From the IMG/VR virus record IMGVR_UViG_3300027736_000020, positions 120,089-184,088 of that record: DNA of 64,000 bases. The stretch is one strand, 5' to 3'. Numbering within the stretch: the stretch's first letter is position 1; each line of letters begins with the position of its first letter. A model generated the notes under the pieces. It was given only the letters and a program-made list of their open reading frames with translations. It searched no databases and was not told where the DNA came from. This document shows, in pieces, positions 1 through 64,000 of this stretch. Made by a program: the position numbers and the translations under genes. This stretch comes from a virus.

Positions 1-2741
1 CTTTTTTGAGCACTATCGCCGCCACGTGAAGCGATTTTTATTTTTTGTTCTGCGTTATACTCCTGTTTTGTTTTAGAAAGTGAATCAAGAATATTTTGTG
101 AACTAATTGATGTTGAATCGAGCAATTCAATAAAATCTTTTTCTGATGGATTTTTTGGCTTTCCTCTTTTAAAAACTGTATATTTTGAATTTTCTCTTGT
201 TTCTTTTATCCATTTCTCAATTTTTTCTTGTAATTCTCCTGCAAGATTTCCTTCTTCGATTTTTCTTTTTAAAAGAACATACTTGTCACCATCACTATTG
301 TGCTTTTCCCAAGCACTTATTTTTTTTCTATCTTCTATTTGATCTTTAAGTGCTCCATGATTTGTCCCTGAATTTGAGCGCAAAAATGACGCAATATATT
401 CGTCATCGGTTGGTTCGTCATTCTTGAGTTCAAAATCAGGATTTTTTATTTCATCCGCTACTTCATATGTGACTTGCGATATGGGAGTTGGCGGAGCTTT
501 TTTCCAAAATGGACTAGTGGCAAAAAAACTTTTTTTCTGATCAGGATTCAGGCCATTAAGAGTATCGTCGAAATTTTTCGTTGATTTGTACAGTGATCCA
601 TCTGGATTTTCTTTGTATATGAGAACGTGCATTTTAGTAAAATCATTTTCAAATTTTACATGAGCAAACATTGTTTCAACACCTGTTGTTGGTGGCCTAA
701 GTCTAAAGAATAAGCTGCCATTTTCCATTCGAATAGGGTCAGTTCCTAATTCCGGCGGTTCTGCAACGGAGAATTTTGACACATCAGAGGGAATGTCTCT
801 ATGAATATCTTGAAAAGCTCCTGCTGTTCCAATTGGTTCAGAACCATCTGGAAAATATTCGCGATCATTGCCTGCTATAGTGGTTATTCCGGACGTTACG
901 GTGACCCTTCGCCCTGTTGCATCAACAGGAGCAACTATTCCGGGCTGCTCCCTCATGTATTGAAGTGCTTTCTTTTTGATTGTTTCAATATCTGCTTGTC
1001 CATTTCCATTAAAAGTCAAAAAATCTACAAGTTTTCTAGCATTTAATGTCCAAGTTCCACCTTTATGTCCAGACAAATTTCTGTTTTGAAAATCGCTCAA
1101 AGACTCCTGTTCTGTTCCCGGAGCAAAGATTCCATTATCTTCTGCATTTCCAAAAGCTTTTAATATGTCATTCCTTGTCTTGTCAGGAAGACTTGAAAAT
1201 GCATCTTTCCACTTTTGTTTTTCTTCGTCAGTTTCAAATAGTTTTCCAGGGGTAGTTTTCCATTTCGTATATAGTTCTCCAAAAGAAAGACTGCTGTTTC
1301 TTCGAGCAGCACCTAGTTTTTTTATTACTTCTTGATGCCATCTTTCAATGTTTTTCTTAGCATTAGGCCATCCAAAAACCCCTCCAAATGGCAGTGCAAC
1401 GCCAATGTTTCCATTTAATCTTGTATCGGCTTCCGTTGCCATCATTGATTTGCTTACTGCTTGATTCCTTAATATTGATGCATTGCTCCAAGCTTCAGTA
1501 ACTTTTCTTGCAAGATTAGATATGTCTTCTGAATCGCTATCCTTTGCCGGAATTAAATTGTCAAGTATTTCATTGAGATGTTCCTTTCTTAGAGACCCTT
1601 GTACCCATATACCATCTTCGTTTTTTTCAAATCTATCAGCGTGAGAAAGTATTTTGTCCTTATTGTCATCAGTTAATGCTGCTGAGTCCAGCAATCTCTT
1701 AAAGTCTTCGTGCTTATACAGATCAGCAAGGTGCTCGCGAACGGTATTCGGGTCAATATTCGACCCTTCGGTTGCTTCTGGAAGAGGAGCCAACAAACTG
1801 TCATCATGCCCTATAAAATGATGCAAAGGAATTCCCAACAGGCTTGTTGGTTTATACAAATGATCAGTTAACTTTTGATGGTTTAAACTTAATAAACCAC
1901 CTTTACGTCCATTTCCTTTTTCCCAACCAAAAAAAGTCTTGAGAAGTTTTTTGGTTCCATCAGTCATCGAATGCCAATAAATATGTTTTTCAACCTTGTC
2001 TTGATCGGTTCGTACTTGGGTTTTTTCTGGATCAAAGCCGTTAATTGGACTAAACCCAATAAGACCAGATGCAGAAACAAAAACACGTTCTAAAATGCCT
2101 TGACTTATTGTTTTCTTTCCAAGATCAATTATTTTTGTTGGGAAACCTTCCGAATGAATGAACTTCATTGGTTGTACTTCCATTAGTACGCTTCCACCAG
2201 CATGAGCAATGGACTTGTCTGATTCTGGTCCGTGTGTGTCAATTGTTCCATCTTCAATCGGAGGATATGTTGTCTTGGGAAATTTTACAAATCTTTCAAC
2301 TAGTCTTTTTCCTGTGTTAGTTATCCTGTTCCATATGCCACGTTGTTCCGCTTGTTCTGGATGAGCAAGTCCTATTTGATCTCTGGTTAGCTGTACTCCA
2401 TCTGCGGAAATTTTAGTAACTTTTGGATGTAGTATTCTAGTCATAACATCGGTTTGTTGTGGCTCAGAAGCCAAATGAGTAACATGAATTCCAACTGTTT
2501 CTCCAGCAATGTTTACATGATTACCAATATGCGTTAGTAGTCCTTTGTTGGTATCAAGAGGATGAACAGGACCTGATAATTCAACGTTATGAATTGGAGC
2601 ATCACTTTTACTAAGGTCATCTGCGTTCAGTTCCAAATCACTTGCTCTGTTAGGTATACTTTGTGATTTGAAAAATAATCCAAATTTTATTTTTTTTGAA
2701 GAGAAAAAATCTTCGTAGATGCTTTTCTTAAAAATCAGCAT
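1..2741 (-). CDS. Large hypothetical protein, C-terminus outside window
   Basis: An open minus-strand frame of about 913 codons runs from an ATG at 2741 to the window edge, so the C-terminus is missing. I do not recognise a domain. The N-terminus (MLIFKKS, then KIKFGLFFKS) matches the M-hydrophobic-KK-S/T start of the proteins at 29041(-), 31329(+) and 33184(+). A second aromatic-basic patch (KKSFFATSPFWKK) occurs near residue 730. The rest is hydrophilic and mixed alpha/beta, without transmembrane segments or low-complexity linkers. The start overlaps the stop of the upstream gene by 7 bases, so the pair is probably translationally coupled. By size and by the shared start it may be a virion or injected protein; that is inference. 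Confidence 0.75.
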   Translation of the reverse strand, partial: MLIFKKSIYEDFFSSKKIKFGLFFKSQSIPNRASDLELNADDLSKSDAPIHNVELSGPVHPLDTNKGLLTHIGNHVNIAGETVGIHVTHLASEPQQTDVMTRILHPKVTKISADGVQLTRDQIGLAHPEQAEQRGIWNRITNTGKRLVERFVKFPKTTYPPIEDGTIDTHGPESDKSIAHAGGSVLMEVQPMKFIHSEGFPTKIIDLGKKTISQGILERVFVSASGLIGFSPINGFDPEKTQVRTDQDKVEKHIYWHSMTDGTKKLLKTFFGWEKGNGRKGGLLSLNHQKLTDHLYKPTSLLGIPLHHFIGHDDSLLAPLPEATEGSNIDPNTVREHLADLYKHEDFKRLLDSAALTDDNKDKILSHADRFEKNEDGIWVQGSLRKEHLNEILDNLIPAKDSDSEDISNLARKVTEAWSNASILRNQAVSKSMMATEADTRLNGNIGVALPFGGVFGWPNAKKNIERWHQEVIKKLGAARRNSSLSFGELYTKWKTTPGKLFETDEEKQKWKDAFSSLPDKTRNDILKAFGNAEDNGIFAPGTEQESLSDFQNRNLSGHKGGTWTLNARKLVDFLTFNGNGQADIETIKKKALQYMREQPGIVAPVDATGRRVTVTSGITTIAGNDREYFPDGSEPIGTAGAFQDIHRDIPSDVSKFSVAEPPELGTDPIRMENGSLFFRLRPPTTGVETMFAHVKFENDFTKMHVLIYKENPDGSLYKSTKNFDDTLNGLNPDQKKSFFATSPFWKKAPPTPISQVTYEVADEIKNPDFELKNDEPTDDEYIASFLRSNSGTNHGALKDQIEDRKKISAWEKHNSDGDKYVLLKRKIEEGNLAGELQEKIEKWIKETRENSKYTVFKRGKPKNPSEKDFIELLDSTSISSQNILDSLSKTKQEYNAEQKIKIASRGGDSAQK

Positions 2742-3229
2742 TTTCCACCTTCTTCAGGGACTTTCCCTTTGACTACTGCCCAATCAGGAATTTGAATGTT
2801 TTCTTCTTTTAATATTCTATGAAGCATGCTATTTTCTTTTCTATATTCAACAAGCATTGTTCCCATTTCTTCTATTTGTTTCTTGAGTTCTTTTATTTCT
2901 TTTTCATAATCGTTTTTCATTAAATCCATTTTTACTTCGTAATGCAATGTCAATAATTGCATTTCTTTCTTTAAGTTCTCTAAATCCTTGCGTATTTCGT
3001 CTCTATAAGAAGTGTTTGCGTCAACAATGAAATTGATTTGATCATTAAAATTTTTATTTGATTCTTGTTCCTTTTTTTGAGAAATAATTAAATCAAGAGC
3101 ATCTTTTTGTTTTGATTTTTTGAAGTATTCTCGAATCACATTCACCATAATTGTGATTAAGATTCCAGAAACCGCTGAAACAATTGAAACAATTTGTTGA
3201 GAATTAAAAGAAAAATCTTCATCAATCAT
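2735..3229 (-). CDS. Membrane-anchored coiled-coil protein
   Basis: 164 aa. Residues about 12-32 form one hydrophobic segment. Residues about 50-140 are a Lys/Glu-rich heptad-like region predicted to be a long coiled coil, followed by a short polar tail ending EEGGKC. This layout (N-terminal anchor, coiled coil outside or inside the membrane) resembles phage spanin-like or membrane-tether proteins, but no lipobox or family motif is visible, so the role is open. The start overlaps the stop of the upstream gene as ATGA and the stop overlaps the next start, so three minus-strand genes form one operon. Confidence 0.8.
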   Translation of the reverse strand: MIDEDFSFNSQQIVSIVSAVSGILITIMVNVIREYFKKSKQKDALDLIISQKKEQESNKNFNDQINFIVDANTSYRDEIRKDLENLKKEMQLLTLHYEVKMDLMKNDYEKEIKELKKQIEEMGTMLVEYRKENSMLHRILKEENIQIPDWAVVKGKVPEEGGKC

Positions 3230-3663
3230 GTGGGATTTTCATCTTTCAGCCTCATATTTTCATAACTAACTGGTTCTGATACATTTGACAGTCCTAATCG
3301 TTGCACCAATGGATTTTTTTCAATTTCATTTGATCTTGTCGGAGCCCAAATATCTCCTCGACAAGGCATAGGCAAAGGGAACATTGCTTGTTCTTGTTGC
3401 GGTACAATTTGTCCAGCACTATTTCTTATAATAGAAGAAGGTTTCACTGGCATAGGCATCAATATGGATAATGATCGTATTGCGGACATAAGTATTGTAC
3501 AATTATTTTTCTTGGCGCAATTTCCGCAAGACTTTTCTGGCATTTTTGGCTTTGATCCATGAATTATTATGTCAGGATCATCTTCTGGTTGGGAATAATT
3601 TGTCAGTTGAATTCTCATTTGTTTCACCACTCGGCATGATGTATCATCATAACACAGGAACAT
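3226..3663 (-). CDS. Small cysteine-cluster protein, hypothetical
   Basis: About 145 aa if started at the ATG at 3663; the frame stays open to 3741, and ATG 3618 is another candidate. None has a strong ribosome-binding site, so the start is uncertain. The longest version would run into the divergent gene at 3711. A cluster CGNC-AKKNNC (C-x2-C-x5-C) suggests metal binding. The rest is proline-rich with polar, turn-forming sequence. First gene of the leftward three-gene operon. I do not recognise the family. Confidence 0.6.
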   Translation of the reverse strand: MFLCYDDTSCRVVKQMRIQLTNYSQPEDDPDIIIHGSKPKMPEKSCGNCAKKNNCTILMSAIRSLSILMPMPVKPSSIIRNSAGQIVPQQEQAMFPLPMPCRGDIWAPTRSNEIEKNPLVQRLGLSNVSEPVSYENMRLKDENPT

Positions 3664-3710
3664 GTCAAACTCATGGCTTTCAAAAGATTCAGTGATATTC
3701 GGAGACAAAA

Positions 3711-4649
3711 ATGCCACAATCTTTACGATTAAAAAAAGCATTAAAAAATTTAAATCACAGTAATTTGTTGCTTGAAAACATTAATGAGCATTTAACAATT
3801 TCTGTTTCTGGTGAAGAAGATCTTGAAAAAAGCCTTGGCAAGAACAGGGCTCCACAAAAACGTCCGACAAAAATCACTTCTTCTGCAGCATTTGAGGGGC
3901 ACATAGGAACTGGAGTTCGCCCTTCGGCAAAATCAACCATGGCGAACAAAATCATTTCCTCCCTTATGGGAGGATCATCCTCACCTGCCAACGGTTCCTC
4001 GCCATTTCCTGCGATCACTTTTTCTGGACCATCAAAATCCCTTGGAGAATCCAAGGAAGACTGGCAATCTCATCCTAACTGTTCCGTTGGATCATTTGCT
4101 TTTATTCAACATCCATACAAGCATCAACAACCCGTTTGGACACGAATCATTTCAATAGGAAAGCATGGAATACAAGCAAATGAAACCAGTGGACATACGC
4201 ACAATGTGCGATGGCCACACATTCTGGATATTCAGCCTGTTATTGGTCATGGCATTCATCCTGCTGAAGACAAAGAAGTAGTCATTGATTTACACAAGAT
4301 GGGGGCACCACTTGAGCACGATAGCAAATTGTCTCATGCAGATTTGATGCATGCTGAAGAATATCTTCGTCAATTGAATCTTCCAATAATATCAGATCTC
4401 ATTCATGGAGAATTGGAAGATTCAGGTTCGGCATACGATGAGTTAAGAAATATTCATGCTCCACTTGATCCAGTTTCCATGACTGAAGATACTAGTGGCA
4501 AGAACAGCGTATTGCCTGCGCATTTGCAGGAACTCATTGATGAGCTTTCTTCCATGGGCAAACCCATTGACGTTGAAAAACTTTCCAAGCTTCCCAAAAA
4601 AGATATTTTAAAAGTTCTTGAATATTATTTTAAGGATTCAAATATATGA
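3711..4649 (+). CDS. Hypothetical protein with a small beta-barrel-like segment
   Basis: 312 aa. The start is fixed by GGAG six bases before the ATG. Residues about 125-170 (AFIQHPYKHQQPVWTRI, then GHTHNVRWPHILDIQP) look like a compact SH3-like beta unit of the kind seen in phage structural or portal-associated proteins; that likeness is by eye only. Residues 36-44 contain EDLEKSLGK, similar to LEKS motifs in the proteins at 31329 and 41024(-). The C-terminus is helical and ends with a Lys-rich LPKKDILKVLEYYF. The stop overlaps the next start (ATGA). Divergent from the 3663(-) operon with under 50 bases between them. Confidence 0.8.
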   Translation: MPQSLRLKKALKNLNHSNLLLENINEHLTISVSGEEDLEKSLGKNRAPQKRPTKITSSAAFEGHIGTGVRPSAKSTMANKIISSLMGGSSSPANGSSPFPAITFSGPSKSLGESKEDWQSHPNCSVGSFAFIQHPYKHQQPVWTRIISIGKHGIQANETSGHTHNVRWPHILDIQPVIGHGIHPAEDKEVVIDLHKMGAPLEHDSKLSHADLMHAEEYLRQLNLPIISDLIHGELEDSGSAYDELRNIHAPLDPVSMTEDTSGKNSVLPAHLQELIDELSSMGKPIDVEKLSKLPKKDILKVLEYYFKDSNI

Positions 4650-5068
4650 CATTTCAATCATTTATTGAAGAATGGGAAATAATGCTCCCTGATGGAACAA
4701 TTATACGCGACGAAATACAATATTCCTATGCGATGAGTCCAATAGGAGTTGAGATTGTTCCTCAAAAAAATCGCAGAATAATAACTAGTCCTGAAGGAGA
4801 AGAGGAATATGTTCCTGTTCCTGAGGATTATGAACAAAATCGCGTTGATCTTTGTGAGATTAATGATAAATGGAAAAAGCAAAATGAAAAATATTTTGAA
4901 AAACATGAACACAGAGAAAAGGATTATCTTGAATACAGCAAATGGATAAGTAATAATCTTAAAGATTCGTCTTTGACAAGTCTTTTGATGACATTTGCTC
5001 CAAAATCTTCAAGCGTTTCAGGAATTAGTGGATTATTGCTGCGTCACACACAGAAGGAACAAAAATGA
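4646..5068 (+). CDS. Hypothetical 140-aa protein
   Basis: 140 aa, coupled by ATGA overlap to the genes on both sides. Residues 1-60 (EEWEIMLPDGTIIRDEI..., VEIVPQKNRRIITSPEGEEEYVPVPEDY) look beta-rich. Residues 70-115 are a charged helix. No family recognised. Its position in a tight run of five short plus-strand genes suggests a shared role with them. Confidence 0.75.
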   Translation: MTFQSFIEEWEIMLPDGTIIRDEIQYSYAMSPIGVEIVPQKNRRIITSPEGEEEYVPVPEDYEQNRVDLCEINDKWKKQNEKYFEKHEHREKDYLEYSKWISNNLKDSSLTSLLMTFAPKSSSVSGISGLLLRHTQKEQK

Positions 5069-5235
5069 ACTGCTCACACTGCGGCGCAAAAGCACACACC
5101 CATGTTTTGTGGATTATTCCCAAGGAAAATATTCTCCTGAAAGACAAAAGACTTATTTGTGAGGATTGCATTCCAGCCTTGAGAAGCATCTACGGAAAAA
5201 GAAGCGACAGGCAAATAGAAATTGAAAAATCTTGA
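5065..5235 (+). CDS. 56-aa two-CxxC zinc-ribbon-like protein
   Basis: Reads MNCSHCGAK..., with CSHC at residues 3-6 and CEDC at residues 32-35, spaced as in a small zinc ribbon. AAGGA lies eight bases before the ATG, and the ATG overlaps the upstream stop (ATGA). Such ribbons act as nucleic-acid or protein adaptors; no specific partner is visible. The 58-base gap after it holds an extended -10 promoter. Confidence 0.8.
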   Translation: MNCSHCGAKAHTHVLWIIPKENILLKDKRLICEDCIPALRSIYGKRSDRQIEIEKS

Positions 5236-5268
5236 TCATGGCAAAGACATAGTTTATCTATAAAAAAT

Positions 5269-5277
5269 TGCTATGAT
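5269..5277 (+). promoter_or_regulatory. Extended -10 promoter TGC-TATGAT
   Basis: TG-C-TATGAT lies 17 bases before the ATG at 5294, in an AT-rich gap. The predicted mRNA would begin right at the AAAGG ribosome-binding site. It matches the promoter before nrdJ (TGG-TATGAT). No clear -35 is needed for this class. Confidence 0.5.
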
Positions 5278-5293
5278 AAACAAAAGGTAGAAT

Positions 5294-5659
5294 ATGAACA
5301 GAGAAATAAGAAATCTTGTTGAAAAATTGGCAAAATCCAATTTGAAAAAAGAACACGAAAAATCATTCGTACCAAAAGGAAGTATTCCTCGTGTCATGCA
5401 CGTGGATTCATTTTCTGATAACACTCCTGATGTTTCTCATGTTCGCCATGGTTCCATGTTCATGATTACTGTTCATTTAAAAAATTCTCCTCTTTATGGA
5501 AAAACCTTGTTGCTTCAAAAATTAAAAAATGGATTTTACAAGTTAGTCACCGAAGACGGAGAAAAAGATTCACATGGTCCACAAAAAATTATTGTAGACA
5601 TGGAAAAATCTCTTGTCAAGTATATGAATAAAAAAGGTGCAAAAAAATGGCAAGAATAA
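5294..5659 (+). CDS. Hypothetical 121-aa basic protein
   Basis: 121 aa, AAAGG before the ATG. The N-terminal 35 residues are Lys/Glu-rich helix. Residues 45-110 (HGSMFMITVHLKNSPLYGKT, LLQKLKNGFYKLVTEDGEK) look like a small beta barrel. First gene after the promoter at 5269, probably heading the transcript through the 1935-aa gene. No family recognised. Confidence 0.75.
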   Translation: MNREIRNLVEKLAKSNLKKEHEKSFVPKGSIPRVMHVDSFSDNTPDVSHVRHGSMFMITVHLKNSPLYGKTLLLQKLKNGFYKLVTEDGEKDSHGPQKIIVDMEKSLVKYMNKKGAKKWQE

Positions 5660-6111
5660 AACACGTAAAAATTCATGGAAAAACTCAACTAGTTAAATCT
5701 GAACCCAGTCTTCTTGATGTATATTTTTTCGATGGACAAGAAATCTTGACGAAAGCACAGGACCGTCCTCATGTATCTCCATCTGCAATGCAGATAGCGC
5801 AAACTCCCGCCTTTTTTCGAGGCAAAAAATCTTCACAGTCAAGAAAAACAAAATCTGTAAAAAAATCCATTGATGAAATCAGCCTTCTTGAAGTATTTTC
5901 CGGAGATGTCATGAACAAATCAGAAATTACTGTTTCTCCATATATTTTGAATACTGCAGTAAATTCAACAACACTTATTCCAAAAAGCATGAGCGACAGA
6001 AATCTGTATGGCACAAGATTAAGAAGAAGGAAAAAAAGGCCGGAAACTCAAGGACCTCAAATTCAGGATGCAACAGAGGACTCTATTGTTCCACCTGCGC
6101 CAATTTTCTAA
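5647..6111 (+). CDS. Hypothetical 154-aa basic protein
   Basis: 154 aa. It starts inside the end of the previous gene (13-base overlap), so it is translationally coupled. A beta-rich N-terminus (RIKHVKIHGKTQLVKSEPSL) is followed by Ser/Lys-rich disordered stretches and a basic patch RLRRRKKR near residue 125. No recognised domain. Between two probable structural genes, so a virion role is possible but unproven. Confidence 0.7.
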   Translation: MARIKHVKIHGKTQLVKSEPSLLDVYFFDGQEILTKAQDRPHVSPSAMQIAQTPAFFRGKKSSQSRKTKSVKKSIDEISLLEVFSGDVMNKSEITVSPYILNTAVNSTTLIPKSMSDRNLYGTRLRRRKKRPETQGPQIQDATEDSIVPPAPIF

Positions 6112-6129
6112 AAAAGACTGGAAATCCAA

Positions 6130-9100
6130 ATGGACACAAGATTATCAAAGGCAAGAACAACAAGAAAACCTGCTCCTGCTAATGGCAAAAAAGACAGCAC
6201 TAACAAAGCGGATAAATCCAATGACAAGGTAACTACTCAGCCTTCTTTTATTCCTCCAATAACTTCTTCGGGAGAAAATACTGGGACAACAAGAGGACCG
6301 AATAACGACCCAGTGAATAACGCCATTCGCGCAGGACAGTCAAGTTTTTCCAATGGATCTTCTGTGTTCGCTGGTGGAATCCCTTTGGGAGATATTTTAT
6401 CATTGCCGGGAATTTTTTTAGCAGATACAGTCAGAAGAATGGTTGTTGGGAACAGATCAAAAAATCCCAAAGAAGTTGAAGTTCCTAAAACTGAAGTTGT
6501 TGGACCTGAAGCTCCTAAAACTGAAGTTCCTAAAGTTCGTGAAGCAGAAGCAGTAGCAAGACCACGAGGACCAACAGGAATTTCAGAACAACCTGTTGGA
6601 AAACCTCCTGCAAATTTGAGCCGTTACGAAGGAACATATGCCAGAGAATTGAATGAATTGGATTCAACAGTTAATCGAGGATATGTAGTGAATCCCGAAA
6701 CAGGCGCATTGACACCTCGCGGATTAGCACCAGTGAGAGAACCAGTGAGAGAACCTGTAAAACCCTCTAGTAAGCCTGCAGCTGCAAGTAAACCCTCTGG
6801 TAAGCCTGCTAACTCCGCTAGTGCAAAAATGGAAGGTTTTTCCGGCGCTGGAGGAAAGGCCATAAGCGCTTTAATGGCATACGACATGGTTAATGCAATT
6901 ACTGATATTAGTTGGAATACCATTCAAGATGCTTTAAACAATAAAACACCGGGAGACAGGTTAAATTGGGAGAGAAATAATATTGCCGCAAATGCTATTG
7001 ATCTTGCAACAGGATTTGCTCGCGACACAATGGAAAACGGAGATCTGACACCGGGTCGTGAATCACGATATAGACAAGCGAGAATAGATCTGGCACAAAA
7101 GCAGAAACCTGTTATGGATGAAATTTCCAATCTTGCGGATATATACGAAAAGAGAGAAAGAGATCTTAGCTCTCCTACGTACAGGCAAGCTTTGGCTCTT
7201 GGCGGATACTTGAAAATTGACAAAGACGGAAAACCCATTCCTTTGGAATCCTATGTCAATTCGGAAAATAATAAAAATCCCATGGATCAACATTCACGGC
7301 AACAGGATTTGGCTGAAACTCCCGGAAATCATTTCATTGGCCCTGTTCCTTCGCCTTCAGAAATAAATCAAATGATTAGAGACGGAAAAATAACTGGAAA
7401 TACTAAAGCTCCCGTTCGTCTTGTTCCCACAGAAGATGATCCCAATTTTCCCGGTTTTTGGGACAATATTCTGGCTGGAGATGTTCCCAAAGCGTTAAAT
7501 GCAGCAATGGCTCCATGGTCTAGGGTTGGAAATGAGCTTGGAAAACCAGAAGTAACGAACGAAGGAAAAATAGTTCCAACAAACAGATCCGGTAGTACTC
7601 TTGCAATTGTTCCTAGGGATGTAGAAGATAAAAATAGTTTTCGTGGACTAATACCATTCATGAATAATATTACCGCAAAAAGAGATAAGAGAATCAAGCA
7701 AAATACATATTATGATGGAATGAATTTAGGAGGAGATGCAGTAAAGGAAATGCTTCCCGGTGGACCTCAGGCTATTTCTCCTGTAGAGGCAAATACATTA
7801 AATTATATAGAAAGATTAAAAAGAAAAAATAAAATTGTTCCTAATTTGCCTGCAAGAGAAGGAATAGATGATTCATACGACTATCCTGATGATTTAAATC
7901 CAAATGAAGGGCTTTCTTCGGATTTAACGCGATCTATTTCTTCCAATGCAATGGCAAATTCATTGCTAAAATCGTATTCCAAAAAAAAAATATTAAAAAA
8001 AGCTTTGGTAAGCAGCCAATACAAAAAACCTTCAACGAATGAAGAACCAATTACCACAATAAAAGATCCTCCTAAATACAAAGCACAACCAGTGACTGAG
8101 CAGAGTCCTGCAGGCACGCCAATGCCTGACTACATCATTCCCAAGGGAAAAGGAAAAGCTTATAAAGACATTGTCAGCGGTGGTATCGAACCATATCCAA
8201 GAGAAACAATTGCAAGCGCGACGACACCGCGCACTCTAGAAGAAATACAAAGTGATCCAGTCCGAATTACTGTCACAAGAGGACCGGATGTAGGCGCACA
8301 AAAATTACCTCCTTCATCTCTTCCAAGCGTGCAACAACTTGCCGATTCACTATTTATTGGGTCTGGTGCTGCGCCAAAGGCAACAATTGGAAAATTTCCC
8401 AAAAGCCACTTTGATTATACTCCCGGAGGCAAAAAAACTATATGGAATCCTCAACAGTTAACAACACATCCTGATGCGTTTAATGGTAAAGAAAACATGG
8501 CTACGGACATGGAGGCACTTACAGGTACGGCGTATCCAATAGCAATTGATTCCCAAGGATCTCCATTGCTTGGGGATCATTTAGGTCATTCAGCAGATGC
8601 TCCTGCAGTTATTCCTCATGGATTTTTTTCTAAAACAGCTGACGGTCAACTGGAAAGACTGCCTGATCAAGCATCATGGTATGAACTTCCAAAATCCACA
8701 TTGCTTTATAAAAAAGGCGCAGGGAAACAAGAAGTTCTTGATCCTCAATCTGGAGATCCGGTAACACATTTAAGGTATTTGGGAGCTGTTACAAGAAAAG
8801 AAACAAGAGCAAGGACAGGTGCAGATTTTGCTGAATTTCCTGGAGCAGTGATAGATGATGCTAATTTTCGTGTTCCAGTTACTGGAATTCAGACAAAACA
8901 CGTTGAAGGTTCTTTGTCTTGGCTGTTTACCAATATTTTTCCAATTCCATTATCCGGTGCTAGGCCAATATGGGTAGAGCAATCCATTGATGACATCATT
9001 GCTACGCACATAAGAAAATTTGGAATTGATAAAGCTCCTGATTTGAGCATAGAAGATATAGAAAAGCAAACTCTCAAAACCCCTGTTGATTCATTTCGGG

Positions 9101-11937
9101 CAGGAACAGGGCGTGCAAGAGGATTGGGCGAAGGAAGACGCTTGAGTTCTCCAGAAATTGCTCAATTTGAAGCAGAAAACAATTGGCCAAGAAACATTCG
9201 TGCTCCTATTTATGGAGCAACCCAACAAGGAAGCTTGTTAAGCCAATTTGATTTTACTCCCAGACGTTGGGGAGAAATACCAAAAAGCAAAAGAAAAGAT
9301 CAGGACTATTTGCGTGCAGTTTATGAAAGTATGGATGACAAAGAAAAAGCAGCAGTACGCCCGGCGACAATACTTTCCACTGGTGGATCTTGGACAGCAT
9401 GGAAACCCGGAAACGCACGAACTGTAGGCGGAAAAGTTCGCATGGAAACTACTGCAGATGCGTCCAGAAGAGGTCAATTGATTGCCAAAAATGATTTTCT
9501 TGACATAGAACGTCCATTGATAACGACAATTAATGGCGTTGCTGTAACGTTGACTGGTCGAGATGCGCGTATTCAAAGACAATATGATTTTGTTCAAGAT
9601 CCAAAACTGAATTCTCCACAAGAAAATAAATCTGCCATTGAAGCATTTGTCCGAGAAAAACTTGGCCTTAAAGAAACAGAGGCTATTCCTGATTTGAGTC
9701 CAGATCAAGAATTGAAACTCATGGTTTATGAAGCATCTCTGAAAAAAGACAAGCTTCCTGAAGCCGTATGGGAGGAAATAAAAACGCATATTGATGCAAA
9801 TGCATCACGTTTCAGCGAATGGAAAACAGCTGCGCGAATTCCTTATGAAGGCGATTACTCGATAGATCCACGTGACAGCAGAGGGGTTCGTCAACAATAT
9901 GACGATCAAGGCAATATTGTCACCGATTTTTCGTTAAGTCGCATTAATGAAGATCCATCAGCATTTCCAAACACTTCTGTACCACAATCATCAGCTCAAC
10001 GTTCTTGGGATTCACTAGAGGATTATGAAAAACAAGCATTTAATGGTTATTCCATAATTACGGTGAATGGACAAACTTTTAAAAGAGACAGGCGCGGCAA
10101 AGCTCAAGGACAACCACTTTCAGAAGCAGAAATAACACAATTAAAAGAAGAGTATGCAAAAGACATAGAACAAAACATGGAAGATGCTTCAGCAGAAGCT
10201 GTTGGACAATTTGGATCTTCCACCAAAACCAATATTGGCGCAAATCAAGGAGAAATTAAAGCAATAAGTAAGCAGGATAGAGAACAATATGGAGGTAACG
10301 GAGAAAGAATTTATCAAATGATAAATAATCTTGTCCGCAATAATCCAGTCGCATCAGTAGCAAAAATATATTCATCGGTAAGAACTGACAAAAAACGTGA
10401 AATTCTTGATGCTCAAAATACTGCTGCACAAGCACTTAATATTGATATCGGCATAACACCTCAGTCAATAAAGACAGGGTACATGACATTTTCTCCTAGC
10501 GGATATCCAAATGGCAGGGATTCATTTTCATCCGGCGATGTTGATTTTTTGAAAAAATACAGTGATTTGCCTCATGATCAATATCTCAAGGACAAAATAG
10601 GAAAACTCATTGATTTTTGGGAAAGTAAAATTTCAGACAAAGCAAATTATCCCAGTACAGGTAGGAAAAGTCCGCTTGATGAGAGTCATCTGAACACTAG
10701 CGATATTGGCACTATTGGAAAACTAAAACAAGACATTATTGATGAATTAAAATCATTAACGTCAAAAAATAATGCTGGCAGTGATATTGCCGAATTGCGA
10801 GAAAGCATAAAAACAGTATTTGGAAATAATGATGATGATTTTCTCGAAAAATCTACGTTTGAATACGCAAGAAAAATGGCATTTCAGCGTCTTCATGCAA
10901 AATCAATTATAAATATTCAAAATCAGGTTTCAAATATTTTTGCAAAGGATCAAATAGATTCTCCAATTTCAGATTCAAAAATTATTGCTTCCAAAATAGG
11001 AACAGGAATATTGGCACTTACAGACAATCCTGCTGACAGAGCAGGAGTCAATGAATATCTTACTCTTGTTGCAATGAAAAAACTTCAAAATCCAAATACA
11101 GATTTTAATTCATTGCCAACACCTTTGCCTGCTGCTGATCCTGCACAACTTGATGCAAAAACCATACAAACAGATTCTTTGGATAGGAACAACACAGACA
11201 TTGCAAAGATGTTTTCAACATATTTGCAGCCAAAAGCGCTTCCATATTTGAAAACAATCATGACACTTGTAAATTCAAAAATAAATCAGGACAATTACGG
11301 ATCAACAACACTCATGCCTGAGAATTTTACTGCAACAAATGAGCCGCAAAAATTACTTGAGATGCTTTATCAATCCAATGAAACAAATGTTTTGCAGCTT
11401 GAAACTGTACTTCGTGACATTGCAAATGAGTTAAGAACGTCTGGAGGAAAAGGAACGATCAAGAGAGCAAATATTGCCGGTAATCCTGCGTCAAGGACGC
11501 AATCCGAAAAACCATATTTAATTCCATTGATGCCCGGTTTGAGTCATTTAAAGACTGCAGATTTTATTGATCCAGATACAAATGCTCTGATAATTCCACT
11601 TATTCATGAGCATTTTAAAAATGAAATAAGCATTTCTGATCCCGAACAACGAATCAAGGGAACACCGCCCTTATGGAGCGATGGTGCGGGACAGGTAACA
11701 GGAAACGGGTGGACAGCAAGAGAAAAACCTGCATCAACGACCATGCGAGATTGGGCGAGTGATTACAACAAAGTATTGCAAACTTTTGTTGATTCTCTTG
11801 TAAGAACAGATAAACCAGTTCAAATTCCAGAGTGGCTTGCCCAAACTCCGCAACATGTGGCAGATATCATTTCCAGAATAAATGTTGCTCCTGCTGTTCA
11901 GCAAACTCAATCGCTTTTGGGAGAAGAGGATGATTAA
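6130..11937 (+). CDS. Giant 1935-aa hypothetical protein
   Basis: The largest gene here. Residues 1-235 are Pro/Ser/Lys-rich and disordered, with short repeats (PKTEV units near 115-137, VREPV and SGKPA units near 202-230). The rest is long, hydrophilic, mixed alpha/beta sequence without transmembrane segments. A few aromatic stretches (LSWLFTNIFPIPL near residue 935, PRRWGEIPKSKRKD near 1045) hint at folded domains, but I recognise no enzyme motif. Proteins of this size in jumbo phages are often virion-internal or tail proteins, or multidomain ejected proteins. The gene ends tail-to-tail with the next (4-base overlap), and no terminator hairpin separates them. Confidence 0.8.
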   Translation: MDTRLSKARTTRKPAPANGKKDSTNKADKSNDKVTTQPSFIPPITSSGENTGTTRGPNNDPVNNAIRAGQSSFSNGSSVFAGGIPLGDILSLPGIFLADTVRRMVVGNRSKNPKEVEVPKTEVVGPEAPKTEVPKVREAEAVARPRGPTGISEQPVGKPPANLSRYEGTYARELNELDSTVNRGYVVNPETGALTPRGLAPVREPVREPVKPSSKPAAASKPSGKPANSASAKMEGFSGAGGKAISALMAYDMVNAITDISWNTIQDALNNKTPGDRLNWERNNIAANAIDLATGFARDTMENGDLTPGRESRYRQARIDLAQKQKPVMDEISNLADIYEKRERDLSSPTYRQALALGGYLKIDKDGKPIPLESYVNSENNKNPMDQHSRQQDLAETPGNHFIGPVPSPSEINQMIRDGKITGNTKAPVRLVPTEDDPNFPGFWDNILAGDVPKALNAAMAPWSRVGNELGKPEVTNEGKIVPTNRSGSTLAIVPRDVEDKNSFRGLIPFMNNITAKRDKRIKQNTYYDGMNLGGDAVKEMLPGGPQAISPVEANTLNYIERLKRKNKIVPNLPAREGIDDSYDYPDDLNPNEGLSSDLTRSISSNAMANSLLKSYSKKKILKKALVSSQYKKPSTNEEPITTIKDPPKYKAQPVTEQSPAGTPMPDYIIPKGKGKAYKDIVSGGIEPYPRETIASATTPRTLEEIQSDPVRITVTRGPDVGAQKLPPSSLPSVQQLADSLFIGSGAAPKATIGKFPKSHFDYTPGGKKTIWNPQQLTTHPDAFNGKENMATDMEALTGTAYPIAIDSQGSPLLGDHLGHSADAPAVIPHGFFSKTADGQLERLPDQASWYELPKSTLLYKKGAGKQEVLDPQSGDPVTHLRYLGAVTRKETRARTGADFAEFPGAVIDDANFRVPVTGIQTKHVEGSLSWLFTNIFPIPLSGARPIWVEQSIDDIIATHIRKFGIDKAPDLSIEDIEKQTLKTPVDSFRAGTGRARGLGEGRRLSSPEIAQFEAENNWPRNIRAPIYGATQQGSLLSQFDFTPRRWGEIPKSKRKDQDYLRAVYESMDDKEKAAVRPATILSTGGSWTAWKPGNARTVGGKVRMETTADASRRGQLIAKNDFLDIERPLITTINGVAVTLTGRDARIQRQYDFVQDPKLNSPQENKSAIEAFVREKLGLKETEAIPDLSPDQELKLMVYEASLKKDKLPEAVWEEIKTHIDANASRFSEWKTAARIPYEGDYSIDPRDSRGVRQQYDDQGNIVTDFSLSRINEDPSAFPNTSVPQSSAQRSWDSLEDYEKQAFNGYSIITVNGQTFKRDRRGKAQGQPLSEAEITQLKEEYAKDIEQNMEDASAEAVGQFGSSTKTNIGANQGEIKAISKQDREQYGGNGERIYQMINNLVRNNPVASVAKIYSSVRTDKKREILDAQNTAAQALNIDIGITPQSIKTGYMTFSPSGYPNGRDSFSSGDVDFLKKYSDLPHDQYLKDKIGKLIDFWESKISDKANYPSTGRKSPLDESHLNTSDIGTIGKLKQDIIDELKSLTSKNNAGSDIAELRESIKTVFGNNDDDFLEKSTFEYARKMAFQRLHAKSIINIQNQVSNIFAKDQIDSPISDSKIIASKIGTGILALTDNPADRAGVNEYLTLVAMKKLQNPNTDFNSLPTPLPAADPAQLDAKTIQTDSLDRNNTDIAKMFSTYLQPKALPYLKTIMTLVNSKINQDNYGSTTLMPENFTATNEPQKLLEMLYQSNETNVLQLETVLRDIANELRTSGGKGTIKRANIAGNPASRTQSEKPYLIPLMPGLSHLKTADFIDPDTNALIIPLIHEHFKNEISISDPEQRIKGTPPLWSDGAGQVTGNGWTAREKPASTTMRDWASDYNKVLQTFVDSLVRTDKPVQIPEWLAQTPQHVADIISRINVAPAVQQTQSLLGEEDD

Positions 11938-12839
11938 TTTTCGTAAACAAAAAAAGAACGCTGCTGAAAATTCAATTTTTCAGTAGCCCTCCATTTTTTC
12001 CCGTCAATACTTTCTGCTTCTTTTCTTCGAGATAAAGAAGAAAGCATTCCCATTATTCTGTGTGAAGTTATTGCACACGATTCGTCTTTTGAATCTTCGT
12101 GAAATGTTTTTCCTATTGTCTCAATAATGTCTTCACTTGTTAAACCATCTTCGCCTGCAGCAACGAGAAGGTTGGTCAACATAAATCGAGTTGCTGATCG
12201 AACATTGTTTAGATTTTTTCTTTTTTCCTTGTTTGCTTTCTTGCTAACAGTATTCTTATTTATGTCGAGTAATACTTCTATCGACATTGGAATATCCGGA
12301 ATGTTGTCTTTGCTAATTCCATTATCGATGCATTTTTGATAAAGAATTTTTATGTCTGCATACATTGAAAGCAATGAAAATTTCAATACTTGAAATTCTT
12401 CAACATATTCTTTAAATAACGAATATTCCCGCAGAAGATTTTCTGCATATTTTTGTTGCTCATTGTCAACAATCACCTTTGATGGAATAGCCATGGAATG
12501 ATACTTAATAATTTTTTTCATGTGATCTTGTAATTCTTCCATTTTTTCGGCTTTTGCTTTTTCTCGCAACAGTTTTTCTTTTTCTATCTTTTCTGTGTCT
12601 TCTTCTGGGACAAGATACAAATGTGTCCAGTTTACTGTCCAACGAACACGTTTCATCCATTTTTTTTCAAGAGATATTAACACATGCTTGTTATACACTC
12701 TTAATACTCTTCCAAATAGATTGTTATTACCAGAAACCCATACAATTCTTTTTCCAATAAGATTTTCTGAATCTGGATTCATGTCTTCTTTTAACGGACT
12801 ATATAACTTGGCAGGTATTTTTTTTAATTCAGTCAACAT
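11934..12839 (-). CDS. Hypothetical protein with possible winged-helix C-terminus
   Basis: 301 aa. Residues 27-75 (IGKRIVWVSGNNNLFGRVLRVYNKHVLISLE) look like an SH3/KOW-type beta barrel. Residues 80-110 are a charged coiled coil. Residues about 215-285 (TRFMLTNLLVAAGEDGLTSEDI, HRIMGMLSSLSRRKEAESI, then GKKWRA) resemble a winged helix. The layout suggests nucleic-acid binding. It is transcribed leftward, converging on the 1935-aa gene, and probably follows the Zn-ribbon gene 12846-13046 in an operon. Confidence 0.75.
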   Translation of the reverse strand: MLTELKKIPAKLYSPLKEDMNPDSENLIGKRIVWVSGNNNLFGRVLRVYNKHVLISLEKKWMKRVRWTVNWTHLYLVPEEDTEKIEKEKLLREKAKAEKMEELQDHMKKIIKYHSMAIPSKVIVDNEQQKYAENLLREYSLFKEYVEEFQVLKFSLLSMYADIKILYQKCIDNGISKDNIPDIPMSIEVLLDINKNTVSKKANKEKRKNLNNVRSATRFMLTNLLVAAGEDGLTSEDIIETIGKTFHEDSKDESCAITSHRIMGMLSSLSRRKEAESIDGKKWRATEKLNFQQRSFFVYEN

Positions 12840-12845
12840 TTTTTG

Positions 12846-13046
12846 TTATTTTTCCAGTTTTTCCAAACCAAATCGATCAAGATTCATGGTTTTGTTAATC
12901 GGTAATTCTTTTTGTTCCGGAACATTAATGTTTTTTGTATCACAGACTGGACACAGTTCTATTTCCATCATTTCGAGATCTTTTGTATTTCTCACTTTTG
13001 CTTTAACAAGAAGTGATCCGCAGGTACATCTTCCAAGTTGAGACAT
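12846..13046 (-). CDS. 66-aa zinc-ribbon-like protein
   Basis: CTC near residues 8-10 and CPVC near 32-35 give a CxC/CxxC ribbon. A GGAG ribbon-binding site lies a few bases before the ATG. It is divergent from nrdJ; the roughly 130-base gap holds the nrdJ promoter and an AT-rich leader. Role unknown. Confidence 0.75.
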   Translation of the reverse strand: MSQLGRCTCGSLLVKAKVRNTKDLEMMEIELCPVCDTKNINVPEQKELPINKTMNLDRFGLEKLEK

Positions 13047-13173
13047 AATTTTCTCCTTTTTTTGTTTCGAGACAATAATACATTTTATTTTAAAAAATCA
13101 CAACATGAACGAAAAAATTGCAACGTTTCTTCGAAAACTGTGAAAAATCAAGGCCGCTTTTTGATTAATCCTG

Positions 13174-13182
13174 TGGTATGAT
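13174..13182 (+). promoter_or_regulatory. Extended -10 promoter of nrdJ (TGG-TATGAT)
   Basis: TGG-TATGAT, with a predicted start near 13189. This leaves a leader of about 70 bases holding a strong hairpin. An upstream ATG in the nrdJ frame at 13178 lies inside the -10 box, so it cannot be the translation start of this transcript. Confidence 0.55.
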
Positions 13183-13206
13183 CTTATCCATCACACAAAA
13201 AAGAGG

Positions 13207-13235
13207 CGCTCCCCATTGGCTCAAAGTGGGGAGCG
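13207..13235 (+). promoter_or_regulatory. Leader hairpin of nrdJ
   Basis: Arms CGCTCCCCA and TGGGGAGCG (9 bp) enclose an 11-base loop. The loop with the adjoining stem bases contains CCATTGGCT (13213-13221), which recurs at the start codon (13256-13264). The hairpin lies 12 bases before the AGGAGG. It could be an attenuator or a protein-binding site. It does not resemble the large conserved cobalamin riboswitch fold. Confidence 0.6.
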
Positions 13236-13258
13236 TATCTTTTATCAGGAGGAAACCA

Positions 13259-15733
13259 TTGGCTGCATATAGTATACTCGAAAAAAAATTTGACTTGGAA
13301 GAAATATTTTCGTTTTTTGAATGGGAAACCTGTACAGTAACAACGGGTTCAGGAAAGATTATATCTGGTTTAGAATTTCCCGTATTTTGGAGTGATAACG
13401 CAAGGATTCAGGTAGCAGAGAAGTATTTTCGGAGAGCGGATGTTCCCCTTTTTCCCAAAGGGATTTATGATATCCATATGGCTGAGAAAATTGGTTTAAA
13501 CTGGAAAAATCTACCAACCGGTGGAGAAAAATCCTTAAAACATGTTGTAAACCGTATGTGTGGTGCAATAACTCATTGGGGAAATGAATACGGATATTTC
13601 AATGATATTCATCAATCGGATGAATTCCGAAAGAAATTCATGATCATGATGATTAATCAGGAAGCAGCATTGAATTCTCCACAATGGTTCAATACGGGAA
13701 TTCATTGGGCATATGGAATTGATAGTAATCCAAAAGGACAATATTACTATGATTTCAAACTCAACAGGGCTGTTGAGTCAGTAAACGGATTTGAACACCC
13801 TCAAGCCCATGCGTGTTTTATCCTTGGGGTCAAGGATGATCTTTTCGGTCCCAATGGAATTTTTGATACGGCACGGAGAGAAGCACAGATTTTCTATTTT
13901 GGATCTGGAGCTGGCAGTAATTATGCTGCGCTACGTGGCAAGGGAGAGCCAGTCTCCGGTGGTGGTGTCTCAAGCGGCATGATGTCCTTCCTCGACATTT
14001 ACGATGCTGGTGGCGGAGCAATCAAGTCGGGTGGCAAGACCAGACGCGCGGCAAAGATGGACATTTGCAGTGACAGTCATCCTGAAATCCGAGAATTTAT
14101 TGAGTGGAAAATGCGACAGGAAAAGATGGTTCGATTGTTGATTGAATCCGGAATGAGTGGCGGGTTTGAAGATGAAGCTTATCGTACTGTTCGCGGAATG
14201 AACTCAAACAACACTGTTGCGTTTACTCATAAGTTTTTTGATGCCTTGAAGAATGACAAGGATTGGGAACTACGATGGGTTACAGACCCATCTCATGTTT
14301 CTGATCGTTTCCCTGCTCGTGAACTGTGGGAAAAAGCCGTGTATTGCACTTGGTTCAGTGCAGATCCCGGCATACATGCTACTGATACTATTAATGAATG
14401 GAATACTTGCATTGGTGATGAGAGAATTGTATCAAGTAATCCATGCAGTGAGTATCTTTGGTTTAATGAAACTGCATGTAATCTTGCTTCAATAAATCTT
14501 GTAAAGTTTTATGATTCAAATACAAATGTATTTGATGTTGAGAGTTTTTGTAAAGCAATTGATGTCTGGCAAACTGCCCTTGACATTACCGTTTCCATGG
14601 CTCAGTATCCGGCAAGTGATATCTGTGAGAAAAGCATGCAGTACCGAACCACTGGATTGGGGTACACAAATCTTGGTGGTTTGCTGATGTTGATGGGATA
14701 TGGTTATGCGTCTGCAGAAGGACAACAGGTTGCCGGAGCAATCACCGCCATCCTTGGTGGCAGGTCTTATGTGCAGTCTTCAGTTCTTGCGTCAAATCTA
14801 TCTGCATATCCGGCGTATGAGCGCAACGCTGAGCATCATTTACGTGTTATCCGCAATCATCGTCGTGCGGCATATGGCTTGAACACTGAATACGAGGGAG
14901 TAACGAAGGCTCCTCGTGGAATCGACTCTGAGACATTTCCTGCGGTGCATTCCTATCTTCTGGAGTCAGCGCGGAAGCAATGGGACAATGCTCTCACACT
15001 TGGCAAGATGCATGGATTCCGCAACGCGCAGACAACGGTGTTGGCACCCACAGGAACGATCAGTTTCGCAATGGATGCCGACACTTTTGGAATCGAGCCT
15101 GATTACGCGTTGATCAAGTACAAGGCACTTGCTGGTGGTGGTTACGCAGTCATTACCAATCGATTGGTTGATCCTGCCCTCAAGAACATCGGTTATGCCG
15201 ATAAGGAGCGTGAAGCAATTCTCAAGCACATTGAGAAGACAGGATCAGTCGAAGGTGCTCCGTACTTGCGCATGGATCACTATAATGTGTTTGACACTGC
15301 TGTTGCTGCGGCAGGAAGCACCCGTTCGCTTTCTGCGTCGTCGCACATCGAGATGATGGCTGCGTGTCAGCCATTCCTTTCGGGAGCCATTTCCAAGACG
15401 GTCAATCTTCCTGAATCGGCTACTGAGAAAGATATTTCTGACGCATACCTTTACGGATATGAGTTGGGATTGAAGGCCATTGCAGTGTTCCGGGCAAACA
15501 GCAAAGCTGCTTCCGTGATGTTCACGAGAGCAGAAGACATGGCAAAGCGTGAAACTATTGACTTGGGATCAAAGCATTTTGATGTTGAGAAGATTTTTCA
15601 TCGCCAGTTTGTTTATGAAATGCCACAGGAAGTTGAAATTCATGTTGCAAAATCATACGATGAAGAAATAAATACTGAACTTGCTGTGGAAATGCCAGCA
15701 TACGGTTGCAAAGACGGCGTCTGCAGCATCTAG
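13259..15733 (+). CDS. nrdJ: Adenosylcobalamin-dependent (class II) ribonucleotide reductase
   Basis: Reduces ribonucleotides to deoxyribonucleotides for phage DNA synthesis, using a B12-generated thiyl radical. I place the start at TTG 13259, because AGGAGG (13247-13252) sits six bases upstream and the longer in-frame ATG lies in the promoter; that gives 824 aa. The motif NPCSE (Cys about 396) holds the radical cysteine, and HACFILG (Cys about 186) with ETACNLASINL (Cys about 407) hold the partner cysteines. LAPTGTISFAMDADTFGIEPDYAL-type sequence (in pieces near residue 620) is typical of NrdJ. The C-terminal CKDGVC (about 817-822) fits the shuttle cysteine pair. No small subunit is encoded nearby, as expected for class II. 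Confidence 0.95.
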   Translation: MAAYSILEKKFDLEEIFSFFEWETCTVTTGSGKIISGLEFPVFWSDNARIQVAEKYFRRADVPLFPKGIYDIHMAEKIGLNWKNLPTGGEKSLKHVVNRMCGAITHWGNEYGYFNDIHQSDEFRKKFMIMMINQEAALNSPQWFNTGIHWAYGIDSNPKGQYYYDFKLNRAVESVNGFEHPQAHACFILGVKDDLFGPNGIFDTARREAQIFYFGSGAGSNYAALRGKGEPVSGGGVSSGMMSFLDIYDAGGGAIKSGGKTRRAAKMDICSDSHPEIREFIEWKMRQEKMVRLLIESGMSGGFEDEAYRTVRGMNSNNTVAFTHKFFDALKNDKDWELRWVTDPSHVSDRFPARELWEKAVYCTWFSADPGIHATDTINEWNTCIGDERIVSSNPCSEYLWFNETACNLASINLVKFYDSNTNVFDVESFCKAIDVWQTALDITVSMAQYPASDICEKSMQYRTTGLGYTNLGGLLMLMGYGYASAEGQQVAGAITAILGGRSYVQSSVLASNLSAYPAYERNAEHHLRVIRNHRRAAYGLNTEYEGVTKAPRGIDSETFPAVHSYLLESARKQWDNALTLGKMHGFRNAQTTVLAPTGTISFAMDADTFGIEPDYALIKYKALAGGGYAVITNRLVDPALKNIGYADKEREAILKHIEKTGSVEGAPYLRMDHYNVFDTAVAAAGSTRSLSASSHIEMMAACQPFLSGAISKTVNLPESATEKDISDAYLYGYELGLKAIAVFRANSKAASVMFTRAEDMAKRETIDLGSKHFDVEKIFHRQFVYEMPQEVEIHVAKSYDEEINTELAVEMPAYGCKDGVCSI

Positions 15734-15742
15734 GAGAAAAAA

Positions 15743-16369
15743 ATGACAGAGATGATGGTATATGCACAAGTAGGTCCAGTCATTGAATCCACCGCGTGGG
15801 TATCTCAACCTGTCATTGGTGCGACAACAAAATTTTCAATCAAGGTTTCCAGAGATCAAACGCCAATAAACAATGCTGTTGTCACGTTGCAAGTTCGTGA
15901 CATTGACGAGAGGATTGTCTATCCATTGAGCAGCACCACGGTAATTCCTACCGCCGTGGTGCACTCTGCCACTTCATTTGCGGTGACTCATTCGACCGCT
16001 ACACCGTTGTCTGTCGGATCGTTGGTGACATTCAGCGGATTCAATCCTTCGGGATGGGATGGAACGTACACGGTCGCAGCATCTCCTGCACCTACATCCA
16101 CAAGCTTTACCGTTTCAATTACCCGCACTAATCCCGGTGCAATGGTGTTGCTTGGCGTATTGACGATTGGAGCGGGAACAGTAACAGTAGCGAGGGATAC
16201 ACGGTATCCCGGTCTGTACATGGTCACTCCTTCAGTTACCACTATATTTACTACAGCGGATGGTCTTTACAGGATTTACTGGAATATCTCGGTTCCTTCG
16301 GATAGCATCTATCCCGCGTCTGTGCTACCATTGACGCAGTTAGCTATTGCGAAGGAACCCGGACCATGA
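15743..16369 (+). CDS. Beta-sandwich protein, probable virion surface or tail component
   Basis: 208 aa, AGGAG seven bases before the ATG. Almost entirely Ser/Thr/Val/Pro-rich beta strands. Residues 60-130 (SVGSLVTFSGFNPSGWDGTY, TVAASPAP, STSFTVSI) look like Ig-like or tail-protein beta repeats in which a value passes through a 'GF-P-GWDGTYTV' turn. No signal peptide. Coupled by ATGA to the next gene. Its place directly behind nrdJ is unusual for a structural gene. Confidence 0.7.
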   Translation: MTEMMVYAQVGPVIESTAWVSQPVIGATTKFSIKVSRDQTPINNAVVTLQVRDIDERIVYPLSSTTVIPTAVVHSATSFAVTHSTATPLSVGSLVTFSGFNPSGWDGTYTVAASPAPTSTSFTVSITRTNPGAMVLLGVLTIGAGTVTVARDTRYPGLYMVTPSVTTIFTTADGLYRIYWNISVPSDSIYPASVLPLTQLAIAKEPGP

Positions 16370-16737
16370 TCGTAACGTTCACCAATCCCGTAAACATGGA
16401 AGCTTCATACGTGGTTGTCAAGAAGGTCAAGCAGGTAAGCTGGGACATGCTCAAGAGCAGCACCTCCCAGTCTTTTCCATGGAAAATCGAGGAAGAGTAC
16501 GAGTCCTCTTTCCTTGCCAAGAAGTTCTATGTTTTCCGTGCAAAAGACATCAAGACCAACAAGCCTCTTTGGCTCTCGCTTGGCTACAATCTTCTCGATG
16601 CGCCATACTGGATTGCCACAGGGCAAAATCAGCACGAGGTATTCCAGAATATGACTTCCATCATCTACGATACGATTACTCATTTCCGTCAATCCTCTTC
16701 GTCACTCGAAGAGTATGATGAGATTCTCCAGAATTGA
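16366..16737 (+). CDS. Hypothetical 123-aa protein
   Basis: 123 aa; the start overlaps the previous stop (ATGA). Mixed alpha/beta sequence with many aromatics (SFPWKIEEEYESSFLAKKFY, NLLDAPYWIATGQNQHEVF). No recognised motif. Probably works with the beta-sandwich protein upstream. The tRNA cluster begins nine bases after its stop. Confidence 0.75.
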   Translation: MIVTFTNPVNMEASYVVVKKVKQVSWDMLKSSTSQSFPWKIEEEYESSFLAKKFYVFRAKDIKTNKPLWLSLGYNLLDAPYWIATGQNQHEVFQNMTSIIYDTITHFRQSSSSLEEYDEILQN

Positions 16738-16745
16738 TCATTCTG

Positions 16746-16818
16746 GCAAGGGTAGCTCAGTTGGTAGAGCTTCTGCCTTCCAAGCAGATTGTCGCGGGTT
16801 CGAGCCCCGTCCCTTGCT
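16746..16818 (+). tRNA. tRNA-Gly(TCC)
   Basis: Acceptor GCAAGGG pairs with CCCTTGC. D-arm GCTC/GAGC, anticodon loop CTTCCAA on a TCTGC/GCAGA stem, T-arm with GGTTCGAGCC. CCA is encoded at 16819-16821. Reads GGA/GGG. Confidence 0.95.
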
Positions 16819-16822
16819 CCAT

Positions 16823-16896
16823 GGCCTCGTAGCTCAGTGGACTAGAGCTCTCGCCTTCTAAGCGAGTGGTCGCAAGTTCGAATCTTGCCGGGGTCA
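16823..16896 (+). tRNA. tRNA-Arg(TCT)
   Basis: Acceptor GGCCTCG pairs with CGGGGTC through two wobble pairs. Anticodon loop CTTCTAA on CTCGC/GCGAG. Encoded CCA at 16897-16899. Reads AGA/AGG, codons common in the AT-rich half of the window. Confidence 0.95.
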
Positions 16897-16927
16897 CCAT
16901 TTTGGAAACGTCAAAGGAGGACAAAGA

Positions 16928-17005
16928 ATGCTGACTGGCGGATTTATGGTATTGTTATGTTTGTCGGTTTTTTTCCTTTGGTGGCTCGCCGCCGGGAAAA
17001 AATAA
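16928..17005 (+). CDS. 25-aa membrane micropeptide
   Basis: Starts ATG after AGGAGG with good spacing, between two tRNA genes. Reads MLTGGFMVLLCLSV..., one hydrophobic helix followed by AAGKK. Single-span peptides of this kind in phages can act as holin-like, superinfection or membrane-stress factors, but nothing identifies its role. Confidence 0.6.
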   Translation: MLTGGFMVLLCLSVFFLWWLAAGKK

Positions 17006-17009
17006 GTAG

Positions 17010-17081
17010 TCCCTGATAGCTCAACGGTGGAGCGCTCGGCTGTTAACCGATAGGTTCGAGGTTCGAATCCTCGTCAGGGAG
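17010..17081 (+). tRNA. tRNA-Asn(GTT)
   Basis: Acceptor TCCCTGA pairs with TCAGGGA. Anticodon loop CTGTTAA; the outermost anticodon-stem pair is mismatched. T-arm GAGGTTCGAATCCTC. No CCA is encoded, so it needs host CCA addition. Confidence 0.92.
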
Positions 17082-17093
17082 CTAGGAGGAATC

Positions 17094-17180
17094 ATGTTGT
17101 TTTTCTTGTTGTTTTATGTTCTTCTGATGTACATATTGTTGACAGCTTGGCTTTTCAGGTCTGCAAGAGGAAAATATTGA
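17094..17180 (+). CDS. 28-aa membrane micropeptide
   Basis: ATG follows TAGGAGGAATC, a near-ideal ribosome-binding site directly behind tRNA-Asn. Reads MLFFLLFYVLLMYILLTAW then a basic tail: one membrane helix with the positive side at the C-terminus. Its TGA overlaps the TTG start of the next gene (TTGA), so the two are coupled. Confidence 0.6.
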   Translation: MLFFLLFYVLLMYILLTAWLFRSARGKY

Positions 17181-17482
17181 AAATCTACGTTGCAAAATTC
17201 TGGGCGCAAAAACACAATGATCGTCGTTGGACTGACTGCGGATATCATTACTCGTTGACGCCTTGGTCGTATGACACAAACATTGATGAGATGCAAGAAG
17301 GGTGGATGATTGAACCCTTCCATTCGATTGATGTAGAGGAGAATGAAGTTGGAAACTATCACATCGAAGAAAGTAATGTTTCCGGAGAAGAAACCATCAT
17401 CAAGTCCGGTCGAGATCTCATTCTCCGGCTTGAGCAGCGACGTATTCAATCACATTATTCAGAACAGGTACGAAATTTTTGA
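17177..17482 (+). CDS. Hypothetical 101-aa protein, TTG start
   Basis: Start chosen at TTG 17177 because GAGG lies six bases upstream and the TTG overlaps the TGA of the membrane peptide before it. Reads (M)KIYVAKFWAQKHNDRRWTD..., with a basic aromatic N-terminus and an acidic middle. Its last 140 bases overlap another open frame (17343-17618), so one of the two ends may be miscalled, or a frameshift links them. Confidence 0.5.
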   Translation: MKIYVAKFWAQKHNDRRWTDCGYHYSLTPWSYDTNIDEMQEGWMIEPFHSIDVEENEVGNYHIEESNVSGEETIIKSGRDLILRLEQRRIQSHYSEQVRNF

Positions 17483-17618
17483 GAAATTCTTTTATGAGCA
17501 TAGACTTGCGCGATTCGAACGAATTGACTGGACGTATGCAGTAAAGGAAAAAATACTTGTGTTGAGGTTGTTTGAAGAAGTGCCCGGTGGCCTTACAACT
17601 GAAGCCCAAGACGTATAA
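17343..17618 (+). CDS. Possible overlapping 91-aa protein
   Basis: The frame overlaps the previous gene by 140 bases. Its C-terminal half (YEIFEKFFYEHRLARFERID, WTYAVKEKILVLRLFEEVPGG) looks like real protein, but the ATG has GAGGAG too close to it and no better start is visible. It may be an independent gene with an unrecognised start, or the true C-terminus of the previous gene after a frameshift. Confidence 0.35.
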   Translation: MKLETITSKKVMFPEKKPSSSPVEISFSGLSSDVFNHIIQNRYEIFEKFFYEHRLARFERIDWTYAVKEKILVLRLFEEVPGGLTTEAQDV

Positions 17619-17620
17619 TT
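17615..17620 (+). promoter_or_regulatory. Possible -10 box TATAAT before tRNA-Thr
   Basis: TATAAT ends seven bases before the first base of tRNA-Thr, so transcription could begin at the tRNA 5' end. No clear -35 and no TG extension. Confidence 0.3.
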
Positions 17621-17626
17621 GAATAT

Positions 17627-17699
17627 GCCGCTGTAGCTCAGGGGTTAGAGTAGCTGTTTTGTAAACAGCGGGTCGTGGGTTCGAATCCCACTGGCGGCT
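17627..17699 (+). tRNA. tRNA-Thr(TGT)
   Basis: Acceptor GCCGCTG pairs with TGGCGGC. Anticodon loop TTTGTAA on GCTGT/ACAGC. T-arm GTGGGTTCGAATCCCAC. Encoded CCA at 17700-17702. Reads ACA. Confidence 0.95.
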
Positions 17700-17737
17700 C
17701 CATGAAAATAAAAGGATGCTAAAAGGTGTTTGTAACA

Positions 17738-17875
17738 ATGGTGTATGAATCATGGACAGGATCGTGGTACATGTGGAGCAATGATGTCCCGCGGATGCGC
17801 ATGGATATCAATGAGGATCCGGATTTATTTCACATGGATATTACTGGAATCAAGAAGGTTTCCTGTCATGAGTGA
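17738..17875 (+). CDS. 45-aa acidic hypothetical protein
   Basis: Reads MVYESWTGSWYMWSNDVPRM..., rich in Trp, Met and Asp. AAGG lies about 11 bases upstream. I prefer this frame to a shorter overlapping ATG at 17745 because its composition is protein-like and it couples to the next gene by an 8-base overlap. Function unknown. Confidence 0.5.
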   Translation: MVYESWTGSWYMWSNDVPRMRMDINEDPDLFHMDITGIKKVSCHE

Positions 17876-17996
17876 AGAGCTACAGTATTTGCAATTTGGA
17901 ATTACTTTACTGAACACATTCATGTTAATGTCAGTATTTTACATGCTATACACCATAGGTATGAACAACAGGAGGGGACCAAGAAATGGACACTGA
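17868..17996 (+). CDS. 42-aa single-span membrane protein
   Basis: Reads MSEELQYLQFGITLLNTF, then MLMSVFYMLYTIGM and a basic tail NNRRGPRNGH. AAGAAGG precedes the ATG. Coupled upstream by 8 bases and downstream to the dNMP kinase by 11 bases. One of five tiny membrane proteins interleaved with small genes in this window. Confidence 0.6.
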   Translation: MSEELQYLQFGITLLNTFMLMSVFYMLYTIGMNNRRGPRNGH

Positions 17997-18615
17997 TCGG
18001 GAAATTGGTTTGCGATTCATGCTGTTGGGCAGCGCAGGATCGGGCAAAGACACCATGGCTAACCTGTTGATCAGGAAAATTGGCAATTGTCACATTCTTT
18101 CGTTTGCAGCTCCTGTCAAGCGCATGACAGGCAAGATGATTCGTTATATTTCCGATGATGAAAATCTTGGGCTTGTGCAAAAAATGGAGCAAATGACAGA
18201 TGTGCAATACAGGGAATTCATGCGTCATTTCTGGCAGTGGTTTGGAACGGAAGTTGGCCGCAAAACCATTGGAGAGGATTTCTGGATCAACAAACTCAGG
18301 GATTCCATCGAAGATATTGAGACGGCGTATCCACCAACTGATGGCATGATTCCTGCATTTGTTGTTACCGATTGCAGATTTGCCAATGAGCATCAATGGG
18401 GAATTGACAACGGATTTGTTATCGTGAGAATTTCCGGAGACTGGAGACAGTCAGGAGGCATTCCCAATCATTCAAGTGAAATTTCTCACATTACGCTTAA
18501 AGAGCATCTTTATTTCTCAAACAACGGTACAATAAAGGAAATGGAAAACTGGATTGATGAAGTTCTTGTTCCGTTTGCTCGTGAGTACAAAATAGTAAGG
18601 AAAAAAGATGCATGA
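17986..18615 (+). CDS. Deoxynucleoside monophosphate kinase
   Basis: 209 aa. Phosphorylates dNMPs from degraded host DNA to dNDPs (T4 gene 1-type family). The Walker A motif GSAGSGKD is at residues 15-22 (Lys21). VTDCRFANEHQW near residue 125 matches the family's conserved D-x-R-F-x-N-E strand. HSSEIS and a C-terminal WIDEV helix follow the usual order. AGGAGG precedes the ATG. It complements NrdJ and the MazG-type enzyme encoded elsewhere in the window. Confidence 0.85.
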   Translation: MDTDREIGLRFMLLGSAGSGKDTMANLLIRKIGNCHILSFAAPVKRMTGKMIRYISDDENLGLVQKMEQMTDVQYREFMRHFWQWFGTEVGRKTIGEDFWINKLRDSIEDIETAYPPTDGMIPAFVVTDCRFANEHQWGIDNGFVIVRISGDWRQSGGIPNHSSEISHITLKEHLYFSNNGTIKEMENWIDEVLVPFAREYKIVRKKDA

Positions 18616-18694
18616 TGATCAAGTTTCCGCCATATTCGGTGCAACAAGACTGCTTGTCTTCGCCCTGTCGCTCATCCTGCTAAGATTCTGGTGA
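18608..18694 (+). CDS. 28-aa membrane micropeptide
   Basis: ATG overlaps the end of the dNMP kinase gene by 8 bases, with AAGGA upstream. Reads MHDDQVSAIFGATRLLVFAL then SLILLRFW: an acidic N-terminus and one hydrophobic helix. Translationally coupled to the kinase. Function unknown. Confidence 0.5.
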   Translation: MHDDQVSAIFGATRLLVFALSLILLRFW

Positions 18695-18707
18695 AAGGAT
18701 TACGAAA

Positions 18708-18926
18708 ATGAATCAGGTTGTTGCTCCTCCTCCAGTCAAGCTTCCGGACATTGCCATCCCAGATTTGTACGACGACGATCCGTTGATTCCAACAGAAGAG
18801 GACGAGGAGTTGTTTGACTGGGATGAGGTTCTCAAGGGAATCCAATCAGATTTGGATGATGAGGAACCACAGGAAGTAGGTGCCGGGAGCGGGACTCGAA
18901 CCCGCACGGGGAATATCCCCTCCTGA
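18708..18926 (+). CDS. Acidic hypothetical protein whose 3' end is antisense to tRNA-Leu
   Basis: 72 aa, AAAGGA before the ATG. Residues 1-57 are strongly acidic (DDDPLIPTEEDEELFDWDEV, DLDDEE). The last 15 residues (GAGSGTRTRTGNIPS) come from reading the antisense strand of tRNA-Leu, so the gene may once have ended earlier or the tail is incidental. Acidic phage proteins of this kind sometimes act as DNA mimics; that is speculation. Confidence 0.6.
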   Translation: MNQVVAPPPVKLPDIAIPDLYDDDPLIPTEEDEELFDWDEVLKGIQSDLDDEEPQEVGAGSGTRTRTGNIPS

Positions 18927-18964
18927 TTTTAAGTCAGGTATGTCTGCCATTTCATCATCCCGGC
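18881..18964 (-). tRNA. tRNA-Leu(TAA)
   Basis: Minus-strand gene with the long variable arm of class II tRNAs. Acceptor GCCGGGA pairs with TCCCGGC. Anticodon loop CTTAAAA on CCTGA/TCAGG. Variable-arm stem GGGGATATTCCCC. No encoded CCA. Reads TTA. It overlaps the 3' end of the plus-strand gene at 18708. Confidence 0.93.
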
Positions 18965-18968
18965 TGGG

Positions 18969-19040
18969 CTGGGGCACTAGGATTCGAACCTAGGAATGCC
19001 GGATTCAAAGTCCGGAGCCTTACCACTTGGCGACACCCCA
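18969..19040 (-). tRNA. tRNA-Gln(TTG)
   Basis: Minus strand, four bases upstream of tRNA-Leu in its own direction. Acceptor TGGGGTG pairs with TGCCCCA. Anticodon loop CTTTGAA on TCCGGA-type stem. T-arm CTAGGTTCGAATCCTAG. No encoded CCA. Reads CAA. The only two minus-strand tRNAs here are adjacent, so they are probably co-transcribed. Confidence 0.93.
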
Positions 19041-19050
19041 TCGCTCACCA

Positions 19051-19056
19051 TATGAT
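19051..19056 (+). promoter_or_regulatory. Possible promoter (TTGGCG ... TATGAT)
   Basis: TTGGCG at 19027 and TATGAT at 19051 are 18 bases apart and precede AGGAAAGG and the ATG at 19082. The -35 lies within the antisense of tRNA-Gln. Plausible start of the transcript for the next three genes. Confidence 0.35.
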
Positions 19057-19081
19057 ACAGTATTCCTAGGAAAGGTCAATC

Positions 19082-19186
19082 ATGAGCGAAGAACAGAAGA
19101 AATTGAGTCCCGGAGTTCCGTACCCCAAGCCCGAGAAAAAGGTCAAGAAGAACAAGGGCTTCAAGGGCAGCAAGGAAGGCAAGTAG
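19082..19186 (+). CDS. 34-aa lysine-rich protein
   Basis: Reads MSEEQKKLSPGVPYPKPEKK..., ending in repeated KxGK units. AGGAAAGG precedes the ATG. Its stop is immediately followed by the next start. Highly basic and disordered, so nucleic-acid binding is likely. Confidence 0.6.
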   Translation: MSEEQKKLSPGVPYPKPEKKVKKNKGFKGSKEGK

Positions 19187-19486
19187 ATGTATCTCAATGA
19201 GAATCTTCGAAAATTTTTTCATGGAGAAAAGGGAGCCATTGCGAACAAGATTCGCAATGAGCATCAGACAAAGGCAATCATCGTCCTTCCCATCAAGCCG
19301 CAGAAACGCATTCATTTCTTCCTGAAGACCAAGCGTGTCCTCGCTCAGCCCAAGTATGCGTTGCGTTTTCACAAGAACATGTCTTCCGAAGCTCGCGAGG
19401 TCGTTCTGAAGTACCTCAAGAAGTGGCGTTCAAAAGGAAGCGTTGAAACTTTCTCGACAATCGGGAATATCCTGAGAACATTTTAA
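19187..19486 (+). CDS. Basic 99-aa hypothetical protein
   Basis: Starts directly after the stop of the 34-aa gene. Strongly basic (FFHGEKGAIANKIRNEHQ, KPQKRIHFFLKTKR, LKYLKKWRSKG). Two or three helices with Lys/Arg faces suggest DNA or RNA binding. No family recognised. The stop is one base from the next start. Confidence 0.75.
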   Translation: MYLNENLRKFFHGEKGAIANKIRNEHQTKAIIVLPIKPQKRIHFFLKTKRVLAQPKYALRFHKNMSSEAREVVLKYLKKWRSKGSVETFSTIGNILRTF

Positions 19487-19487
19487 C

Positions 19488-19910
19488 ATGAAAAGCTACA
19501 TTGACTTGTATGAATCTATTCATGAAGATGGTCATCTTGTCGGTGTAGCAAGAAACGAAGAGTTTTCAACGGGAACATTTTACCCTCAGTTGTACAAGCA
19601 TATCGAAAAGCTTGGAGAGGAACGTTCTTTCACGTTTGAGTCATTCGGATACCTTGTCTACGATTTTCCCGGATACAGCATCTTGGATCATCGTAAGGCA
19701 GGGCTTCCGGGTGAGTACGTTTCTCGCCCTGATAGGGATCCAAGTATGCTTCCGTTGGAATGGAGGCATTTGGCTGTTGCCAATCCCATGTTTTCCCACC
19801 GTGATCACTATTCTGGATTCATTCATCCCTCAGATAAATTGTTCATAAAAATATTGGAAAATCCACAATCTGCTGAAGGACATTATTTCATTTTTGGAGA
19901 AACCAGATAA
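19488..19910 (+). CDS. Hypothetical 140-aa protein
   Basis: 140 aa, tightly behind the previous gene. Mixed alpha/beta, with His/Tyr-rich stretches (NPMFSHRDHYSGFIHPSDKL near 105-125, EGHYFIFGETR at the end). The His/Asp spacing could be catalytic, but I recognise no fold. Confidence 0.75.
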   Translation: MKSYIDLYESIHEDGHLVGVARNEEFSTGTFYPQLYKHIEKLGEERSFTFESFGYLVYDFPGYSILDHRKAGLPGEYVSRPDRDPSMLPLEWRHLAVANPMFSHRDHYSGFIHPSDKLFIKILENPQSAEGHYFIFGETR

Positions 19911-19913
19911 TTC

Positions 19914-19922
19914 TGGTACAGT
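19914..19922 (+). promoter_or_regulatory. Possible extended -10 (TGG-TACAGT) before tRNA-Lys
   Basis: TGG-TACAGT lies 16 bases before the tRNA and fits the extended -10 type used elsewhere in this window, with one departure from TATAAT. Confidence 0.35.
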
Positions 19923-19937
19923 AGATTCGTTCAGCAA

Positions 19938-20009
19938 GGTCCTGTGGCGCAATGGTAGCGCAAGAGACTTTTAATCTTTTGGTTGTGGGTTCGACTCCCA
20001 CTGGGACCA
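19938..20009 (+). tRNA. tRNA-Lys(TTT)
   Basis: Acceptor GGTCCTG pairs with TGGGACC. Anticodon loop CTTTTAA on AGAGA/TCTTT. T-arm GTGGGTTCGACTCCCAC. The 3' end is A-CC-G, so CCA is not fully encoded. Reads AAA. Confidence 0.93.
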
Positions 20010-20024
20010 CCGTAAGGATATGTC

Positions 20025-20276
20025 ATGATCGAGTTTTCCATCAAAAAGGTTGCATATAAACATAAGAAAAATACCAAAGCGGAAACAACGGTGTTGGCTT
20101 TGGACTTGACGGAAAAAGAGGTCGAGAAAATATTGGAAACGGTGGTTCCCGGAAATTCCAAAGAACTTAGGGAATCATTATTTGCTGCCATTTCCGAATC
20201 AATCTTTTCGCGTGCAGAAAAAGCCATTGGCGAAGAGATTGCCAATGGAGAAATCTGGATGCGTATTCGTGCCTGA
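20025..20276 (+). CDS. Hypothetical 83-aa protein
   Basis: 83 aa. A beta-strand start (MIEFSIKKVAYKHKKNTKAE) precedes two charged helices (LTEKEVEKILETVVPGNSKE, LRESLFAAISESIFSRAEKA). Its 3' end overlaps the next gene by about 30 bases. No family recognised. Confidence 0.7.
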   Translation: MIEFSIKKVAYKHKKNTKAETTVLALDLTEKEVEKILETVVPGNSKELRESLFAAISESIFSRAEKAIGEEIANGEIWMRIRA

Positions 20277-20682
20277 CAAGGTTACGTGGAGAATTGGCGG
20301 ATTAAGATCCGCATCTGTTGGTTCTGCTTGGATTTCTTCAGAAGGACGAACAGGATTTTATCGTGGCAACCGCAAAATTGAAGAACCCAATCCTTTGAGC
20401 AAGGCATTCAGGCAATATTTTGCAGAAGGATTGAACGCTAAAGTTGATGCCGTTCCGGGTTCTTTTGACAATCATGATGATTTGATTGATCAGATAATTC
20501 AGCAATCTGACGCCATGACAGAAAATTGTCTGGTAACTTTTTTTGTTCCCGCAGAATTTTGGTGTCCCGTTCACTGGTTCTTGCTCGACTGCAGACATCG
20601 ACTGACTCCTCGCGAATCATGGCTCGTGGAGTCCAATGTCGATGCGCTTCGTCCGTCTGGTATGATCTTGACGGATGACTGA
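20245..20682 (+). CDS. Hypothetical 145-aa protein
   Basis: Start set at ATG 20245 (GAAGAG eight bases upstream); the frame is open further back and a GTG at 20269 is an alternative. The sequence contains GSAWISSEGRTGFYRGNRKI and a Cys/Trp-rich stretch (AEFWCPVHWFLLDCRHRLTP). No recognised family. Confidence 0.6.
   Translation: MEKSGCVFVPDKVTWRIGGLRSASVGSAWISSEGRTGFYRGNRKIEEPNPLSKAFRQYFAEGLNAKVDAVPGSFDNHDDLIDQIIQQSDAMTENCLVTFFVPAEFWCPVHWFLLDCRHRLTPRESWLVESNVDALRPSGMILTDD
20658..20666 (+). promoter_or_regulatory. Extended -10 (TGG-TATGAT) before the tRNA-Ile-like gene
   Basis: TGGTATGATCTT repeats the nrdJ promoter core exactly. The predicted start is about 18 bases before the tRNA-like gene. 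It lies inside the 3' end of the upstream CDS. Confidence 0.45.
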
Positions 20683-20690
20683 ATTCACGG

Positions 20691-20762
20691 CGGCCCGTAG
20701 CTCAGTGGTTAGAGCACGATCTTATAAATACGAGGTCATGGGTCCAATTCCCATCGGGCCTA
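20691..20762 (+). tRNA. Degenerate tRNA-Ile(TAT)-like gene
   Basis: A cloverleaf is clear: 6 bp acceptor GGCCCG/CGGGCC, D-arm GCTC/GAGC, T-stem ATGGG/CCCAT, CCA at 20763-20765. The anticodon loop reads CTTATAA (TAT, Ile). Three defects are visible: a C1-U72 mismatch, an anticodon stem CGAT/ATACG that has lost one base on the 5' side, and a T-loop TCCAATT in which the conserved T55 is C. It may be decaying, or an intentionally odd tRNA. Confidence 0.6.
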
Positions 20763-20787
20763 CCATTCAGCAAAAAGGAATATTTTG

Positions 20788-21063
20788 ATGCCAGCGATCA
20801 AAATTGAGAATATCATTTGGAGTGTCAACACAGAAGTCAGCGAAGAAGAGTATGCTACTTTCCCATTGGAGGCAATTGTTGACATACACGAGAGTTATTA
20901 TCTTCAAGAACCTATTGAGTCAATTATTCACAATGTCCTTGAAAGTTACACTAATATTCCAGCAAAAAGTTTTGATTTCAGTGTGGTCATGAGAAATGGT
21001 CCGGTACTAAAGTATTTCAAGAATCGTGAAAATACGCTGGCATTTTCCGGGCCGCTTTGGTAA
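20788..21063 (+). CDS. Hypothetical 91-aa protein
   Basis: Start at ATG 20788, with AAGGA nine bases upstream. 91 aa, acidic middle (NTEVSEEEYATFPLEAIVDI) and a predicted alpha/beta fold. Between two tRNA genes. No family recognised. Confidence 0.7.
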   Translation: MPAIKIENIIWSVNTEVSEEEYATFPLEAIVDIHESYYLQEPIESIIHNVLESYTNIPAKSFDFSVVMRNGPVLKYFKNRENTLAFSGPLW

Positions 21064-21071
21064 TAGTTTGC

Positions 21072-21144
21072 GGACCCATAGCTCAGCGGTTAGAGCATCT
21101 CTCTCATAAAGAGCAGGCCGCAGGTTCAAATCCTGCTGGGTCTA
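21072..21144 (+). tRNA. tRNA-Met or tRNA-Ile2 (CAT)
   Basis: Acceptor GGACCCA pairs with TGGGTCT (G1-U72 wobble). Anticodon loop CTCATAA on TCTCT/AGAGC with the outermost pair open. T-arm GCAGGTTCAAATCCTGC. The 3' end reads A-CCC. The CAT anticodon may serve elongator Met, or Ile if the C is lysidinylated; the sequence alone does not decide. It is not initiator-like, as no three G-C pairs flank the anticodon loop. Confidence 0.88.
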
Positions 21145-21176
21145 CCCAATCACCCATGCGAAGGAAATGTCATTCA

Positions 21177-21515
21177 GTGCAGAAAGAACAAAGCGAACAT
21201 GACAAAATTTGCGACTTCATTGATGAGCATTACCCTGCTCACAATGAGGAAGAAGGCAATGGAATTCTTCTTGCCGACGGATTTGAGAAGGCATTCATCG
21301 GCGTTGGCGCTGCATATTATAATCCACCTTGCGCCGTGTATGACTACGATAAATGCATTGAGATCCTTATCGATGGTGGTGTGAGTACGTACGAGGAGGC
21401 AGTGGAATATTTCGAGTTCAATGTCGTAGGCGCATATGTTGGCCCTCAGACTCCCATATTCATGCGGAAATTTGAGGAAGTAGAAAAGTTTTCCTTGTTT
21501 GAGAAAGAAAATTAA
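21177..21515 (+). CDS. Hypothetical 112-aa protein, GTG start likely
   Basis: The frame extends back through tRNA-Met, where translation would be meaningless. ATG 21156 has no ribosome-binding site; GTG 21177 has AAGGA eleven bases upstream, so I prefer it. The sequence (KICDFIDEHYPAHNEEEGNG, GVGAAYYNPPCAVYDYDKCI) is acidic with conserved-looking Cys. Coupled to the next gene (its stop overlaps the next ATG). Confidence 0.65.
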   Translation: MQKEQSEHDKICDFIDEHYPAHNEEEGNGILLADGFEKAFIGVGAAYYNPPCAVYDYDKCIEILIDGGVSTYEEAVEYFEFNVVGAYVGPQTPIFMRKFEEVEKFSLFEKEN

Positions 21516-22072
21516 TGAACAGGTTTATTCTTGATGCCGATCCAACCGTTTCTGCTCAATATCACAACGACAAACATGTCGTCAAGATGATTCTTGAAGA
21601 GGCACAGATGCTAAGTACTGCGCATCGTGTGCTTGATGGCATTGCAACCACTGTTGTTTCTTTGACAGGAAGGAAAAGTACGCAGTACGTGCTTGAGTCC
21701 AAGATGGACGAAGTGTTCTACAAGGCAACACATATCAATCATCCTTGCAATGCTTGGGTTAGGGAAACCTCTGAAAATTATCAATGGGGGTATTCTCTTC
21801 TTGTTTCACTTTTTGCGGAATACACGCATCGGTATGGAAAAATTCATGCAACTGAAAATATTGCGTGGGCGCTGAAGCATCAGCCTCGAAATATTCTTTC
21901 AGGACCAATGACTTCATTTCCTCAAGCAATGCCTGATGAATGCAAGCATATTTCTGATCCCGTTGCGGCTTATCAGAAATACTACGTACTTCACAAGCAT
22001 TCGATTGGACACTGGACTAAGAGGGAAACTCCCTCGTTTTTCCTCAACGCAACGGAAAACTATGTGATATGA
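21515..22072 (+). CDS. Conserved phage protein, DKHVVKMILE family
   Basis: 185 aa. The N-terminus (MNRFILDADPTVSAQYHNDK, then HVVKMILEEAQMLSTAHRVL) matches a family widespread in large phages, with a conserved D-K-H-V-V-K-M-I-x-E-x-x-Q-M-L core and a later HPCNAWVRETSENYQW segment. The His/Lys/Glu cluster looks catalytic or metal-binding, but I know of no established function for this family. The ends overlap both neighbours by a few bases. Confidence 0.8.
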   Translation: MNRFILDADPTVSAQYHNDKHVVKMILEEAQMLSTAHRVLDGIATTVVSLTGRKSTQYVLESKMDEVFYKATHINHPCNAWVRETSENYQWGYSLLVSLFAEYTHRYGKIHATENIAWALKHQPRNILSGPMTSFPQAMPDECKHISDPVAAYQKYYVLHKHSIGHWTKRETPSFFLNATENYVI

Positions 22073-22287
22073 TTAGCTTGAAATCAGAAGAATACATTGG
22101 GTCAGTTTGGAAGACAAAGACAAAAGCCCATTATGGAAGACTTCGACAAATTGTGGGATTCAACAAAAACAGTACGTCAGTGCGGGTAAAGGAACAAGGC
22201 AAGATCACTCGTCAACATGCGAGTGTCATTTACTCTATCAACGTTGAAGTATTTGTTCGGGAACATGATTTGATAAGGAAAAAATAA
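22069..22287 (+). CDS. Hypothetical 72-aa basic protein
   Basis: 72 aa; start overlaps the previous stop (ATGA). Beta-rich and basic (IGSVWKTKTKAHYGRLRQIV, SVRVKEQGKITRQHASVIYS), resembling a small nucleic-acid-binding barrel. First of a coupled run leading to SSB. Confidence 0.7.
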   Translation: MISLKSEEYIGSVWKTKTKAHYGRLRQIVGFNKNSTSVRVKEQGKITRQHASVIYSINVEVFVREHDLIRKK

Positions 22288-22288
22288 T

Positions 22289-22831
22289 ATGGCTAACACC
22301 GAAGGTCCATCATTGTTTTTGAGCGAAACAATGCAAAACGAATTGCAGGAAATCGATCAGATGATTTCCTACATCGTTCTTGAGCACGATCAGCTTGCCA
22401 AGGCTGTTCGTGCAGTCATTCCCAATGAAGAGCCTCATGTCATTGTATTGAACGAGATACTTGAGTGGCTTCGCATTGCGCGTGCAGCAAGAATTGGTGA
22501 CCTTCGGTACAGGCGTGATATGGTGCTTCCGTATACCAATCAGCAGATCGAGGAAATTTCTCTTGACGAATACATGTTCGAGACTCCTGTTGACATGGAA
22601 AGTCTTCTTCGTCGAAGGCTTGACTCAATCGCACAAGAGAAAGAAAATTTAATTGAATTACCCGTTCAGGTATCGGCAATCCAGATACCCGAGCCAGTCG
22701 TTGAATCTGTGGAGGAATATCATGTACAGGCCCCCGTAACGAAAATGAGTGTCCCTGATTGGGTTCCCATTTCAGCAATTGCAGCCGTAGTGAGTTTGGT
22801 TGTTTCCATTCTTGCGTCATTTGTTCGTTAG
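22289..22831 (+). CDS. Tail-anchored coiled-coil membrane protein
   Basis: 180 aa. Helical and acidic for 150 residues, then one C-terminal membrane span (about 158-178, VPISAIAAVVSLVVSILASF), so it is probably tail-anchored with its body in the cytoplasm. No family recognised. It lies in the operon with the HTH protein, nuclease and SSB, so it might tether replication or recombination proteins to the membrane; that is inference. Confidence 0.75.
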   Translation: MANTEGPSLFLSETMQNELQEIDQMISYIVLEHDQLAKAVRAVIPNEEPHVIVLNEILEWLRIARAARIGDLRYRRDMVLPYTNQQIEEISLDEYMFETPVDMESLLRRRLDSIAQEKENLIELPVQVSAIQIPEPVVESVEEYHVQAPVTKMSVPDWVPISAIAAVVSLVVSILASFVR

Positions 22832-22841
22832 GAGAAAAAAA

Positions 22842-23582
22842 ATGCAGAGCAGTCTCACACTTTCGTTGAAGCTTCGAAAGAAGCTTGGCGAAACCGCAGA
22901 TCCGTCACATTTTGCGCCAATCAATATTGATGCGCTTGCAAGGGAATTCAATACGTCGAGCACAAGGGTGTTGCGTGCAGCACGTGATCTTGAGCGGAAG
23001 ACAAAGGAAATTCGTCGTCATTATGATACGAGTGGAAAGCTTTTTGCTGCTCGATTGCTCCCTCAATTTTTTGTGAGATATGACTGGACCGTCAATCCCA
23101 ATGAAACGTCTACCAGAAAGGAAAAAACAGCCGTGAACAACAATGATCATGTCGACCCCGTACTGAATTCAGTGAGGAATCCCTTTGACAGTCAGAATCG
23201 TGTGAATGCTTACGTTCGTCCGTCACTGGATAATAATTCCGAGAACAACATTCCTAATCATAACCACAAGAAACCATTTTCTTCTGTGGATCTGTCGTTG
23301 CGAGCAGACACCAATGGTGGTGGGACAACGTACACAGGCATGAACAGCACTATCAAGGCTCCCATGGAAGTTACCATCAGCGATATGTTGCCGATCATCA
23401 GTCAGTACTCATCGGTGCTCTCCACAACCCTTTCCTTGCTCAAGGAGCCGCCGCAGATTGATCCTGCTGCGCAGACGTTGGTGCGGGAGGCACTCCGTGC
23501 ACACGAAGCATTGAAACTTGCGTATTCATTGCTTCCTCCAGAGCATCGCTCACGAGTTCTTGCCACACTGCGTGGTATTTGA
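22842..23582 (+). CDS. HTH-containing hypothetical protein
   Basis: 246 aa from ATG 22842 (AGGAG upstream; an in-frame TTG further back is unlikely). Residues about 25-60 (NIDALAREFNTSSTRVLRAA, RDLERKTKEI) look like a helix-turn-helix. The centre is Asn/Ser-rich and disordered. The C-terminal 80 residues are helical. It may regulate or assist the downstream nuclease and SSB. The stop overlaps the TTG start of the nuclease. Confidence 0.7.
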   Translation: MQSSLTLSLKLRKKLGETADPSHFAPINIDALAREFNTSSTRVLRAARDLERKTKEIRRHYDTSGKLFAARLLPQFFVRYDWTVNPNETSTRKEKTAVNNNDHVDPVLNSVRNPFDSQNRVNAYVRPSLDNNSENNIPNHNHKKPFSSVDLSLRADTNGGGTTYTGMNSTIKAPMEVTISDMLPIISQYSSVLSTTLSLLKEPPQIDPAAQTLVREALRAHEALKLAYSLLPPEHRSRVLATLRGI

Positions 23583-24637
23583 TTGTGCCTCCTCTGGTTC
23601 CCGGAGAGCCAAGATATCTTTCCAATTCGCAGATTGAAATTCTTCTTGAATGTACATGGAAGCACAAACTCAAGTACATTGATGATGTGCAAGAGCCAAC
23701 CAGTGACCATCTTATCATTGGTTCTGCTGTGCACAAAGGAGTTGAGGTCTATCGAATCGCTCAAATGGAAAACAGGCTTGGCGAATGGACCGAGAACCAG
23801 AGGAATCGCGCAGTCATTGATGCGATGAACAATGAGTTTGATACCCTTCTGTATAATGCCGAGAACGGCATTCCAAAGGAGGGATCAACTATACAGCCGA
23901 TGTTTGGAGTCAAATGGTCTGCTGGAATGTCCGCTGAAATGGCGAGGAATCTTTGCAAAATGCTCTTGCAAGCATATTTTTATCGTACTGCAGAGAGCGA
24001 CATTCCGGGTACACCCAAGGCTCCATTAGCCATGATCGACACTCCGTTATCCATTGAGGAAGAGTTCATGGTTCCCATTCCGGGAATGCCGAACTGGTCC
24101 GCAAAGGGTCGTTTCGACATGCGAACCAGTTCGGCTATTGTGGATCTGAAGACTGCCAAACAGAAATATTCCCAGCCAGAAATGGCCAAGAAAACACAAC
24201 CAAGTCTCTATTCGTTTGCTTGGTTGGCCAAGGCTGGAGAATTCCTTCCGGAATTCAGATATCACCTGCTGGTGAAACCAAACAGGAATGTCTGGTCTTC
24301 CTCATCGAGACAATCTCCTCCTCAGGATATCAATGCGTATCGTGCGGTAGTTCAGCAAACCAGACGGGATCCGTCCGAGATTCTCTGGTTTCTGGATTAT
24401 CTTCGTCGTCAGATCCACCAGATTGAGGCAGGAACGCAGACACAGCGTCAGAACGCAACATGGTGCGAGTATTGCGGCGTGGCCAGCGTGTGCAAGCCGT
24501 GGCTTGACGAGGGCACTAGACGTGCTCCGGAAGATGTGCTACACTCTCTGCGGGAGCTGGTCAACTCCCGTGACGTAAACGCGGAGGCGACCCCTTCGCA
24601 GGGAATGAAAGGTAACGACAATGGGTTCTCTAAATAA
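23579..24637 (+). CDS. PD-(D/E)XK nuclease of the Cas4/AddB type with iron-sulfur cysteines
   Basis: 352 aa, TTG start overlapping the previous stop (TTGA). YLSNSQIEILLECTWKHKLK at 13-32 and GSAVHKGVE at 48-56 are typical of the RecB-family nuclease fold. GRFD (Asp180) and VDLKT (Asp189, Lys191) supply the metal-binding and catalytic residues. Cys25 plus Cys296, Cys299 and Cys305 give the C-n-C-x2-C-x5-C pattern of the 4Fe-4S cluster in Cas4 and AddB. It probably trims DNA ends in phage recombination or replication. It overlaps the SSB gene by 17 bases, so the two are made together. Confidence 0.85.
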   Translation: MIVPPLVPGEPRYLSNSQIEILLECTWKHKLKYIDDVQEPTSDHLIIGSAVHKGVEVYRIAQMENRLGEWTENQRNRAVIDAMNNEFDTLLYNAENGIPKEGSTIQPMFGVKWSAGMSAEMARNLCKMLLQAYFYRTAESDIPGTPKAPLAMIDTPLSIEEEFMVPIPGMPNWSAKGRFDMRTSSAIVDLKTAKQKYSQPEMAKKTQPSLYSFAWLAKAGEFLPEFRYHLLVKPNRNVWSSSSRQSPPQDINAYRAVVQQTRRDPSEILWFLDYLRRQIHQIEAGTQTQRQNATWCEYCGVASVCKPWLDEGTRRAPEDVLHSLRELVNSRDVNAEATPSQGMKGNDNGFSK

Positions 24638-25106
24638 GATTCTTCTCATCGGGAACGTGGGACGCGATCCAGAAGTGCGTCTCTCCAAGAACGGTGACTC
24701 GATGGCGACGTTTTCCTTGGCGACTTCCTACGGATACAAGAGTGGCGAGGGCGAGCGTGATCAGCAGACTGAGTGGCACCGCATTGTGATGTGGCGCAAG
24801 CTGGCAGAACAAGCAGAGAAGTACGTCAAGAAGGGTCGCAAGCTTTACGTCGAGGGACGTGTGCAGACCCGTACCTACGACACCCCAGCTGGAGAGAAGA
24901 AGTCGATCACTGAGGTGATTGCAGATCGCATGGAGTTTCTTGATCGCCCCGGTGATGGCGAAGACTCCACGGGTTCTTCTGCTCCTTCATATTCTGCTCG
25001 TCCTGCTGCTACCGCAACCGCTTCGCGTGGACGGGCTTCTGGTGGAACGGCTGCGCCCATCCAAGACATGGACGATCCGTTCGCATTCGAAGATCTTCGC
25101 AGCTAA
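24621..25106 (+). CDS. ssb: Single-stranded DNA-binding protein
   Basis: 161 aa. Residues 1-110 form the OB fold (LNKILLIGNVGRDPEVRLSK, TEWHRIVMWRKLAEQAEKYV, KKGRKLYVEGRVQTRTY), followed by a Ser/Ala-rich linker and an acidic tail. In bacterial SSBs the tail ends DDDIPF and recruits partners; here the PF is followed by seven more residues (DDPFAFEDLRS), so the docking peptide is not terminal. It coats ssDNA during replication and recombination. Codons here are more GC-rich than in neighbours. The operon ends at a terminator 22 bases later. Confidence 0.93.
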   Translation: MGSLNKILLIGNVGRDPEVRLSKNGDSMATFSLATSYGYKSGEGERDQQTEWHRIVMWRKLAEQAEKYVKKGRKLYVEGRVQTRTYDTPAGEKKSITEVIADRMEFLDRPGDGEDSTGSSAPSYSARPAATATASRGRASGGTAAPIQDMDDPFAFEDLRS

Positions 25107-25128
25107 TCACATCGTATAGTTGGATAAT

Positions 25129-25164
25129 GGGGGCGAGGCTGACCACCTCGTCCCCCTTTTTTTT
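25129..25164 (+). terminator. Intrinsic terminator after ssb
   Basis: GGGGGCGAGG pairs with CCTCG-T-CCCCC (10 bp with one bulged T), followed by eight T. It ends the 13-25 kb plus-strand transcript. Confidence 0.9.
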
Positions 25165-25176
25165 GAAAGGATTTTT

Positions 25177-25812
25177 ATGACCGTGTTACTGAATGTATTG
25201 ACCGCACTGACTACATTTTTGGCTTTGATTACGGCGAGAATAATTGTTTCTTGGAAAAATTCATATTCTGAACACAAAACTCAATCAAATCCCACAAATC
25301 AATTTTTTGCCACGCATTTTCGTCAATCTCCCTTGCTTCCACATGAAAATGCGGCTCTGGTGGCGATCAATTACATGGGACAGCAAAATCAGATGATGCT
25401 GGCTGCATTTTTGGCTACATATCAAAAAATGATGGATGATATGCTTTCTGATCTGACGGAAAAAAAAGATGACAAGATGGACAATTATGAAATCCTTTGC
25501 AAGGACGAGTTCATCGAAGAAGTGAAGAGACTCATGGATTCGGACTCCGAAAAAGTTGTCAAGGAAATGGCAATGTGGGGCACCGAAAACGTAGAGAAAT
25601 TCAGCTTGACTCTCGGACAAGTGTCAATTGAGACAGACGACTCGGGCGACTCCAATCATGCTATCGATGTATTGGTTGTGTTCCATGTCAAGGGGACGGG
25701 AGAGAATGCCTTGCGTTTTCAGTCCGAAGCATCAAGGTTTCTTCGAGAAATCATTTCCAAAAACGATCATCCTAGCCTTCAATTTCTCCGCGCTGATGTT
25801 CGCTGGCGATAA
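25177..25812 (+). CDS. N-terminally membrane-anchored hypothetical protein
   Basis: 211 aa from ATG 25177 (GAAAGGA upstream; earlier in-frame starts lie inside the terminator). Residues 3-24 (VLLNVLTALTTFLALITARI) form one membrane span. The rest is helical and acidic, with a final alpha/beta domain (SLTLGQVSIETDDSGD, HAIDVLVVFHVKGTGENAL). Directly after a terminator, so it needs its own promoter, which I cannot place. The end overlaps the opposite-strand HTH gene by about 40 bases. Confidence 0.75.
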   Translation: MTVLLNVLTALTTFLALITARIIVSWKNSYSEHKTQSNPTNQFFATHFRQSPLLPHENAALVAINYMGQQNQMMLAAFLATYQKMMDDMLSDLTEKKDDKMDNYEILCKDEFIEEVKRLMDSDSEKVVKEMAMWGTENVEKFSLTLGQVSIETDDSGDSNHAIDVLVVFHVKGTGENALRFQSEASRFLREIISKNDHPSLQFLRADVRWR

Positions 25813-26107
25813 TCTTTGGCTTTATGTCCTGCTTCCTCCATGGCACAGGTCTTTTGGCCTTTGACTTGCTTTGAGGGAGCAAGATATATTTTATGATGTC
25901 AGCTCTTCGCATGTACAATATTTTTTTTGATTGTCCGCCAATATGCTTGGCGTAAATCTTCCCATACATTGCAGCATCACGCAAGGCAGTTCTGCTTACT
26001 CCATACCGTTTTTGCGCATCATACAGAGTCAGGATATCCTGATAAGTTTCTCCATCCTGTAATGCAACGTTTTTTGCCATGTCTTCATATGTAAAAAATT
26101 TTTCCAT
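25772..26107 (-). CDS. HTH DNA-binding protein (excisionase/MerR-like)
   Basis: 111 aa from ATG 26107 (GGAG seven bases upstream). Residues about 25-75 (LTLYDAQKRYGVSRTALRDA, AMYGKIYAKHIGGQSKKI, LYMRRADIIKYI) form a helix-turn-helix with a following wing, as in excisionase-type proteins: a 'column-and-wing' DNA reader. The basic C-terminus may add DNA contacts. It is divergent from the MazG-type gene with 22 bases between start codons, so it may regulate that gene. Confidence 0.75.
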   Translation of the reverse strand: MEKFFTYEDMAKNVALQDGETYQDILTLYDAQKRYGVSRTALRDAAMYGKIYAKHIGGQSKKILYMRRADIIKYILLPQSKSKAKRPVPWRKQDIKPKIIASEHQRGEIEG

Positions 26108-26129
26108 TTTATTCTCCAAGGAGCGGCAA

Positions 26130-26525
26130 ATGTCTCAGAATAATCATCAGTTGAGTGTCAGGGAATTCATGAGTGCGATGGGTCAGGCAACCCCCGATTC
26201 CTTTTCTCCTGAAAATTTTCCATATGAACTCCGTTCAAAACTTATTATTGAGGAAGCAAATGAGTTCAAGGATGCTTGTGAAAAAAAAGACCATGTTGAA
26301 ATCATAGACGCAATTTGCGATTTATTGTATGTAACATATGGTGCAGCGATTGCATTGGGAATAGATATTGATGTATTTTTTAATGAAGTGCATCGATCAA
26401 ATATGTCGAAGCTTGATCCTGAAACAGGCATGCCTATTGTCAGGTCAGACGGCAAGATAATGAAATCATGGGCGTATTCACCTCCTGATCTTTCCACATT
26501 GCTTGATCATCTTTCCGCAAAATAA
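26130..26525 (+). CDS. MazG-type nucleotide pyrophosphohydrolase
   Basis: 131 aa from ATG 26130 (AAGGAG upstream). All-alpha NTP-PPase family. The metal-binding motif EEANE is at residues 41-45, and E57-x-x-D60 with D64 (EIIDAICDLLYVTYG) complete it. FNEVHRSNMSKL matches the family's C-terminal helix. Phage MazG-like enzymes hydrolyse dNTPs or ppGpp-type nucleotides and alter host nucleotide pools. The 3' end overlaps the convergent macro/NADAR gene by 19 bases. Confidence 0.85.
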   Translation: MSQNNHQLSVREFMSAMGQATPDSFSPENFPYELRSKLIIEEANEFKDACEKKDHVEIIDAICDLLYVTYGAAIALGIDIDVFFNEVHRSNMSKLDPETGMPIVRSDGKIMKSWAYSPPDLSTLLDHLSAK

Positions 26526-29041
26526 TCTCCAGCTGGTGCGTACCAGAATCCACTTCTGAATCCATCTCTTGATTGCGAGTTCTGGTAAAAAACAACTGTT
26601 GATCGCGTGCCATGCGGCGCACTTCTTGTGTAGAAGTTGCGTCCATCGGCTTGATTGTTTAATGTTTCTCTTTCTCTTTCCGAAACTTCTTTTATTTTTC
26701 CGCTTATTCCCTTGAGCTCCACGAAGACTCCTTCGGGTGTGGATACAAGTCTGGAAAAATTTTGACCTTCGCGGTTTGTAAATTGCTGCAATGCTTGTTT
26801 TGGCAACAAAACCGTTGTTCCGTCTCCTGCCAATTGTGCCGTGCTATACAATTTGCTATGAATTGAATTTTTGTTTCGAAGATGCGTCTTGAGATCAACA
26901 AGATGATCTTCTGGAGTTTGCAAAGATATCTGCGGTGTAGTTTCTTGTGGTTGACTTTGCGTATCCTGTTGCATTTGCAAAATCAATTGATTGCGTAATT
27001 CCATCAGAAGTTTTCCCAGTACATTCTGCCCTGATTGCAATCCATCACGTCGACCTACGTTGCTTGCACCCCAGAAAATATCATTTCTCAACCCGGTTGA
27101 TTCGACAATATCTGCGGTCCCTGTTGCAACAAGTTGTTCCCTGAATTCCTTGCTATATCTTGCTTTCATGGTAAGCACCCGACGCATGATATCTATCTTT
27201 TTTCCATGAAATTCAGGATCAAATAATTCTGGATTTTTTCCTTGCAAATTTTTTACAAAATCTTTTACATCTTTTGATGTGGGATTTTCGCCCATTGTTT
27301 CTGTTCCGGGAAGTCCTTTTATTTTCCCTTCAATAATACGCACTCCGAGAGGAGTAATATTTCCGTTTTGGTCTTTTAGTAATTTTGCCGCCTGATAAAT
27401 GGTTTCAACACTTTTTCCATACACAGTTGTTTCTTGTCGAGTTCCATCATTTTTTAAAGATGAAATTTTGAAGGGGATAGAAATATTACTGAAATTAGAA
27501 AATATTGGTTTCCATGTTTGACTGGTTGTTTGATATGTGCCATAGGTATGCACACCATTAACATCCATTCGATCAGTTGTATCAGGAAGACCAACGGGAA
27601 TTTGTCCTCGATCAAAGTCGATGATATGTGCCTCGTGAGGAGATCCACCAAAAGTATTAATGATATGTTTTCTTGTCTCTTCCCAGCCTCCTGTGTTGCC
27701 AACGCTTCCTGTATTTCCAACGCTTCCTGTAACAGCTCCTCCTATTTCTCCGTTGAGTGCAGCAATGCGAGGCATGGCTACTTTCCATGGATTTCCATCA
27801 GGGCTTGGATTGTTATCAAGATATTCTTTCAGAGCCGTTATTGCTCCGTTTGTATCATCTCTTCTTGCTTGATCCCTCCAATCTCTTTTCACAAATAATG
27901 ATGCAACAAGAGGGCCAACTGGAGTTCCGTCCTTTCCTATCGGTTGATGAACAAAGACACTTCCATGTGCCATGGATGCAGAGTTTCTCAAGTACTTTCC
28001 TACTGCAGACAAATAATCCGTGTCCTTGTATTTATCGCGAAAATCCATGGCAATGCCTCTACCCATTACAGGAACGCCTGCGCCATTAAGAACAGTATTG
28101 CATGTATTCACGATCATGTTATAGCCACCTGACTTTTGAAAATCAGGATTCGTGATGTCTCCCTTGATTCCTTCTTTGACTTCGGGAGAAGCAGCCGGAG
28201 CGCCCGGAACGGTTGCTGATATGAGTGGTTCCTCTTTTTGTGAATCCCAATGCGCAATTATTTGATTGAGTCTATCAAAAGATGGAATTTCTTTTTGAAA
28301 CATTCCGCGAAGAGTATCCTTGTCTTTTGAAAGATCCAATCTTTGTCGTGCTGCAATTGCTCTCATTGGATGAAGAATGATATCTTCAAAATATTTTAAT
28401 GGTTGATCAGCATTGCCTGTTTCTTTTTGCAATTCACGTATGTGAAAAATATCCGGAATTGGAACTCCAAGTTTGTCAGAAAGCCCTTTTGCAATAATTC
28501 TTCTATGACAAAAATTATTTGGATTAGAAAAGTCTTCAAAGCATGCCATTCCCACTCTTTGTATTACTGAGTTTTCGTCTTTGACTGCATCAACAGCCGC
28601 TGATAATTTGTCGTGAACATTTTCCGGAGTGACATATGGACTAATATTTATCGCCATTTGCTTTCTTGCTGCACGAGATCCAAGAAGGTCCGATTCTTGT
28701 CCTTGTCTCGCTTCTCTCAAATGTTCAGCTCTAGGTGTTGAAGCGGCCCAAAAATCTCTTATTGGTCCTTCAGGAATCGTTGCGGGAGATGCAACAATAT
28801 CAAACGCTTTACGTTGTGACCATTTGCGAGCTGCAGTGCCAGTTCCAGCAGGATGCCCTAACGAAACAGGAAGCACAATCCGAGTTGGATCTGCGATTGC
28901 GGTTACATTTTCAGCATGATTTGTCGTGAAAAGCGTGACGCGATGACCTAAAGATGGAGAAGACTCTGAAGTATCAGGATTGAGAGACTCCACGGGTTCT
29001 TCTGATGCACCTTCTGATTTTTTGAACAAGAGATAAACCAT
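26507..29041 (-). CDS. DUF488-like / DarG-type macrodomain / NADAR fusion protein
   Basis: 844 aa from ATG 29041: a GGAG sits nine bases before it, while an ATG 15 bases earlier lies at the very mRNA start. Numbering here is from that upstream ATG. Residues 40-210 look like DUF488 (GMACFEDFSNPNNFCHRRII resembles its C-E-x(n)-C-H-R core). Residues 295-480 are a macrodomain of the DarG type (GDI, VNTCNTV, VMGRGIAMDF, KRDWRDQARRDDT). Residues 517-690 are NADAR (PIFSNFSNISIPF, ETIYQAAKLL, ESTGLRNDIFWGASN, NVLGKLLMELR). Residues 715-849 are unrecognised. Known: DarG macrodomains remove ADP-ribose from thymidine, NADAR proteins from guanosine. Inference: a broad reverser of DNA ADP-ribosylation by DarT-type phage defence. 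The N-terminus (MVYLLFKKSEG) matches neighbouring large proteins. Confidence 0.85.
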   Translation of the reverse strand: MVYLLFKKSEGASEEPVESLNPDTSESSPSLGHRVTLFTTNHAENVTAIADPTRIVLPVSLGHPAGTGTAARKWSQRKAFDIVASPATIPEGPIRDFWAASTPRAEHLREARQGQESDLLGSRAARKQMAINISPYVTPENVHDKLSAAVDAVKDENSVIQRVGMACFEDFSNPNNFCHRRIIAKGLSDKLGVPIPDIFHIRELQKETGNADQPLKYFEDIILHPMRAIAARQRLDLSKDKDTLRGMFQKEIPSFDRLNQIIAHWDSQKEEPLISATVPGAPAASPEVKEGIKGDITNPDFQKSGGYNMIVNTCNTVLNGAGVPVMGRGIAMDFRDKYKDTDYLSAVGKYLRNSASMAHGSVFVHQPIGKDGTPVGPLVASLFVKRDWRDQARRDDTNGAITALKEYLDNNPSPDGNPWKVAMPRIAALNGEIGGAVTGSVGNTGSVGNTGGWEETRKHIINTFGGSPHEAHIIDFDRGQIPVGLPDTTDRMDVNGVHTYGTYQTTSQTWKPIFSNFSNISIPFKISSLKNDGTRQETTVYGKSVETIYQAAKLLKDQNGNITPLGVRIIEGKIKGLPGTETMGENPTSKDVKDFVKNLQGKNPELFDPEFHGKKIDIMRRVLTMKARYSKEFREQLVATGTADIVESTGLRNDIFWGASNVGRRDGLQSGQNVLGKLLMELRNQLILQMQQDTQSQPQETTPQISLQTPEDHLVDLKTHLRNKNSIHSKLYSTAQLAGDGTTVLLPKQALQQFTNREGQNFSRLVSTPEGVFVELKGISGKIKEVSERERETLNNQADGRNFYTRSAPHGTRSTVVFYQNSQSRDGFRSGFWYAPAGDYFAER

Positions 29042-29064
29042 TGTTTTTGTCTCCATTTTTGTTT

Positions 29065-29073
29065 ATTATATCA
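29065..29073 (-). promoter_or_regulatory. Extended -10 promoter TGATATAAT of the macro/NADAR gene
   Basis: Minus-strand TGATATAAT, identical to those at 43669 and 46054. The predicted start is near 29058, giving a leader of about 17 bases that contains the GGAG. This supports the second ATG as the translation start. Confidence 0.65.
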
Positions 29074-29106
29074 AAATAAATGAGCGAACATGATGCATCT
29101 GACAGG

Positions 29107-29115
29107 TGTTATACT
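29107..29115 (+). promoter_or_regulatory. Extended -10 promoter TGT-TATACT
   Basis: Plus-strand promoter with predicted start near 29122, followed by GGCGGAGAG and the ATG at 29136. It is back to back with the macro/NADAR promoter 35 bases away, so the pair forms a divergent promoter region. Confidence 0.55.
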
Positions 29116-29135
29116 TATAAAAGGCGGAGAGACAT

Positions 29136-31226
29136 ATGAAATTTTTTGAAAAAACCCCTTTTCCGTTCAAGATAAATAGTTTTCGCAAGGCAGAAGAAAC
29201 ACCATCTGAAGGTAATTTTGTCAATAGTGACGGCAATCCTGTTGAAAGAGCGGTTCGTCCATCTTTCGCAAATGGTGCAACAAAACCTTTTATCGGCAAT
29301 GCGCAAGGTGAGCGTGTAAATAGGGTAAAAAATCCATCTTTTTCTGGACAATCTAGTCCTTTTTTTGTCAATCGAGAAGGAAGTGTTGTTCAAGCTGCAA
29401 CACTTCCTTCTTATACAAACACTGAAGGACAAACTGTTGACGCGCTAGCCAATCCTTTGTTTGTAAACAAAGAAGATGCCCCTGTTCCAAGAGCAAGGAA
29501 TCCTGCTTTTCTATCTGATGAAGAGATAGTGCATGCTTCGCCAAGAAATGTTTCAAATTTCTATTCTCCTTCTGTAACGGGAAAACAAGCAAAAACGAGC
29601 AGAGCAGTAGACGAAATCCGAGCAGAAAGAGAACAAAACCCTCGTTCAGCGAATGAGGATGGCATAGCCGTTGATCCAATGATTGTCCCACTTTACGTAA
29701 TAGACGAAAATGGAGACGTAACCACTGCGCTGAGGCGAGATTCTTTTGGTCCTTATTCATACATGCAACATAATGACAGTGATTACGTGGGAGCAGAGAG
29801 AAGATTAACTGGTGCACAAGGAAATTGGGGTGAGGAAGGTCTTGGTCCTGTAGCAGATGATTCTGAATTTGCATCACCTACGGCAACGCGGGCAGAAATG
29901 CTTGCAAGAATTCTTCGTGAAGAATACCTGAAGAGAGAATATCTAGCACAGCAGGGAGAGAAAATTGGAGGATTGCCTTTCAGTCCGCTTGCTACAAGTG
30001 CAAGATACTATGCTGGTAATTTTGATGCAAAAAATATGAATGCAAACAATTCTCAAGGACAATCTCCAAAAATGTGGGCATTCAGGGAAACGATGCAGCT
30101 TCCCGATAATCGTGAAGAACAAAAAGATTGGCGGCATATGACAACAGACTCGCCAACACCAAATTCTGGAAAACCTTATGATCTTGGAGAATCTTTTCGT
30201 AATTCTGCAGCTCAAGATATTGCAGACATGATTGAAGCTCATTTACGTGCCACTGGACAATGGCCAGAAAATAAACCAAGTATAGAAGTTAAAGCATTCA
30301 GGCAAGGTCCTTCTTCGAAAAATTTTCAAGCACAGAAAACAAAAAAAGCGGAAGAAGAAAAAGTAGATAAACTAAAAAATAGTTTTTCAAATATTGCAAA
30401 TGAGGAAATAATAAACCACATTCAATCATTCAGAGATTATGCAGTAAGATCAATGTGGGAAAATCCTGATCATTTACGAGATTATGAAGCAGCAGGGAAA
30501 ATACTTCTTGATCGATTGAACGAATCATTGAAAGATGATGATCGTTCTGAAATCTTTTTGGAAGATTTGGACACAGAAGGAATGGATGAAGAAGAGATTG
30601 CTACATGGCATGCAATGACAAATGCCACTAACGAGAGACTTGTGCATTATTTTTCTGGTCATTATCCAGATTTTGTTCACGATGCAGCTCTTTCTGAAAT
30701 ATCTTTTAGATTGCAACCAGAAGAAGATGAGCCACAAGCTCCGCAACCGCCAGCTCCGCAACCGCCAGCTCCGCAACCGCCAGCTCCGCAACCGCTAGCT
30801 CCGCAACCGCTAGCTCCGCAACCGCCAGCTCCGCAACCGCCAGCTCCGCAACCGCCAGCTCCGCAACCGCCAGCTCCGCAACCGCCAGCTCCGCAACCGC
30901 CAGCTCCGCAACCGCTAGCTCCGCAACCGCCAGTCTCAACAAATTCATTTGAATCAATCATGCATAATTTTGGTCATGTCAAGGGAACGGGAACGAATCT
31001 TAGCGATCAAGAAATAAATTCATTGACTCCTGAACAGTTTGATATTTACTCTGAGGCTTTGATGAATGGATCATTGGATGCATGGCTGGAGACAAATACT
31101 CCGAAACCGTCGAATAATCAAACTGTATCGACACCAGAGATTAATAGATCCGCAGCTGTTGATCCAGATGTTGATCCAGATCCAGATGATGAATATTTAC
31201 CTGTCGGTATTGATGATTTTTTTTGA
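29136..31226 (+). CDS. Large protein with N-terminal ~24-aa repeats and a PAPQP linker
   Basis: 696 aa. It begins MKFFEKTPFPFKINSFRK, close to the PFPFAI start of the genes at 44951(-) and 46034(-). Residues 27-121 are four to five imperfect repeats of a unit like 'F-V-N-x-x-G-x-x-V-x-R-A-x-N-P-S-F'. Residues 150-530 are acidic and helical. Residues 534-600 are about 13 copies of PAPQP, with a tail ending DPDPDDEYLPVGIDDFF. No enzyme motif. The layout (short sorting-like start, modules, Pro linker) recurs in the next two genes. Probably a virion or ejected protein. Confidence 0.75.
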   Translation: MKFFEKTPFPFKINSFRKAEETPSEGNFVNSDGNPVERAVRPSFANGATKPFIGNAQGERVNRVKNPSFSGQSSPFFVNREGSVVQAATLPSYTNTEGQTVDALANPLFVNKEDAPVPRARNPAFLSDEEIVHASPRNVSNFYSPSVTGKQAKTSRAVDEIRAEREQNPRSANEDGIAVDPMIVPLYVIDENGDVTTALRRDSFGPYSYMQHNDSDYVGAERRLTGAQGNWGEEGLGPVADDSEFASPTATRAEMLARILREEYLKREYLAQQGEKIGGLPFSPLATSARYYAGNFDAKNMNANNSQGQSPKMWAFRETMQLPDNREEQKDWRHMTTDSPTPNSGKPYDLGESFRNSAAQDIADMIEAHLRATGQWPENKPSIEVKAFRQGPSSKNFQAQKTKKAEEEKVDKLKNSFSNIANEEIINHIQSFRDYAVRSMWENPDHLRDYEAAGKILLDRLNESLKDDDRSEIFLEDLDTEGMDEEEIATWHAMTNATNERLVHYFSGHYPDFVHDAALSEISFRLQPEEDEPQAPQPPAPQPPAPQPPAPQPLAPQPLAPQPPAPQPPAPQPPAPQPPAPQPPAPQPPAPQPLAPQPPVSTNSFESIMHNFGHVKGTGTNLSDQEINSLTPEQFDIYSEALMNGSLDAWLETNTPKPSNNQTVSTPEINRSAAVDPDVDPDPDDEYLPVGIDDFF
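30741..30932 (+). repeat. 15-bp tandem repeats (PAPQP coding)
   Basis: About 13 copies of CCGCAACCGCCAGCT, some with GCTAGCT in place of GCCAGCT. In frame, so copy number can change without breaking the gene. Encodes a rigid Pro/Gln linker. Confidence 0.9.
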
Positions 31227-31328
31227 AAGTTTTTATGATTATTGGAAAATACGCGTCAAAATTATTTAAAAATTTTCATGATTATCCTTTGGTGAAAAAA
31301 ATAAAAAAGATTCATAAGAGTACAAATA

Positions 31329-33182
31329 ATGGTTCAGTTATTAATAAAGAAAACAAATCAACCGGAAAACCTTGAAAAATCAATTGGTGATTGGTTTAGA
31401 AGACTATTTGGTGGAACAAAAAGCGACAAAAAAACTGTCTTCAAAAAAACTTCGCCTGTATCACACATGTTTCCCGATTTATATTCCGAGCCAATTACTG
31501 AAAAACCTCTCTTATACAAAAAAAATGACCAAGGAATCATGGAGGCAACTCTTTCAAAACAAGAGCATGACGAATGGGAAAAACTTATTAAAAAAATAAC
31601 TGACGGTTTTTTCCGCAGAAAAGTAAATGAACATTTCAAAGATAGTGAAAAATCAGACAAATGGATAAGACAATCTCTTGGCAACTTAACAGAGAGACAA
31701 GATGTAGCAAGAAGCAAAAAAATTATTCAAGATTTTCTTGAAAAGATAATTCCTGCGCATAAAGTGCAAATTCCTTCCAGCATTGAATCTTCCGAAGATT
31801 ATCTGAAAAAACTTTTTACTGAAGAACAGCAAAAAAGTATTTATGATATGATCCCTGATTTGCCGATGAAGGCAAAATTTCCTGAACTATTGCCAAATGA
31901 CAAGGCAAACACAACAGAACCATCAGTCGTAGCACAACCATCAGTTGTAGCAACAGCACCAGTCGTAGCACAACCATCAGTCGTAGCACAACCACCAGTT
32001 GTAGCAACAGCACCAGTTGTAGCAACAGCACCAGTTGTAGCAACAGCACCAGTTGTAGCAACAGCACCAGTCGTAGCAACAGCACCAGTCGTAGCACAAC
32101 CATCAGTCGTAGCACAACCACAACCAACTTCCGTCGGTGTTGGGCAATCACTGCCTTCTCCAATCCGTACTGCTCGCGTGCTTACCGTTTCAGAGCGCCG
32201 CGCTCTCAATCCTAATTATGATACCACTTTAGGTACTTCAATACATGATTTTATAAATAGATTTATAACAAGAGTCATTATTGATGCAGATGAATCAACT
32301 GGTGATTCTTTGCAAAAAAAATCATTTATACTAGAAAAACTCAGATCACTGGCTGCAACTGCAAAAGTTCAACCAAAAGGAATATTTAATTCAGGAATTC
32401 CAGCTGCTGATTTTGCTGTGGATTTCTGGAAATTGTGCAATTCAACGCAATTCAATGCCTTGAATATTGGAAAAACAAAAACAGACTTTCAAGCACACAT
32501 TGAAGATTCTTTTTTGCGGAAAAAAAGACAAATAGAAATTGATTCTCCCTTGAATCAAAAATGGAGTGAAGGAGACATAACTGAAGTTTTGGCAGATGAT
32601 AGGCAATCTGAAAAAATAACCAAACATCCACAAACAGGAAAAGATGAAGCCCTGATTGTGGATGTTTTTAGGCCCAGAATATTACAAAATGGAAAACAAA
32701 TCATAGCACCATTTGTTGCATTAGGAAAAATTCCTTCGCTTTCATCATCGATTGATCCTGTTCCTGATCAGGGAAACTCAGGAATTAGCAACGTAGAAGG
32801 AAAAAATAATCCTGCAAATTCTGCTAGTGTAACTGCTCCCACAGAGCCAACATCTGTGACTCCCACAAATCCTTTGCCATTTGAAATGACAATAAATGCC
32901 AATAAGTCTAAAGGAGAATTTAAAAAATTTGGTGAATCAATTGCGGATTATGCAACAATTTCAAGAATAAAAACAAATGGATCAAATCAAACGCATCAAA
33001 TTTCCTATCAACCAGAACATTACGATAAAATATTAGAAGAAATGCAAAAACACCCAACATTAAGCTCACAGGCAATACTATTCGAAAAACACGGAGTTGG
33101 TTCAGTTGAATCTCCTGAAGTCGTTCCTCCCCCTGAAATCAACCCTACGCCAGCAAAGGACGAAGCCGATGACGTTTTTTAA
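31329..33182 (+). CDS. Large protein with VVATAP linker; KK-T start motif
   Basis: 617 aa. Begins MVQLLIKKTNQPENLEKSIG, sharing the M-x-LL-x-KK-S/T start with the macro/NADAR protein and LEKS with the proteins at 3711 and 41024(-). Residues 12-185 are a folded, charged segment. Residues 198-265 are a Val/Ala/Thr/Pro linker of six-residue units. Residues 280-450 are alpha/beta (HDFINRFITRVIIDADESTG). The C-terminus is disordered with Pro and Thr. No enzyme motif. Overlaps the next gene by 14 bases. Confidence 0.75.
   Translation: MVQLLIKKTNQPENLEKSIGDWFRRLFGGTKSDKKTVFKKTSPVSHMFPDLYSEPITEKPLLYKKNDQGIMEATLSKQEHDEWEKLIKKITDGFFRRKVNEHFKDSEKSDKWIRQSLGNLTERQDVARSKKIIQDFLEKIIPAHKVQIPSSIESSEDYLKKLFTEEQQKSIYDMIPDLPMKAKFPELLPNDKANTTEPSVVAQPSVVATAPVVAQPSVVAQPPVVATAPVVATAPVVATAPVVATAPVVATAPVVAQPSVVAQPQPTSVGVGQSLPSPIRTARVLTVSERRALNPNYDTTLGTSIHDFINRFITRVIIDADESTGDSLQKKSFILEKLRSLAATAKVQPKGIFNSGIPAADFAVDFWKLCNSTQFNALNIGKTKTDFQAHIEDSFLRKKRQIEIDSPLNQKWSEGDITEVLADDRQSEKITKHPQTGKDEALIVDVFRPRILQNGKQIIAPFVALGKIPSLSSSIDPVPDQGNSGISNVEGKNNPANSASVTAPTEPTSVTPTNPLPFEMTINANKSKGEFKKFGESIADYATISRIKTNGSNQTHQISYQPEHYDKILEEMQKHPTLSSQAILFEKHGVGSVESPEVVPPPEINPTPAKDEADDVF
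31922..32121 (+). repeat. 18-bp tandem repeats (VVATAP/VVAQPS coding)
   Basis: About 11 copies of units such as GTTGTAGCAACAGCACCA and GTCGTAGCACAACCATCA. In frame. Confidence 0.88.
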
Positions 33183-35286
33183 AATGCTCGTACTGAAAAA
33201 ATCTTCAGAAGAGCCACCCATTGATCCATCATCTTCTCCTGAAGTGCATCCAATCGTCGATAAATTGAATCAGGCTCGTAGTGCTGCCGATGTGGTCAGA
33301 GTAATGGGGGAATGGAGAAAAGATCCAGACGCAATGGAAAAAGTAGGTAATTTTGCAGAATTGGCACGGGCCCGCCAAAGGGCGCTAACTGGTGTTCAGC
33401 CATTTGTGCCCACACCAAGACCTGCACCAAGACCTTCATCAAACCCTGCACCATCAAACCCTGCACCATCAAACCCTGCACCATCAAACCCTGCACCATC
33501 AAACCCTGCACCATCAAACCCTGCAACACGCGCTGTTGACGACGATGGTCCACCAGATGATGATGATCTATGGGCTGGTTATGATAATTTGAGAAATGAT
33601 CGTCCTGATACTCGCCTCGTTGCTCCATTTACACCAGAAGGTTTTACACCAGAAGGTGTCACAACTGAAAGACCGACTGAGCTGATAGCTGAATTCATTC
33701 CAGAATCAGATCAAAGAAGAAGACGCAGGGAACTTTCTCCTGCTGTACGCAGTCTTCTGATCAGGCCAGAGCACAGAGGCCCCAATGCTCTTTTCCCTAT
33801 GATGTTGCTAGGGCCTCCTGTGCAACGAGTAGCCGCAACATTACCAGAAAATCAAGGTGTTGAAATTTCCGAAGAAAAACAAGCGCTTATTGACAAGATC
33901 ATGGGTACACCAAAACCTCCACAGAACCAGAATGATTTGTCTCCCGAGCAACGTACAGCACAAAGAATAAATGCCATGATTAGGGCAGATTTTACACCAG
34001 CTGAACAAATGCAAGCACAGCAAAAACTTATTGATCTTGATGTTCCTAGAGATGATTTTGCAAAATTAAAGACAATGTCAATGGAAGATTTACAGCTTAT
34101 GTCGGACATGATTGATCATCATTCAGCAAAAATTGACACATTAAAAAAATTAAATATTGAAAACAGTGATTTGCTTGATAATGATCAATTGAAGCAATTG
34201 ATCACTGAAAAAGGCAGGGCAGACCTTTTTGATCCAGATCCTTTGGATGAAATGTTCCAAGGAAAATCTGATTTGACAAGAGCCGCAATGATCAAGAATG
34301 AATTCATCAAAAAAGAGCTTAAAAGAATCAGTCATTACATAAGCAGCAGTAATAGAGAAAATATTTTTGGAACAGACGATCCCTCTGAATACACAAAATT
34401 TGTTAGGAAACTTCATGAAATTACACAACATTATCAACAAACTGATAATGTGAAAATTATCACTCAAGCGCTTAATTCAGGAATGCCTGTTGGATACTAT
34501 GAATTAAATTTATTCCGCGAACACAAAGGTCTTCCTCCGCTCACAAGAGAAGAAATTGATGCAGCGATGTCTGAAGAACGCAAAAAAGAATATGAATTGC
34601 CTTCTTTGCTTACCACTGGTACAGCAGATCCTAAACAACGAGAAAAACTATTGCAACAATATGGATACTTTATTGATTTGATGAATAAAGATAAAACATA
34701 TGATAAAGATGCTCGCGCAGCCAATTTGTACGGCATGCTTCTTATTCACAATATGATAAAAAGGCAAAATGCAAGAACTGCACCAGCAAGAACTGCACCA
34801 GCAAGAACTGCACCAGCAAGAACTGCACCAGCAAGAACTGCACCAACAGGAATTGCACCAACAGGAATTGCACCAGAAGCAGACATTTGGATACCAGCGT
34901 TGGAAAAGACGATCAAAGACCCTTCAATTTTAAGTTTTCCCAATCTTGCCGCAAAAATGCAAACAGCAATTGCTCACGCAAAAACAGGCGATATAAAATC
35001 AATGATGAGTGTATATTTTGACGCAATCACATCTACTGAATTTCGTCTTGGAAATACGAATAAAATTCGTGAAAGAGTAGAAATAGAAATGAGAGGGGAA
35101 GACTCTACCCAGTTAAGAAATGAATTTCAGTCGTTTGAGACCCTTGTTCGTCTGTTTCTCAGGGATAAATTTAAAATGGAACTTTCTACACCAGAAGGAA
35201 TTTGGTCACCATCGCAAAAGGGAAAACCAATGAAATATGTATTGACCAGCACAGAAGACGGCAAAGAGCAACAGTTTGAAACCTAA
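33169..35286 (+). CDS. Large protein with NPAPS and ARTAP linkers; KK-S start motif
   Basis: About 705 aa from ATG 33169 (AGGA eight bases upstream); ATG 33184 would begin [12 protein letters not shown], matching MVYLLFKKSEGASEEP of the macro/NADAR protein, and is a fair alternative. Residues about 95-125 are NPAPS repeats, and about 535-565 [10 protein letters not shown] repeats. Between them are long helical segments ([40 protein letters not shown]). The C-terminal 140 residues look folded. No enzyme motif. Its stop is two bases from the convergent gene. Confidence 0.72.
33441..33526 (+). repeat. 15-bp tandem repeats (NPAPS coding)
   Basis: About six copies of CCATCAAACCCTGCA, in frame. 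Confidence 0.88.
34771..34875 (+). repeat. 15-bp tandem repeats (ARTAP coding)
   Basis: Five copies of GCAAGAACTGCACCA and two of ACAGGAATTGCACCA, in frame. Confidence 0.9.
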
Positions 35287-35288
35287 AA

Positions 35289-35594
35289 TCAAGAAGATTC
35301 TTTTACAATATACAAATATCCATCAAAATTATCTTCTATTGCCGGATCTAGTGAATGATCATATTCCCTCGACTCATAGTACTCTATGAATTGCAATGCC
35401 TTTTGTCTACGAAAATTCCATACATATTTTTTGTATTTTGGATTGTTTCCAACAAATAAACTTTTATCAGCTGGATTTATGATAAACAATATATCACCGG
35501 TAATATCAAGTATCTGGTTGTGAATTGAGCGTTCTTCTTGCCTCATCAAATCCAGCAATTCTTCCCAATTTTCGGTGTCAATTATTGTGTTCAT
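35289..35594 (-). CDS. Acidic hypothetical 101-aa protein
   Basis: 101 aa, AAGG upstream of the ATG. Sequence (NWEELLDLMRQEERSIHNQI, LDITGDILFIINPADKSLFV, WNFRRQKALQFIEYYESREY) suggests an alpha/beta fold. It follows the lytic transglycosylase by 8 bases and so may share its transcript. Function unknown. Confidence 0.72.
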   Translation of the reverse strand: MNTIIDTENWEELLDLMRQEERSIHNQILDITGDILFIINPADKSLFVGNNPKYKKYVWNFRRQKALQFIEYYESREYDHSLDPAIEDNFDGYLYIVKESS

Positions 35595-35601
35595 AAAACC
35601 C

Positions 35602-36108
35602 TTACTTAAAATTTCTTAATACGGCGGCCAAAAGAAAAGTCAACAAAAGCTCAGGTTGTGGTGTTTCCTGAGGCGTTGTCATGAATGGAACAGGCGTTGG
35701 GGTGACAATAACTGTGACACACGCTGATGCTTCGTTGAGCGAGTTTATCAGTATTGGTTTTACATACGCATTCATTTCCCATTCAGGAATGGATTTCCAA
35801 TTCATGACGGTGGTATTCCCAACATTATACGCTGACAATGCATATTCGTATGGATTTGTCCTGTCAGCGTAGATATTCAGATAATTCCGCAAAATCTTGG
35901 CAGCATAAAACAATGATTCAACAGGATTCCAGACATCGACACCGGGATGTGAAAGAGGATTGATTTGTGCAATTCCGTAGGATCCTGATCCTGAAGCCTT
36001 TGCATCCCATCTGCTTTCCTTTTGAATCAACGCAAAGAAAACTGCTGCACTGATTTGTGCTTTTTCCGCAGCGGCACAAGCAACGTGCTCGTATAGCTCT
36101 CGAAACAT
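35602..36108 (-). CDS. Lytic transglycosylase (SLT fold), probable endolysin or virion lysin
   Basis: 168 aa, GGAG eight bases upstream. Cleaves the glycan strands of peptidoglycan. Catalytic Glu31 lies in ALIQKESRWD, followed by GSGSYGIAQINP (40-51) and AYNVG (93-97), the three standard SLT blocks. There is no signal peptide. The C-terminus has a Thr/Pro linker (TPTPVPFMTTPQETPQPE) and a hydrophobic end LLLTFLLAAVLRNF that may insert in a membrane. With the holin-like protein at 41027 it can form a lysis set; a tail-borne role is also possible. Confidence 0.88.
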   Translation of the reverse strand: MFRELYEHVACAAAEKAQISAAVFFALIQKESRWDAKASGSGSYGIAQINPLSHPGVDVWNPVESLFYAAKILRNYLNIYADRTNPYEYALSAYNVGNTTVMNWKSIPEWEMNAYVKPILINSLNEASACVTVIVTPTPVPFMTTPQETPQPELLLTFLLAAVLRNFK

Positions 36109-36147
36109 AATGGTGCTCCAATCAGATAAGAATAGAAAAAGGCGTAG

Positions 36148-36309
36148 CTAGTCTTTTTTCTTGGGAGTGAGATTTGTTAGCAGCAGCTTGATTTCTTCAA
36201 CGGTGAGGTCGGCAAACTGTCGTCTCGGCTGAAGTTGTGGCTGCCTCCAAATCAGCGCATGGCGGCGTGGTAGCCGCTCACACTCTTCTTTTTTCCGGGG
36301 GTCTGTCAT
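36148..36309 (-). CDS. 53-aa basic hypothetical protein
   Basis: Start at ATG 36309, with GGAGG upstream. Sequence (MTDPRKKEECERLPRRHALI, WRQPQLQPRRQFADLTVEEI) is basic at the N-terminus with a C-terminal helix. No family recognised. Lies 39 bases before the transglycosylase gene. Confidence 0.65.
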   Translation of the reverse strand: MTDPRKKEECERLPRRHALIWRQPQLQPRRQFADLTVEEIKLLLTNLTPKKKD

Positions 36310-36370
36310 GCAACCTCCATGTGGAAGTATACCCGGCATGAAGCCCCTGTGTCCAATTTTTTTTTATTTT

Positions 36371-39300
36371 TCACACACCACCAAATGGATGGAACTGTGC
36401 GGCAGCAATTTTTTGCTCCGCTTCAGTTGGTGAAATGCCAAAAAGCTTTGCCAATCCATCAATGACTTGATTATTTGAAAGCGACGCGGAAATTTGGCGT
36501 TCAGATAAATCTGCTTGTTCGCTGTTTGTCATCAGTTCAGGCTCATTTACCATAAATGATTTTGATAATTTTTCATCAATAGATTCAGGGGAAACACCAA
36601 TGATATTTGATAATGTTATTTTTTCATCACGAGAAAGATTGCTCTTTTCAACAGGTGTCATGTCACGCATTGGAGGAACCAATGTTTTTATTCCTGTTTG
36701 ATATAGCACTGGATGAGAAATTGCTGTTTCCAGTGAATCTTCTGTGTTAAGCCAATATTGTTCTGGATTCAATTTATAGTGTTGATATGCATTTTGAATT
36801 ACAATCCTGTTCCATTCAGTATGCAAATCAAGATCTGGATTATTCATTCCTTTTTTCATTTGAGAATTTTGTATCCAATTTTTAATAATTGATTCATTTT
36901 CATCTTTTAGTACTATATTCTGAAGCATTGCAAGATCATCCAAAACAAAAAATTCAATTTTTTCGTCTTCGGTCATTGATTTTGCAAGTTCTTGTCTATT
37001 TAAATGATATTTTTCTGATTCTGTCAATTCTTTTTTTGCATTATGAGAAAATAGGAAAAATGGTTCTTTTGTTGTCATTGAGGTGGCCTTTCTTTCAAAT
37101 GATCTGGTAAGCGGAGTAGTAGTCGGTTTTGGAGTGCTGGTCGGTTTTGGAGTGCTGGTTCGTTTTGGAGTGCTAGTCGGTTTTGGAGTTTTTGTTGGTG
37201 AAGCAGCAGGGGTATTTGATTGCGAATTCCAAAATTTATCAATTTGTGCTTGAGACGTTGCGCGAATTCTATTCGAAGTGCTATCTGGATTATCTGCCAA
37301 TTCCTTTACTGTCGGAGGAGTATTTGGATGCCATTGTGTTGGAGTTAAATCTGGATCATCCCAGTTACCACTATCATCTACTATTTCTCTTTTATTGTAA
37401 TCTATTTGTGGTGGAACCAATTCACTCGGATCTCTCGGATCTGAAGTTATTCCGTTAGAACGCGCCCAGTCATCCCACTCTTTTGTACCATAGAGTGGAG
37501 CACCTCCTGGCTTATTCTGAAGCTCCTCCCATTCTTCCGAAGTCCAGTTATCCTGAATGCCTAAAACAGGATTAATTTTAGACATTCCTGTGGATCTTGT
37601 CGCTGTGGGTGTAGCTGTAGGAGTTTCCGATTGTTTAGCTTGTGCAGTAGCTGCTTCCATGGTTGCATATGCACGATGTCTTCCTGTCGGATTTGCATTT
37701 CTTGGATCGTCAGGAAAAGTAGCTGTTCTTTCAGGCCCTCTTGATTGTTGCGCCGATCTTGATCCTTGTGAGGCAAATTGATTTGCAAGAAGATTTGCGG
37801 CTACGTCTTCAGCAGAAGGTGTAGGTGTAGTCTGTCCTGCAATTCTGGTTGCTGCATTATTTACTGCTTCAGGAACATTTCCTCCTCTTGTATCAAGAGG
37901 CTCTTCACTGTGCAAACTTGGAAAATCTCTCAACATTGGTTTTGCTGGATCTGGAGTTTTTCTTTCTGAAGGCGCATTTGTTGGGCGCACAGACAAATCA
38001 CTAAGCGTTTTGTCACTATCAAGATATCCGCCGTAATTTTCTTTAAACATATTTTGCGCAGCTCTGATTCCTCCTCTTGCAGAATCAATAAATCTATCTG
38101 TAAAAGATTGAGGCGTTTTTGTTGAATCTGCCACTCGTGTTGAAGTTACTGAGGCAGTAGGTGTGGGTGTTGATGTTTCAGTAGGTGTGGGTGTTGGCGT
38201 TTCTGATCCTTTGGCTCGGGCAATTGCTGTAGCTTTTGAGTTGTCAAGAAGCACTTTTATTTCATTTGGAGTCAGTGTAGATCTTGTTACTGGTGTTGGC
38301 GTGCCACCTGTGCGACGATATTCCCATCCGTCCATCATTTCTGGAGTTGAAGTTGGAGTTGACATATCTCGCTTGGGAATCATTGCTGATAATGCTGGAG
38401 TTATAAAGTTTTTATCAAGCCAATCAATTAAAGCATTTAGTTCTTTATCTTTACCATCATCAGGTCTCCGAAAAATCATTGGCTCTCTTGTGGCTGTTTG
38501 AGTCGGTGTTGGGTCGGTAGGAGTATCTTCCTCCTCAATCGTGTTTGCAGCACTTGGCGTCTCTGTAGCAGGCACTGATGTTGCTGTAGGGCTTGGCGTC
38601 GCTGTAGCACTTGGCGTCGCTGTAGAAGGCACAGCTGTCGCTGTAGCACTTGGCGTCGCTGTAGGAGGCACAGCTGTCGCTGTAGCACTTGGCGTCGCTG
38701 TAGGAGGCACTGCTGTCGCTGTAGGGCTTGGCGTCGCTGTAGGAGGCAGAACTGTCGCTGTGGGACTTGGTGTTTGTGTGTTTGCAGCAATTTCATTTAT
38801 TGCAGATTCGTCGCCTTGATTGATACGTGAGATAAAATCATCATATGGAGTTCTATTGCCAAGCCAATTTGTAACTCCTTGTCCTTTTGTTTCCAGTTTT
38901 TCTCTTGGATTAAGTGCTCTTGGACCAATAAAATTTTTTACTCTATTATCTTCATCAATTTCTTCTTGTGTTTTACTTACATGAGGTGTGGACCATCCAA
39001 AACCGCCACCTAAATTTACAATTTGTCCTTCTACTGGATTATTTTTTTGCCATTCTTGATCTTTGTCTCCAATTATTGGATAAACAAGATCTCCTTTTTG
39101 ACTGTATTTTCCGTTATACCGAAATGGATCATAATCCGGTATTCCAAGTAAATTTTCTACAAGGCTTTGTGGAGGTTTTACGACATTTTCCATGAGAGAT
39201 TGATGTGCAAGTAAAGCGCGATTATTTTTATCGAGTATTTGTTTTTCAGTTAATGGTTGATGATAATCAGTATAATTTCTCAAAGGTTTTTCTGTTTGCG

Positions 39301-40156
39301 TTGCACTTGCAGGAATTTGTGTTGCTGTAGGGCTTGACGTAGCGGTAGCAGTGCCTATGGGGATTATCGTATTTGTAGCAGGCACTGTCGGTGATGTAGG
39401 AATTGGCGTCGCTGTAGGACTTGACGTAGCGGTAGCAGTGCCTATGGGGAATGTCGTATTTGTAGGAGGCACTGCCGTGGCTGTAGGAGGCACTGCCGTG
39501 GCTGTAGGTTTGGTTAGTGCATCGGTCAATATCTTTGAGGCTTCAGAGTTTGGATCGTATGAATAATTTCCCGGATCATTAGCATTTGCTGCATTTGCTG
39601 CATTTGTGGCATTTTCATTAAGTACTTGATCTTTTGCTTGATTAAATATTCTTTTTTCTGATTCATCCAATGGAAACACAACTGCGGGATTTAAAAGAAT
39701 AGGATTTTCTCTTATGAATTTTATGATATTTTCAAAAGGAACGTTTGAAAAAGATCGAACACCTTTATCATTAACATAAGAAGGATTATTAAGCAAAGGA
39801 TTTTCATTTAAAAACCTATTTCTGGCATTTTTTCCCCGAATTTGAAGTTCAGCATCTCTATCTTGCGGAATGACTTGTCCAGCTTGCAATATGTTTCCCT
39901 GATTGTCAACAGTACTTGATCCTTGAAACCATTGATCTCGATACGCATTTGCTTGATCTGCGTTTGTGATTTCACCTACATCGCTTAATCGTTCTCTTGT
40001 AGCTGAATCATAAATGGCATTGGTGACGTTATTCCAGTACAATCCACTATCAGGGAGACTTTGTTCTCCAGATTTTTGATCTGCTTGCCAATTTTTCTGT
40101 TTGAGCGTTATTTCCGCTTTTTTAAAAGCTTTTGAACGATCTATGTATCTATACAT
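36371..40156 (-). CDS. Giant 1261-aa protein with TATPS/VPPT linkers
   Basis: Start at ATG 40156 (AGGG eight bases upstream, 8-base overlap with the gene before it); earlier in-frame ATGs lack ribosome-binding sites. Long Pro/Thr/Ala linkers (TATAVPPTATPSA units, TSTPKPTSTPK units) separate short folded segments. Near the C-terminus an aromatic-basic patch (KEPFFLFSHNAKKELTESEK) precedes helical segments, and two copies of a 20-residue motif appear (SNIIGVSPESIDEKLSKSFM and LAKLFGISPTEAEQKIAAAQ). The same motif recurs in the next proteins upstream. No enzyme domain seen. Probably virion-associated. Confidence 0.75.
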   Translation of the reverse strand: MYRYIDRSKAFKKAEITLKQKNWQADQKSGEQSLPDSGLYWNNVTNAIYDSATRERLSDVGEITNADQANAYRDQWFQGSSTVDNQGNILQAGQVIPQDRDAELQIRGKNARNRFLNENPLLNNPSYVNDKGVRSFSNVPFENIIKFIRENPILLNPAVVFPLDESEKRIFNQAKDQVLNENATNAANAANANDPGNYSYDPNSEASKILTDALTKPTATAVPPTATAVPPTNTTFPIGTATATSSPTATPIPTSPTVPATNTIIPIGTATATSSPTATQIPASATQTEKPLRNYTDYHQPLTEKQILDKNNRALLAHQSLMENVVKPPQSLVENLLGIPDYDPFRYNGKYSQKGDLVYPIIGDKDQEWQKNNPVEGQIVNLGGGFGWSTPHVSKTQEEIDEDNRVKNFIGPRALNPREKLETKGQGVTNWLGNRTPYDDFISRINQGDESAINEIAANTQTPSPTATVLPPTATPSPTATAVPPTATPSATATAVPPTATPSATATAVPSTATPSATATPSPTATSVPATETPSAANTIEEEDTPTDPTPTQTATREPMIFRRPDDGKDKELNALIDWLDKNFITPALSAMIPKRDMSTPTSTPEMMDGWEYRRTGGTPTPVTRSTLTPNEIKVLLDNSKATAIARAKGSETPTPTPTETSTPTPTASVTSTRVADSTKTPQSFTDRFIDSARGGIRAAQNMFKENYGGYLDSDKTLSDLSVRPTNAPSERKTPDPAKPMLRDFPSLHSEEPLDTRGGNVPEAVNNAATRIAGQTTPTPSAEDVAANLLANQFASQGSRSAQQSRGPERTATFPDDPRNANPTGRHRAYATMEAATAQAKQSETPTATPTATRSTGMSKINPVLGIQDNWTSEEWEELQNKPGGAPLYGTKEWDDWARSNGITSDPRDPSELVPPQIDYNKREIVDDSGNWDDPDLTPTQWHPNTPPTVKELADNPDSTSNRIRATSQAQIDKFWNSQSNTPAASPTKTPKPTSTPKRTSTPKPTSTPKPTTTPLTRSFERKATSMTTKEPFFLFSHNAKKELTESEKYHLNRQELAKSMTEDEKIEFFVLDDLAMLQNIVLKDENESIIKNWIQNSQMKKGMNNPDLDLHTEWNRIVIQNAYQHYKLNPEQYWLNTEDSLETAISHPVLYQTGIKTLVPPMRDMTPVEKSNLSRDEKITLSNIIGVSPESIDEKLSKSFMVNEPELMTNSEQADLSERQISASLSNNQVIDGLAKLFGISPTEAEQKIAAAQFHPFGGV
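37105..37200 (-). repeat. 18-24-bp repeats (STPKPT coding)
   Basis: Four to five copies of a Ser/Thr-Pro-Lys-Pro unit in the 1261-aa gene. Confidence 0.75.
38570..38770 (-). repeat. 39-bp tandem repeats (TATAVPPTATPSA coding)
   Basis: About five copies of a 39-bp unit, in frame, with single-base variants. A related block lies at 39325-39515. Confidence 0.85.
39325..39515 (-). repeat. Second Thr/Ala/Pro repeat block
   Basis: Two copies of a longer unit containing GTAGCGGTAGCAGTGCCTAT, plus two of GTAGGAGGCACTGCCGTGGC. In the 1261-aa gene and in frame. Confidence 0.75.
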
Positions 40157-41024
40157 TCTTTTTGCCCTGATAAAAAGGATTTCCATTAAATTCGGCGCGA
40201 GATAATTTTGCAATTACTTCATCATGCGAAAGATTGCTAATAAGGCTCATCTGATGAATAAAATTATCATTCATTAAATCATTATTAATAGGAGGAGTAT
40301 ATTCTGCAACAAGCATGCGTTCAGCAACGCCTTGTTGGGGATTCGCTATGCGCTCGGGTTCCTTGAATGCTGAATTACCCAAAAAATCTGCATGCGAAAT
40401 ATCATTCTGAATTCTTTCAATGGATTTTCCTGTCAAACGCGCCATTGTTTCCATGTCAAAGGATTTTTCTACAGAGTCCATTGGTTTTGTCCTTTTGTCC
40501 TTGGGAATGAGTGCAGAAACATTTTTCTGTGGGGTTTCTGAAATATCCGATTCTGCTGAAACGTCATTTGCTTGATGAAAATGATGGATCATTTTGTTGA
40601 CGGCTTTTAATGCTTTAGGTCCATATTTAATTGCCCCTGCTCCAGCAAGAGCTGTCCCGGCATACCAAGGCCAAACAGTTGGATCAGCCAACCCAGCAAA
40701 CAACCCTTTTTCAAGTTCGCGATATCTTCCTGCATAACTGTTTTTCATGTCAGTCTCATTTTTTTTGCTTTTAGGATTTTCTGGTTCTTCGGTTCTCATG
40801 CTATCAGAAAACATTTTTCTGGTATCTTTAACATATTCTCTGACTCTTTTGCCATATTTTTGATTGAGTTTGTGAGCTCCATACAATCCCATTCCAGCAG
40901 CAATAAATCCGGGAATTTTGTCGGGATCCTGAATTCCCGAAGCAAACGCATGCAATATGGATCCCAAAAAAAGGCTTTTTTCAAGTTCTTCATATTTTTG
41001 TTTATATGCAGTTTTGGTGTTCAT
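40149..41024 (-). CDS. Protein with duplicated LEK-LF and L-x-G-x-S motifs
   Basis: 291 aa from ATG 41024 (AAAGG seven bases upstream, TGATG overlap with the gene before). YKQKYEELEKSLFLGS near residue 7 recurs as YAGRYRELEKGLFAGL near residue 100, each followed by a small hydrophobic region that may touch a membrane (FIAAGMGLYGAHK; WYAGTALAGAGAI). The C-terminal half holds two copies of the 20-residue motif (MARLTGKSIERIQNDISHAD and ISNLSHDEVIAKLSRAEF). An internal duplication of a sorting or docking module is likely. No enzyme domain. Confidence 0.75.
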   Translation of the reverse strand: MNTKTAYKQKYEELEKSLFLGSILHAFASGIQDPDKIPGFIAAGMGLYGAHKLNQKYGKRVREYVKDTRKMFSDSMRTEEPENPKSKKNETDMKNSYAGRYRELEKGLFAGLADPTVWPWYAGTALAGAGAIKYGPKALKAVNKMIHHFHQANDVSAESDISETPQKNVSALIPKDKRTKPMDSVEKSFDMETMARLTGKSIERIQNDISHADFLGNSAFKEPERIANPQQGVAERMLVAEYTPPINNDLMNDNFIHQMSLISNLSHDEVIAKLSRAEFNGNPFYQGKKNV

Positions 41025-41026
41025 CA

Positions 41027-41275
41027 TCAAGCCTTTGGTGCATGATCAATGGATGGAGAAGGACCAGCCACTCCGGGTTTAGAATTCTTTGTTCCATTAT
41101 CATAACTTTTTGGCGTAAGAAAATATGAAGATACTGCACCTGTCAATCCCACAAGCGCTACTTGCGCTTGTTCGCTTGCATTGAATACCGCAGCATAAAT
41201 AGTTGCCAGTATGGTGAGTATAGCAATTACTGAAGCAATAAGCTCTACAATCGAGGGATCATCATGTAATCTCAT
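41027..41275 (-). CDS. Holin-like small membrane protein
   Basis: 82 aa, AAGGA upstream. Two hydrophobic spans (about 11-31, ELIASVIAILTILATIYAAV, and 38-52, VALVGLTGAVSSYFL) and a polar, Pro/Gly-rich C-terminal tail. Size and topology fit phage holins, which open the membrane for an endolysin. The lytic transglycosylase gene is about 5 kb downstream in the same direction. No family-level motif confirms it. Confidence 0.6.
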   Translation of the reverse strand: MRLHDDPSIVELIASVIAILTILATIYAAVFNASEQAQVALVGLTGAVSSYFLTPKSYDNGTKNSKPGVAGPSPSIDHAPKA

Positions 41276-41294
41276 ATGAATTCCTTTTGCATGA

Positions 41295-42233
41295 TTATGC
41301 TTCCAGTGTGTTCAAGAAGAAAAATGATTTCTTGAATGTCGAGGGAAACATTGATCTTTTAACAGATTCCCATTGACCAGTTACTGAATTATATCTTTTG
41401 GGGGAAAAATTATTATTGAGATATTCAGCAACACGTGCGTCTGCTTCAGCAGCAGACACTTCACGGCCACCAACTGCAGGTTCTGAGCCATACGGTTTCG
41501 TTGGTGTATATTGATTCCATTTGGGATTATGTGGATCAGCACGATATTCCTTTATCACTTCCGGATCCCATCCCAATGCTGTATATATGGAATGTTTTGC
41601 AGAATGAATCCTGTTCCTTGATTCGGTGTCATCCGTATCGTCAATAGTGGGATTTATTTGTTCTTCTTCCTGTATGTTTGCTGGAATCGGATCATCACTC
41701 ATTGTTACAACATTTGAGGCAACAAATGGTTTTCCATTTGAGCCCTTGGCTTGTTCGGAAGAATTTTGTCCATAAACTGCTGCTGCAGCCGCTTGATTTT
41801 CCAATGCCCTCCTTTCTGGTCCTCCAGCAGCACTGTCAGCCGAATCCCTTCCATAATTCGCGTGTGTTTGCGCAATGTCAGGTGTTGTTTTTGGACCTTC
41901 TGTAAGATATCGAATTGCGTTGTCTTGCGGCGAGCTATTAATTGATTGAGTATATTGTGAAGGATTTGTGTCAAATTGCTGACTATTTTTTTGAGCATTA
42001 AAATTACTCTCAGGAGGGATTATTTGAATTTCATTTCCTGAAATTATCTTTGGTTTTTTTGCAACATTTTCTGCAGTTTTTAAAGGATTTATTGTTACTG
42101 CCTTAACCAGCAGTAACAATAACTCTTCCGATACTGTTTTTTCTGTTGACATGAATGATTTATGAACAATTTTTTTGACATCTTTTCTATCAAAACCGGT
42201 CATTCTTGCAAGGATATCGTATTCTTTTTCCAT
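41295..42233 (-). CDS. Hypothetical protein with N-terminal 20-aa motif and C-terminal KKSFFF
   Basis: 312 aa; ATG overlaps the previous stop (TAATG), with GGAG upstream. Begins MEKEYDILARMTGFDRKDVK, whose LARMTG-x-D-x-x-D-V is the recurring L-x-G-x-S-x-x-E-V unit. The middle is Asn/Pro/Ser-rich and disordered. It ends RSMFPSTFKKSFFFLNTLEA, an aromatic-basic tail like those of the genes at 44951(-) and 46034(-). No enzyme domain. Confidence 0.75.
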   Translation of the reverse strand: MEKEYDILARMTGFDRKDVKKIVHKSFMSTEKTVSEELLLLLVKAVTINPLKTAENVAKKPKIISGNEIQIIPPESNFNAQKNSQQFDTNPSQYTQSINSSPQDNAIRYLTEGPKTTPDIAQTHANYGRDSADSAAGGPERRALENQAAAAAVYGQNSSEQAKGSNGKPFVASNVVTMSDDPIPANIQEEEQINPTIDDTDDTESRNRIHSAKHSIYTALGWDPEVIKEYRADPHNPKWNQYTPTKPYGSEPAVGGREVSAAEADARVAEYLNNNFSPKRYNSVTGQWESVKRSMFPSTFKKSFFFLNTLEA

Positions 42234-43648
42234 TACAATGCTCCATTCTTTTCCAAGCGATGAAGCACTTCAGTTTCAGAAATTCGCAGCACAACAGCAA
42301 GACCCTTGATCATTTCATAATTTTCGGCGGTAAGACCACGACGAAGCACATGTCCATCATCTTCAAGAAGGCGATATGTTTCGTGAGTGTTTCCACCAAA
42401 GGATGCCTTGAGCTCATTATTGGTTCGTGCTACTGGAGCTGGCGGACTGTTGAAATCTCCTTGAGGAGGAATCTTGTTTCTCATGGCTGGAGGAATCATT
42501 TTTGGTTTGTTCGGATTTATTTTGGGACCAATTGGTTGTGGAATTGGTTTCATGGGGGGAATCTTTATGTTTCTATAATCTGGTTCATTTTTCCCATATG
42601 TTCCTACATCTCTTGGAGAGCCACCCAACGGTCCATCTGCATCTTCATCAGGCGGTGTTTGAGGAGGTTGTGATGGCGGCAATGATGGCACCAACCTTCC
42701 GTAAGGAGGTGGTGGTTCCTTCCTTCCGTAACGAGGTGGTGGTGATGGTTCCAACCTTCCGTAAGGAGGTGGTATAGATCCTTCGTTGGAAATTGATCCG
42801 CCAGCTTTTGCGCCACTTTTTGCACCATTGAGAATATCTTCAATTGACATAGACGTGCTTTGAGCACGAGGATCGTGATCATTGTTCCAGTTTTCCGGAG
42901 GATAACGTGGGTCCTCAGGATATGTTTCCGTTGAATAATTTCCAGCTTTTTTTACACTGTTATTGAAATAATTCTTAACCTTATTGACGCCACTAGCAAC
43001 TTTGTCTCTTACAACTCGTCCTGCTTCAGCAAAACTTTCAATTGGGTCTTGGTTATACGGGTTTTTCACTGGAGGAGCATCATATGGTCCCATCACTTGT
43101 CTCGGAGGACGCATTGCTCGAAAATTAGGATGATCTGCGGGCGGATTCGGAGTCTCTCTCCAATCTCCTGTTTCTGATTCACCATAAGGATTTCCGTTTG
43201 CAAAATCTGGTTTCTTCGGTTTTGGTTTTCCCCTGTTTATTGCGGCAGAGTTGTCGCGCATTGCTGACTCATTCGGTGCGGAACGCAGATCAGGATTGCG
43301 TTGCTTCCAATTGGTTGCTCCATCAGAAGGGGTTGTTGGAACTTCGTAATATTCTTTTTCATAGTATCCACTTGGGGTATAACCTTCTGGAGGAGTATAA
43401 TTCTCGTTATAAAATCTTGGTTCATTATCACCTTTCTGAATTGTTTCCAGAATTTCGCCGCGAAGTTCAGATAGCTTCTTCTCAAGATTACTGATCATCT
43501 GCAGACTATGATCAGCAGCAATATGTTGAGTTTGCGATTTTTCAATCTTTTGTTTTACCTCTGATTGAGGCATTCCTAGAAGCCTTCCGAGAAGCCATTC
43601 ATCACTATTAATTTCGTAAATTCTTTCGGATTCATATGCCTTTTCCAT
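42233..43648 (-). CDS. Proline-rich protein with terminal L-x-G-x-S motifs
   Basis: 471 aa from ATG 43648 (AAGGA eight bases upstream). Near the N-terminus is WLLGRLLGMPQSEVKQKIEK; the protein ends VVLRISETEVLHRLEKNGAL, so the same motif is present at both ends. Between them lie a coiled coil (about 40-65) and long Pro/Gly/Tyr/Asn-rich disorder with YGRLEPSPPPRYGRKEPPPP-type repeats. No enzyme domain. Driven by the TGATATAAT promoter at 43669. Confidence 0.75.
   Translation of the reverse strand: MEKAYESERIYEINSDEWLLGRLLGMPQSEVKQKIEKSQTQHIAADHSLQMISNLEKKLSELRGEILETIQKGDNEPRFYNENYTPPEGYTPSGYYEKEYYEVPTTPSDGATNWKQRNPDLRSAPNESAMRDNSAAINRGKPKPKKPDFANGNPYGESETGDWRETPNPPADHPNFRAMRPPRQVMGPYDAPPVKNPYNQDPIESFAEAGRVVRDKVASGVNKVKNYFNNSVKKAGNYSTETYPEDPRYPPENWNNDHDPRAQSTSMSIEDILNGAKSGAKAGGSISNEGSIPPPYGRLEPSPPPRYGRKEPPPPYGRLVPSLPPSQPPQTPPDEDADGPLGGSPRDVGTYGKNEPDYRNIKIPPMKPIPQPIGPKINPNKPKMIPPAMRNKIPPQGDFNSPPAPVARTNNELKASFGGNTHETYRLLEDDGHVLRRGLTAENYEMIKGLAVVLRISETEVLHRLEKNGAL
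42670..42780 (-). repeat. Pro/Tyr repeats (PYGRxxPSPPP coding)
   Basis: Three to four imperfect copies containing AACCTTCCGTAAGGAGGTGG on the plus strand. Confidence 0.75.
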
Positions 43649-43668
43649 GGATGTGTTCCTTCTGTGCA

Positions 43669-43677
43669 ATTATATCA
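43669..43677 (-). promoter_or_regulatory. Extended -10 promoter TGATATAAT
   Basis: Minus-strand TGATATAAT with predicted start near 43662, leaving a 14-base leader with AAGGA before ATG 43648. Same core and spacing as at 29065 and 46054. Confidence 0.7.
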
Positions 43678-43688
43678 TTTCAGGTATT

Positions 43689-44951
43689 TCAGGGTTGCTT
43701 TATTGCTTGATGTATTGCAAAGTTAAACCAATTTTTATTTGGTTGAATTTTTGGTAAAGGAAAACCATCTAATTTTGGCGTGGTAAAACCTCCCGGTTTT
43801 GGCGTAGGTTCAGGAGTTGAAAAACCTCCCGGTGTTGGCGTAGGTTCAGGAGTTGAAAAACCTCCCGGTGTTGGTGTTGGTGTCGGCATTGGGTCACTTA
43901 TTGTTGTGGGCATAACAGGTTTAACTGGTGTCCGTACGGGAGTTGGCGTGGGAGTTGGCATGGTCATGTTGCTTGCAGATGGCTCAGGAGTAGTTGTGGG
44001 CATAACAGGTTTAACTGGTGTCTGTACGGGAGTTGGCGTGGGAGTTGGCGAAGTCATTGCAAATGCAGTTGACTCAGGATCAAAATTGGTAATGCCATAT
44101 ATTTCACGAAGCGTCGAATGATAGTTGGGATCAATTTGTCTCGTTATTTCTGTCCATGGAGACACAGTTCTTGTTGGTCTTGGGGAATGTTTTGTTTCAT
44201 CAACAGTAACTTCTTGCCTAGATAATTGTGGCCTATATGCAGAAGTTGATTCCGGAGTTGGAGTAGGAGTTGGAGTAGGCGGATAGGAACTCCCAAAACC
44301 TCTCCCATTTTCGTCCACATGGTTTCGATAACCATTTATAAGTCCATCAAACATTCTGGTTCTCACCCTTGCTCCCAAATCTTTTGAGTCCCTAAGAACA
44401 TCATTCCAAGTTCCTGACTGACCGTTACGATGGGTAAATGATCCATCAGGGTTATGAGTCCAGCTTCTATCTAGGAACTTTGGTAACTGCATGTTGACTG
44501 TTTTGTCTCTTCCTTCCATCTCGCCATTTGTTAGTCGTCCCCATAATTTATGAGGGATCTGTTCTATTGGTCTGAGATCTTTTTCAGGGCTATATTTTAT
44601 TTCTCTTACACCCATTTTTTGCCAGTTATCATAAAGTTTTTGTCTGATTTCAGGATCGTTCAAATTTCCTTCTGGATTCATTCCAAGCCAGTCAACATAT
44701 AATGTACCTGTATCGGGTTGAAAACTTCCCGCATATGCTCCATGGTCTCCTATGCGAGATGCAAATGTATTATCTCCAAGACCCCATTCCTGACCAAGAA
44801 GCATGTGTTCCCCATCGTAATCTTTAAGTGCATCGACAAGAGCACTGGTTTTTTCTACAGAGTCAGGATCTTTAATACGTTCGCCAGCTTTTTGCAATCT
44901 ATTATCTGGCCATATCGCAAAGGGAAACGGATTTCTGTCAATTTTGCGCAT
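43689..44951 (-). CDS. Protein with NPFPFAIWP start and WFNFAIH end; TPTP linker
   Basis: 420 aa, AAAGGA upstream. Begins MRKIDRNPFPFAIWP and ends NKNWFNFAIHQAIKQP, both shared with the upstream neighbour. Residues 20-215 look folded (HMLLGQEWGLGDNTFASRIG, DHGAYAGSFQPDTGTLYVDW, LGMNP). This stretch could be a small enzymatic or effector domain, but I recognise no family. Residues 225-395 are Pro/Thr linker with two kinds of repeats. The shared ends around unlike centres suggest a sorting or packaging tag with variable cargo. Confidence 0.75.
   Translation of the reverse strand: MRKIDRNPFPFAIWPDNRLQKAGERIKDPDSVEKTSALVDALKDYDGEHMLLGQEWGLGDNTFASRIGDHGAYAGSFQPDTGTLYVDWLGMNPEGNLNDPEIRQKLYDNWQKMGVREIKYSPEKDLRPIEQIPHKLWGRLTNGEMEGRDKTVNMQLPKFLDRSWTHNPDGSFTHRNGQSGTWNDVLRDSKDLGARVRTRMFDGLINGYRNHVDENGRGFGSSYPPTPTPTPTPESTSAYRPQLSRQEVTVDETKHSPRPTRTVSPWTEITRQIDPNYHSTLREIYGITNFDPESTAFAMTSPTPTPTPVQTPVKPVMPTTTPEPSASNMTMPTPTPTPVRTPVKPVMPTTISDPMPTPTPTPGGFSTPEPTPTPGGFSTPEPTPKPGGFTTPKLDGFPLPKIQPNKNWFNFAIHQAIKQP
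43793..44060 (-). repeat. 36-bp and 90-bp repeats (TPTPGGFSTPEP and TPVKPVMPTT coding)
   Basis: A 36-bp unit occurs twice to three times (43793-43890). A longer unit with GGCATAACAGGTTTAACTGG is duplicated at about 43910 and 44000. Confidence 0.8.
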
Positions 44952-44954
44952 AAT

Positions 44955-46034
44955 TCAAATCCTTTTATTCCAGCGCTGTTGTAGTGCAGAATGGATTGAA
45001 AAAGTAAACCAACTTTTTTTTACTGAATCAATGGCAGAAATCATTTCATCCGCAGTTTGTAGCTTAACGGGTGGTGGAGGATCTTTGGAAGGAAGCCTGC
45101 TCAACAAGCGATGTTGATCGCCTTTTTCAGCAAATTCTCTTACCATGGGCGGCATTGGAAATCTTTGTAATGATGCGTATGTACCATTTTTTTGATCTTG
45201 TATCTGCTGTCCAAGCTCTCTTATTTTTGAAATTTCATAGTCACCGGGCGCGGTGGTTCGTCCTTCTCTGTACATAGGGTAACTTGACGTGTTTTTCACC
45301 AAGTTGTCATAAAATTTCCACACATTGTTTGGATGCAGAGAAGCAGCGTTTTCCGGATCAAATAATTCTGGAGAATATTCCCAGTTGGAACCATCTTTTC
45401 TTCGAACAACAGGACGTTCGTAGCGAGAAAGATCGGGCAACGGTCCTCTGCCGCTTGCGTGCCAATTGGCGTATTCCTTTGCTATTTCAAATGCATGTTG
45501 CGATCCCAACATTGCGTTTTGCGTGTACTCTTTTCCATCGGTAAGCAATCCTTGTTGTTCAAGACGTGCTCGTAGTTTTTTCAATTCAGCAATTTCATTT
45601 GCATTGTAATTATTGTATTCTTCTGAAAACATGGGTTCATCAGGAGGCTTGATTATGATTGCTTGTTGACCATTATTCAATGGTATTCGCGGATCTTCTG
45701 TTTCGTCATAAGGAACATTGGACGCATCTCGTTCAGGATGATCTCTGTATCCGAAAATATCCATTCTGTCACGCTCTAGTTCAGGATTCATACCCCATAG
45801 TCGTAAATCACGAGGAGTTTCTTCCGCAAAAGGCTCGTCATCGTCAGAAGCAGCAGAAGGTGGCGTCCTTATTGCAAATTGTCCGCTTGTAAGTGCTCGC
45901 CTTTCCGCGTCAGTAAATTCTTCGCCAAGGGTTTCTTCGGATTTCCGCAATAGTTCTTCGTATGAATACACAATTGATTTTTTTTGCATGGGCCATATTG
46001 CAAAGGGAAACGGATTTTTGTCAATCTTGCGCAT
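44955..46034 (-). CDS. Protein with NPFPFAIWP start and WFTFSIH end
   Basis: 359 aa from ATG 46034 (AAGGA nine bases upstream). Begins MRKIDKNPFPFAIWP and ends KKSWFTFSIHSALQQRWNKR, matching the next gene at both ends, while the centre differs. The centre contains helical segments (EIAELKKLRARLEQQGLLTD, AMLGSQHAFEIAKEYANWHA) with acidic and Pro-rich stretches; no enzyme motif recognised. First gene of the 46-36 kb leftward block, with its own promoter at 46054. Confidence 0.75.
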   Translation of the reverse strand: MRKIDKNPFPFAIWPMQKKSIVYSYEELLRKSEETLGEEFTDAERRALTSGQFAIRTPPSAASDDDEPFAEETPRDLRLWGMNPELERDRMDIFGYRDHPERDASNVPYDETEDPRIPLNNGQQAIIIKPPDEPMFSEEYNNYNANEIAELKKLRARLEQQGLLTDGKEYTQNAMLGSQHAFEIAKEYANWHASGRGPLPDLSRYERPVVRRKDGSNWEYSPELFDPENAASLHPNNVWKFYDNLVKNTSSYPMYREGRTTAPGDYEISKIRELGQQIQDQKNGTYASLQRFPMPPMVREFAEKGDQHRLLSRLPSKDPPPPVKLQTADEMISAIDSVKKSWFTFSIHSALQQRWNKRI

Positions 46035-46053
46035 ATATGAAGTCCTTTCTGTG

Positions 46054-46062
46054 ATTATATCA
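46054..46062 (-). promoter_or_regulatory. Extended -10 promoter TGATATAAT
   Basis: Minus-strand TGATATAAT followed by CACAGAAAGGA and a leader of about 13 bases before ATG 46034. Near-copy of the 43669 promoter, including CACAGAAGGA downstream of it. Confidence 0.7.
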
Positions 46063-46228
46063 ATTGTAGAATGATTTATTATTGCCAACTGTACTGTCTG
46101 TGATCAAAGAAGGGAAAAAACAACATTTTTTTTGTGCCTTGAAAAAAACGCGGAAAAAATGTCAAGCCTGAAACGCATTTCCCTTTCATCAAAAATCTAT
46201 GAAAAAACGCCGAAAATATAATGTTGGA

Positions 46229-46308
46229 GTCTATTCAACCCCACTACCCCAAGAGACCAAACGATAGAATTCGCAGTCTATTCGACCCTCGGTGCGCAGC
46301 GTCTATTC
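46229..46308 (+). repeat. Three GTCTATTC direct repeats
   Basis: GTCTATTC at 46229, 46276 and 46301, each followed by A or G; the first two share (A/G)ACC after it. Iteron-like, but with irregular spacing (47 and 25 bases). Confidence 0.6.
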
Positions 46309-46324
46309 GTTGTTTGCCTGCACC

Positions 46325-46445
46325 ACGGATGTATCGAGGCACAGAGACGGATATACCACGAATGCTACGATTAACAGATACGGATATAGCACGAATGTAA
46401 CGGCTAACAGATACGGAACTACCACGGATGTAACGAATGTAACGG
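46325..46445 (+). repeat. 33-bp tandem repeats
   Basis: Units start at 46325, 46358 and 46391, with a partial fourth at 46424. Shared pieces are ACGAATGTAACG and AACAGATACGGA. The period is a multiple of three and one frame reads as 11-aa repeats (TNATINRYGYS-like), but its start (GTG 46292) has no ribosome-binding site. Either iterons or the coding sequence of a small repeat peptide. Confidence 0.75.
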
Positions 46446-46768
46446 TATCAACGTACTTCCCCGCACCATCCATCACGTAACAAGACGCTGTATATGGATG
46501 AAAGAGAGAGAAAAAGAAACAAAAATCAGTCGGAATTCGTTCCTCGGCGGGCAGCGGGCAGTGCGATACGAGACGTACTTCTATGCATTAGACATAAATT
46601 TGTTGTTAAAGTTAGGCAAAAGACGGCCAGAACGTCGGAAAACACGGGGAAAACGCGGGATTTGGGGCATTTATGGGTTATATTATATATAAATTTATAT
46701 GTTGTGTATAGATTATGTGTTTTACGGGGGGTTCGGGGGGCAGAGCCCCCCGTTTCCACGGTATCCAT

Positions 46769-46810
46769 GAAAAAAATCCTGGCCACCCCTACATTTCTGT
46801 AGAAGTGGCC
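46769..46810 (-). terminator. Intrinsic terminator with GAAA loop
   Basis: On the minus strand GGCCACTTCTACA pairs over 13 bp with TGTAGGGGTGGCC around a GAAA loop, followed by AGGA and seven T. It lies seven bases after the stop of 46818-47075 and ends the 47-48 kb group. Confidence 0.9.
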
Positions 46811-46817
46811 GTTGTGA

Positions 46818-47075
46818 TTATTCGTCGTCTTCGAATTCGAGCATCATGTCAATGACGCGATAGCCACCTTCGATGGCATTTTCTTTCAATTGTTTTTCCC
46901 AGTTGAACAACAGGTCTTCTGCTTCATCTATTGTCATGTCTGGCTTGTCTTCATCATGGTCATTGTTGTAATGTTCCATGATGTCATTTGCGCACCAGAT
47001 TGCTGAGACAACAAGATTGTGTTTATCGGCAATTTCACGGATTTCCTTTGCTGCAAGTGCTTGTTCGTCAGTCAT
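46818..47075 (-). CDS. Acidic 85-aa hypothetical protein
   Basis: 85 aa, AAGGA upstream; 8-base overlap with the gene before. Helical and acidic (NDHDEDKPDMTIDEAEDLLF, ending MMLEFEDDE). Last gene of a three-gene set closed by the terminator at 46769. Similar in size and charge to its two neighbours. Confidence 0.75.
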   Translation of the reverse strand: MTDEQALAAKEIREIADKHNLVVSAIWCANDIMEHYNNDHDEDKPDMTIDEAEDLLFNWEKQLKENAIEGGYRVIDMMLEFEDDE

Positions 47076-47346
47076 TGGACAATTCCTTCCGTGCTAATTC
47101 AAAGTATCGTCTTGCGCTAATCCAAAGAAATTCTTGAATATCTTCTTCGGCCGCAAGAAGAATTACCTGTGCTTGTTCAATGGTTACTGCTGTATTGTCC
47201 AGTGATGTTGCAAGTATTTGTTGCACATCTTCTGGCGTCCAGATAAGTGTGACAAACTTGTTCTTTTTTGCCCAATCGTGCATTTCCGCAGCAATGTCTT
47301 CTGCAGGAAGCGTAATGCCAATTTCTCCATCTTTGTATGGGGCCAT
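47068..47346 (-). CDS. Acidic 92-aa hypothetical protein
   Basis: 92 aa, AAAGGA upstream. Begins MAPYKDGEIGITL, resembling MALYEDGEYAKAL of the next gene upstream, so the two are probably diverged duplicates. Helical, acidic; no known family. Confidence 0.75.
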   Translation of the reverse strand: MAPYKDGEIGITLPAEDIAAEMHDWAKKNKFVTLIWTPEDVQQILATSLDNTAVTIEQAQVILLAAEEDIQEFLWISARRYFELARKELSND

Positions 47347-47573
47347 TATTCCTTTCCTTTTTCTTTTTGTGCAGCAATCACGGTCAATCTTTCGATTTCC
47401 TGATACATTTCATCAACAATATCTTCGAAGTCTCCATTTTCTTCGCACTGTTCCATGATTCTTGCCAGTTGTTCTGTGGATTGTTTCAGATTGTATTTCT
47501 GACGCAACTCTGTAAGAGCATCCAAGTCCCAATACAATGCTTTTGCGTACTCTCCATCTTCGTATAATGCCAT
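47346..47573 (-). CDS. Acidic 75-aa hypothetical protein
   Basis: 75 aa, AAGGA upstream. Begins MALYEDGEYAKALYWDLDAL. Helical with Glu-rich second half. Stop and next start overlap (TAATG). Probable paralogue of 47068-47346. Confidence 0.75.
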   Translation of the reverse strand: MALYEDGEYAKALYWDLDALTELRQKYNLKQSTEQLARIMEQCEENGDFEDIVDEMYQEIERLTVIAAQKEKGKE

Positions 47574-47592
47574 TAAATTATTCCTTCTGGTT

Positions 47593-48138
47593 CTAGGATT
47601 CGCTGTCTATGCCAAATTCTTCTTGAATCCATTCAGGCGCTTCAGATGTGTCCCATTCATCTTCGTCATTACTGCTCAGGATTCCGCAAAAGCCAATCCC
47701 GCCTTCGTAGTACGTGAGAATGAACTCGGCATCATGCTCATGAATCTTTTGTATGGCTTCGCGCGGTGGCCCCCACGCACTATCAAAAGATAGTTTGAGC
47801 AAATACTTAAAATCCTTGCCGATATCAGTATTTTCCGATACAGCATAGTCGTTAGACTCAAAAGCCTTTGAATCTTCTGCGCCAACGTCCCATTTGGTAC
47901 CCCAATTTCCGTTTGTCCAAGAGAACCAATCGCGGCTTCCGTACAGGGCAATGTTGTGTTGTTCTAGCCTTTCCTGTTCTTTTTCTGAAAGTGAATCAAA
48001 TCCTTGATTCTTGAGATCCTCAGGCATTGGAACAAGATAGTCAAGCAATCTGTCTTCACAAAATGCCTTTCGAAATTCTTCCAACTTTTCTTTGTTATCG
48101 GAGTAGACTGATAGATTGTTGTAGCACCAGTTAGGCAT
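47593..48138 (-). CDS. DUF1281/Api92-like ferredoxin-fold protein
   Basis: 181 aa from ATG 48138; the frame runs further back only through a leader hairpin. MPNWCYNNLSVYSDNKEKLE, NWGTKWDVGAE and LSFDSAWGPPREAI match the family found on plasmids and phages (M-P-N-W-x-x-N, N-W-G-T-K-W-D, F-x-T/S-A-W-x-P-P). Its molecular role is unsettled; the fold is predicted ferredoxin-like. Ends with an acidic tail. Confidence 0.82.
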   Translation of the reverse strand: MPNWCYNNLSVYSDNKEKLEEFRKAFCEDRLLDYLVPMPEDLKNQGFDSLSEKEQERLEQHNIALYGSRDWFSWTNGNWGTKWDVGAEDSKAFESNDYAVSENTDIGKDFKYLLKLSFDSAWGPPREAIQKIHEHDAEFILTYYEGGIGFCGILSSNDEDEWDTSEAPEWIQEEFGIDSES

Positions 48139-48159
48139 TATTGTTCTTTCGTAGACAGT

Positions 48160-48183
48160 GTGGGGCGCATTGCTACGCCCCAC
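48160..48183 (-). promoter_or_regulatory. Leader hairpin upstream of 48138
   Basis: GTGGGGCG pairs with CGCCCCAC (8 bp) around an 8-base loop, 22 bases before the ATG. No T-run follows, so it is not an intrinsic terminator. Confidence 0.65.
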
Positions 48184-48189
48184 GAGATG

Positions 48190-48717
48190 TTATTTCCAGA
48201 GTGTTTCCATGATGTTACAGGTGCAACTGTCGTTCAACCATCCATCATCTGGAGTGTTTCCTCCGTATGGTACAACCCTGATCCAGTGTACATGCTTGTT
48301 TGCTGGTATGTTGTTGTCATCTTGAAACTCAATGGTAAAATCTTCGTCAACGGCCATGTACATAGCAACTAGTTGGTTCCATGCTTCACGAGGTGACTTT
48401 GTCCATTCGTGATACGCAAAATTCTGATCAGGCAATGTATCTGAATCTGGATCTGGAATACGAATTTTCATGCCAATTTTTGCAGCAATGTTAAGCAATG
48501 CTGTTACTTCATTTGGCTCAGTGATGGAAACCCCATCAGCCATTACTACGTTTCCCTTGTGCATGGTAACGATTGGCTTGAGGATGCTGTCTGCGTATGT
48601 TTCTGCATTGATCAAGATGCCAATGTCTTCCTTGTCCATATCTTTTTCCTTTACATACAATCGGAATAACAATGTCATTTGGTTGAGTCGTTCAAGTGCT
48701 TCATCAATGGTTTTCAT
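48190..48717 (-). CDS. Hypothetical 175-aa protein
   Basis: Start at ATG 48717, just after the stop of the gene before. Helical N-terminus (TIDEALERLNQMTLLFRLYV), then alpha/beta with NNIPANKHVHWIRVVPYGGN near the end and a Cys pair (DSCTCNI). No family recognised. Confidence 0.72.
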   Translation of the reverse strand: MKTIDEALERLNQMTLLFRLYVKEKDMDKEDIGILINAETYADSILKPIVTMHKGNVVMADGVSITEPNEVTALLNIAAKIGMKIRIPDPDSDTLPDQNFAYHEWTKSPREAWNQLVAMYMAVDEDFTIEFQDDNNIPANKHVHWIRVVPYGGNTPDDGWLNDSCTCNIMETLWK

Positions 48718-48718
48718 G

Positions 48719-49021
48719 TCAGTCAAAATCCGATGCTGTCCACTCGATATCCGGTGAACTGTTCATGACGATGTATCGTGGGGAGTATCCATCGATGTGA
48801 TCCCATTCGTCAGGATGTCCTCCATCATCATTGTCCTCGTTGTCATCGTCGTTGTCGTCATCATTATCATCATGAAAAGCAACGTCGTTTCTTTTCAGGA
48901 AATCTTTTGCCATTTGAAGAAGTTCTTGATCAAATTCTTTGTTTCTTTGAAACTCTTCGATAAACATTGCCAGCAAACCCATTGCGCGTTCTTCGTTTGT
49001 ATATTTTTTATTGGGAGACAT
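48719..49021 (-). CDS. Acidic protein with Asp/Asn tract
   Basis: 100 aa, AAGGA upstream. Residues 51-67 are nearly all Asp and Asn (DDNDDDNDDDNEDNDD), encoded by a GAT/AAT-like tract. The N-terminal half is helical. A strongly acidic phage protein of this size could mimic DNA; there is no direct evidence. Confidence 0.75.
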   Translation of the reverse strand: MSPNKKYTNEERAMGLLAMFIEEFQRNKEFDQELLQMAKDFLKRNDVAFHDDNDDDNDDDNEDNDDGGHPDEWDHIDGYSPRYIVMNSSPDIEWTASDFD

Positions 49022-49042
49022 GGTATTTCCTTTTTGAATGGT

Positions 49043-49073
49043 GCCCTACGGGTAAGGGGGTTACCCGTAGGGC
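49043..49073 (-). promoter_or_regulatory. Leader hairpin upstream of 49021
   Basis: GCCCTACGGGTAA pairs perfectly with TTACCCGTAGGGC (13 bp) around five G/C, 22 bases before the ATG. No T-run. Further inverted repeats (ATGCATATC/GATATGCAT, CTGTCAC/GTGACAG) fill the rest of the 49.08-49.20 kb gap. Confidence 0.8.
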
Positions 49074-49205
49074 GGCGGGAAATCGCATTATGCATATCAA
49101 TCACTACAGGTGCAGAGATATGCATGATGCTAGCCTGTCACTACATACCACAAGGCTATGGCATGATTGGCGGGGGAAGCGCCTGTGACAGATTTCTAAG
49201 AGTGC

Positions 49206-49580
49206 TTACCACCAACTCCAGTAATACACTCGATAGTCATCATTGATTGCTTGTCGCGCAATTTCAATGAATTCCTTGTTTTCGTTTTTGTGCCGTGCAT
49301 CTGATTTGCCAAAAAAGAATCCTTTCGTTTCCGGAAGTGTTTCACCCTCGTTTTGATATTCGAGGTCAGTCAAATCGTCAAGCGTAAGTTCCAGATATAC
49401 AGTATTGAAATGCATGTCAGGATTATCCACAAGCATGTCTTCATTGCGTTGTTTCCACAACTGTTCTAGCCAGCCATGCAGATTTGGATTCTTGCGCCAG
49501 TAAAATATTTCTTCAATGTTTTCTGGAGTAAATTCCTCAATAGAAGCCTTGGATTTGTATGCGTATTGGTCAAGACCCAT
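49206..49580 (-). CDS. Conserved phage protein (MGLDQYAY ... VYYWSWW)
   Basis: 124 aa from ATG 49580 (GAGGAAA upstream). Begins MGLDQYAYK, contains FYWRKNPNLHGWLEQLW and ETKGFFFGKS, and ends YRVYYWSWW. The pattern is common in large phages but I know of no function. Overlaps the next gene upstream by 11 bases. Confidence 0.8.
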   Translation of the reverse strand: MGLDQYAYKSKASIEEFTPENIEEIFYWRKNPNLHGWLEQLWKQRNEDMLVDNPDMHFNTVYLELTLDDLTDLEYQNEGETLPETKGFFFGKSDARHKNENKEFIEIARQAINDDYRVYYWSWW

Positions 49581-49869
49581 TTTCTTTTTCCTCTCTTTCC
49601 TGCAATTTTTGTGTGTAATCACCCATGAGCAGCAGGTCATTACGCTCAAGATCACTATTGAGTGATTTCGTTTCCCAGATGAGTTCCTGAAGTTCCTCGT
49701 TGTAGTCAAACTCATCATTGTCCGCAGACAACTCGTCGATCATTGCAAAGTCTGCTACAAGGTTCAGAATCTTGTTCAGCAGCATCAATGCGTCTGTATC
49801 TTCCTGAAGATATTTTTCACAAAGAAGTACCACTGCTGGGTGATGTCGATCCAGATCATGTGCTTCCAT
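49570..49869 (-). CDS. Acidic helical 99-aa protein
   Basis: 99 aa. VVLLCEKYLQEDTDALMLLN and LVADFAMIDEL match MKYLCAQYLAGNNKAIRLLD and IAADLAYLEEC of the gene at 51330(-), so the two are diverged paralogues. The start overlaps the previous stop (TAATG). Unknown role. Confidence 0.75.
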   Translation of the reverse strand: MEAHDLDRHHPAVVLLCEKYLQEDTDALMLLNKILNLVADFAMIDELSADNDEFDYNEELQELIWETKSLNSDLERNDLLLMGDYTQKLQEREEKENGS

Positions 49870-50132
49870 TATTGTATCCTTGTAATTCTGCAGTTATTTA
49901 CACACCATCCGTGCGTGTCACTGAGTTGATTGATGATGTCCTCAATGATATCTTCGTATTCTCGCTCATTACTCAATGAAACATTGAGTGGAGGATTTGT
50001 GTCATATTTGTCATCAATTTCAATTGTCAGAGTTTTTGGCAAGTCACTAAAATGATGACACGAACAACATTCTGGCTCGTCACCATCATCATTTGTTGTG
50101 TCCCAATCAATTTCTGTTACCTTGAATAACAT
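49869..50132 (-). CDS. Hypothetical 87-aa protein
   Basis: I place the start at ATG 50132: MLFKVTEIDWDTTN matches MLFRVYNIKWRDG of the gene at 51787(-), and a leader hairpin lies just upstream. A longer version from 50231 would run through that hairpin. Cys/His cluster ECCSCHH near residue 22. Beta-rich and acidic. Confidence 0.6.
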   Translation of the reverse strand: MLFKVTEIDWDTTNDDGDEPECCSCHHFSDLPKTLTIEIDDKYDTNPPLNVSLSNEREYEDIIEDIINQLSDTHGWCVNNCRITRIQ

Positions 50133-50170
50133 TTTTTGTGTGCTTCTTTCCTTGTAGACTGCATGGAAGA

Positions 50171-50198
50171 GCGGCGAGGTTTTATGCCTCACCGCCGC
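50171..50198 (-). promoter_or_regulatory. Leader hairpin upstream of 50132
   Basis: GCGGCG/CGCCGC and AGG/CCT form a 9-bp stem with a three-base bulge, 38 bases before the ATG. Confidence 0.55.
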
Positions 50199-50227
50199 AA
50201 TTGCCATGCTAAGGAGTTCTCTTTTGT

Positions 50228-50530
50228 TCATTGATCCTTGTTCTGTTCTGTTTCAAACACTACAGGAATCTTGTCCACAATGAATTCCATTGGTTTGGCA
50301 TTTTCATCTGCAGCAAGTTCAAGCAGTTTATCGCTCATGGTATTGAGTGCCATGTGATATGCAAGGAATACTGCCATTCTTGCTCCACCTTTGGCTGGCA
50401 CTGCACTTGCAAGTTGTGTCACGTATTCGTACATCTTGGGAAGTGTTTCCCGGCTTGAGAACAAGTCGTTACGAACAAGGTGTGCAAGCCTGCGTACTTC
50501 TGCCAGTTTTTCTTCATGAGACTTTTGCAA
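50228..50530 (-). CDS. Helical 100-aa hypothetical protein
   Basis: 100 aa; overlaps the gene before by 17 bases. Helical (HEEKLAEVRRLAHLVRNDLF, AKGGARMAVFLAYHMALNTM), with an acidic C-terminus. No family recognised. Confidence 0.72.
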   Translation of the reverse strand: MQKSHEEKLAEVRRLAHLVRNDLFSSRETLPKMYEYVTQLASAVPAKGGARMAVFLAYHMALNTMSDKLLELAADENAKPMEFIVDKIPVVFETEQNKDQ

Positions 50531-50708
50531 TGATGTTATCCTTCATGGTGACTGTTGCAAACCATTTGCGTTGTGGACTACCATCTGCGACGTTGAATGT
50601 GCCGTTGGATTTGTATTCTTCTCCAAAGAATGATGTTTCCTTGTAGAACAATGACTTGCCAACTTGTTCCTTGAGTTCTTTCTTGGTTTTGTAAAATACC
50701 TGAATCAT
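50514..50708 (-). CDS. 64-aa beta-rich protein
   Basis: 64 aa. Reads MIQVFYKTKKELKEQVGKSL, then TFNVADGSPQRKWFATVTMK. Basic and beta-rich, two bases after the previous stop. Unknown. Confidence 0.72.
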   Translation of the reverse strand: MIQVFYKTKKELKEQVGKSLFYKETSFFGEEYKSNGTFNVADGSPQRKWFATVTMKDNIIAKVS

Positions 50709-50709
50709 G

Positions 50710-51330
50710 TTATTCCCCTGTGTCTGATTGCCATTGGATGTATTGTGCTTCTAGCATGGCACCTGCATATGTGTCGTTGTGATCAATTGGCCGATTTGCC
50801 CTTTCCATTTGGCTTTGACTGTCCATGTTGCTTCCGTTGTACTCTATTCCATATGACACACCATCCTTGCTTGTCCATGCAATCGTACATGTTTTTACAT
50901 AGTATTCAAATCCCATGTTTTCATGCACATTTTCTTGCACGTCCAGTATGTTGTCCTGATTTTCCTGAAAGATCCACATGACGCGGTCATCACCAGTCCC
51001 GTTGATGTTTACCAAGTGAATTTCAAGCATGTTCTTGATAAGTTGATTTCTTTTTGGATCGTTGTATGTTGACAGTGCATGTGCGCCTTGGTTTTCTATT
51101 GTTTGCACAAGACGTTGTGCGTGCTTCTGGATATCCTTGAGTTCTACGTCCTGATCGTAGAACCTGTGCGTTATTCCGTATCCCTTGGTATATGGATCCA
51201 TGCCGGTGTTGTTGCATTCCTCAAGATATGCCAAATCTGCTGCAATGTTCATGCCTTCATCAAGCAAGCGTATTGCCTTGTTGTTTCCGGCGAGATATTG
51301 GGCGCAAAGATATTTCATCAACGCTGACAT
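50710..51330 (-). CDS. Hypothetical 206-aa protein, paralogue of 49570-49869
   Basis: Start at ATG 51330 (AAGGA upstream, leader hairpin before it). The N-terminal 60 residues match the protein at 49570. The C-terminus (VMWIFQENQDNILDVQENVH, AMLEAQYIQWQSDTGE) adds a second domain. No family recognised. Confidence 0.75.
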   Translation of the reverse strand: MSALMKYLCAQYLAGNNKAIRLLDEGMNIAADLAYLEECNNTGMDPYTKGYGITHRFYDQDVELKDIQKHAQRLVQTIENQGAHALSTYNDPKRNQLIKNMLEIHLVNINGTGDDRVMWIFQENQDNILDVQENVHENMGFEYYVKTCTIAWTSKDGVSYGIEYNGSNMDSQSQMERANRPIDHNDTYAGAMLEAQYIQWQSDTGE

Positions 51331-51348
51331 CTTCGTTCCTTTTGTATT

Positions 51349-51374
51349 GGCAGGAGAGTATTTCATCCCCTGCC
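51349..51374 (-). promoter_or_regulatory. Leader hairpin upstream of 51330
   Basis: In the minus-strand RNA GGCAGGGGA pairs with TCTCCTGCC (9 bp including one G-U), loop of 8. The G-U pair works only in the minus-strand transcript, so this is an RNA element of the gene it precedes. Confidence 0.7.
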
Positions 51375-51382
51375 CGACAAGA

Positions 51383-51787
51383 TTACACGTTTAGTCGTGT
51401 GTATACAGGAGTTGTGCTTTGTACTTTCTTGAATAGTTCTGCAGTTGCCTTGATCTGGAAATGAGTCATCTTGATGACATGCGCGTTTGCTTTATCTGTT
51501 GCGTCAATCCTGAGAAGCAATTCCTGCATTTGTTCGACACAGTGCGTGAGGGTTGTCATGCTATGTCCTAAGATTCCGTTTATTCCGTATGGTTCTGTAA
51601 CACGCAAATCCCAGTACTCACGATCTTCTGTCCATTCCATGGCATTCCTTACCCACACTGCCATGTACTGCTTGGCTGATTCCGCTGCGGTATCATAGTC
51701 TTTGTCCCACACTGGAATGTACATTTCTGTTGGTGTGACTGTGGTGATTCCGTCGCGCCACTTGATGTTGTATACCCTAAATAACAT
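51383..51787 (-). CDS. Hypothetical 134-aa protein
   Basis: 134 aa, AAAGGA upstream, one base after the previous stop. N-terminus MLFRVYNIKWRDG is shared with 50132(-). Middle (KDYDTAAESAKQYMAVWVRN) and C-terminal helices. Unknown. Confidence 0.74.
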   Translation of the reverse strand: MLFRVYNIKWRDGITTVTPTEMYIPVWDKDYDTAAESAKQYMAVWVRNAMEWTEDREYWDLRVTEPYGINGILGHSMTTLTHCVEQMQELLLRIDATDKANAHVIKMTHFQIKATAELFKKVQSTTPVYTRLNV

Positions 51788-51788
51788 C

Positions 51789-52373
51789 TCAGTTGTCCTT
51801 TGGTGTGCCGAACATGCTTACGATGACAGATTCTCCGGGATTGATGAGTACGTTCTTGTTTTTTAGCATCTCCCTTATTTCGCTGAATCCATCATTCATG
51901 GTGTTTCGTACATCTTGCACTTGCAAACCCAGATCTTCGACTTCGCTTTGCACGTTATTGATTGCATCTTCGCTGGAGCAAGTGATGTCGTGATGATCAA
52001 GATCAATGCTGATTTCATCAAAATGTCCGCGCAAGATTTCAATGATTTCAGTCTTGCTTGCCATTTCTGATTGCTTGCTCGACTGTGGCACTACATCATT
52101 GCCGTTGACAATTGCATCATGGATTTCATAGATGCTGACGGTCAGACGCTCGATCTTGTCATCCACCCTGTTGAATCGTGTTGCAAGAAGGCTCCACATG
52201 TCTTCCTGCTTCTTGGTCAGGGTATCCATTTTCTCCAGCATTTCCTTGTCATGTCGCGTTTGACGGGAATGCGCAGTGCTTTCGTCAATGCCGTTGTCCC
52301 TGACCATATACCATGTGTCACGTACGTATGATGGAATATGCGCAATGTCTTTGAGTGTTTTGGCAATGTTCAT
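51789..52373 (-). CDS. Coiled-coil protein, 194 aa
   Basis: Residues 40-85 (HDKEMLEKMDTLTKKQEDMW, RFNRVDDKIERLTVSIYEIH) and 140-170 are coiled coils. The C-terminus (VLINPGESVIVSMFG) is beta-like. No membrane span. Probably oligomeric. Starts four bases inside the previous gene. Confidence 0.74.
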   Translation of the reverse strand: MNIAKTLKDIAHIPSYVRDTWYMVRDNGIDESTAHSRQTRHDKEMLEKMDTLTKKQEDMWSLLATRFNRVDDKIERLTVSIYEIHDAIVNGNDVVPQSSKQSEMASKTEIIEILRGHFDEISIDLDHHDITCSSEDAINNVQSEVEDLGLQVQDVRNTMNDGFSEIREMLKNKNVLINPGESVIVSMFGTPKDN

Positions 52374-52714
52374 AGTGTGTCTCTTTCAAGATCCGCTGCT
52401 GAGATTCTTGCTTCCATCTCGTCCATTTCGTACCTGTTGTCGTACGAATCCCAGTCTTCTTCTTCTTCTGCTGTCCTTTCTTGCAATACAATATGCACGA
52501 GCACATCCTGCATTGCCTGACGCCTTGCGCTCAATGTGCTGTTGTCCAGATTGATTTGCTGTTCCTTGATGTCGTATCTTTCTGCCAGTATTCTCCGTTC
52601 TCTCATGGCATCAATTTCGTCAAGATATGCATTGTTGTTGCCAATGTCTTCGCTTGCTTTTGCGATTTCATCCTTGAGAAAGTTCTTGAGTGTTTCTATT
52701 GAGACGATGCTCAT
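52370..52714 (-). CDS. Coiled-coil 114-aa protein
   Basis: Start at ATG 52714 with AGGA upstream. Acidic helical protein (LKNFLKDEIAKASEDIGNNN, ERTAEEEEDWDSYDNRYEMD). Follows a GNRA-loop leader hairpin. Unknown. Confidence 0.72.
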   Translation of the reverse strand: MSIVSIETLKNFLKDEIAKASEDIGNNNAYLDEIDAMRERRILAERYDIKEQQINLDNSTLSARRQAMQDVLVHIVLQERTAEEEEDWDSYDNRYEMDEMEARISAADLERDTL

Positions 52715-52728
52715 GGTTGTTTCCTGTG

Positions 52729-52754
52729 GGGGCAAGACATTGCTGTCCTGCCCC
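52729..52754 (-). promoter_or_regulatory. Leader hairpin with GCAA tetraloop upstream of 52714
   Basis: GGGGCAGGACA and TGTCTTGCCCC (11 bp, one G-U in the minus transcript) around a GCAA loop, 14 bases before the ATG. GNRA loops cap very stable RNA hairpins. Confidence 0.75.
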
Positions 52755-52762
52755 TGTTGTTG

Positions 52763-53065
52763 TTACTTCTTGATTGCGACAGTCTTTTTTGCTTCGTTGA
52801 CGATTTTTGCAGTCTTTCGTGGCCCTCGCACGTTGACAATGCGGAACACTACGGCAGTCTTGGTTGCTCCGATTCGGAAGATCTTGATTCCCAGTTCCTT
52901 GGCACTTGCATTGAGTACTCGCATTACCTGACGGCTGGTTTCGTTCTCTTCCATCTCCAGATTGATTCTTGCTCCAGTTGGCTGTGAGGCAAGGAAGTTC
53001 TTGGCTTCGGTGAGATCTACGGTGCTGCCGGTCTTGGTAACGATTGCGGTAGTAAACTTAGGCAT
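52763..53065 (-). CDS. Basic 100-aa protein
   Basis: 100 aa, GAAAG upstream. Reads MPKFTTAIVTKTGSTVDLTE, EENETSRQVMRVLNASAKEL, IRIGATKT, with basic C-terminus (PRKTAKIVNEAKKTVAIKK). Compact alpha/beta and basic, likely nucleic-acid binding; no family recognised. Confidence 0.75.
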   Translation of the reverse strand: MPKFTTAIVTKTGSTVDLTEAKNFLASQPTGARINLEMEENETSRQVMRVLNASAKELGIKIFRIGATKTAVVFRIVNVRGPRKTAKIVNEAKKTVAIKK

Positions 53066-53139
53066 TTCTTTCCCTTTCTTGTGTTTTGCGATTGCTTTGT
53101 TGTTGTGTTTTATTTTTTTACATTGGAGTTTCCATCTTT

Positions 53140-53817
53140 CTAGTACTGTTCGTCCATGTACTGGCCCGGCTCCACGTCTTCAATCCACACTGCGTATCCT
53201 GCGCCTTTGTCACCCCACGTCACTTCATAGCGTTTTGGGTGGATTTCAGTAACGATTGAGTCGTGAATGATATTTGGATCGTTGGGCGTATCAGATACTT
53301 GATCTTGATCTTCGATGGCTATCTTCTTGATCAGATCGTAGTATTTCTGTGCTTCCTCTTCGGATTCAAACCACATGCTTTCATCGGGAAGCCTGCCCGG
53401 AAATCCAGTGTGCACTGCATGCGTGATTTCCAGTCTTTTCCATAGTGGAAATTCACGTTCTGCAATATCGTCAATGTAGTGCAATGCAATCTCATGCCAA
53501 TTTACGCGGTCTATGACATTGACAAGAAAATCCTTTTTCAGTGCGTTCCGTTCTTTCTCTACTCCAAAAAGTTCACTAATTTCTTCCTTGGCGTAGTCTG
53601 CAACGCGATCAAGCAGTTCTTTTACTGCCTTTTTTTCTGTTTGGTAATCTGCTGCGTTTTTCTGTATTTCCTTCCATGCTTGCTTTGTGTAGTCATCAAA
53701 CATGCTTCCGTCATCATGCGCGTTGAACAGCCATGTCTCGTATGTTGACCACCCGTTGTATGGCCTGTCTGTGCTTTCCACTGGTGAGTAGCCAAGGACT
53801 TTTTCTACGTATCCCAT
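53140..53817 (-). CDS. Conserved phage protein (YNGWSTYETW family)
   Basis: 225 aa. RPYNGWSTYETWLFNAHDDG near residue 18 and VNWHEIALHYIDDI near 105 match a family common in large phages (N-G-W-x-x-x-x-T-W at the start, W-x-E-I/L-A later). Its function is not established. An acidic, Glu-rich C-terminal domain follows. The start overlaps the stop of the gene before. Confidence 0.78.
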   Translation of the reverse strand: MGYVEKVLGYSPVESTDRPYNGWSTYETWLFNAHDDGSMFDDYTKQAWKEIQKNAADYQTEKKAVKELLDRVADYAKEEISELFGVEKERNALKKDFLVNVIDRVNWHEIALHYIDDIAEREFPLWKRLEITHAVHTGFPGRLPDESMWFESEEEAQKYYDLIKKIAIEDQDQVSDTPNDPNIIHDSIVTEIHPKRYEVTWGDKGAGYAVWIEDVEPGQYMDEQY

Positions 53818-54053
53818 TAGTCTTCCCTTTTTGGATTCATGACTTCGTGAATATGTTTGTTTATTGCTTCGTCAAGAGCCGTTCCAATGTTTTCGTAAAA
53901 CCAATCACTTATGTCTTGTTCTATTAGAGACAATAACATTTCAGCATCAGTTTCAGTAACATATTTATGATCATATTCAGTAATACGATCAAGAATCATT
54001 TCAACATCGACATTCAACAATATGTCTTCAGCAAAAATCTTTTTAGACATCAT
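53817..54053 (-). CDS. Acidic 78-aa protein
   Basis: 78 aa starting MMSKKIFAEDILLNVDVEMI. Helical and acidic. The second ATG (54050) is an equal candidate. Stop overlaps next start. Unknown. Confidence 0.7.
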   Translation of the reverse strand: MMSKKIFAEDILLNVDVEMILDRITEYDHKYVTETDAEMLLSLIEQDISDWFYENIGTALDEAINKHIHEVMNPKRED

Positions 54054-54070
54054 GCATTTCTTTGATCATT

Positions 54071-54151
54071 CTATTTGCGATTTTTTGCACTTTGCAGTGC
54101 CCAGACAACAATGAGTGCGATAATCCATATTACTGCTTTTTCTGGATCCAT
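54071..54151 (-). CDS. 26-aa membrane micropeptide
   Basis: Reads MDPEKAVIWIIALIVVWAL followed by QSAKNRK, starting one base after the stop of the gene before: acidic start, one hydrophobic helix, basic end. No strong ribosome-binding site, so translation probably depends on coupling. Same type as the four micropeptides at 16.9-18.7 kb. Confidence 0.5.
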   Translation of the reverse strand: MDPEKAVIWIIALIVVWALQSAKNRK

Positions 54152-54152
54152 T

Positions 54153-54911
54153 TCAGTGTTCGATGTAGTATTTGCTTGTTTGTGGCTGATCCCAGCATGC
54201 AGTACACACATCGCACATGTTTTCCGTTGTTGACGATGGACATATGATGTCGTTGTTCAGATTTTTCAGGGCATCTTCTTTTCCTATTACTCCGGTTCCT
54301 GCAGCAAATCCGGGAATATTGATGATATTTCCTGAGCCTTTTTCGCGTGCTGATGGGCGCAGGCTGACGTTTGGCAGTTTGGCAAAGTCTAATAAATGCG
54401 GCAATAGTTTATATAAATAGTCTTGTGCGTTAGCATTTGCCCCTTCTGGATATGATGATGTTGGTGCCCAGAATCGTACAGTACTGAACTCTGTTGCCAG
54501 CATGATCCATGATTCAATATACATTTCGGTATTGAAGTCACCTGAATCGTGTACTCTGAAGTATGGAACGTTTCTTTTTACGGTTGCCCACTCGATTGCC
54601 GACATCATTGTTGACAGCCAGTTGGCGTATTCGATGATTGCGCCTCGTCGGTGAGACTTTCGAGTCCAGAATGTGCGTATTTTCTGTGCATTCACGACAT
54701 TTTGATACAGATATGAATGCTTCATCGCATAGCAGTCTGCACATTTATGATTTTCTTTTGTCGTGGCACCCGGACACGTTTTTCCTGCAGTCAATCCAAA
54801 ACTGTATATTTGCGTGAGTTTTTCTGGTTTGCTTGCCAGTCGTATGCGCATCTTGGATGGTTTTGTCAGGATTGCTGTTGTTGTGTCCGGTATTGTTGGA
54901 TATGTTGCCAT
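54153..54911 (-). CDS. Gp37/Gp88-like phage protein with cysteine clusters
   Basis: 252 aa, AAAGG upstream. SFGLTAGKTCPGATTKENHK, KCADCYAMKHSYLYQNVVNA and a C-terminal ICPSSTTENMCDVCTACW are the Cys blocks of a family found in many phages; the pattern suggests metal or Fe-S binding. The middle (YFRVHDSGDFNTEMYIESWI) is the other conserved block. I cannot state its reaction. Preceded by a copy of the GCACATGC hairpin repeat. Confidence 0.78.
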   Translation of the reverse strand: MATYPTIPDTTTAILTKPSKMRIRLASKPEKLTQIYSFGLTAGKTCPGATTKENHKCADCYAMKHSYLYQNVVNAQKIRTFWTRKSHRRGAIIEYANWLSTMMSAIEWATVKRNVPYFRVHDSGDFNTEMYIESWIMLATEFSTVRFWAPTSSYPEGANANAQDYLYKLLPHLLDFAKLPNVSLRPSAREKGSGNIINIPGFAAGTGVIGKEDALKNLNNDIICPSSTTENMCDVCTACWDQPQTSKYYIEH

Positions 54912-55123
54912 TTGCTTGCCTTTTCCTTTTCTTGGGGTTATTTTTCCGCCTATTCCTTTCGTTTGAGATGTATTCGGTCTTCAACAAGGCACATGCGGGA
55001 GCATGTGCATCCCCGCGAAGCGCTGACACAGGGAACAGGAGAAAACGCGCGGAATGCAGTCGGCAGCGGCACACTCCCGGGGTGGGCGGGGGATGGATGC
55101 ATTTCCTATCCCCCGCCGCGCAG
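54912..55123 (-). other. Long leader region of 54911
   Basis: 212 bases without a gene. Holds the first copy of the GCACATGC hairpin repeat and, next to the stop of 55124, a 10-bp hairpin GGCGGGGGAT/ATCCCCCGCC (about 55084-55116) with no T-run. Confidence 0.65.
54982..55022 (-). repeat. GCACATGC hairpin repeat, copy 1
   Basis: CAACAAG-GCACATGC-GGGA-GCATGTGC-ATCCCCGCGAAGCG. Perfect 8-bp stem, four-base loop. About 70 bases before the ATG of 54911. Other copies at 61661, 62394, 63218 and 63851. Confidence 0.88.
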
Positions 55124-55453
55124 TTATCCTGTCCTTGATTGTTCCAGCAGTGCTAGTGCTACGGTGTCGAAGTCTGTCATGGTAAACACATTGAGCAGTA
55201 GATTTTGCAGAAGCGGGTCGTCCATGTGTGTTACGTCGTCGCGTAGTTGCGATTCGATTTGTGCGCTTGTCCTGCTTATCTGATCGCTGATATTGTCGAA
55301 CATCATTGCGTCCTTGATGAGCATGCGACAGTATTCCGGATATCTCTTTTCAAGGTTGTACAGGATGGTTTTCTCGAACGTGGTGTTTGTTGTCTTGCCA
55401 ATCTTCTTGTTGCTGATCAGTTCGACCATCTCGTCACTTGTTATGCTTTTCAT
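55124..55453 (-). CDS. Hypothetical 109-aa protein
   Basis: 109 aa; overlaps the gene before by 20 bases. Helical (EMVELISNKKIGKTTNTTFE, LLQNLLLNVFTMTDFDTVAL). Unknown. Confidence 0.74.
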   Translation of the reverse strand: MKSITSDEMVELISNKKIGKTTNTTFEKTILYNLEKRYPEYCRMLIKDAMMFDNISDQISRTSAQIESQLRDDVTHMDDPLLQNLLLNVFTMTDFDTVALALLEQSRTG

Positions 55454-55841
55454 AGTATTTCACGAGTTCCTTTGCGAGTGATTCCCACCCGATATTCTGG
55501 AATGCGCGTTCTGCCATGTTTGCCAATAGCATTTCGCGCTCAAGAAGCACTTTCTCATCTTGGTTGTCTGCTTCCAGTCGAGAGTTCTCGATGGATTCCG
55601 TGAATGGAACAACAATCCTTGTTGTTGCATACTTTGACAACTTTGATGACAGGTAATGCACCGTGTGATTGTTGTACTCTTGTGCGCTGGACGCGAAGTT
55701 GGTTGCTTCGCGTTGCGCTTCCTTGAACAACATCTTGATGTCATTCCTGATTGACTCTGCTGGCAGTGTCTTGTCGGTTGCGTACTTGTACAGGATTCTC
55801 GTCTCTCGTGTTGCATCCTTGATCGAATATTCGCGGTTCAT
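55434..55841 (-). CDS. Hypothetical 135-aa helical protein
   Basis: Start at ATG 55841 (GGAG upstream; the in-frame TTG 12 bases before is weaker). Helical throughout (IKDATRETRILYKYATDKTL, LEREMLLANMAERAFQNIGW). Unknown; coupled to the next gene. Confidence 0.73.
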   Translation of the reverse strand: MNREYSIKDATRETRILYKYATDKTLPAESIRNDIKMLFKEAQREATNFASSAQEYNNHTVHYLSSKLSKYATTRIVVPFTESIENSRLEADNQDEKVLLEREMLLANMAERAFQNIGWESLAKELVKYYEKHNK

Positions 55842-56179
55842 TAGATACTCCAAGGGATTTCCTCTTCTCGCTCTCTTATTTTTTCCGTGATGATGGTTCC
55901 CATGTCAATCATGGTCAACACCATGGTCAGGCATTGTGCCGATATGTCGTTCATTGCCTTGATCTTGCCTTTGGTAAAATCTCCATTCTTGTCGTTTTCG
56001 GATTTGATGTCAACAAGGCGTTTTATTTCGACATCAAGGTTGTATGACATGGTAGTCAGCAAGTCGATTTGATGTGAGAGCACGTACCTCTCTAGATGAT
56101 CATCAAATGACGGATGATGCAGGTTTTTCTTGAGTTGCTTGAGCAGTTCTTCCTGAATGATTGCTTCAAGTTTTTCCAT
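55841..56179 (-). CDS. Hypothetical 112-aa helical protein
   Basis: 112 aa. Two long helices (MEKLEAIIQEELLKQLKKNL, AQCLTMVLTMIDMGTIITEK). The stop overlaps the next start. Probably works with 55434-55841 and 56183-56461. Unknown. Confidence 0.73.
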   Translation of the reverse strand: MEKLEAIIQEELLKQLKKNLHHPSFDDHLERYVLSHQIDLLTTMSYNLDVEIKRLVDIKSENDKNGDFTKGKIKAMNDISAQCLTMVLTMIDMGTIITEKIREREEEIPWSI

Positions 56180-56182
56180 GAT

Positions 56183-56461
56183 CTACTCTTGTGCATATTT
56201 GATGTCGTGCATCATGCTGCTGATCATGGTTGCACGCTTGTTTTTGTTCAGTCCGCAGATTGCAAAGTCAATGTACTGGATTGCTTCAGTGCGTGCAACA
56301 ACCCAATACTGTATTTCGGTTTCAGCAGGGACACTTGCGTAGGAGTCTCCATCCACAAGTGCCTTGCCTGAGAAACGTTTGCTTTCCAGTTCATCGGCAA
56401 GTGCCTCCATGCACTTGCCGTAGAACCATTGATTCATGAGTGTTCGTGTTGCGAACTTCAC
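56183..56461 (-). CDS. Hypothetical 92-aa protein, GTG start
   Basis: GTG start at 56461 overlaps the previous TGA (GTGA), with AAGG eight bases before. Reads (M)KFATRTLMNQWFYGKCMEAL, then AETEIQYWVVARTEAIQYID. Longer versions run through the upstream gene. Unknown. Confidence 0.6.
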   Translation of the reverse strand: MKFATRTLMNQWFYGKCMEALADELESKRFSGKALVDGDSYASVPAETEIQYWVVARTEAIQYIDFAICGLNKNKRATMISSMMHDIKYAQE

Positions 56462-56898
56462 TTTGCAAGCCTTTTTTGTCTGTATGTCATGGATCGCCTT
56501 TTGGAGGCAAAATCGATGATTTTCAGTTTTGGAGTATTCATGACATAGTTCAGGATTTCGTCGAGTTCTTCGAAGTTTGCGTAGGTGTGAATGCCGTACC
56601 CATCGTGTCCCGGCACTTGATACCATTCGTCATTGGTGTTGTGCTTGACTCCGACTTCGAAGTCCTTGCTTGTCCACGGCAGGCTTCCGTTCTCGCTTAC
56701 AAATGGTTTGATGTAGTGCTCACAATAGTTTGCGCCGCCAAAGACAATAGATACCTTGATCTTTTTGTCCGTGAAAATGATTGCAAACCCTCGATTGCTC
56801 TTGTAGAGCACGAACTCCACGTTTTCTGGTTTGGTGTCGTAAAGGCGTTTTGCAATGCCTTCCAGTTTGAGCGTTTTGTCTGTGTTGATGCCGATCAT
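56458..56898 (-). CDS. Hypothetical 146-aa protein
   Basis: Start at ATG 56898 with AAGGA upstream, just after leader pseudoknot P1. Alpha/beta (LEGIAKRLYDTKPENVEFVL, SNRGFAIIFTDKKIKVSIVF). Ends basic (RRSMTYRQKRLAK). Unknown. Confidence 0.75.
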   Translation of the reverse strand: MIGINTDKTLKLEGIAKRLYDTKPENVEFVLYKSNRGFAIIFTDKKIKVSIVFGGANYCEHYIKPFVSENGSLPWTSKDFEVGVKHNTNDEWYQVPGHDGYGIHTYANFEELDEILNYVMNTPKLKIIDFASKRRSMTYRQKRLAK

Positions 56899-56918
56899 TG
56901 TTGTTCCTTTGTTGTTGT

Positions 56919-56949
56919 GTGACAGTTTTGTGGAGATCTGCCAACTCCG
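56919..56949 (-). promoter_or_regulatory. Leader pseudoknot P1 (before 56898)
   Basis: Minus RNA: GGAG, TT, GGCAG, AT, CTCC, ACAAAA, CTGTC. S1 is GGAG/CTCC. S2 is GGCAG/CTGTC with one mismatch. About 21 bases before the ATG. Confidence 0.6.
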
Positions 56950-56953
56950 GTGC

Positions 56954-57328
56954 TTAGTCGAGTGGATTCGGTATTCCCTTTTCCTTTCCGCTATCCTGAT
57001 ACCACAGGGCAAACTTTTCCAGAGATTCTTCCTGTTCTTCGTTGAGTTCAACGACGATTGAAGCAACACTTTTCTTTTTGTCAAAGTATTGCTCAAGGTA
57101 CTCGGGCAGGTTCATTGCCCATGTGCGAAGCAACCTGTAATACGGTGCCTGATCCTGCCAGTTGGTGACATTCCACTGTTTTGTGGTTTGCCACTCTCCG
57201 TCCTTGATTTCATCCTGACGGATGATGATCAAGTCCACTGCTGGCCGACCTTCAAGGTCGATGGTTTGGTATGCCGTGAACGCAACGTTTGGCCTTGCGG
57301 TGTTTTTTGGCGACGGTATCAGATACAT
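56954..57328 (-). CDS. Hypothetical 124-aa protein
   Basis: 124 aa; start overlaps the previous stop (TAATG). Beta-rich N-terminus (NVAFTAYQTIDLEGRPAVDL), helical C-terminus (SVASIVVELNEEQEESLEKF). Its stop is followed at once by pseudoknot P1 of the next gene. Unknown. Confidence 0.74.
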   Translation of the reverse strand: MYLIPSPKNTARPNVAFTAYQTIDLEGRPAVDLIIIRQDEIKDGEWQTTKQWNVTNWQDQAPYYRLLRTWAMNLPEYLEQYFDKKKSVASIVVELNEEQEESLEKFALWYQDSGKEKGIPNPLD

Positions 57329-57675
57329 TATCGTGGCCTTTCCAGCAGTTTTGTGGCAGTTAGTTCTGCCATTTCGGTGTCGAAGACAAACTCTGCATCG
57401 ATTGGATGTTCCGAATCGGGCAGAAGAAGTGCATTCCTTGGAGTTATTTGATACAACGACGATGCGGGATGTGCATAGAACAGATACATCCTGTTGTCCA
57501 GATACAACGAAAAATGTCCGCTTACTTGCCCAACATGCGTTGTCTTGTACAGCCTTTGCGTTTTTGGCGTACGCGTATTCTGAAGATGCGCGGCTGCGAG
57601 ATCAGAGGAATGATTGATCATTTTCTTGAACAATGCGTTTGCGATCTCGTCTTTTTCGTGATCTTCCAGAAACAT
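57328..57675 (-). CDS. Hypothetical 115-aa protein
   Basis: Start at ATG 57675 (AAAAGGA upstream). Helix first (EDHEKDEIANALFKKMINHS), then beta (GHFSLYLDNRMYLFYAHPAS). Preceded by a leader of over 300 bases. Unknown. Confidence 0.74.
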   Translation of the reverse strand: MFLEDHEKDEIANALFKKMINHSSDLAAAHLQNTRTPKTQRLYKTTHVGQVSGHFSLYLDNRMYLFYAHPASSLYQITPRNALLLPDSEHPIDAEFVFDTEMAELTATKLLERPR

Positions 57676-58018
57676 GTTTTTTCCTTTTTGTGATACAAGC
57701 AATCCCCTGTCGCCTGTGCTGTCAAGCGTGATCTTCTTTGAATAAAGAAGATCCGGGCATCAACCATCCTCGCGGATGTCCGCCGCGTTGCTTGCTATCT
57801 CGCTTGTTTCGATACTTTCCCGTTAGGGTAAACAGCGTGTGGGATGCCTCTCAGCGGCCACACTGTTATTTATGTATCGTTGGATACCATGCACCACGAA
57901 CTAGTTTCGTGTCCCATGCACATGGTTTATAATCCCAAGTCCGATATGGGCAGCACAGGCGACAGTCGATTGCCTGTGTGGTTGGCAGTTTTGAGGAGAT
58001 CTGCCAACTCCGTGCAGT
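57676..58018 (-). other. Long structured leader of 57675
   Basis: 343 bases without a gene. From its 5' end it holds pseudoknot P2 (58011-57982), hairpin CACAGGC/GCCTGTG (57954-57978), hairpin GTGTGG/CCACAC near 57838-57880, and hairpin GATCTTCTTT/AAAGAAGATC (57730-57753). No T-run follows any of them. Confidence 0.65.
57982..58011 (-). promoter_or_regulatory. Leader pseudoknot P2
   Basis: Minus RNA: GGAG, then TTGGCAG, AT, CTCC, TCAAAA, CTGCCAA. S1 GGAG/CTCC, S2 TTGGCAG/CTGCCAA (7 bp; two of these bases may instead serve as loop 1). It lies directly after the stop of 58019 and about 300 bases before 57675. Confidence 0.65.
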
Positions 58019-58381
58019 TTAGAACTGTTCTACGGTTTCTTCTTTCTTTTCGAACACCTTGGTGCACACTGGACACGTTTCTCCAGCGTCGCTATTGTAG
58101 TACTTGACGCTTGCTGACACGAGCGTCTCTAGCGTGGAGACAAGATCACCCATCTTGTGCAACTCTGCCAACTTGGAGTCAGTCGATGTCATTGCCTCGC
58201 GCATGCGCGAGACGCGCTCGTCGCGTTCCTGCCACGTCGCGTTTTCCTTCTCCGTTTCGAGCAACTTGTAGTTGCGTTCGTTGGAGATTCCGATGATCTG
58301 ACGCTCATACAGTTGCTTGAGCACCTGTATCGCTTGCTGAAGTGTCTTCAGGCTGCTGTCCGGGATGTATTGTTGGTACAT
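58019..58381 (-). CDS. Coiled-coil protein with CPVC
   Basis: 120 aa, GGAGG upstream. Long coiled coil (LKTLQQAIQVLKQLYERQII, EKENATWQERDERVSRMREA) and a C-terminal ETCPVCTKVFEKKEE. The single CxxC may pair in a dimeric zinc hook as in Rad50-type proteins; speculative. Leader pseudoknot P3 upstream. Confidence 0.74.
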   Translation of the reverse strand: MYQQYIPDSSLKTLQQAIQVLKQLYERQIIGISNERNYKLLETEKENATWQERDERVSRMREAMTSTDSKLAELHKMGDLVSTLETLVSASVKYYNSDAGETCPVCTKVFEKKEETVEQF

Positions 58382-58404
58382 TGTAGCCTCCGCGTAAGTG
58401 TGTG

Positions 58405-58434
58405 ACGGTTTTTGTGAGGGTTCACCGACAACCC
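58405..58434 (-). promoter_or_regulatory. Leader pseudoknot P3 (before 58381)
   Basis: Minus RNA: GGGTT, GT, CGGT, G, AACCC, TCACAAAA, ACCG. S1 GGGTT/AACCC, S2 CGGT/ACCG. About 24 bases before the ATG, followed by GGAGGCTACA-ATG, nearly identical to the leader of 62118. Confidence 0.7.
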
Positions 58435-58441
58435 TTTGCGA

Positions 58442-59029
58442 TCACATCTGTGTGTCGCAGGTGTAGAAGATTCGGTAGCCTTCCCCTACCGCTTGTTTTG
58501 CCAGTTCCATGGCCGCGAGGTCTTCGTTGACCATTCGATACGACTTTTCCCAGAAATGCGATTCGCTTTCCCGCTGCAAATCCATTGCAACTTCTGTGGC
58601 GATTTCTTCCAAGTCGAACTGATTTAGTTCTACCCAAGTTACAAGCATATGCTTGTTATTCGGGTTGTAGAACTTGGATTTCTGGTAGATTTCGATCATC
58701 TTGCCTTGGATGTTACCGTGATTCAACCATCCGTACAAGATCTGGTACCCGAAACTTGGGTACTCGCCACCAGATGGCAGCGGTGTTTCCCATTTGCTGA
58801 TCGGTGCTCCGGGTGGCACTGCTACCAAGTAGCCGCGGATTTCCTTGTCGTCCCATTCTGCCTTTTCGACAAGATACTTGATCTCGTCTGGCGTGGAGAA
58901 TCCGCGTCGGAGGTTTCCATACGCCTTGTTCGTTTCGTAGTAGTCACGTATGATTTCTGCTTCAATGCGCATGTTTTCGTCTTCGTCTTTGATGCGCCAA
59001 TGTTCCGTGTGACTGCCAAATCCGCTCAT
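58442..59029 (-). CDS. Hypothetical 195-aa protein
   Basis: Start at ATG 59029 (AAAGGA upstream, hairpin before it); the open frame upstream covers leaders and another gene. N-terminus acidic helical (EDENMRIEAEIIRDYYETNK), then mixed alpha/beta (YQILYGWLNHGNIQGKMIEI). Unknown. Confidence 0.74.
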   Translation of the reverse strand: MSGFGSHTEHWRIKDEDENMRIEAEIIRDYYETNKAYGNLRRGFSTPDEIKYLVEKAEWDDKEIRGYLVAVPPGAPISKWETPLPSGGEYPSFGYQILYGWLNHGNIQGKMIEIYQKSKFYNPNNKHMLVTWVELNQFDLEEIATEVAMDLQRESESHFWEKSYRMVNEDLAAMELAKQAVGEGYRIFYTCDTQM

Positions 59030-59050
59030 TTTTGTTCCTTTGGGAGGAAG

Positions 59051-59084
59051 CAACCCAGCGGAGTAGGGGGTTCTCCGCTGGGTT
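59051..59084 (-). promoter_or_regulatory. Leader hairpin before 59029
   Basis: AACCCAGCGGAG pairs perfectly with CTCCGCTGGGTT (12 bp) around a nine-base loop, about 22 bases before the ATG. Confidence 0.8.
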
Positions 59085-59090
59085 CTGATG

Positions 59091-59336
59091 TCAGTCCTTG
59101 TAGACCGACTTGATGATGACTGGAGCCGCTTTCCTTTCGGTTTTGCTCTTCCAGTATTCGATTTGCTCTTGCAGTTCGATTTCTCGCAGTCGGGCTTGTG
59201 ACGCAGCGGCGTCCATTTCTCGGCGGAGTTGTTCCTTGCTAAGGATATCTCCATCCAAGTCCTTGTGAAGCCCGCGGATGACTGCGTGGCACGTCTTGAT
59301 GTCATCCGGGAGATAGATTGGCGCGATGATTTTCAT
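59091..59336 (-). CDS. Hypothetical 81-aa protein
   Basis: Start at ATG 59336 (AAGGA upstream). Reads MKIIAPIYLPDDIKTCHAVI, then a charged helix (KEQLRREMDAAASQARLREI). Unknown. Preceded by about 480 bases without a gene. Confidence 0.72.
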   Translation of the reverse strand: MKIIAPIYLPDDIKTCHAVIRGLHKDLDGDILSKEQLRREMDAAASQARLREIELQEQIEYWKSKTERKAAPVIIKSVYKD

Positions 59337-59818
59337 TATGTGTGTTCCTTTGCGCTTGTGTTCGCCCATCACCCTTTCGGGCGCAGGCGACTGGTTCTTA
59401 TCATCCTTTCAGGCTGTATTGGGTGGGAGTTTTAGCCCCGGAGACTCCCGCGCCTTCTTGCGAACAAGACGACTAACTCCGTCGCTAGCCAAGCGATTTG
59501 GGCCTTGTGGAGGTTTTCAAGCCCGGAGATCCTCCGACCTTCCTCGCTTTGGCAGTTGCCAACACTGGAAGATTCTACTCCGCCATGGCTAGTGGCTGCG
59601 CACAGATGCACGCAGGGCTGTCAAGAGACCATCTGCCGACGCCAGCAACGCGCGGGGTCTTGCACCACCCCCGGACAGGTATTTCCTGCCGGTGCCCTCG
59701 TTGCTACTGCGCTCTGGCTGTCACCCACCACACGCTGCACGTACCGGTTTACCGGGGCACAGGTGGTGTGGCTGCAGATGGTCTCAGGAAGTTTTGGGGA
59801 GATCTTCCAACTCCGAGT
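59337..59818 (-). other. 480-base gene-free leader or spacer
   Basis: Contains pseudoknot P4 (59787-59814), a GGGAG/CTCCC hairpin (59426-59450), a GGAGG/CCTCC hairpin (59510-59537) and the palindrome TTGGCA-GT-TGCCAA near 59560. The two GGGAG/GGAGG hairpins share the TTTT...GGAGA loop sequence with the pseudoknot family and may be altered copies. No convincing ORF on either strand. Confidence 0.6.
59787..59814 (-). promoter_or_regulatory. Leader pseudoknot P4
   Basis: Minus RNA: GGAG, TT, GGAAG, AT, CTCC, CCAAAA, CTTCC. S1 GGAG/CTCC, S2 GGAAG/CTTCC. About 450 bases before 59336 and right after the stop of 59819. Confidence 0.65.
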
Positions 59819-60055
59819 TCAGTCTACCAGTTCGAACTCTAGGCCTCCCATGCCTAGTTTCGTCAACTCGTCCGAGACAAGTTCCGACAACTCATCGTAG
59901 GCTACATCCTGTGCCCAGCCTTCAAGCAGCGGGACGTTTATCAGGTAGTTGGGAACCTGAATGTCCAAGGATTTTGGGATCGGTTGTCCCGTCCTCCCGG
60001 AGGCTTCTTCGGCTTCCACCGAATCGGCGAACCGCATTTTCACCGTGATGATCAT
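59819..60055 (-). CDS. Hypothetical 78-aa acidic protein
   Basis: 78 aa, AAGGA upstream. Beta-alpha (MIITVKMRFADSVEAEEASG, EGWAQDVAYDELSELVSDEL). Preceded by pseudoknot P5. Unknown. Confidence 0.73.
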   Translation of the reverse strand: MIITVKMRFADSVEAEEASGRTGQPIPKSLDIQVPNYLINVPLLEGWAQDVAYDELSELVSDELTKLGMGGLEFELVD

Positions 60056-60085
60056 GTCTTTTTTTTATTCCTTTTTCGGTGTGTG

Positions 60086-60114
60086 TGGAAGTTTTGGGGA
60101 GATCTTCCAACTCC
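60086..60114 (-). promoter_or_regulatory. Leader pseudoknot P5 (before 60055)
   Basis: Minus RNA: GGAG, TT, GGAAG, AT, CTCC, CCAAAA, CTTCC(A). Same sequence as P4. About 31 bases before the ATG. Confidence 0.7.
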
Positions 60115-60120
60115 GTGCGT

Positions 60121-60546
60121 TTACTTGGTGGCTAGGTATTCCTCATATACCTTTACAGCCAGCCTTGCGAGGTATTCGACATCGATTCGAGCAAAAGGCC
60201 CACTGAAGTCAATGAGCCCCTTTTCAAATGATTCGAATGGATTTCTCTTGAGATTCTGGTGCATTTCCTCGTGGACGAAGTCGATGTACGATCCCAGTTC
60301 GTATTCGAAGAGATTGTACAGGTCTTCGCCTTCCTCGCTGCGGACTATTCCCCAGAACATCTCGAAGTTCATGAGATTATTCGGGGTATCGCAGGAGTTT
60401 GGGCAACTCTCCCACGTGTACTGCGTCTCCCAGTTGGGAAATGCAGCCACGAACTGCCTGTCAGGCTCCACCATGTCTGGTGCAACCTTTACAAATAAAC
60501 TGGTGAGAAGTATGTGTGCCGCGTCGTTGGAGATGTCCATCGCCAT
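60121..60546 (-). CDS. Hypothetical 141-aa protein
   Basis: 141 aa, AAGGA eight bases upstream. Helical, acidic; aromatic stretch NWETQYTWESCPNSCDT with two Cys. Unknown. P6 before it and P5 directly after its stop. Confidence 0.74.
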   Translation of the reverse strand: MAMDISNDAAHILLTSLFVKVAPDMVEPDRQFVAAFPNWETQYTWESCPNSCDTPNNLMNFEMFWGIVRSEEGEDLYNLFEYELGSYIDFVHEEMHQNLKRNPFESFEKGLIDFSGPFARIDVEYLARLAVKVYEEYLATK

Positions 60547-60567
60547 TTTATTCGTCCTTATGTTGTG

Positions 60568-60593
60568 TCGGTTTTTAGGGTTGACCGAAAACC
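60568..60593 (-). promoter_or_regulatory. Leader pseudoknot P6 (before 60546)
   Basis: Minus RNA: GGTT, T, TCGGT, C, AACC, CTAAAA, ACCGA. S1 GGTT/AACC, S2 TCGGT/ACCGA. About 22 bases before the ATG. Confidence 0.65.
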
Positions 60594-60620
60594 TTGTCAG
60601 GGGTACCGGGTTAGGTGTGT

Positions 60621-60884
60621 TTAGTCGCTTAGCATCGCTGATTCTTCAATCAGCACTGTGCGGTTAGACGGGTCGATGCTCACAAACTTCGGACGCTGTC
60701 CAACGCGGAATCCTGATGCGTGGTTGCCACGGTGGCCGGATGCCATTGCTTCGACTTCCGCCTCGATGGCATTTTTGGCGGAAGTCAAGTCGACCCCGTC
60801 GCTGATTTTGAAGGAGACGTGCCAAACGTCCCTCCACGCCTCGGCTCGGTACGACAGAACTACGCGCGTATTCCAGTCAATCAT
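60621..60884 (-). CDS. Hypothetical 87-aa protein
   Basis: Start at ATG 60884 (AGAAAG upstream). Reads MIDWNTRVVLSYRAEAWRDV, then VDLTSAKNAIEAEVEAMASG. Alpha/beta, Unknown. A long two-part hairpin (CCTGCAA-CTC/GAGTTGCAGG with inner CCTGA/TCAGG, 60935-60972) lies in its leader. Confidence 0.72.
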   Translation of the reverse strand: MIDWNTRVVLSYRAEAWRDVWHVSFKISDGVDLTSAKNAIEAEVEAMASGHRGNHASGFRVGQRPKFVSIDPSNRTVLIEESAMLSD

Positions 60885-61111
60885 TGGTTTTCTTTCTTGT
60901 TTGTTGCGCCGCATGTTTGATTATCGCTAGCCCTGCAACTCTTGATCCTGATCCTCGCGGAGTCAGGGAGTTTGCAGGACATCGCGAAAGCAGTTTCGTC
61001 AGAACAAGATCAACTGTTGATCTTATATCCCATACCTCGCGGATTTGGGAAGATCATCAGTCACGATTTTGTCCTCTAGCGGCCTTCTGCTGCGTCAATG
61101 GCCCTAGGGCC

Positions 61112-61145
61112 GCCCGGAGCCCCCTCTTTCAAGGAGACTCCGGGC
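61112..61145 (-). terminator. GAAA-loop hairpin after 61152
   Basis: In the minus RNA 15 bp pair, GCCCGGAGTCTCCTT with GAGGGGGCTCCGGGC, including G-U pairs, around GAAA. It lies six bases after the stop, like the terminators at 62854 and 63571, but is followed by GGCCCTAGGGCC instead of T. Terminator or 3' stabiliser. Confidence 0.6.
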
Positions 61146-61151
61146 TGTGGG

Positions 61152-61586
61152 TCAGGCGACTTCTTCCTGATTGTTCAGGATCGCCTGTTCGAGATTGCGA
61201 TCAGTCTGTTCGACTTTCTCGCTGTTCTCGGGAGCCAGTCTCCAGTTGATCAACCCCTTTGAAGAACGCTGAACCACTTGGAAGTTCTCGCGGATTTTTG
61301 CAAGGATAGCGAGTTGTCCCCGGTAGAACGCTCTCTCTTCCGGTGCGGTGGCCCTCTTCAGAGCCCCGGAGGCTGCGTTCTCGGCGTCTCGGTATTCGAG
61401 ATACAACTGCTTCACGTGCTTGCTCATGATCGGCAAGATGTCCCTGCCAATCTCCCCCTCGGGAGAGAAATACACGGGAAGTGTCATGTACGTGAACCCC
61501 TTGGTTCGTGTCCACGACGCTGCCTTGGTTTCGCCGCTGTTGCCGTTGTCCGCTTCTGGCTCGAATGCTGCCGTGAGGGCCGTGCT
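61152..61586 (-). CDS. Hypothetical 144-aa protein
   Basis: Start at ATG 61586 (AAAGGA upstream). Beta stretch (TKGFTYMTLPVYFSPEGEIG) then long helix (LPIMSKHVKQLYLEYRDAEN, EERAFYRGQLAILAKIRENF). GC-rich codons. Unknown. Preceded by copy 2 of the GCACATGC hairpin repeat. Confidence 0.73.
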   Translation of the reverse strand, partial: STALTAAFEPEADNGNSGETKAASWTRTKGFTYMTLPVYFSPEGEIGRDILPIMSKHVKQLYLEYRDAENAASGALKRATAPEERAFYRGQLAILAKIRENFQVVQRSSKGLINWRLAPENSEKVEQTDRNLEQAILNNQEEVA

Positions 61587-61660
61587 GGCCATGCTCGTGT
61601 CCTTTCGTGACACTGTGGGCTTGTTCGCCCGGTTTTAGGGAGGCTTTCACCTCCAATCCC

Positions 61661-61702
61661 CAACAAGGCACATGCGGGAGCATGTGCATCCCCGCGAAGC
61701 GG
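61661..61702 (-). repeat. GCACATGC hairpin repeat, copy 2
   Basis: Same 8-bp stem and GGGA/TCCC loop, followed by ATCCCCGCGAAGCGG. 75 bases before ATG 61586. Confidence 0.88.
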
Positions 61703-61751
61703 TGATTCAGGAAACAGAAGAAGAGAGAGAGAAAAAAACAGGAGCGCTCAG

Positions 61752-61785
61752 CACCCCGGGGAGGTGAAGGGGATTCCCCGGGGTG
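61752..61785 (-). terminator. Probable terminator after 61801
   Basis: CACCCCGGGGA pairs perfectly with TCCCCGGGGTG (11 bp). Seven T follow on the minus strand about 13 bases later, a longer gap than usual. It lies 15 bases after the stop. Confidence 0.6.
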
Positions 61786-61800
61786 TTGATGGGATGGAAA

Positions 61801-62118
61801 CTATTCGACTTCGACTTCGATAAGATCTGCCGTGTAATAACACCCTGAATAGTCGAGCCAGCACCGAAGTGCCTGCTCATGGGTGGTGGGCATGTGCCCG
61901 AAGTTGATATCCGCTACGCCGAACACCTGCACATACTCGCGCAGGTTCCCCTCTTCGATGAACTGCTGAAAGATGAATGACCTCTCCGAGGCCGTCAGGT
62001 TGGGAACTTCGAACTCCACGTTGACGTAGTAGTTGGTGGCCTTCGGGGCAAGCCCCGTTTTCACATACAGTGTTTCGGCAAGTGCGAGTGAGGGATTGAG
62101 GGTGATCTTCAGCAACAT
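61801..62118 (-). CDS. Hypothetical 105-aa protein
   Basis: Start at ATG 62118 (GGAGG upstream); the longer frame runs through the leader pseudoknot. Reads MLLKITLNPSLALAETLYVK, VNVEFEVPNLTASERSFIFQ, ending in an acidic tail (LIEVEVE). Beta-rich. Unknown. Confidence 0.73.
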   Translation of the reverse strand: MLLKITLNPSLALAETLYVKTGLAPKATNYYVNVEFEVPNLTASERSFIFQQFIEEGNLREYVQVFGVADINFGHMPTTHEQALRCWLDYSGCYYTADLIEVEVE

Positions 62119-62140
62119 TGTAGCCTCCGTGTAAGTGTGT

Positions 62141-62168
62141 GCCGGTTTTTTGGGTTGACCGGAAACCC
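62141..62168 (-). promoter_or_regulatory. Leader pseudoknot P7 (before 62118)
   Basis: Minus RNA: GGGTT, T, CCGG, TC, AACCC, AAAAAA, CCGG. S1 GGGTT/AACCC, S2 CCGG/CCGG. About 23 bases before the ATG, followed by the same CACACACTTAC and GGAGGCTACA-ATG as in P3. Confidence 0.7.
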
Positions 62169-62176
62169 CCGCGCGT

Positions 62177-62374
62177 TTACCCCCCGCGGTTGGGGCGGGC
62201 TGCCACCGCATTGCTGCGGCTCATTGGAGCCCGAAGATACCACCAATCCTGTGGTGGTGCAGGGGGCATTGCCGTGCCCCGGGTCTGTTCGCAACGCAGG
62301 CGGTTGGCGGCCGCCCGTTCGGCTTCCCGCCGACGGAGTTGACGGTGTAGGGAAAAAAGAGCCTCACTACCCAT
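62177..62374 (-). CDS. 65-aa Arg/Ala-rich cassette protein
   Basis: Start at ATG 62374, after GTGGAGGTGAGTCAC, the ribosome-binding sequence shared with 63199 and 63833. Reads MGSEALFSLHRQLRRREAER, then Pro-rich (AMPPAPPQDWWYLRAP) and basic end. It fits the cassette position but its composition is odd, so translation is unproven. Confidence 0.5.
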   Translation of the reverse strand: MGSEALFSLHRQLRRREAERAAANRLRCEQTRGTAMPPAPPQDWWYLRAPMSRSNAVAARPNRGG

Positions 62375-62393
62375 GTGACTCACCTCCACACCC

Positions 62394-62435
62394 CAACAAG
62401 GCACATGCGGGAGCATGTGCATCCCCGCGAAGCGG
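62394..62435 (-). repeat. GCACATGC hairpin repeat, copy 3
   Basis: As copy 2. Its 3' edge in the transcript lies 20 bases before ATG 62374, immediately before the GGAGGTGA. Confidence 0.88.
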
Positions 62436-62597
62436 TGATTCAAAGGATCGGGGAAAACGATGTGATGATCAGGAAACGCACCTACAGATTCGACAAAAAC
62501 GCGCGAAAAAAGAAGAAATGCTAGGAAAAGAAAGAGAAGAAAGAGAAACCATGACAGGAACGCACCAGTACCCATGGTGGTAACGGGGATCCCCCAC

Positions 62598-62853
62598 GGT
62601 GGTAACGGGGATTAAGAGACTGGGGCGGTTGCGATGGTGTGGGGGAAGTGCGTGCTCGCTCCGTGATTGTGACGTAGCATTGATCGATCAGGAACGAGAT
62701 GGTGCTATGGCTTCATCACATTGATCTTGAAGAACGCACAGAGGGGGTCAGGGGGCGAAGCCCCGTTGCAGGTGGTTTGGAGGACGGAGTCCTCCAATAA
62801 GATGGGGCTACGAGCGCAGCGAGTAGCATCCATCGTGGGATTAGGGCAAACGG
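62598..62853 (-). repeat. R repeat, copy 1 (about 255 bp)
   Basis: Starts GGTGGTAACGGGGATTAAGA and runs to the T-tract of the terminator. More than 90 percent alike to copy 2 at 63318 by eye, with copy 3 beginning at 63950. Inside are hairpins GGAGGAC/GTCCTCC, GGGGC/GCCCC with TTCG-type loop, GCTAC/GTAGC and palindrome TGATCGATCA. Confidence 0.9.
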
Positions 62854-62897
62854 AAAAAAGAGTCACCCGACGCCCCTCTTTCGAGGAACGCCGGGTG
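62854..62897 (-). terminator. Intrinsic terminator of cassette 62906
   Basis: CACCCGGCGTTCCTC pairs over 15 bp with GAGGGGCGTCGGGTG around GAAA, then ACTC and six T. Eight bases after the stop. Confidence 0.9.
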
Positions 62898-62905
62898 TGA
62901 AAACG

Positions 62906-63199
62906 TCAGACGTAGTGCTTCGCAAGCGAGGCTTTCTGCGCGTTTTCAAATTTCGCAGAAAGTTCTTTGACGATGGCCATCGCCAATCCGAACCTAGAGT
63001 CGGCTACTGCCAATTCTAGGGCGTGCCGTGCCACAACGGCGGCCCGAGCGGCCCGTGCCGCCTCCATTCCCGCAATCGCCTCATCCCGAGCGGCCCGTGC
63101 CGCGAGCCTCTCGGGGTCGTTCGTGAAATTAGCCTTTCGGACGGCGTCCGCGGCCGTCCCTACTTGCTCTTCCCAGAGCAAACGATCATTTCGTGACAT
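62906..63199 (-). CDS. 97-aa Ala-rich helical cassette protein
   Basis: Start at ATG 63199 after GGAGGTGACAAC. Reads MSRNDRLLWEEQVGTAADAV, then AARAARDEAIAGMEAARAAR. Almost wholly helical and amphipathic, with Ala, Arg and Glu. Own leader hairpin and own terminator, so an independent unit. Unrelated by eye to its neighbours. Small single-gene units of this kind in phages often carry anti-defence or host-takeover functions. Confidence 0.72.
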   Translation of the reverse strand: MSRNDRLLWEEQVGTAADAVRKANFTNDPERLAARAARDEAIAGMEAARAARAAVVARHALELAVADSRFGLAMAIVKELSAKFENAQKASLAKHYV

Positions 63200-63217
63200 G
63201 TTGTCACCTCCACACCC

Positions 63218-63259
63218 CAACAAGGCACATGCGGGAGCATGTGCGTCCCCGCGAAGCGC
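63218..63259 (-). repeat. GCACATGC hairpin repeat, copy 4
   Basis: Same stem; tail ACGCACA... in place of ATGCACA. About 19 bases before ATG 63199. Confidence 0.88.
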
Positions 63260-63317
63260 TGATCCAGCAAGACGGGGAAAACGCATCATGTTGACACGTG
63301 TCCGCGATGCCCCCCAA

Positions 63318-63570
63318 GGTGGTAACGGGGATTAAGAGACTGGGGCGGTTGCGATGGTGTGGGGGAAGTGCGTGCTCGCTCCGTGATTGTGACGTAACGA
63401 TGATCGATCAGGAACGAGATGGTGATATGGCTTCAGTGCGTTGATCTTGAAGAACGCGAGTAGGGGGTCAGGGGGCGAAGCCCCGCTGCAGGTGGTTTGG
63501 AGGACGGAGTCCTCCAATAAGATGGGGCTACGAGCGCAGCGAGTAGCATCCATCGGGATTAGGGTAAACG
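63318..63570 (-). repeat. R repeat, copy 2
   Basis: See copy 1. Differences are scattered point changes and a few short indels, e.g. in the stretch before TGATCGATCA. Confidence 0.9.
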
Positions 63571-63614
63571 AAAAAAGAGTCACCCGACGCCCCTCTTTCG
63601 AGGAACGCCGGGTG
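63571..63614 (-). terminator. Intrinsic terminator of cassette 63624
   Basis: Identical hairpin to 62854, with six T. Nine bases after the stop. Confidence 0.9.
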
Positions 63615-63623
63615 ACGGTGCGG

Positions 63624-63833
63624 TTACTGAATGAGATCGAGAGACCAGTCCCCGCCCTCATGGGCGAGTGCGAGAATAAGTGCGTCGCGCGTCTTTTCGA
63701 CGTTGACGCGGGCGTCAACCCGCGCCCTGACGGAAATCGCGTTGTCCCGGCTTGCCGAGTCCTGCTGGGCATTCAAGATGGCCCGCAAAGTTGCCTTGGC
63801 TTCCCTGAACTGCTTCAGTTTTTCATGTGACAT
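63624..63833 (-). CDS. 69-aa helical cassette protein
   Basis: Start at ATG 63833 after GGAGGTGACAC; a later in-frame start is not needed. Reads MSHEKLKQFREAKATLRAIL, then VRARVDARVNVEKTRDALIL. Amphipathic helices with Arg, Ala and Asp. Same leader and terminator as 62906 but unrelated sequence. Unknown. Confidence 0.7.
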   Translation of the reverse strand: MSHEKLKQFREAKATLRAILNAQQDSASRDNAISVRARVDARVNVEKTRDALILALAHEGGDWSLDLIQ

Positions 63834-63850
63834 GTGTCACCTCCACACCC

Positions 63851-63892
63851 CAACAAGGCACATGCGGGAGCATGTGCGTCCCCGCGAAGCGG
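63851..63892 (-). repeat. GCACATGC hairpin repeat, copy 5
   Basis: 18 bases before ATG 63833. GACACGTGTC recurs beyond it near 63927-63936. Confidence 0.88.
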
Positions 63893-63949
63893 TGATCCAG
63901 CAAGACGGGGAAAACGCATCATGTTGACACGTGTCCGCGATGCCCCCAA

Positions 63950-64000
63950 GGTGGTAACGGGGATTAAGAGACTTGGGTGGTTGCGCTGGTGTGGGGGAAG
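63950..64000 (-). repeat. R repeat, copy 3 (cut by window edge)
   Basis: First 51 bases match copies 1 and 2 with three changes. Shows that the cassette array continues to the right. Confidence 0.85.

Follow-up and report, generated by a model that had tools for sequence, protein, structure and literature searches.

What does a bacteriophage do with a protein that joins, in one chain, a DUF488-like domain, a macrodomain of the DarG/TARG1 type and a NADAR domain? The gene for such a protein lies in the 64,000-nucleotide stretch analyzed here (the window), which forms the 64-kb end of a virus record of 184,088 bp. The record encodes a tail sheath, a portal-like protein, terminase, DnaE, ThyA, RNR, SSB and a prim-pol, and therefore comes from a tailed, contractile phage; its source is a large, uncultured, myovirus-like bacteriophage of roughly 184 kb. 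The first 163 bases of the record recur as its last 162 with 97.5% identity, inside a small repeat family, and because the end repeats the start, a nearly complete record is possible despite its classification as linear. At the record's end, window positions 61600–64000, lie several copies (94–100% identical) of stretches from its first 350 bases (L009:1-349), and they finish with the 162-base repeat of its start. This terminal redundancy with a repeat array suggests a near-complete genome. The G+C fraction is 0.53–0.58 at window positions 58000–64000 compared with about 0.40 mid-window, and is similar (0.55) at the record's start, which fits a map that is circular or terminally redundant better than a chimera. 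Eight tRNA genes are present at 16746–21146, with the Leu and Gln genes opposite in strand to the others. The RNR homologue of a related contig (L156, G004:105981-109715) is 1245 amino acids long versus 851 in this phage and carries an insert of about 357 residues, from CVTGDTFV to VVHNC, that is an intein; the window's copy is without it.

The open reading frame (ORF) occupies 26507–29056 on the minus strand and consists of 849 codons free of internal stops. The ATG at 29041 has a Shine-Dalgarno-like GGAG nine nucleotides upstream and is therefore the likelier start on sequence grounds, nothing comparable being found before the ATG at 29056. It agrees with the end coordinate given in the initial annotation. 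Residue numbers used here nevertheless count from the ATG at 29056. Every peptide quoted in that annotation is present in the ORF, and its recognition of three domains in one chain is upheld by HMMs, by a model of the macrodomain and by check profiles that exclude the window sequence and were searched against every ORF in the record. Below E=0.1 these profiles match this ORF alone, with E-values of 8e-8 (DUF488-like), 8e-19 (NADAR) and 4e-13 (macro). Features of the locus are given in Table 1.

Table 1. Coordinates (window positions) of the multidomain gene, its parts and the adjoining gene
Feature	Position	Strand	Basis
CDS, multidomain protein (844 aa, beginning MVYLLFKKSEG)	26507..29041	-	open frame; likelier start = Met6 of the 849-aa ORF
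N-terminal motif MVYLLFKKSEGASEE, residues 6-20	28997..29041	-	hydrophobic-[KR]K[ST], in kind common to six more proteins
DUF488-like domain, residues 38-205	28442..28945	-	profile built without the window E=8e-8; PHROG 2450 4e-4; Pfam DUF488 negative
DarG/TARG1-type macrodomain, residues 296-485	27602..28171	-	HMMs, AlphaFold2 model, Foldseek match to 5m3i
NADAR domain, residues 515-695	26972..27514	-	PF08719 E=9.6e-15; conservation in 87 NADARs; match to 2b3w
C-terminal region, residues 700-849	26510..26959	-	Pfam and NCBIfam: nothing significant
MazG/PRA-PH-type nucleotide pyrophosphohydrolase	26079..26525	+	PF01503 6e-19; PHROG 671 1e-38

No relatives of the 849-aa protein were found in viral contigs by whole-protein and single-domain scans, or in genome contigs by a whole-protein scan, and tblastn in phages and plasmids returned partial matches to NADARs and macrodomains, none of them over the whole protein. 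Pattern-based scans found no second protein with the triple architecture in the collections searched. The gene is also absent from nine related contigs, all of which are fragments, so that this absence is weak evidence. Since the whole protein lacks a detected relative, the fusion cannot be argued for from its conservation. Folded from its single sequence, the whole protein reached a pLDDT of 34.6, and that model was left out of the interpretation. A full-length alignment made together with the domain relatives misplaced the macro rows and was discarded; the macrodomain alone was then folded.

The presence of the NADAR domain is certain from its sequence. The Pfam model PF08719 matches residues 518–691 with 55.6 bits (curated cut-off 35.1), and the YbiA structure 2b3w is matched by the domain. 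Residues E551, K558, K602, E652, D659, W662, G676 and N678 were noted, and all of these apart from K602 are retained in an alignment of 87 NADARs, across which E551 is conserved in 100%, K558 in 90% and E652 in 95%. The catalytic Glu and Lys, E88 and K95 in the E. coli C7 NADAR, have E551 and K558 as counterparts, and the last strand's acidic residue is E652. YbiA, the DarT1-linked NADARs and phage gp30.3 share this fold family and the catalytic E, K and E. However, DarT1-linked NADARs are of an Asp type and gp30.3 is of a His type, whereas the subfamily-defining position is Glu652 here, a glutamate common to YbiA, and neither the aspartate nor the DarT1 neighbor of the DarT1-linked (BC4488) NADARs is present. 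Other phage NADARs have about 30% identity to this one, which differs in sitting inside a long chain. No second NADAR was found in the record. Other NADARs are joined to SLOG (YAcAr) or restriction-modification domains, and in viral contigs (L029, L026 and L047) a NADAR is fused ahead of DUF1156/methylase-like proteins or of type I restriction specificity proteins (Methylase_S).

Characterized NADARs are hydrolases that remove ADP-ribose from guanine in DNA and RNA. In vitro, those of YbiA and T4 hydrolyze ADP-ribosyl-guanine; in cells, they gave no protection against DarT1 (PMC11125620). A rival reading is a housekeeping role, in which the protein would repair or detoxify damaged nucleotides or RNA ends and the NADAR would work in RNA repair or as an N-glycosidase on reactive riboflavin intermediates. 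The NADAR does match the riboflavin-intermediate N-glycosidase model TIGR02464 at 44 bits, below its cut-off of 73.7, and the nucleotide-metabolism set of this phage is large (ThyA, RNR, a dNMP kinase and the MazG-type enzyme). However, partial Pfam scans of the record returned no RNA ligase, KptA or riboflavin gene, and such a role needs no macrodomain; we consider it highly improbable.

The macrodomain is matched over about residues 297–435 by three HMM libraries (PADLOC DarG, 3.9e-6; NCBIfam antitoxin_DarG, 2.2e-6; PHROG 335, 2.7e-6), although the NCBIfam DarG equivalog score of 23.8–27.2 bits is far below the cut-off of 250. An AlphaFold2 model of the domain (pLDDT 77.7) has as its top Foldseek match in the PDB the DarG structure 5m3i, with E=2.1e-8 and a TM score of 0.78 by target length, which agrees with the DarG-type macrodomain named in the initial annotation. 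The best PDB neighbors are the macrodomains of M. tuberculosis DarG, TARG1 and T. aquaticus DarG (TaqDarG). When residues were mapped onto TaqDarG by profile alignment, T20, N22, K80 and W83 corresponded to T318, N320, K390 and W393, K29 to R333, and Q34 to D338. The catalytic lysine K80 and N22 are thus both kept. DarG/TARG1 macrodomains use this lysine in removing ADP-ribose from thymidine or glutamate.

Compared with the macrodomain of the DarG antitoxin (DarTG2; 5m31, 5m3e and 5m3i), the phage domain has the same fold and equivalents of the catalytic Lys, N22, T20 and W83, but adds two loop insertions and the fusion to a NADAR. Loop 1 contains a six-residue insertion immediately after N320, and in the phosphate-binding loop 2 (about 431–457) some 18 residues are inserted between the strand VAMPR and the helix WEETRK. 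The region equivalent to Gly117–Gly122 can be aligned in two registers, and its pLDDT in the model is below 50. In the MAFFT register the GxGNGG loop of DarG becomes N435-G-E437-I-G-G, which may give equivalents of G117N and G119E, and in an alternative register, read by eye, GNTGGW (453–458) takes the place of the Gly-rich loop. Because loop 2 is rebuilt and of low confidence, and because G119E, which E437 would reproduce in one register, markedly inhibits TaqDarG (PMC5179494), hydrolase activity of this domain is not assured. K390 and N320 are retained, as are E551, K558 and E652 of the NADAR, but the loop-2 glycines could not be placed confidently.

These features could also mean that the NADAR is the sole active hydrolase, the macrodomain being a binder of ADP-ribose or of ADP-ribosylated targets and the DUF488-like domain regulatory or inactive. 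The expanded, poorly modeled phosphate loop with its possible G117N and G119E equivalents would fit, as would the failure of the Pfam Macro model to detect the domain. However, K390, N320, T318 and W393 are all retained and the second register preserves GNTGGW for the Gly-rich loop, and we regard this explanation as unlikely.

DarG has a C-terminal DarT-binding domain, whereas none was recognized in this protein, and no DarT-family transferase is encoded in the record. The absence of DarT argues against a self-contained toxin-antitoxin pair, and a local toxin-antitoxin operon was rejected for this reason. The MazG-type gene is convergent with the ORF as initially described, the two overlapping by 19 bp. 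Its homologue in two related contigs (terminase 78% identical) sits among replication genes; as the adjacency is not kept there, a MazG partnership was rejected and the MazG-type neighbor is probably outside the system.

The DUF488-like domain is recognized by its landmarks VTLFTTN (40–46), CFEDF (172–176) and CHRR (183–186). The check profile was made from seven relatives and its alignment spans residues 155–202, the CFED...CHRR half, while the N-terminal strand was matched by reading. The domain was traced through a mycobacteriophage protein containing CFEKLSKPDAWCHR and through a set of 16 IMG/VR loci; most of these loci have LTLFTN..., VPVRITLGAPR and LLCFEDL..WCHRR. Mycobacteriophage gp65, at E=0.2, looked like a chance match until its CFEKLS...WCHR motif was read, and this led to the DUF488-like relatives. 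The family found by the CFED...CHRR motif (L004, L117-L132) shares with this protein both that motif and the N-terminal LTLFTN strand. Pfam DUF488 (PF04343) found nothing in the record and DUF488-N3a (PF22751) had no match in the window. Because the relatives themselves reach DUF488 or DUF488-N3a only below the cut-off (best 19.1 bits versus 27), "DUF488-like" is the appropriate strength for this claim. DUF4326 was considered in its place, but no Pfam search returned DUF4326 and the relatives lean toward DUF488 and DUF488-N3a.

Combinations of this general kind have been described. In the text of two papers (PMC9503650, PMC7824862), tandem NADAR-Macro virus proteins are reported together with fusions of Macro, NADAR and SLOG domains to DUF4326, and the first of these suggests that phages combine Macro, NADAR and SLOG domains for a division of labor. 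As described there, these proteins likewise place differently folded ADP-ribose-processing domains in one phage chain, some have a rhodanese-phosphatase-type partner, and a counter-immunity role is proposed for them. Their partner is described as DUF4326, whereas here it is DUF488-like; the present macrodomain is of the DarG/TARG1 type. Of 80 viral NADAR loci sampled, seven have a separate macro ORF close to the NADAR gene, within 10 nucleotides in three of the seven and within about 0.8 kb in all, which is consistent with a division of labor.

In the main rival explanation the substrate would be something other than nucleic acid, namely small NAD+-derived signals or toxins of host immunity (cyclic ADPr variants, ADPr-1''-phosphate) in which each domain cuts a different bond. 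This is the prediction made in PMC9503650 and PMC7824862 for phage Macro, NADAR and SLOG proteins as well as for their fusions with DUF4326. A DUF488-like domain beside Macro and NADAR parallels the rhodanese-phosphatase-type DUF4326, and the same phage has a 2222-aa protein with a DprA/SLOG-type domain. However, the closest solved macrodomains are DarG and TARG1, with the ADPr-1''-phosphate phosphatase Poa1p ranking lower among the PDB matches, and the NADARs assayed to date act on base-linked ADPr. We judge this explanation possible though rather unlikely.

Judged by sequence or model, one chain combines a NADAR that is intact and of the YbiA type, a DarG/TARG1-type macrodomain retaining the catalytic lysine, and an N-terminal DUF488-like domain. 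We tentatively favor a multidomain counter-defense protein acting through ADP-ribose processing, because the domains can be assigned and their catalytic residues are conserved, because DarG/TARG1 macrodomains and NADARs are known to hydrolyze ADP-ribosyl groups from nucleic acids or proteins (PMC5179494, PMC11543638, PMC11125620, PMC11833690), and because macro genes adjoin NADAR genes in the viral loci noted above. During infection the NADAR would take ADP-ribose off guanine in DNA or RNA, and the macrodomain, through K390, would clear it from another acceptor, which could be thymidine, a carboxylate or a terminal phosphate. One polypeptide would in this way clear at least two kinds of the ADP-ribosyl marks or products that host defense transferases leave behind, with the DUF488-like domain perhaps acting on the released or a related nucleotide. 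The rebuilt, low-confidence loop 2, the insertion beside N320 and the lack of protection against DarT1 by the YbiA and T4 NADARs in cells weaken this reading. Phage answers to DarT are already known in AdfA and AdfB (PMC11481870), likewise phage-borne, but these bind, or are thought to bind, DarT, whereas the protein described here would act enzymatically.

The initial annotation had proposed that the protein could cancel the DarT1 and DarT2 modes together. Because the NADAR is of the YbiA type, whose tested members failed in cells against DarT1, caution is due, and the expanded macrodomain loop, Glu437 at the G119 position in one register and the lack of a DarT in the record further weaken the claim. 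DarT1 and DarT2 as joint targets are just one possibility. The broader alternative in that annotation, processing of ADP-ribosylated DNA or of NAD-derived metabolites, stands alongside the confirmed domain identities.

The start of the protein, MVYLLFKKSEG, resembles those of six other proteins in the record, including MLFFKKSSVTE, MISFRKSPTEE and MKKLKKSQKD; in this set an alternative Met was also accepted as the start. Among 92 ORFs of at least 180 aa, seven have the pattern hydrophobic-[KR]K[ST] at most 12 residues from a possible start (mean 0.4 and maximum 3 in 1000 shuffles), a statistic that is indicative only, since the pattern was picked after the sequences had been viewed and any Met in the first 40 residues was allowed. 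An earlier, looser pattern had nine matches in 4840 N-terminal residues versus three in 49,593 residues elsewhere. Carriers of the motif include two gene neighbors (31329–33182 and 33097–35286) and a protein of the tail gene region (L013:1-1449). The simplest guess from these sequences is a packaging or processing signal.

More speculatively, the motif might mark the protein as one of a set that is packed into the virion and delivered along with the phage DNA, as "polyvalent" proteins are; its occurrence in the tail-region protein would fit this. Polyvalent proteins (PMC5512222) likewise hold several conflict-related domains per phage protein and are packaged in the virion, whereas packaging here is conjectural. 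The text of that paper makes no mention of NADAR or DUF488. Upstream in the same record (L014:7471-14139, 15129-19979 and 2692-6783) are giant proteins of 2222, 1616 and 1363 aa, with a DprA/SLOG-type domain, a UvrD helicase and an HD domain respectively and the remainder without assignment, which are candidate polyvalent proteins. Window positions 29136–46088 and L009:5245-16410 encode a set of large proteins of low complexity, mostly without Pfam matches, in which short motifs recur. They have N-terminal W/FFxxS[IV]HPxxRKSE or NPFPFAIWP, C-terminal KSWFx[FVL]S[IV] and long Pro/Thr/Ala repeats (PAPQPPAPQP, VVATAP, VPPTATAVPPTATP), and resemble virion or cargo proteins that have terminal signals in common.

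In its fullest form the counter-defense reading would have a virion-delivered protein with two working de-ADP-ribosylases that differ in fold and in base, for guanine (NADAR) and thymidine (macrodomain), and a third enzyme processing their product, neutralizing both DarTG classes. We think this version very unlikely.

Fusions of this type are known in outline. What is new is the combination of DUF488-like, DarG-type and NADAR domains, together with the N-terminal hydrophobic-[KR]K[ST] motif common to six other proteins; no paper naming NADAR and DUF488 together was found in the literature searched. Should both hydrolase domains prove active, the protein would offer a natural reagent for removing nucleic-acid ADP-ribosylation of two kinds, and would be evidence of phages countering several ADP-ribosylating defenses with one molecule. 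A tie between the DUF488-like domain and ADP-ribose metabolism would make the DUF488-like family testable. Finally, a role of the N-terminal motif in packaging or processing, if there is one, would allow the cargo of these uncultured phages to be read as a group from sequence alone.
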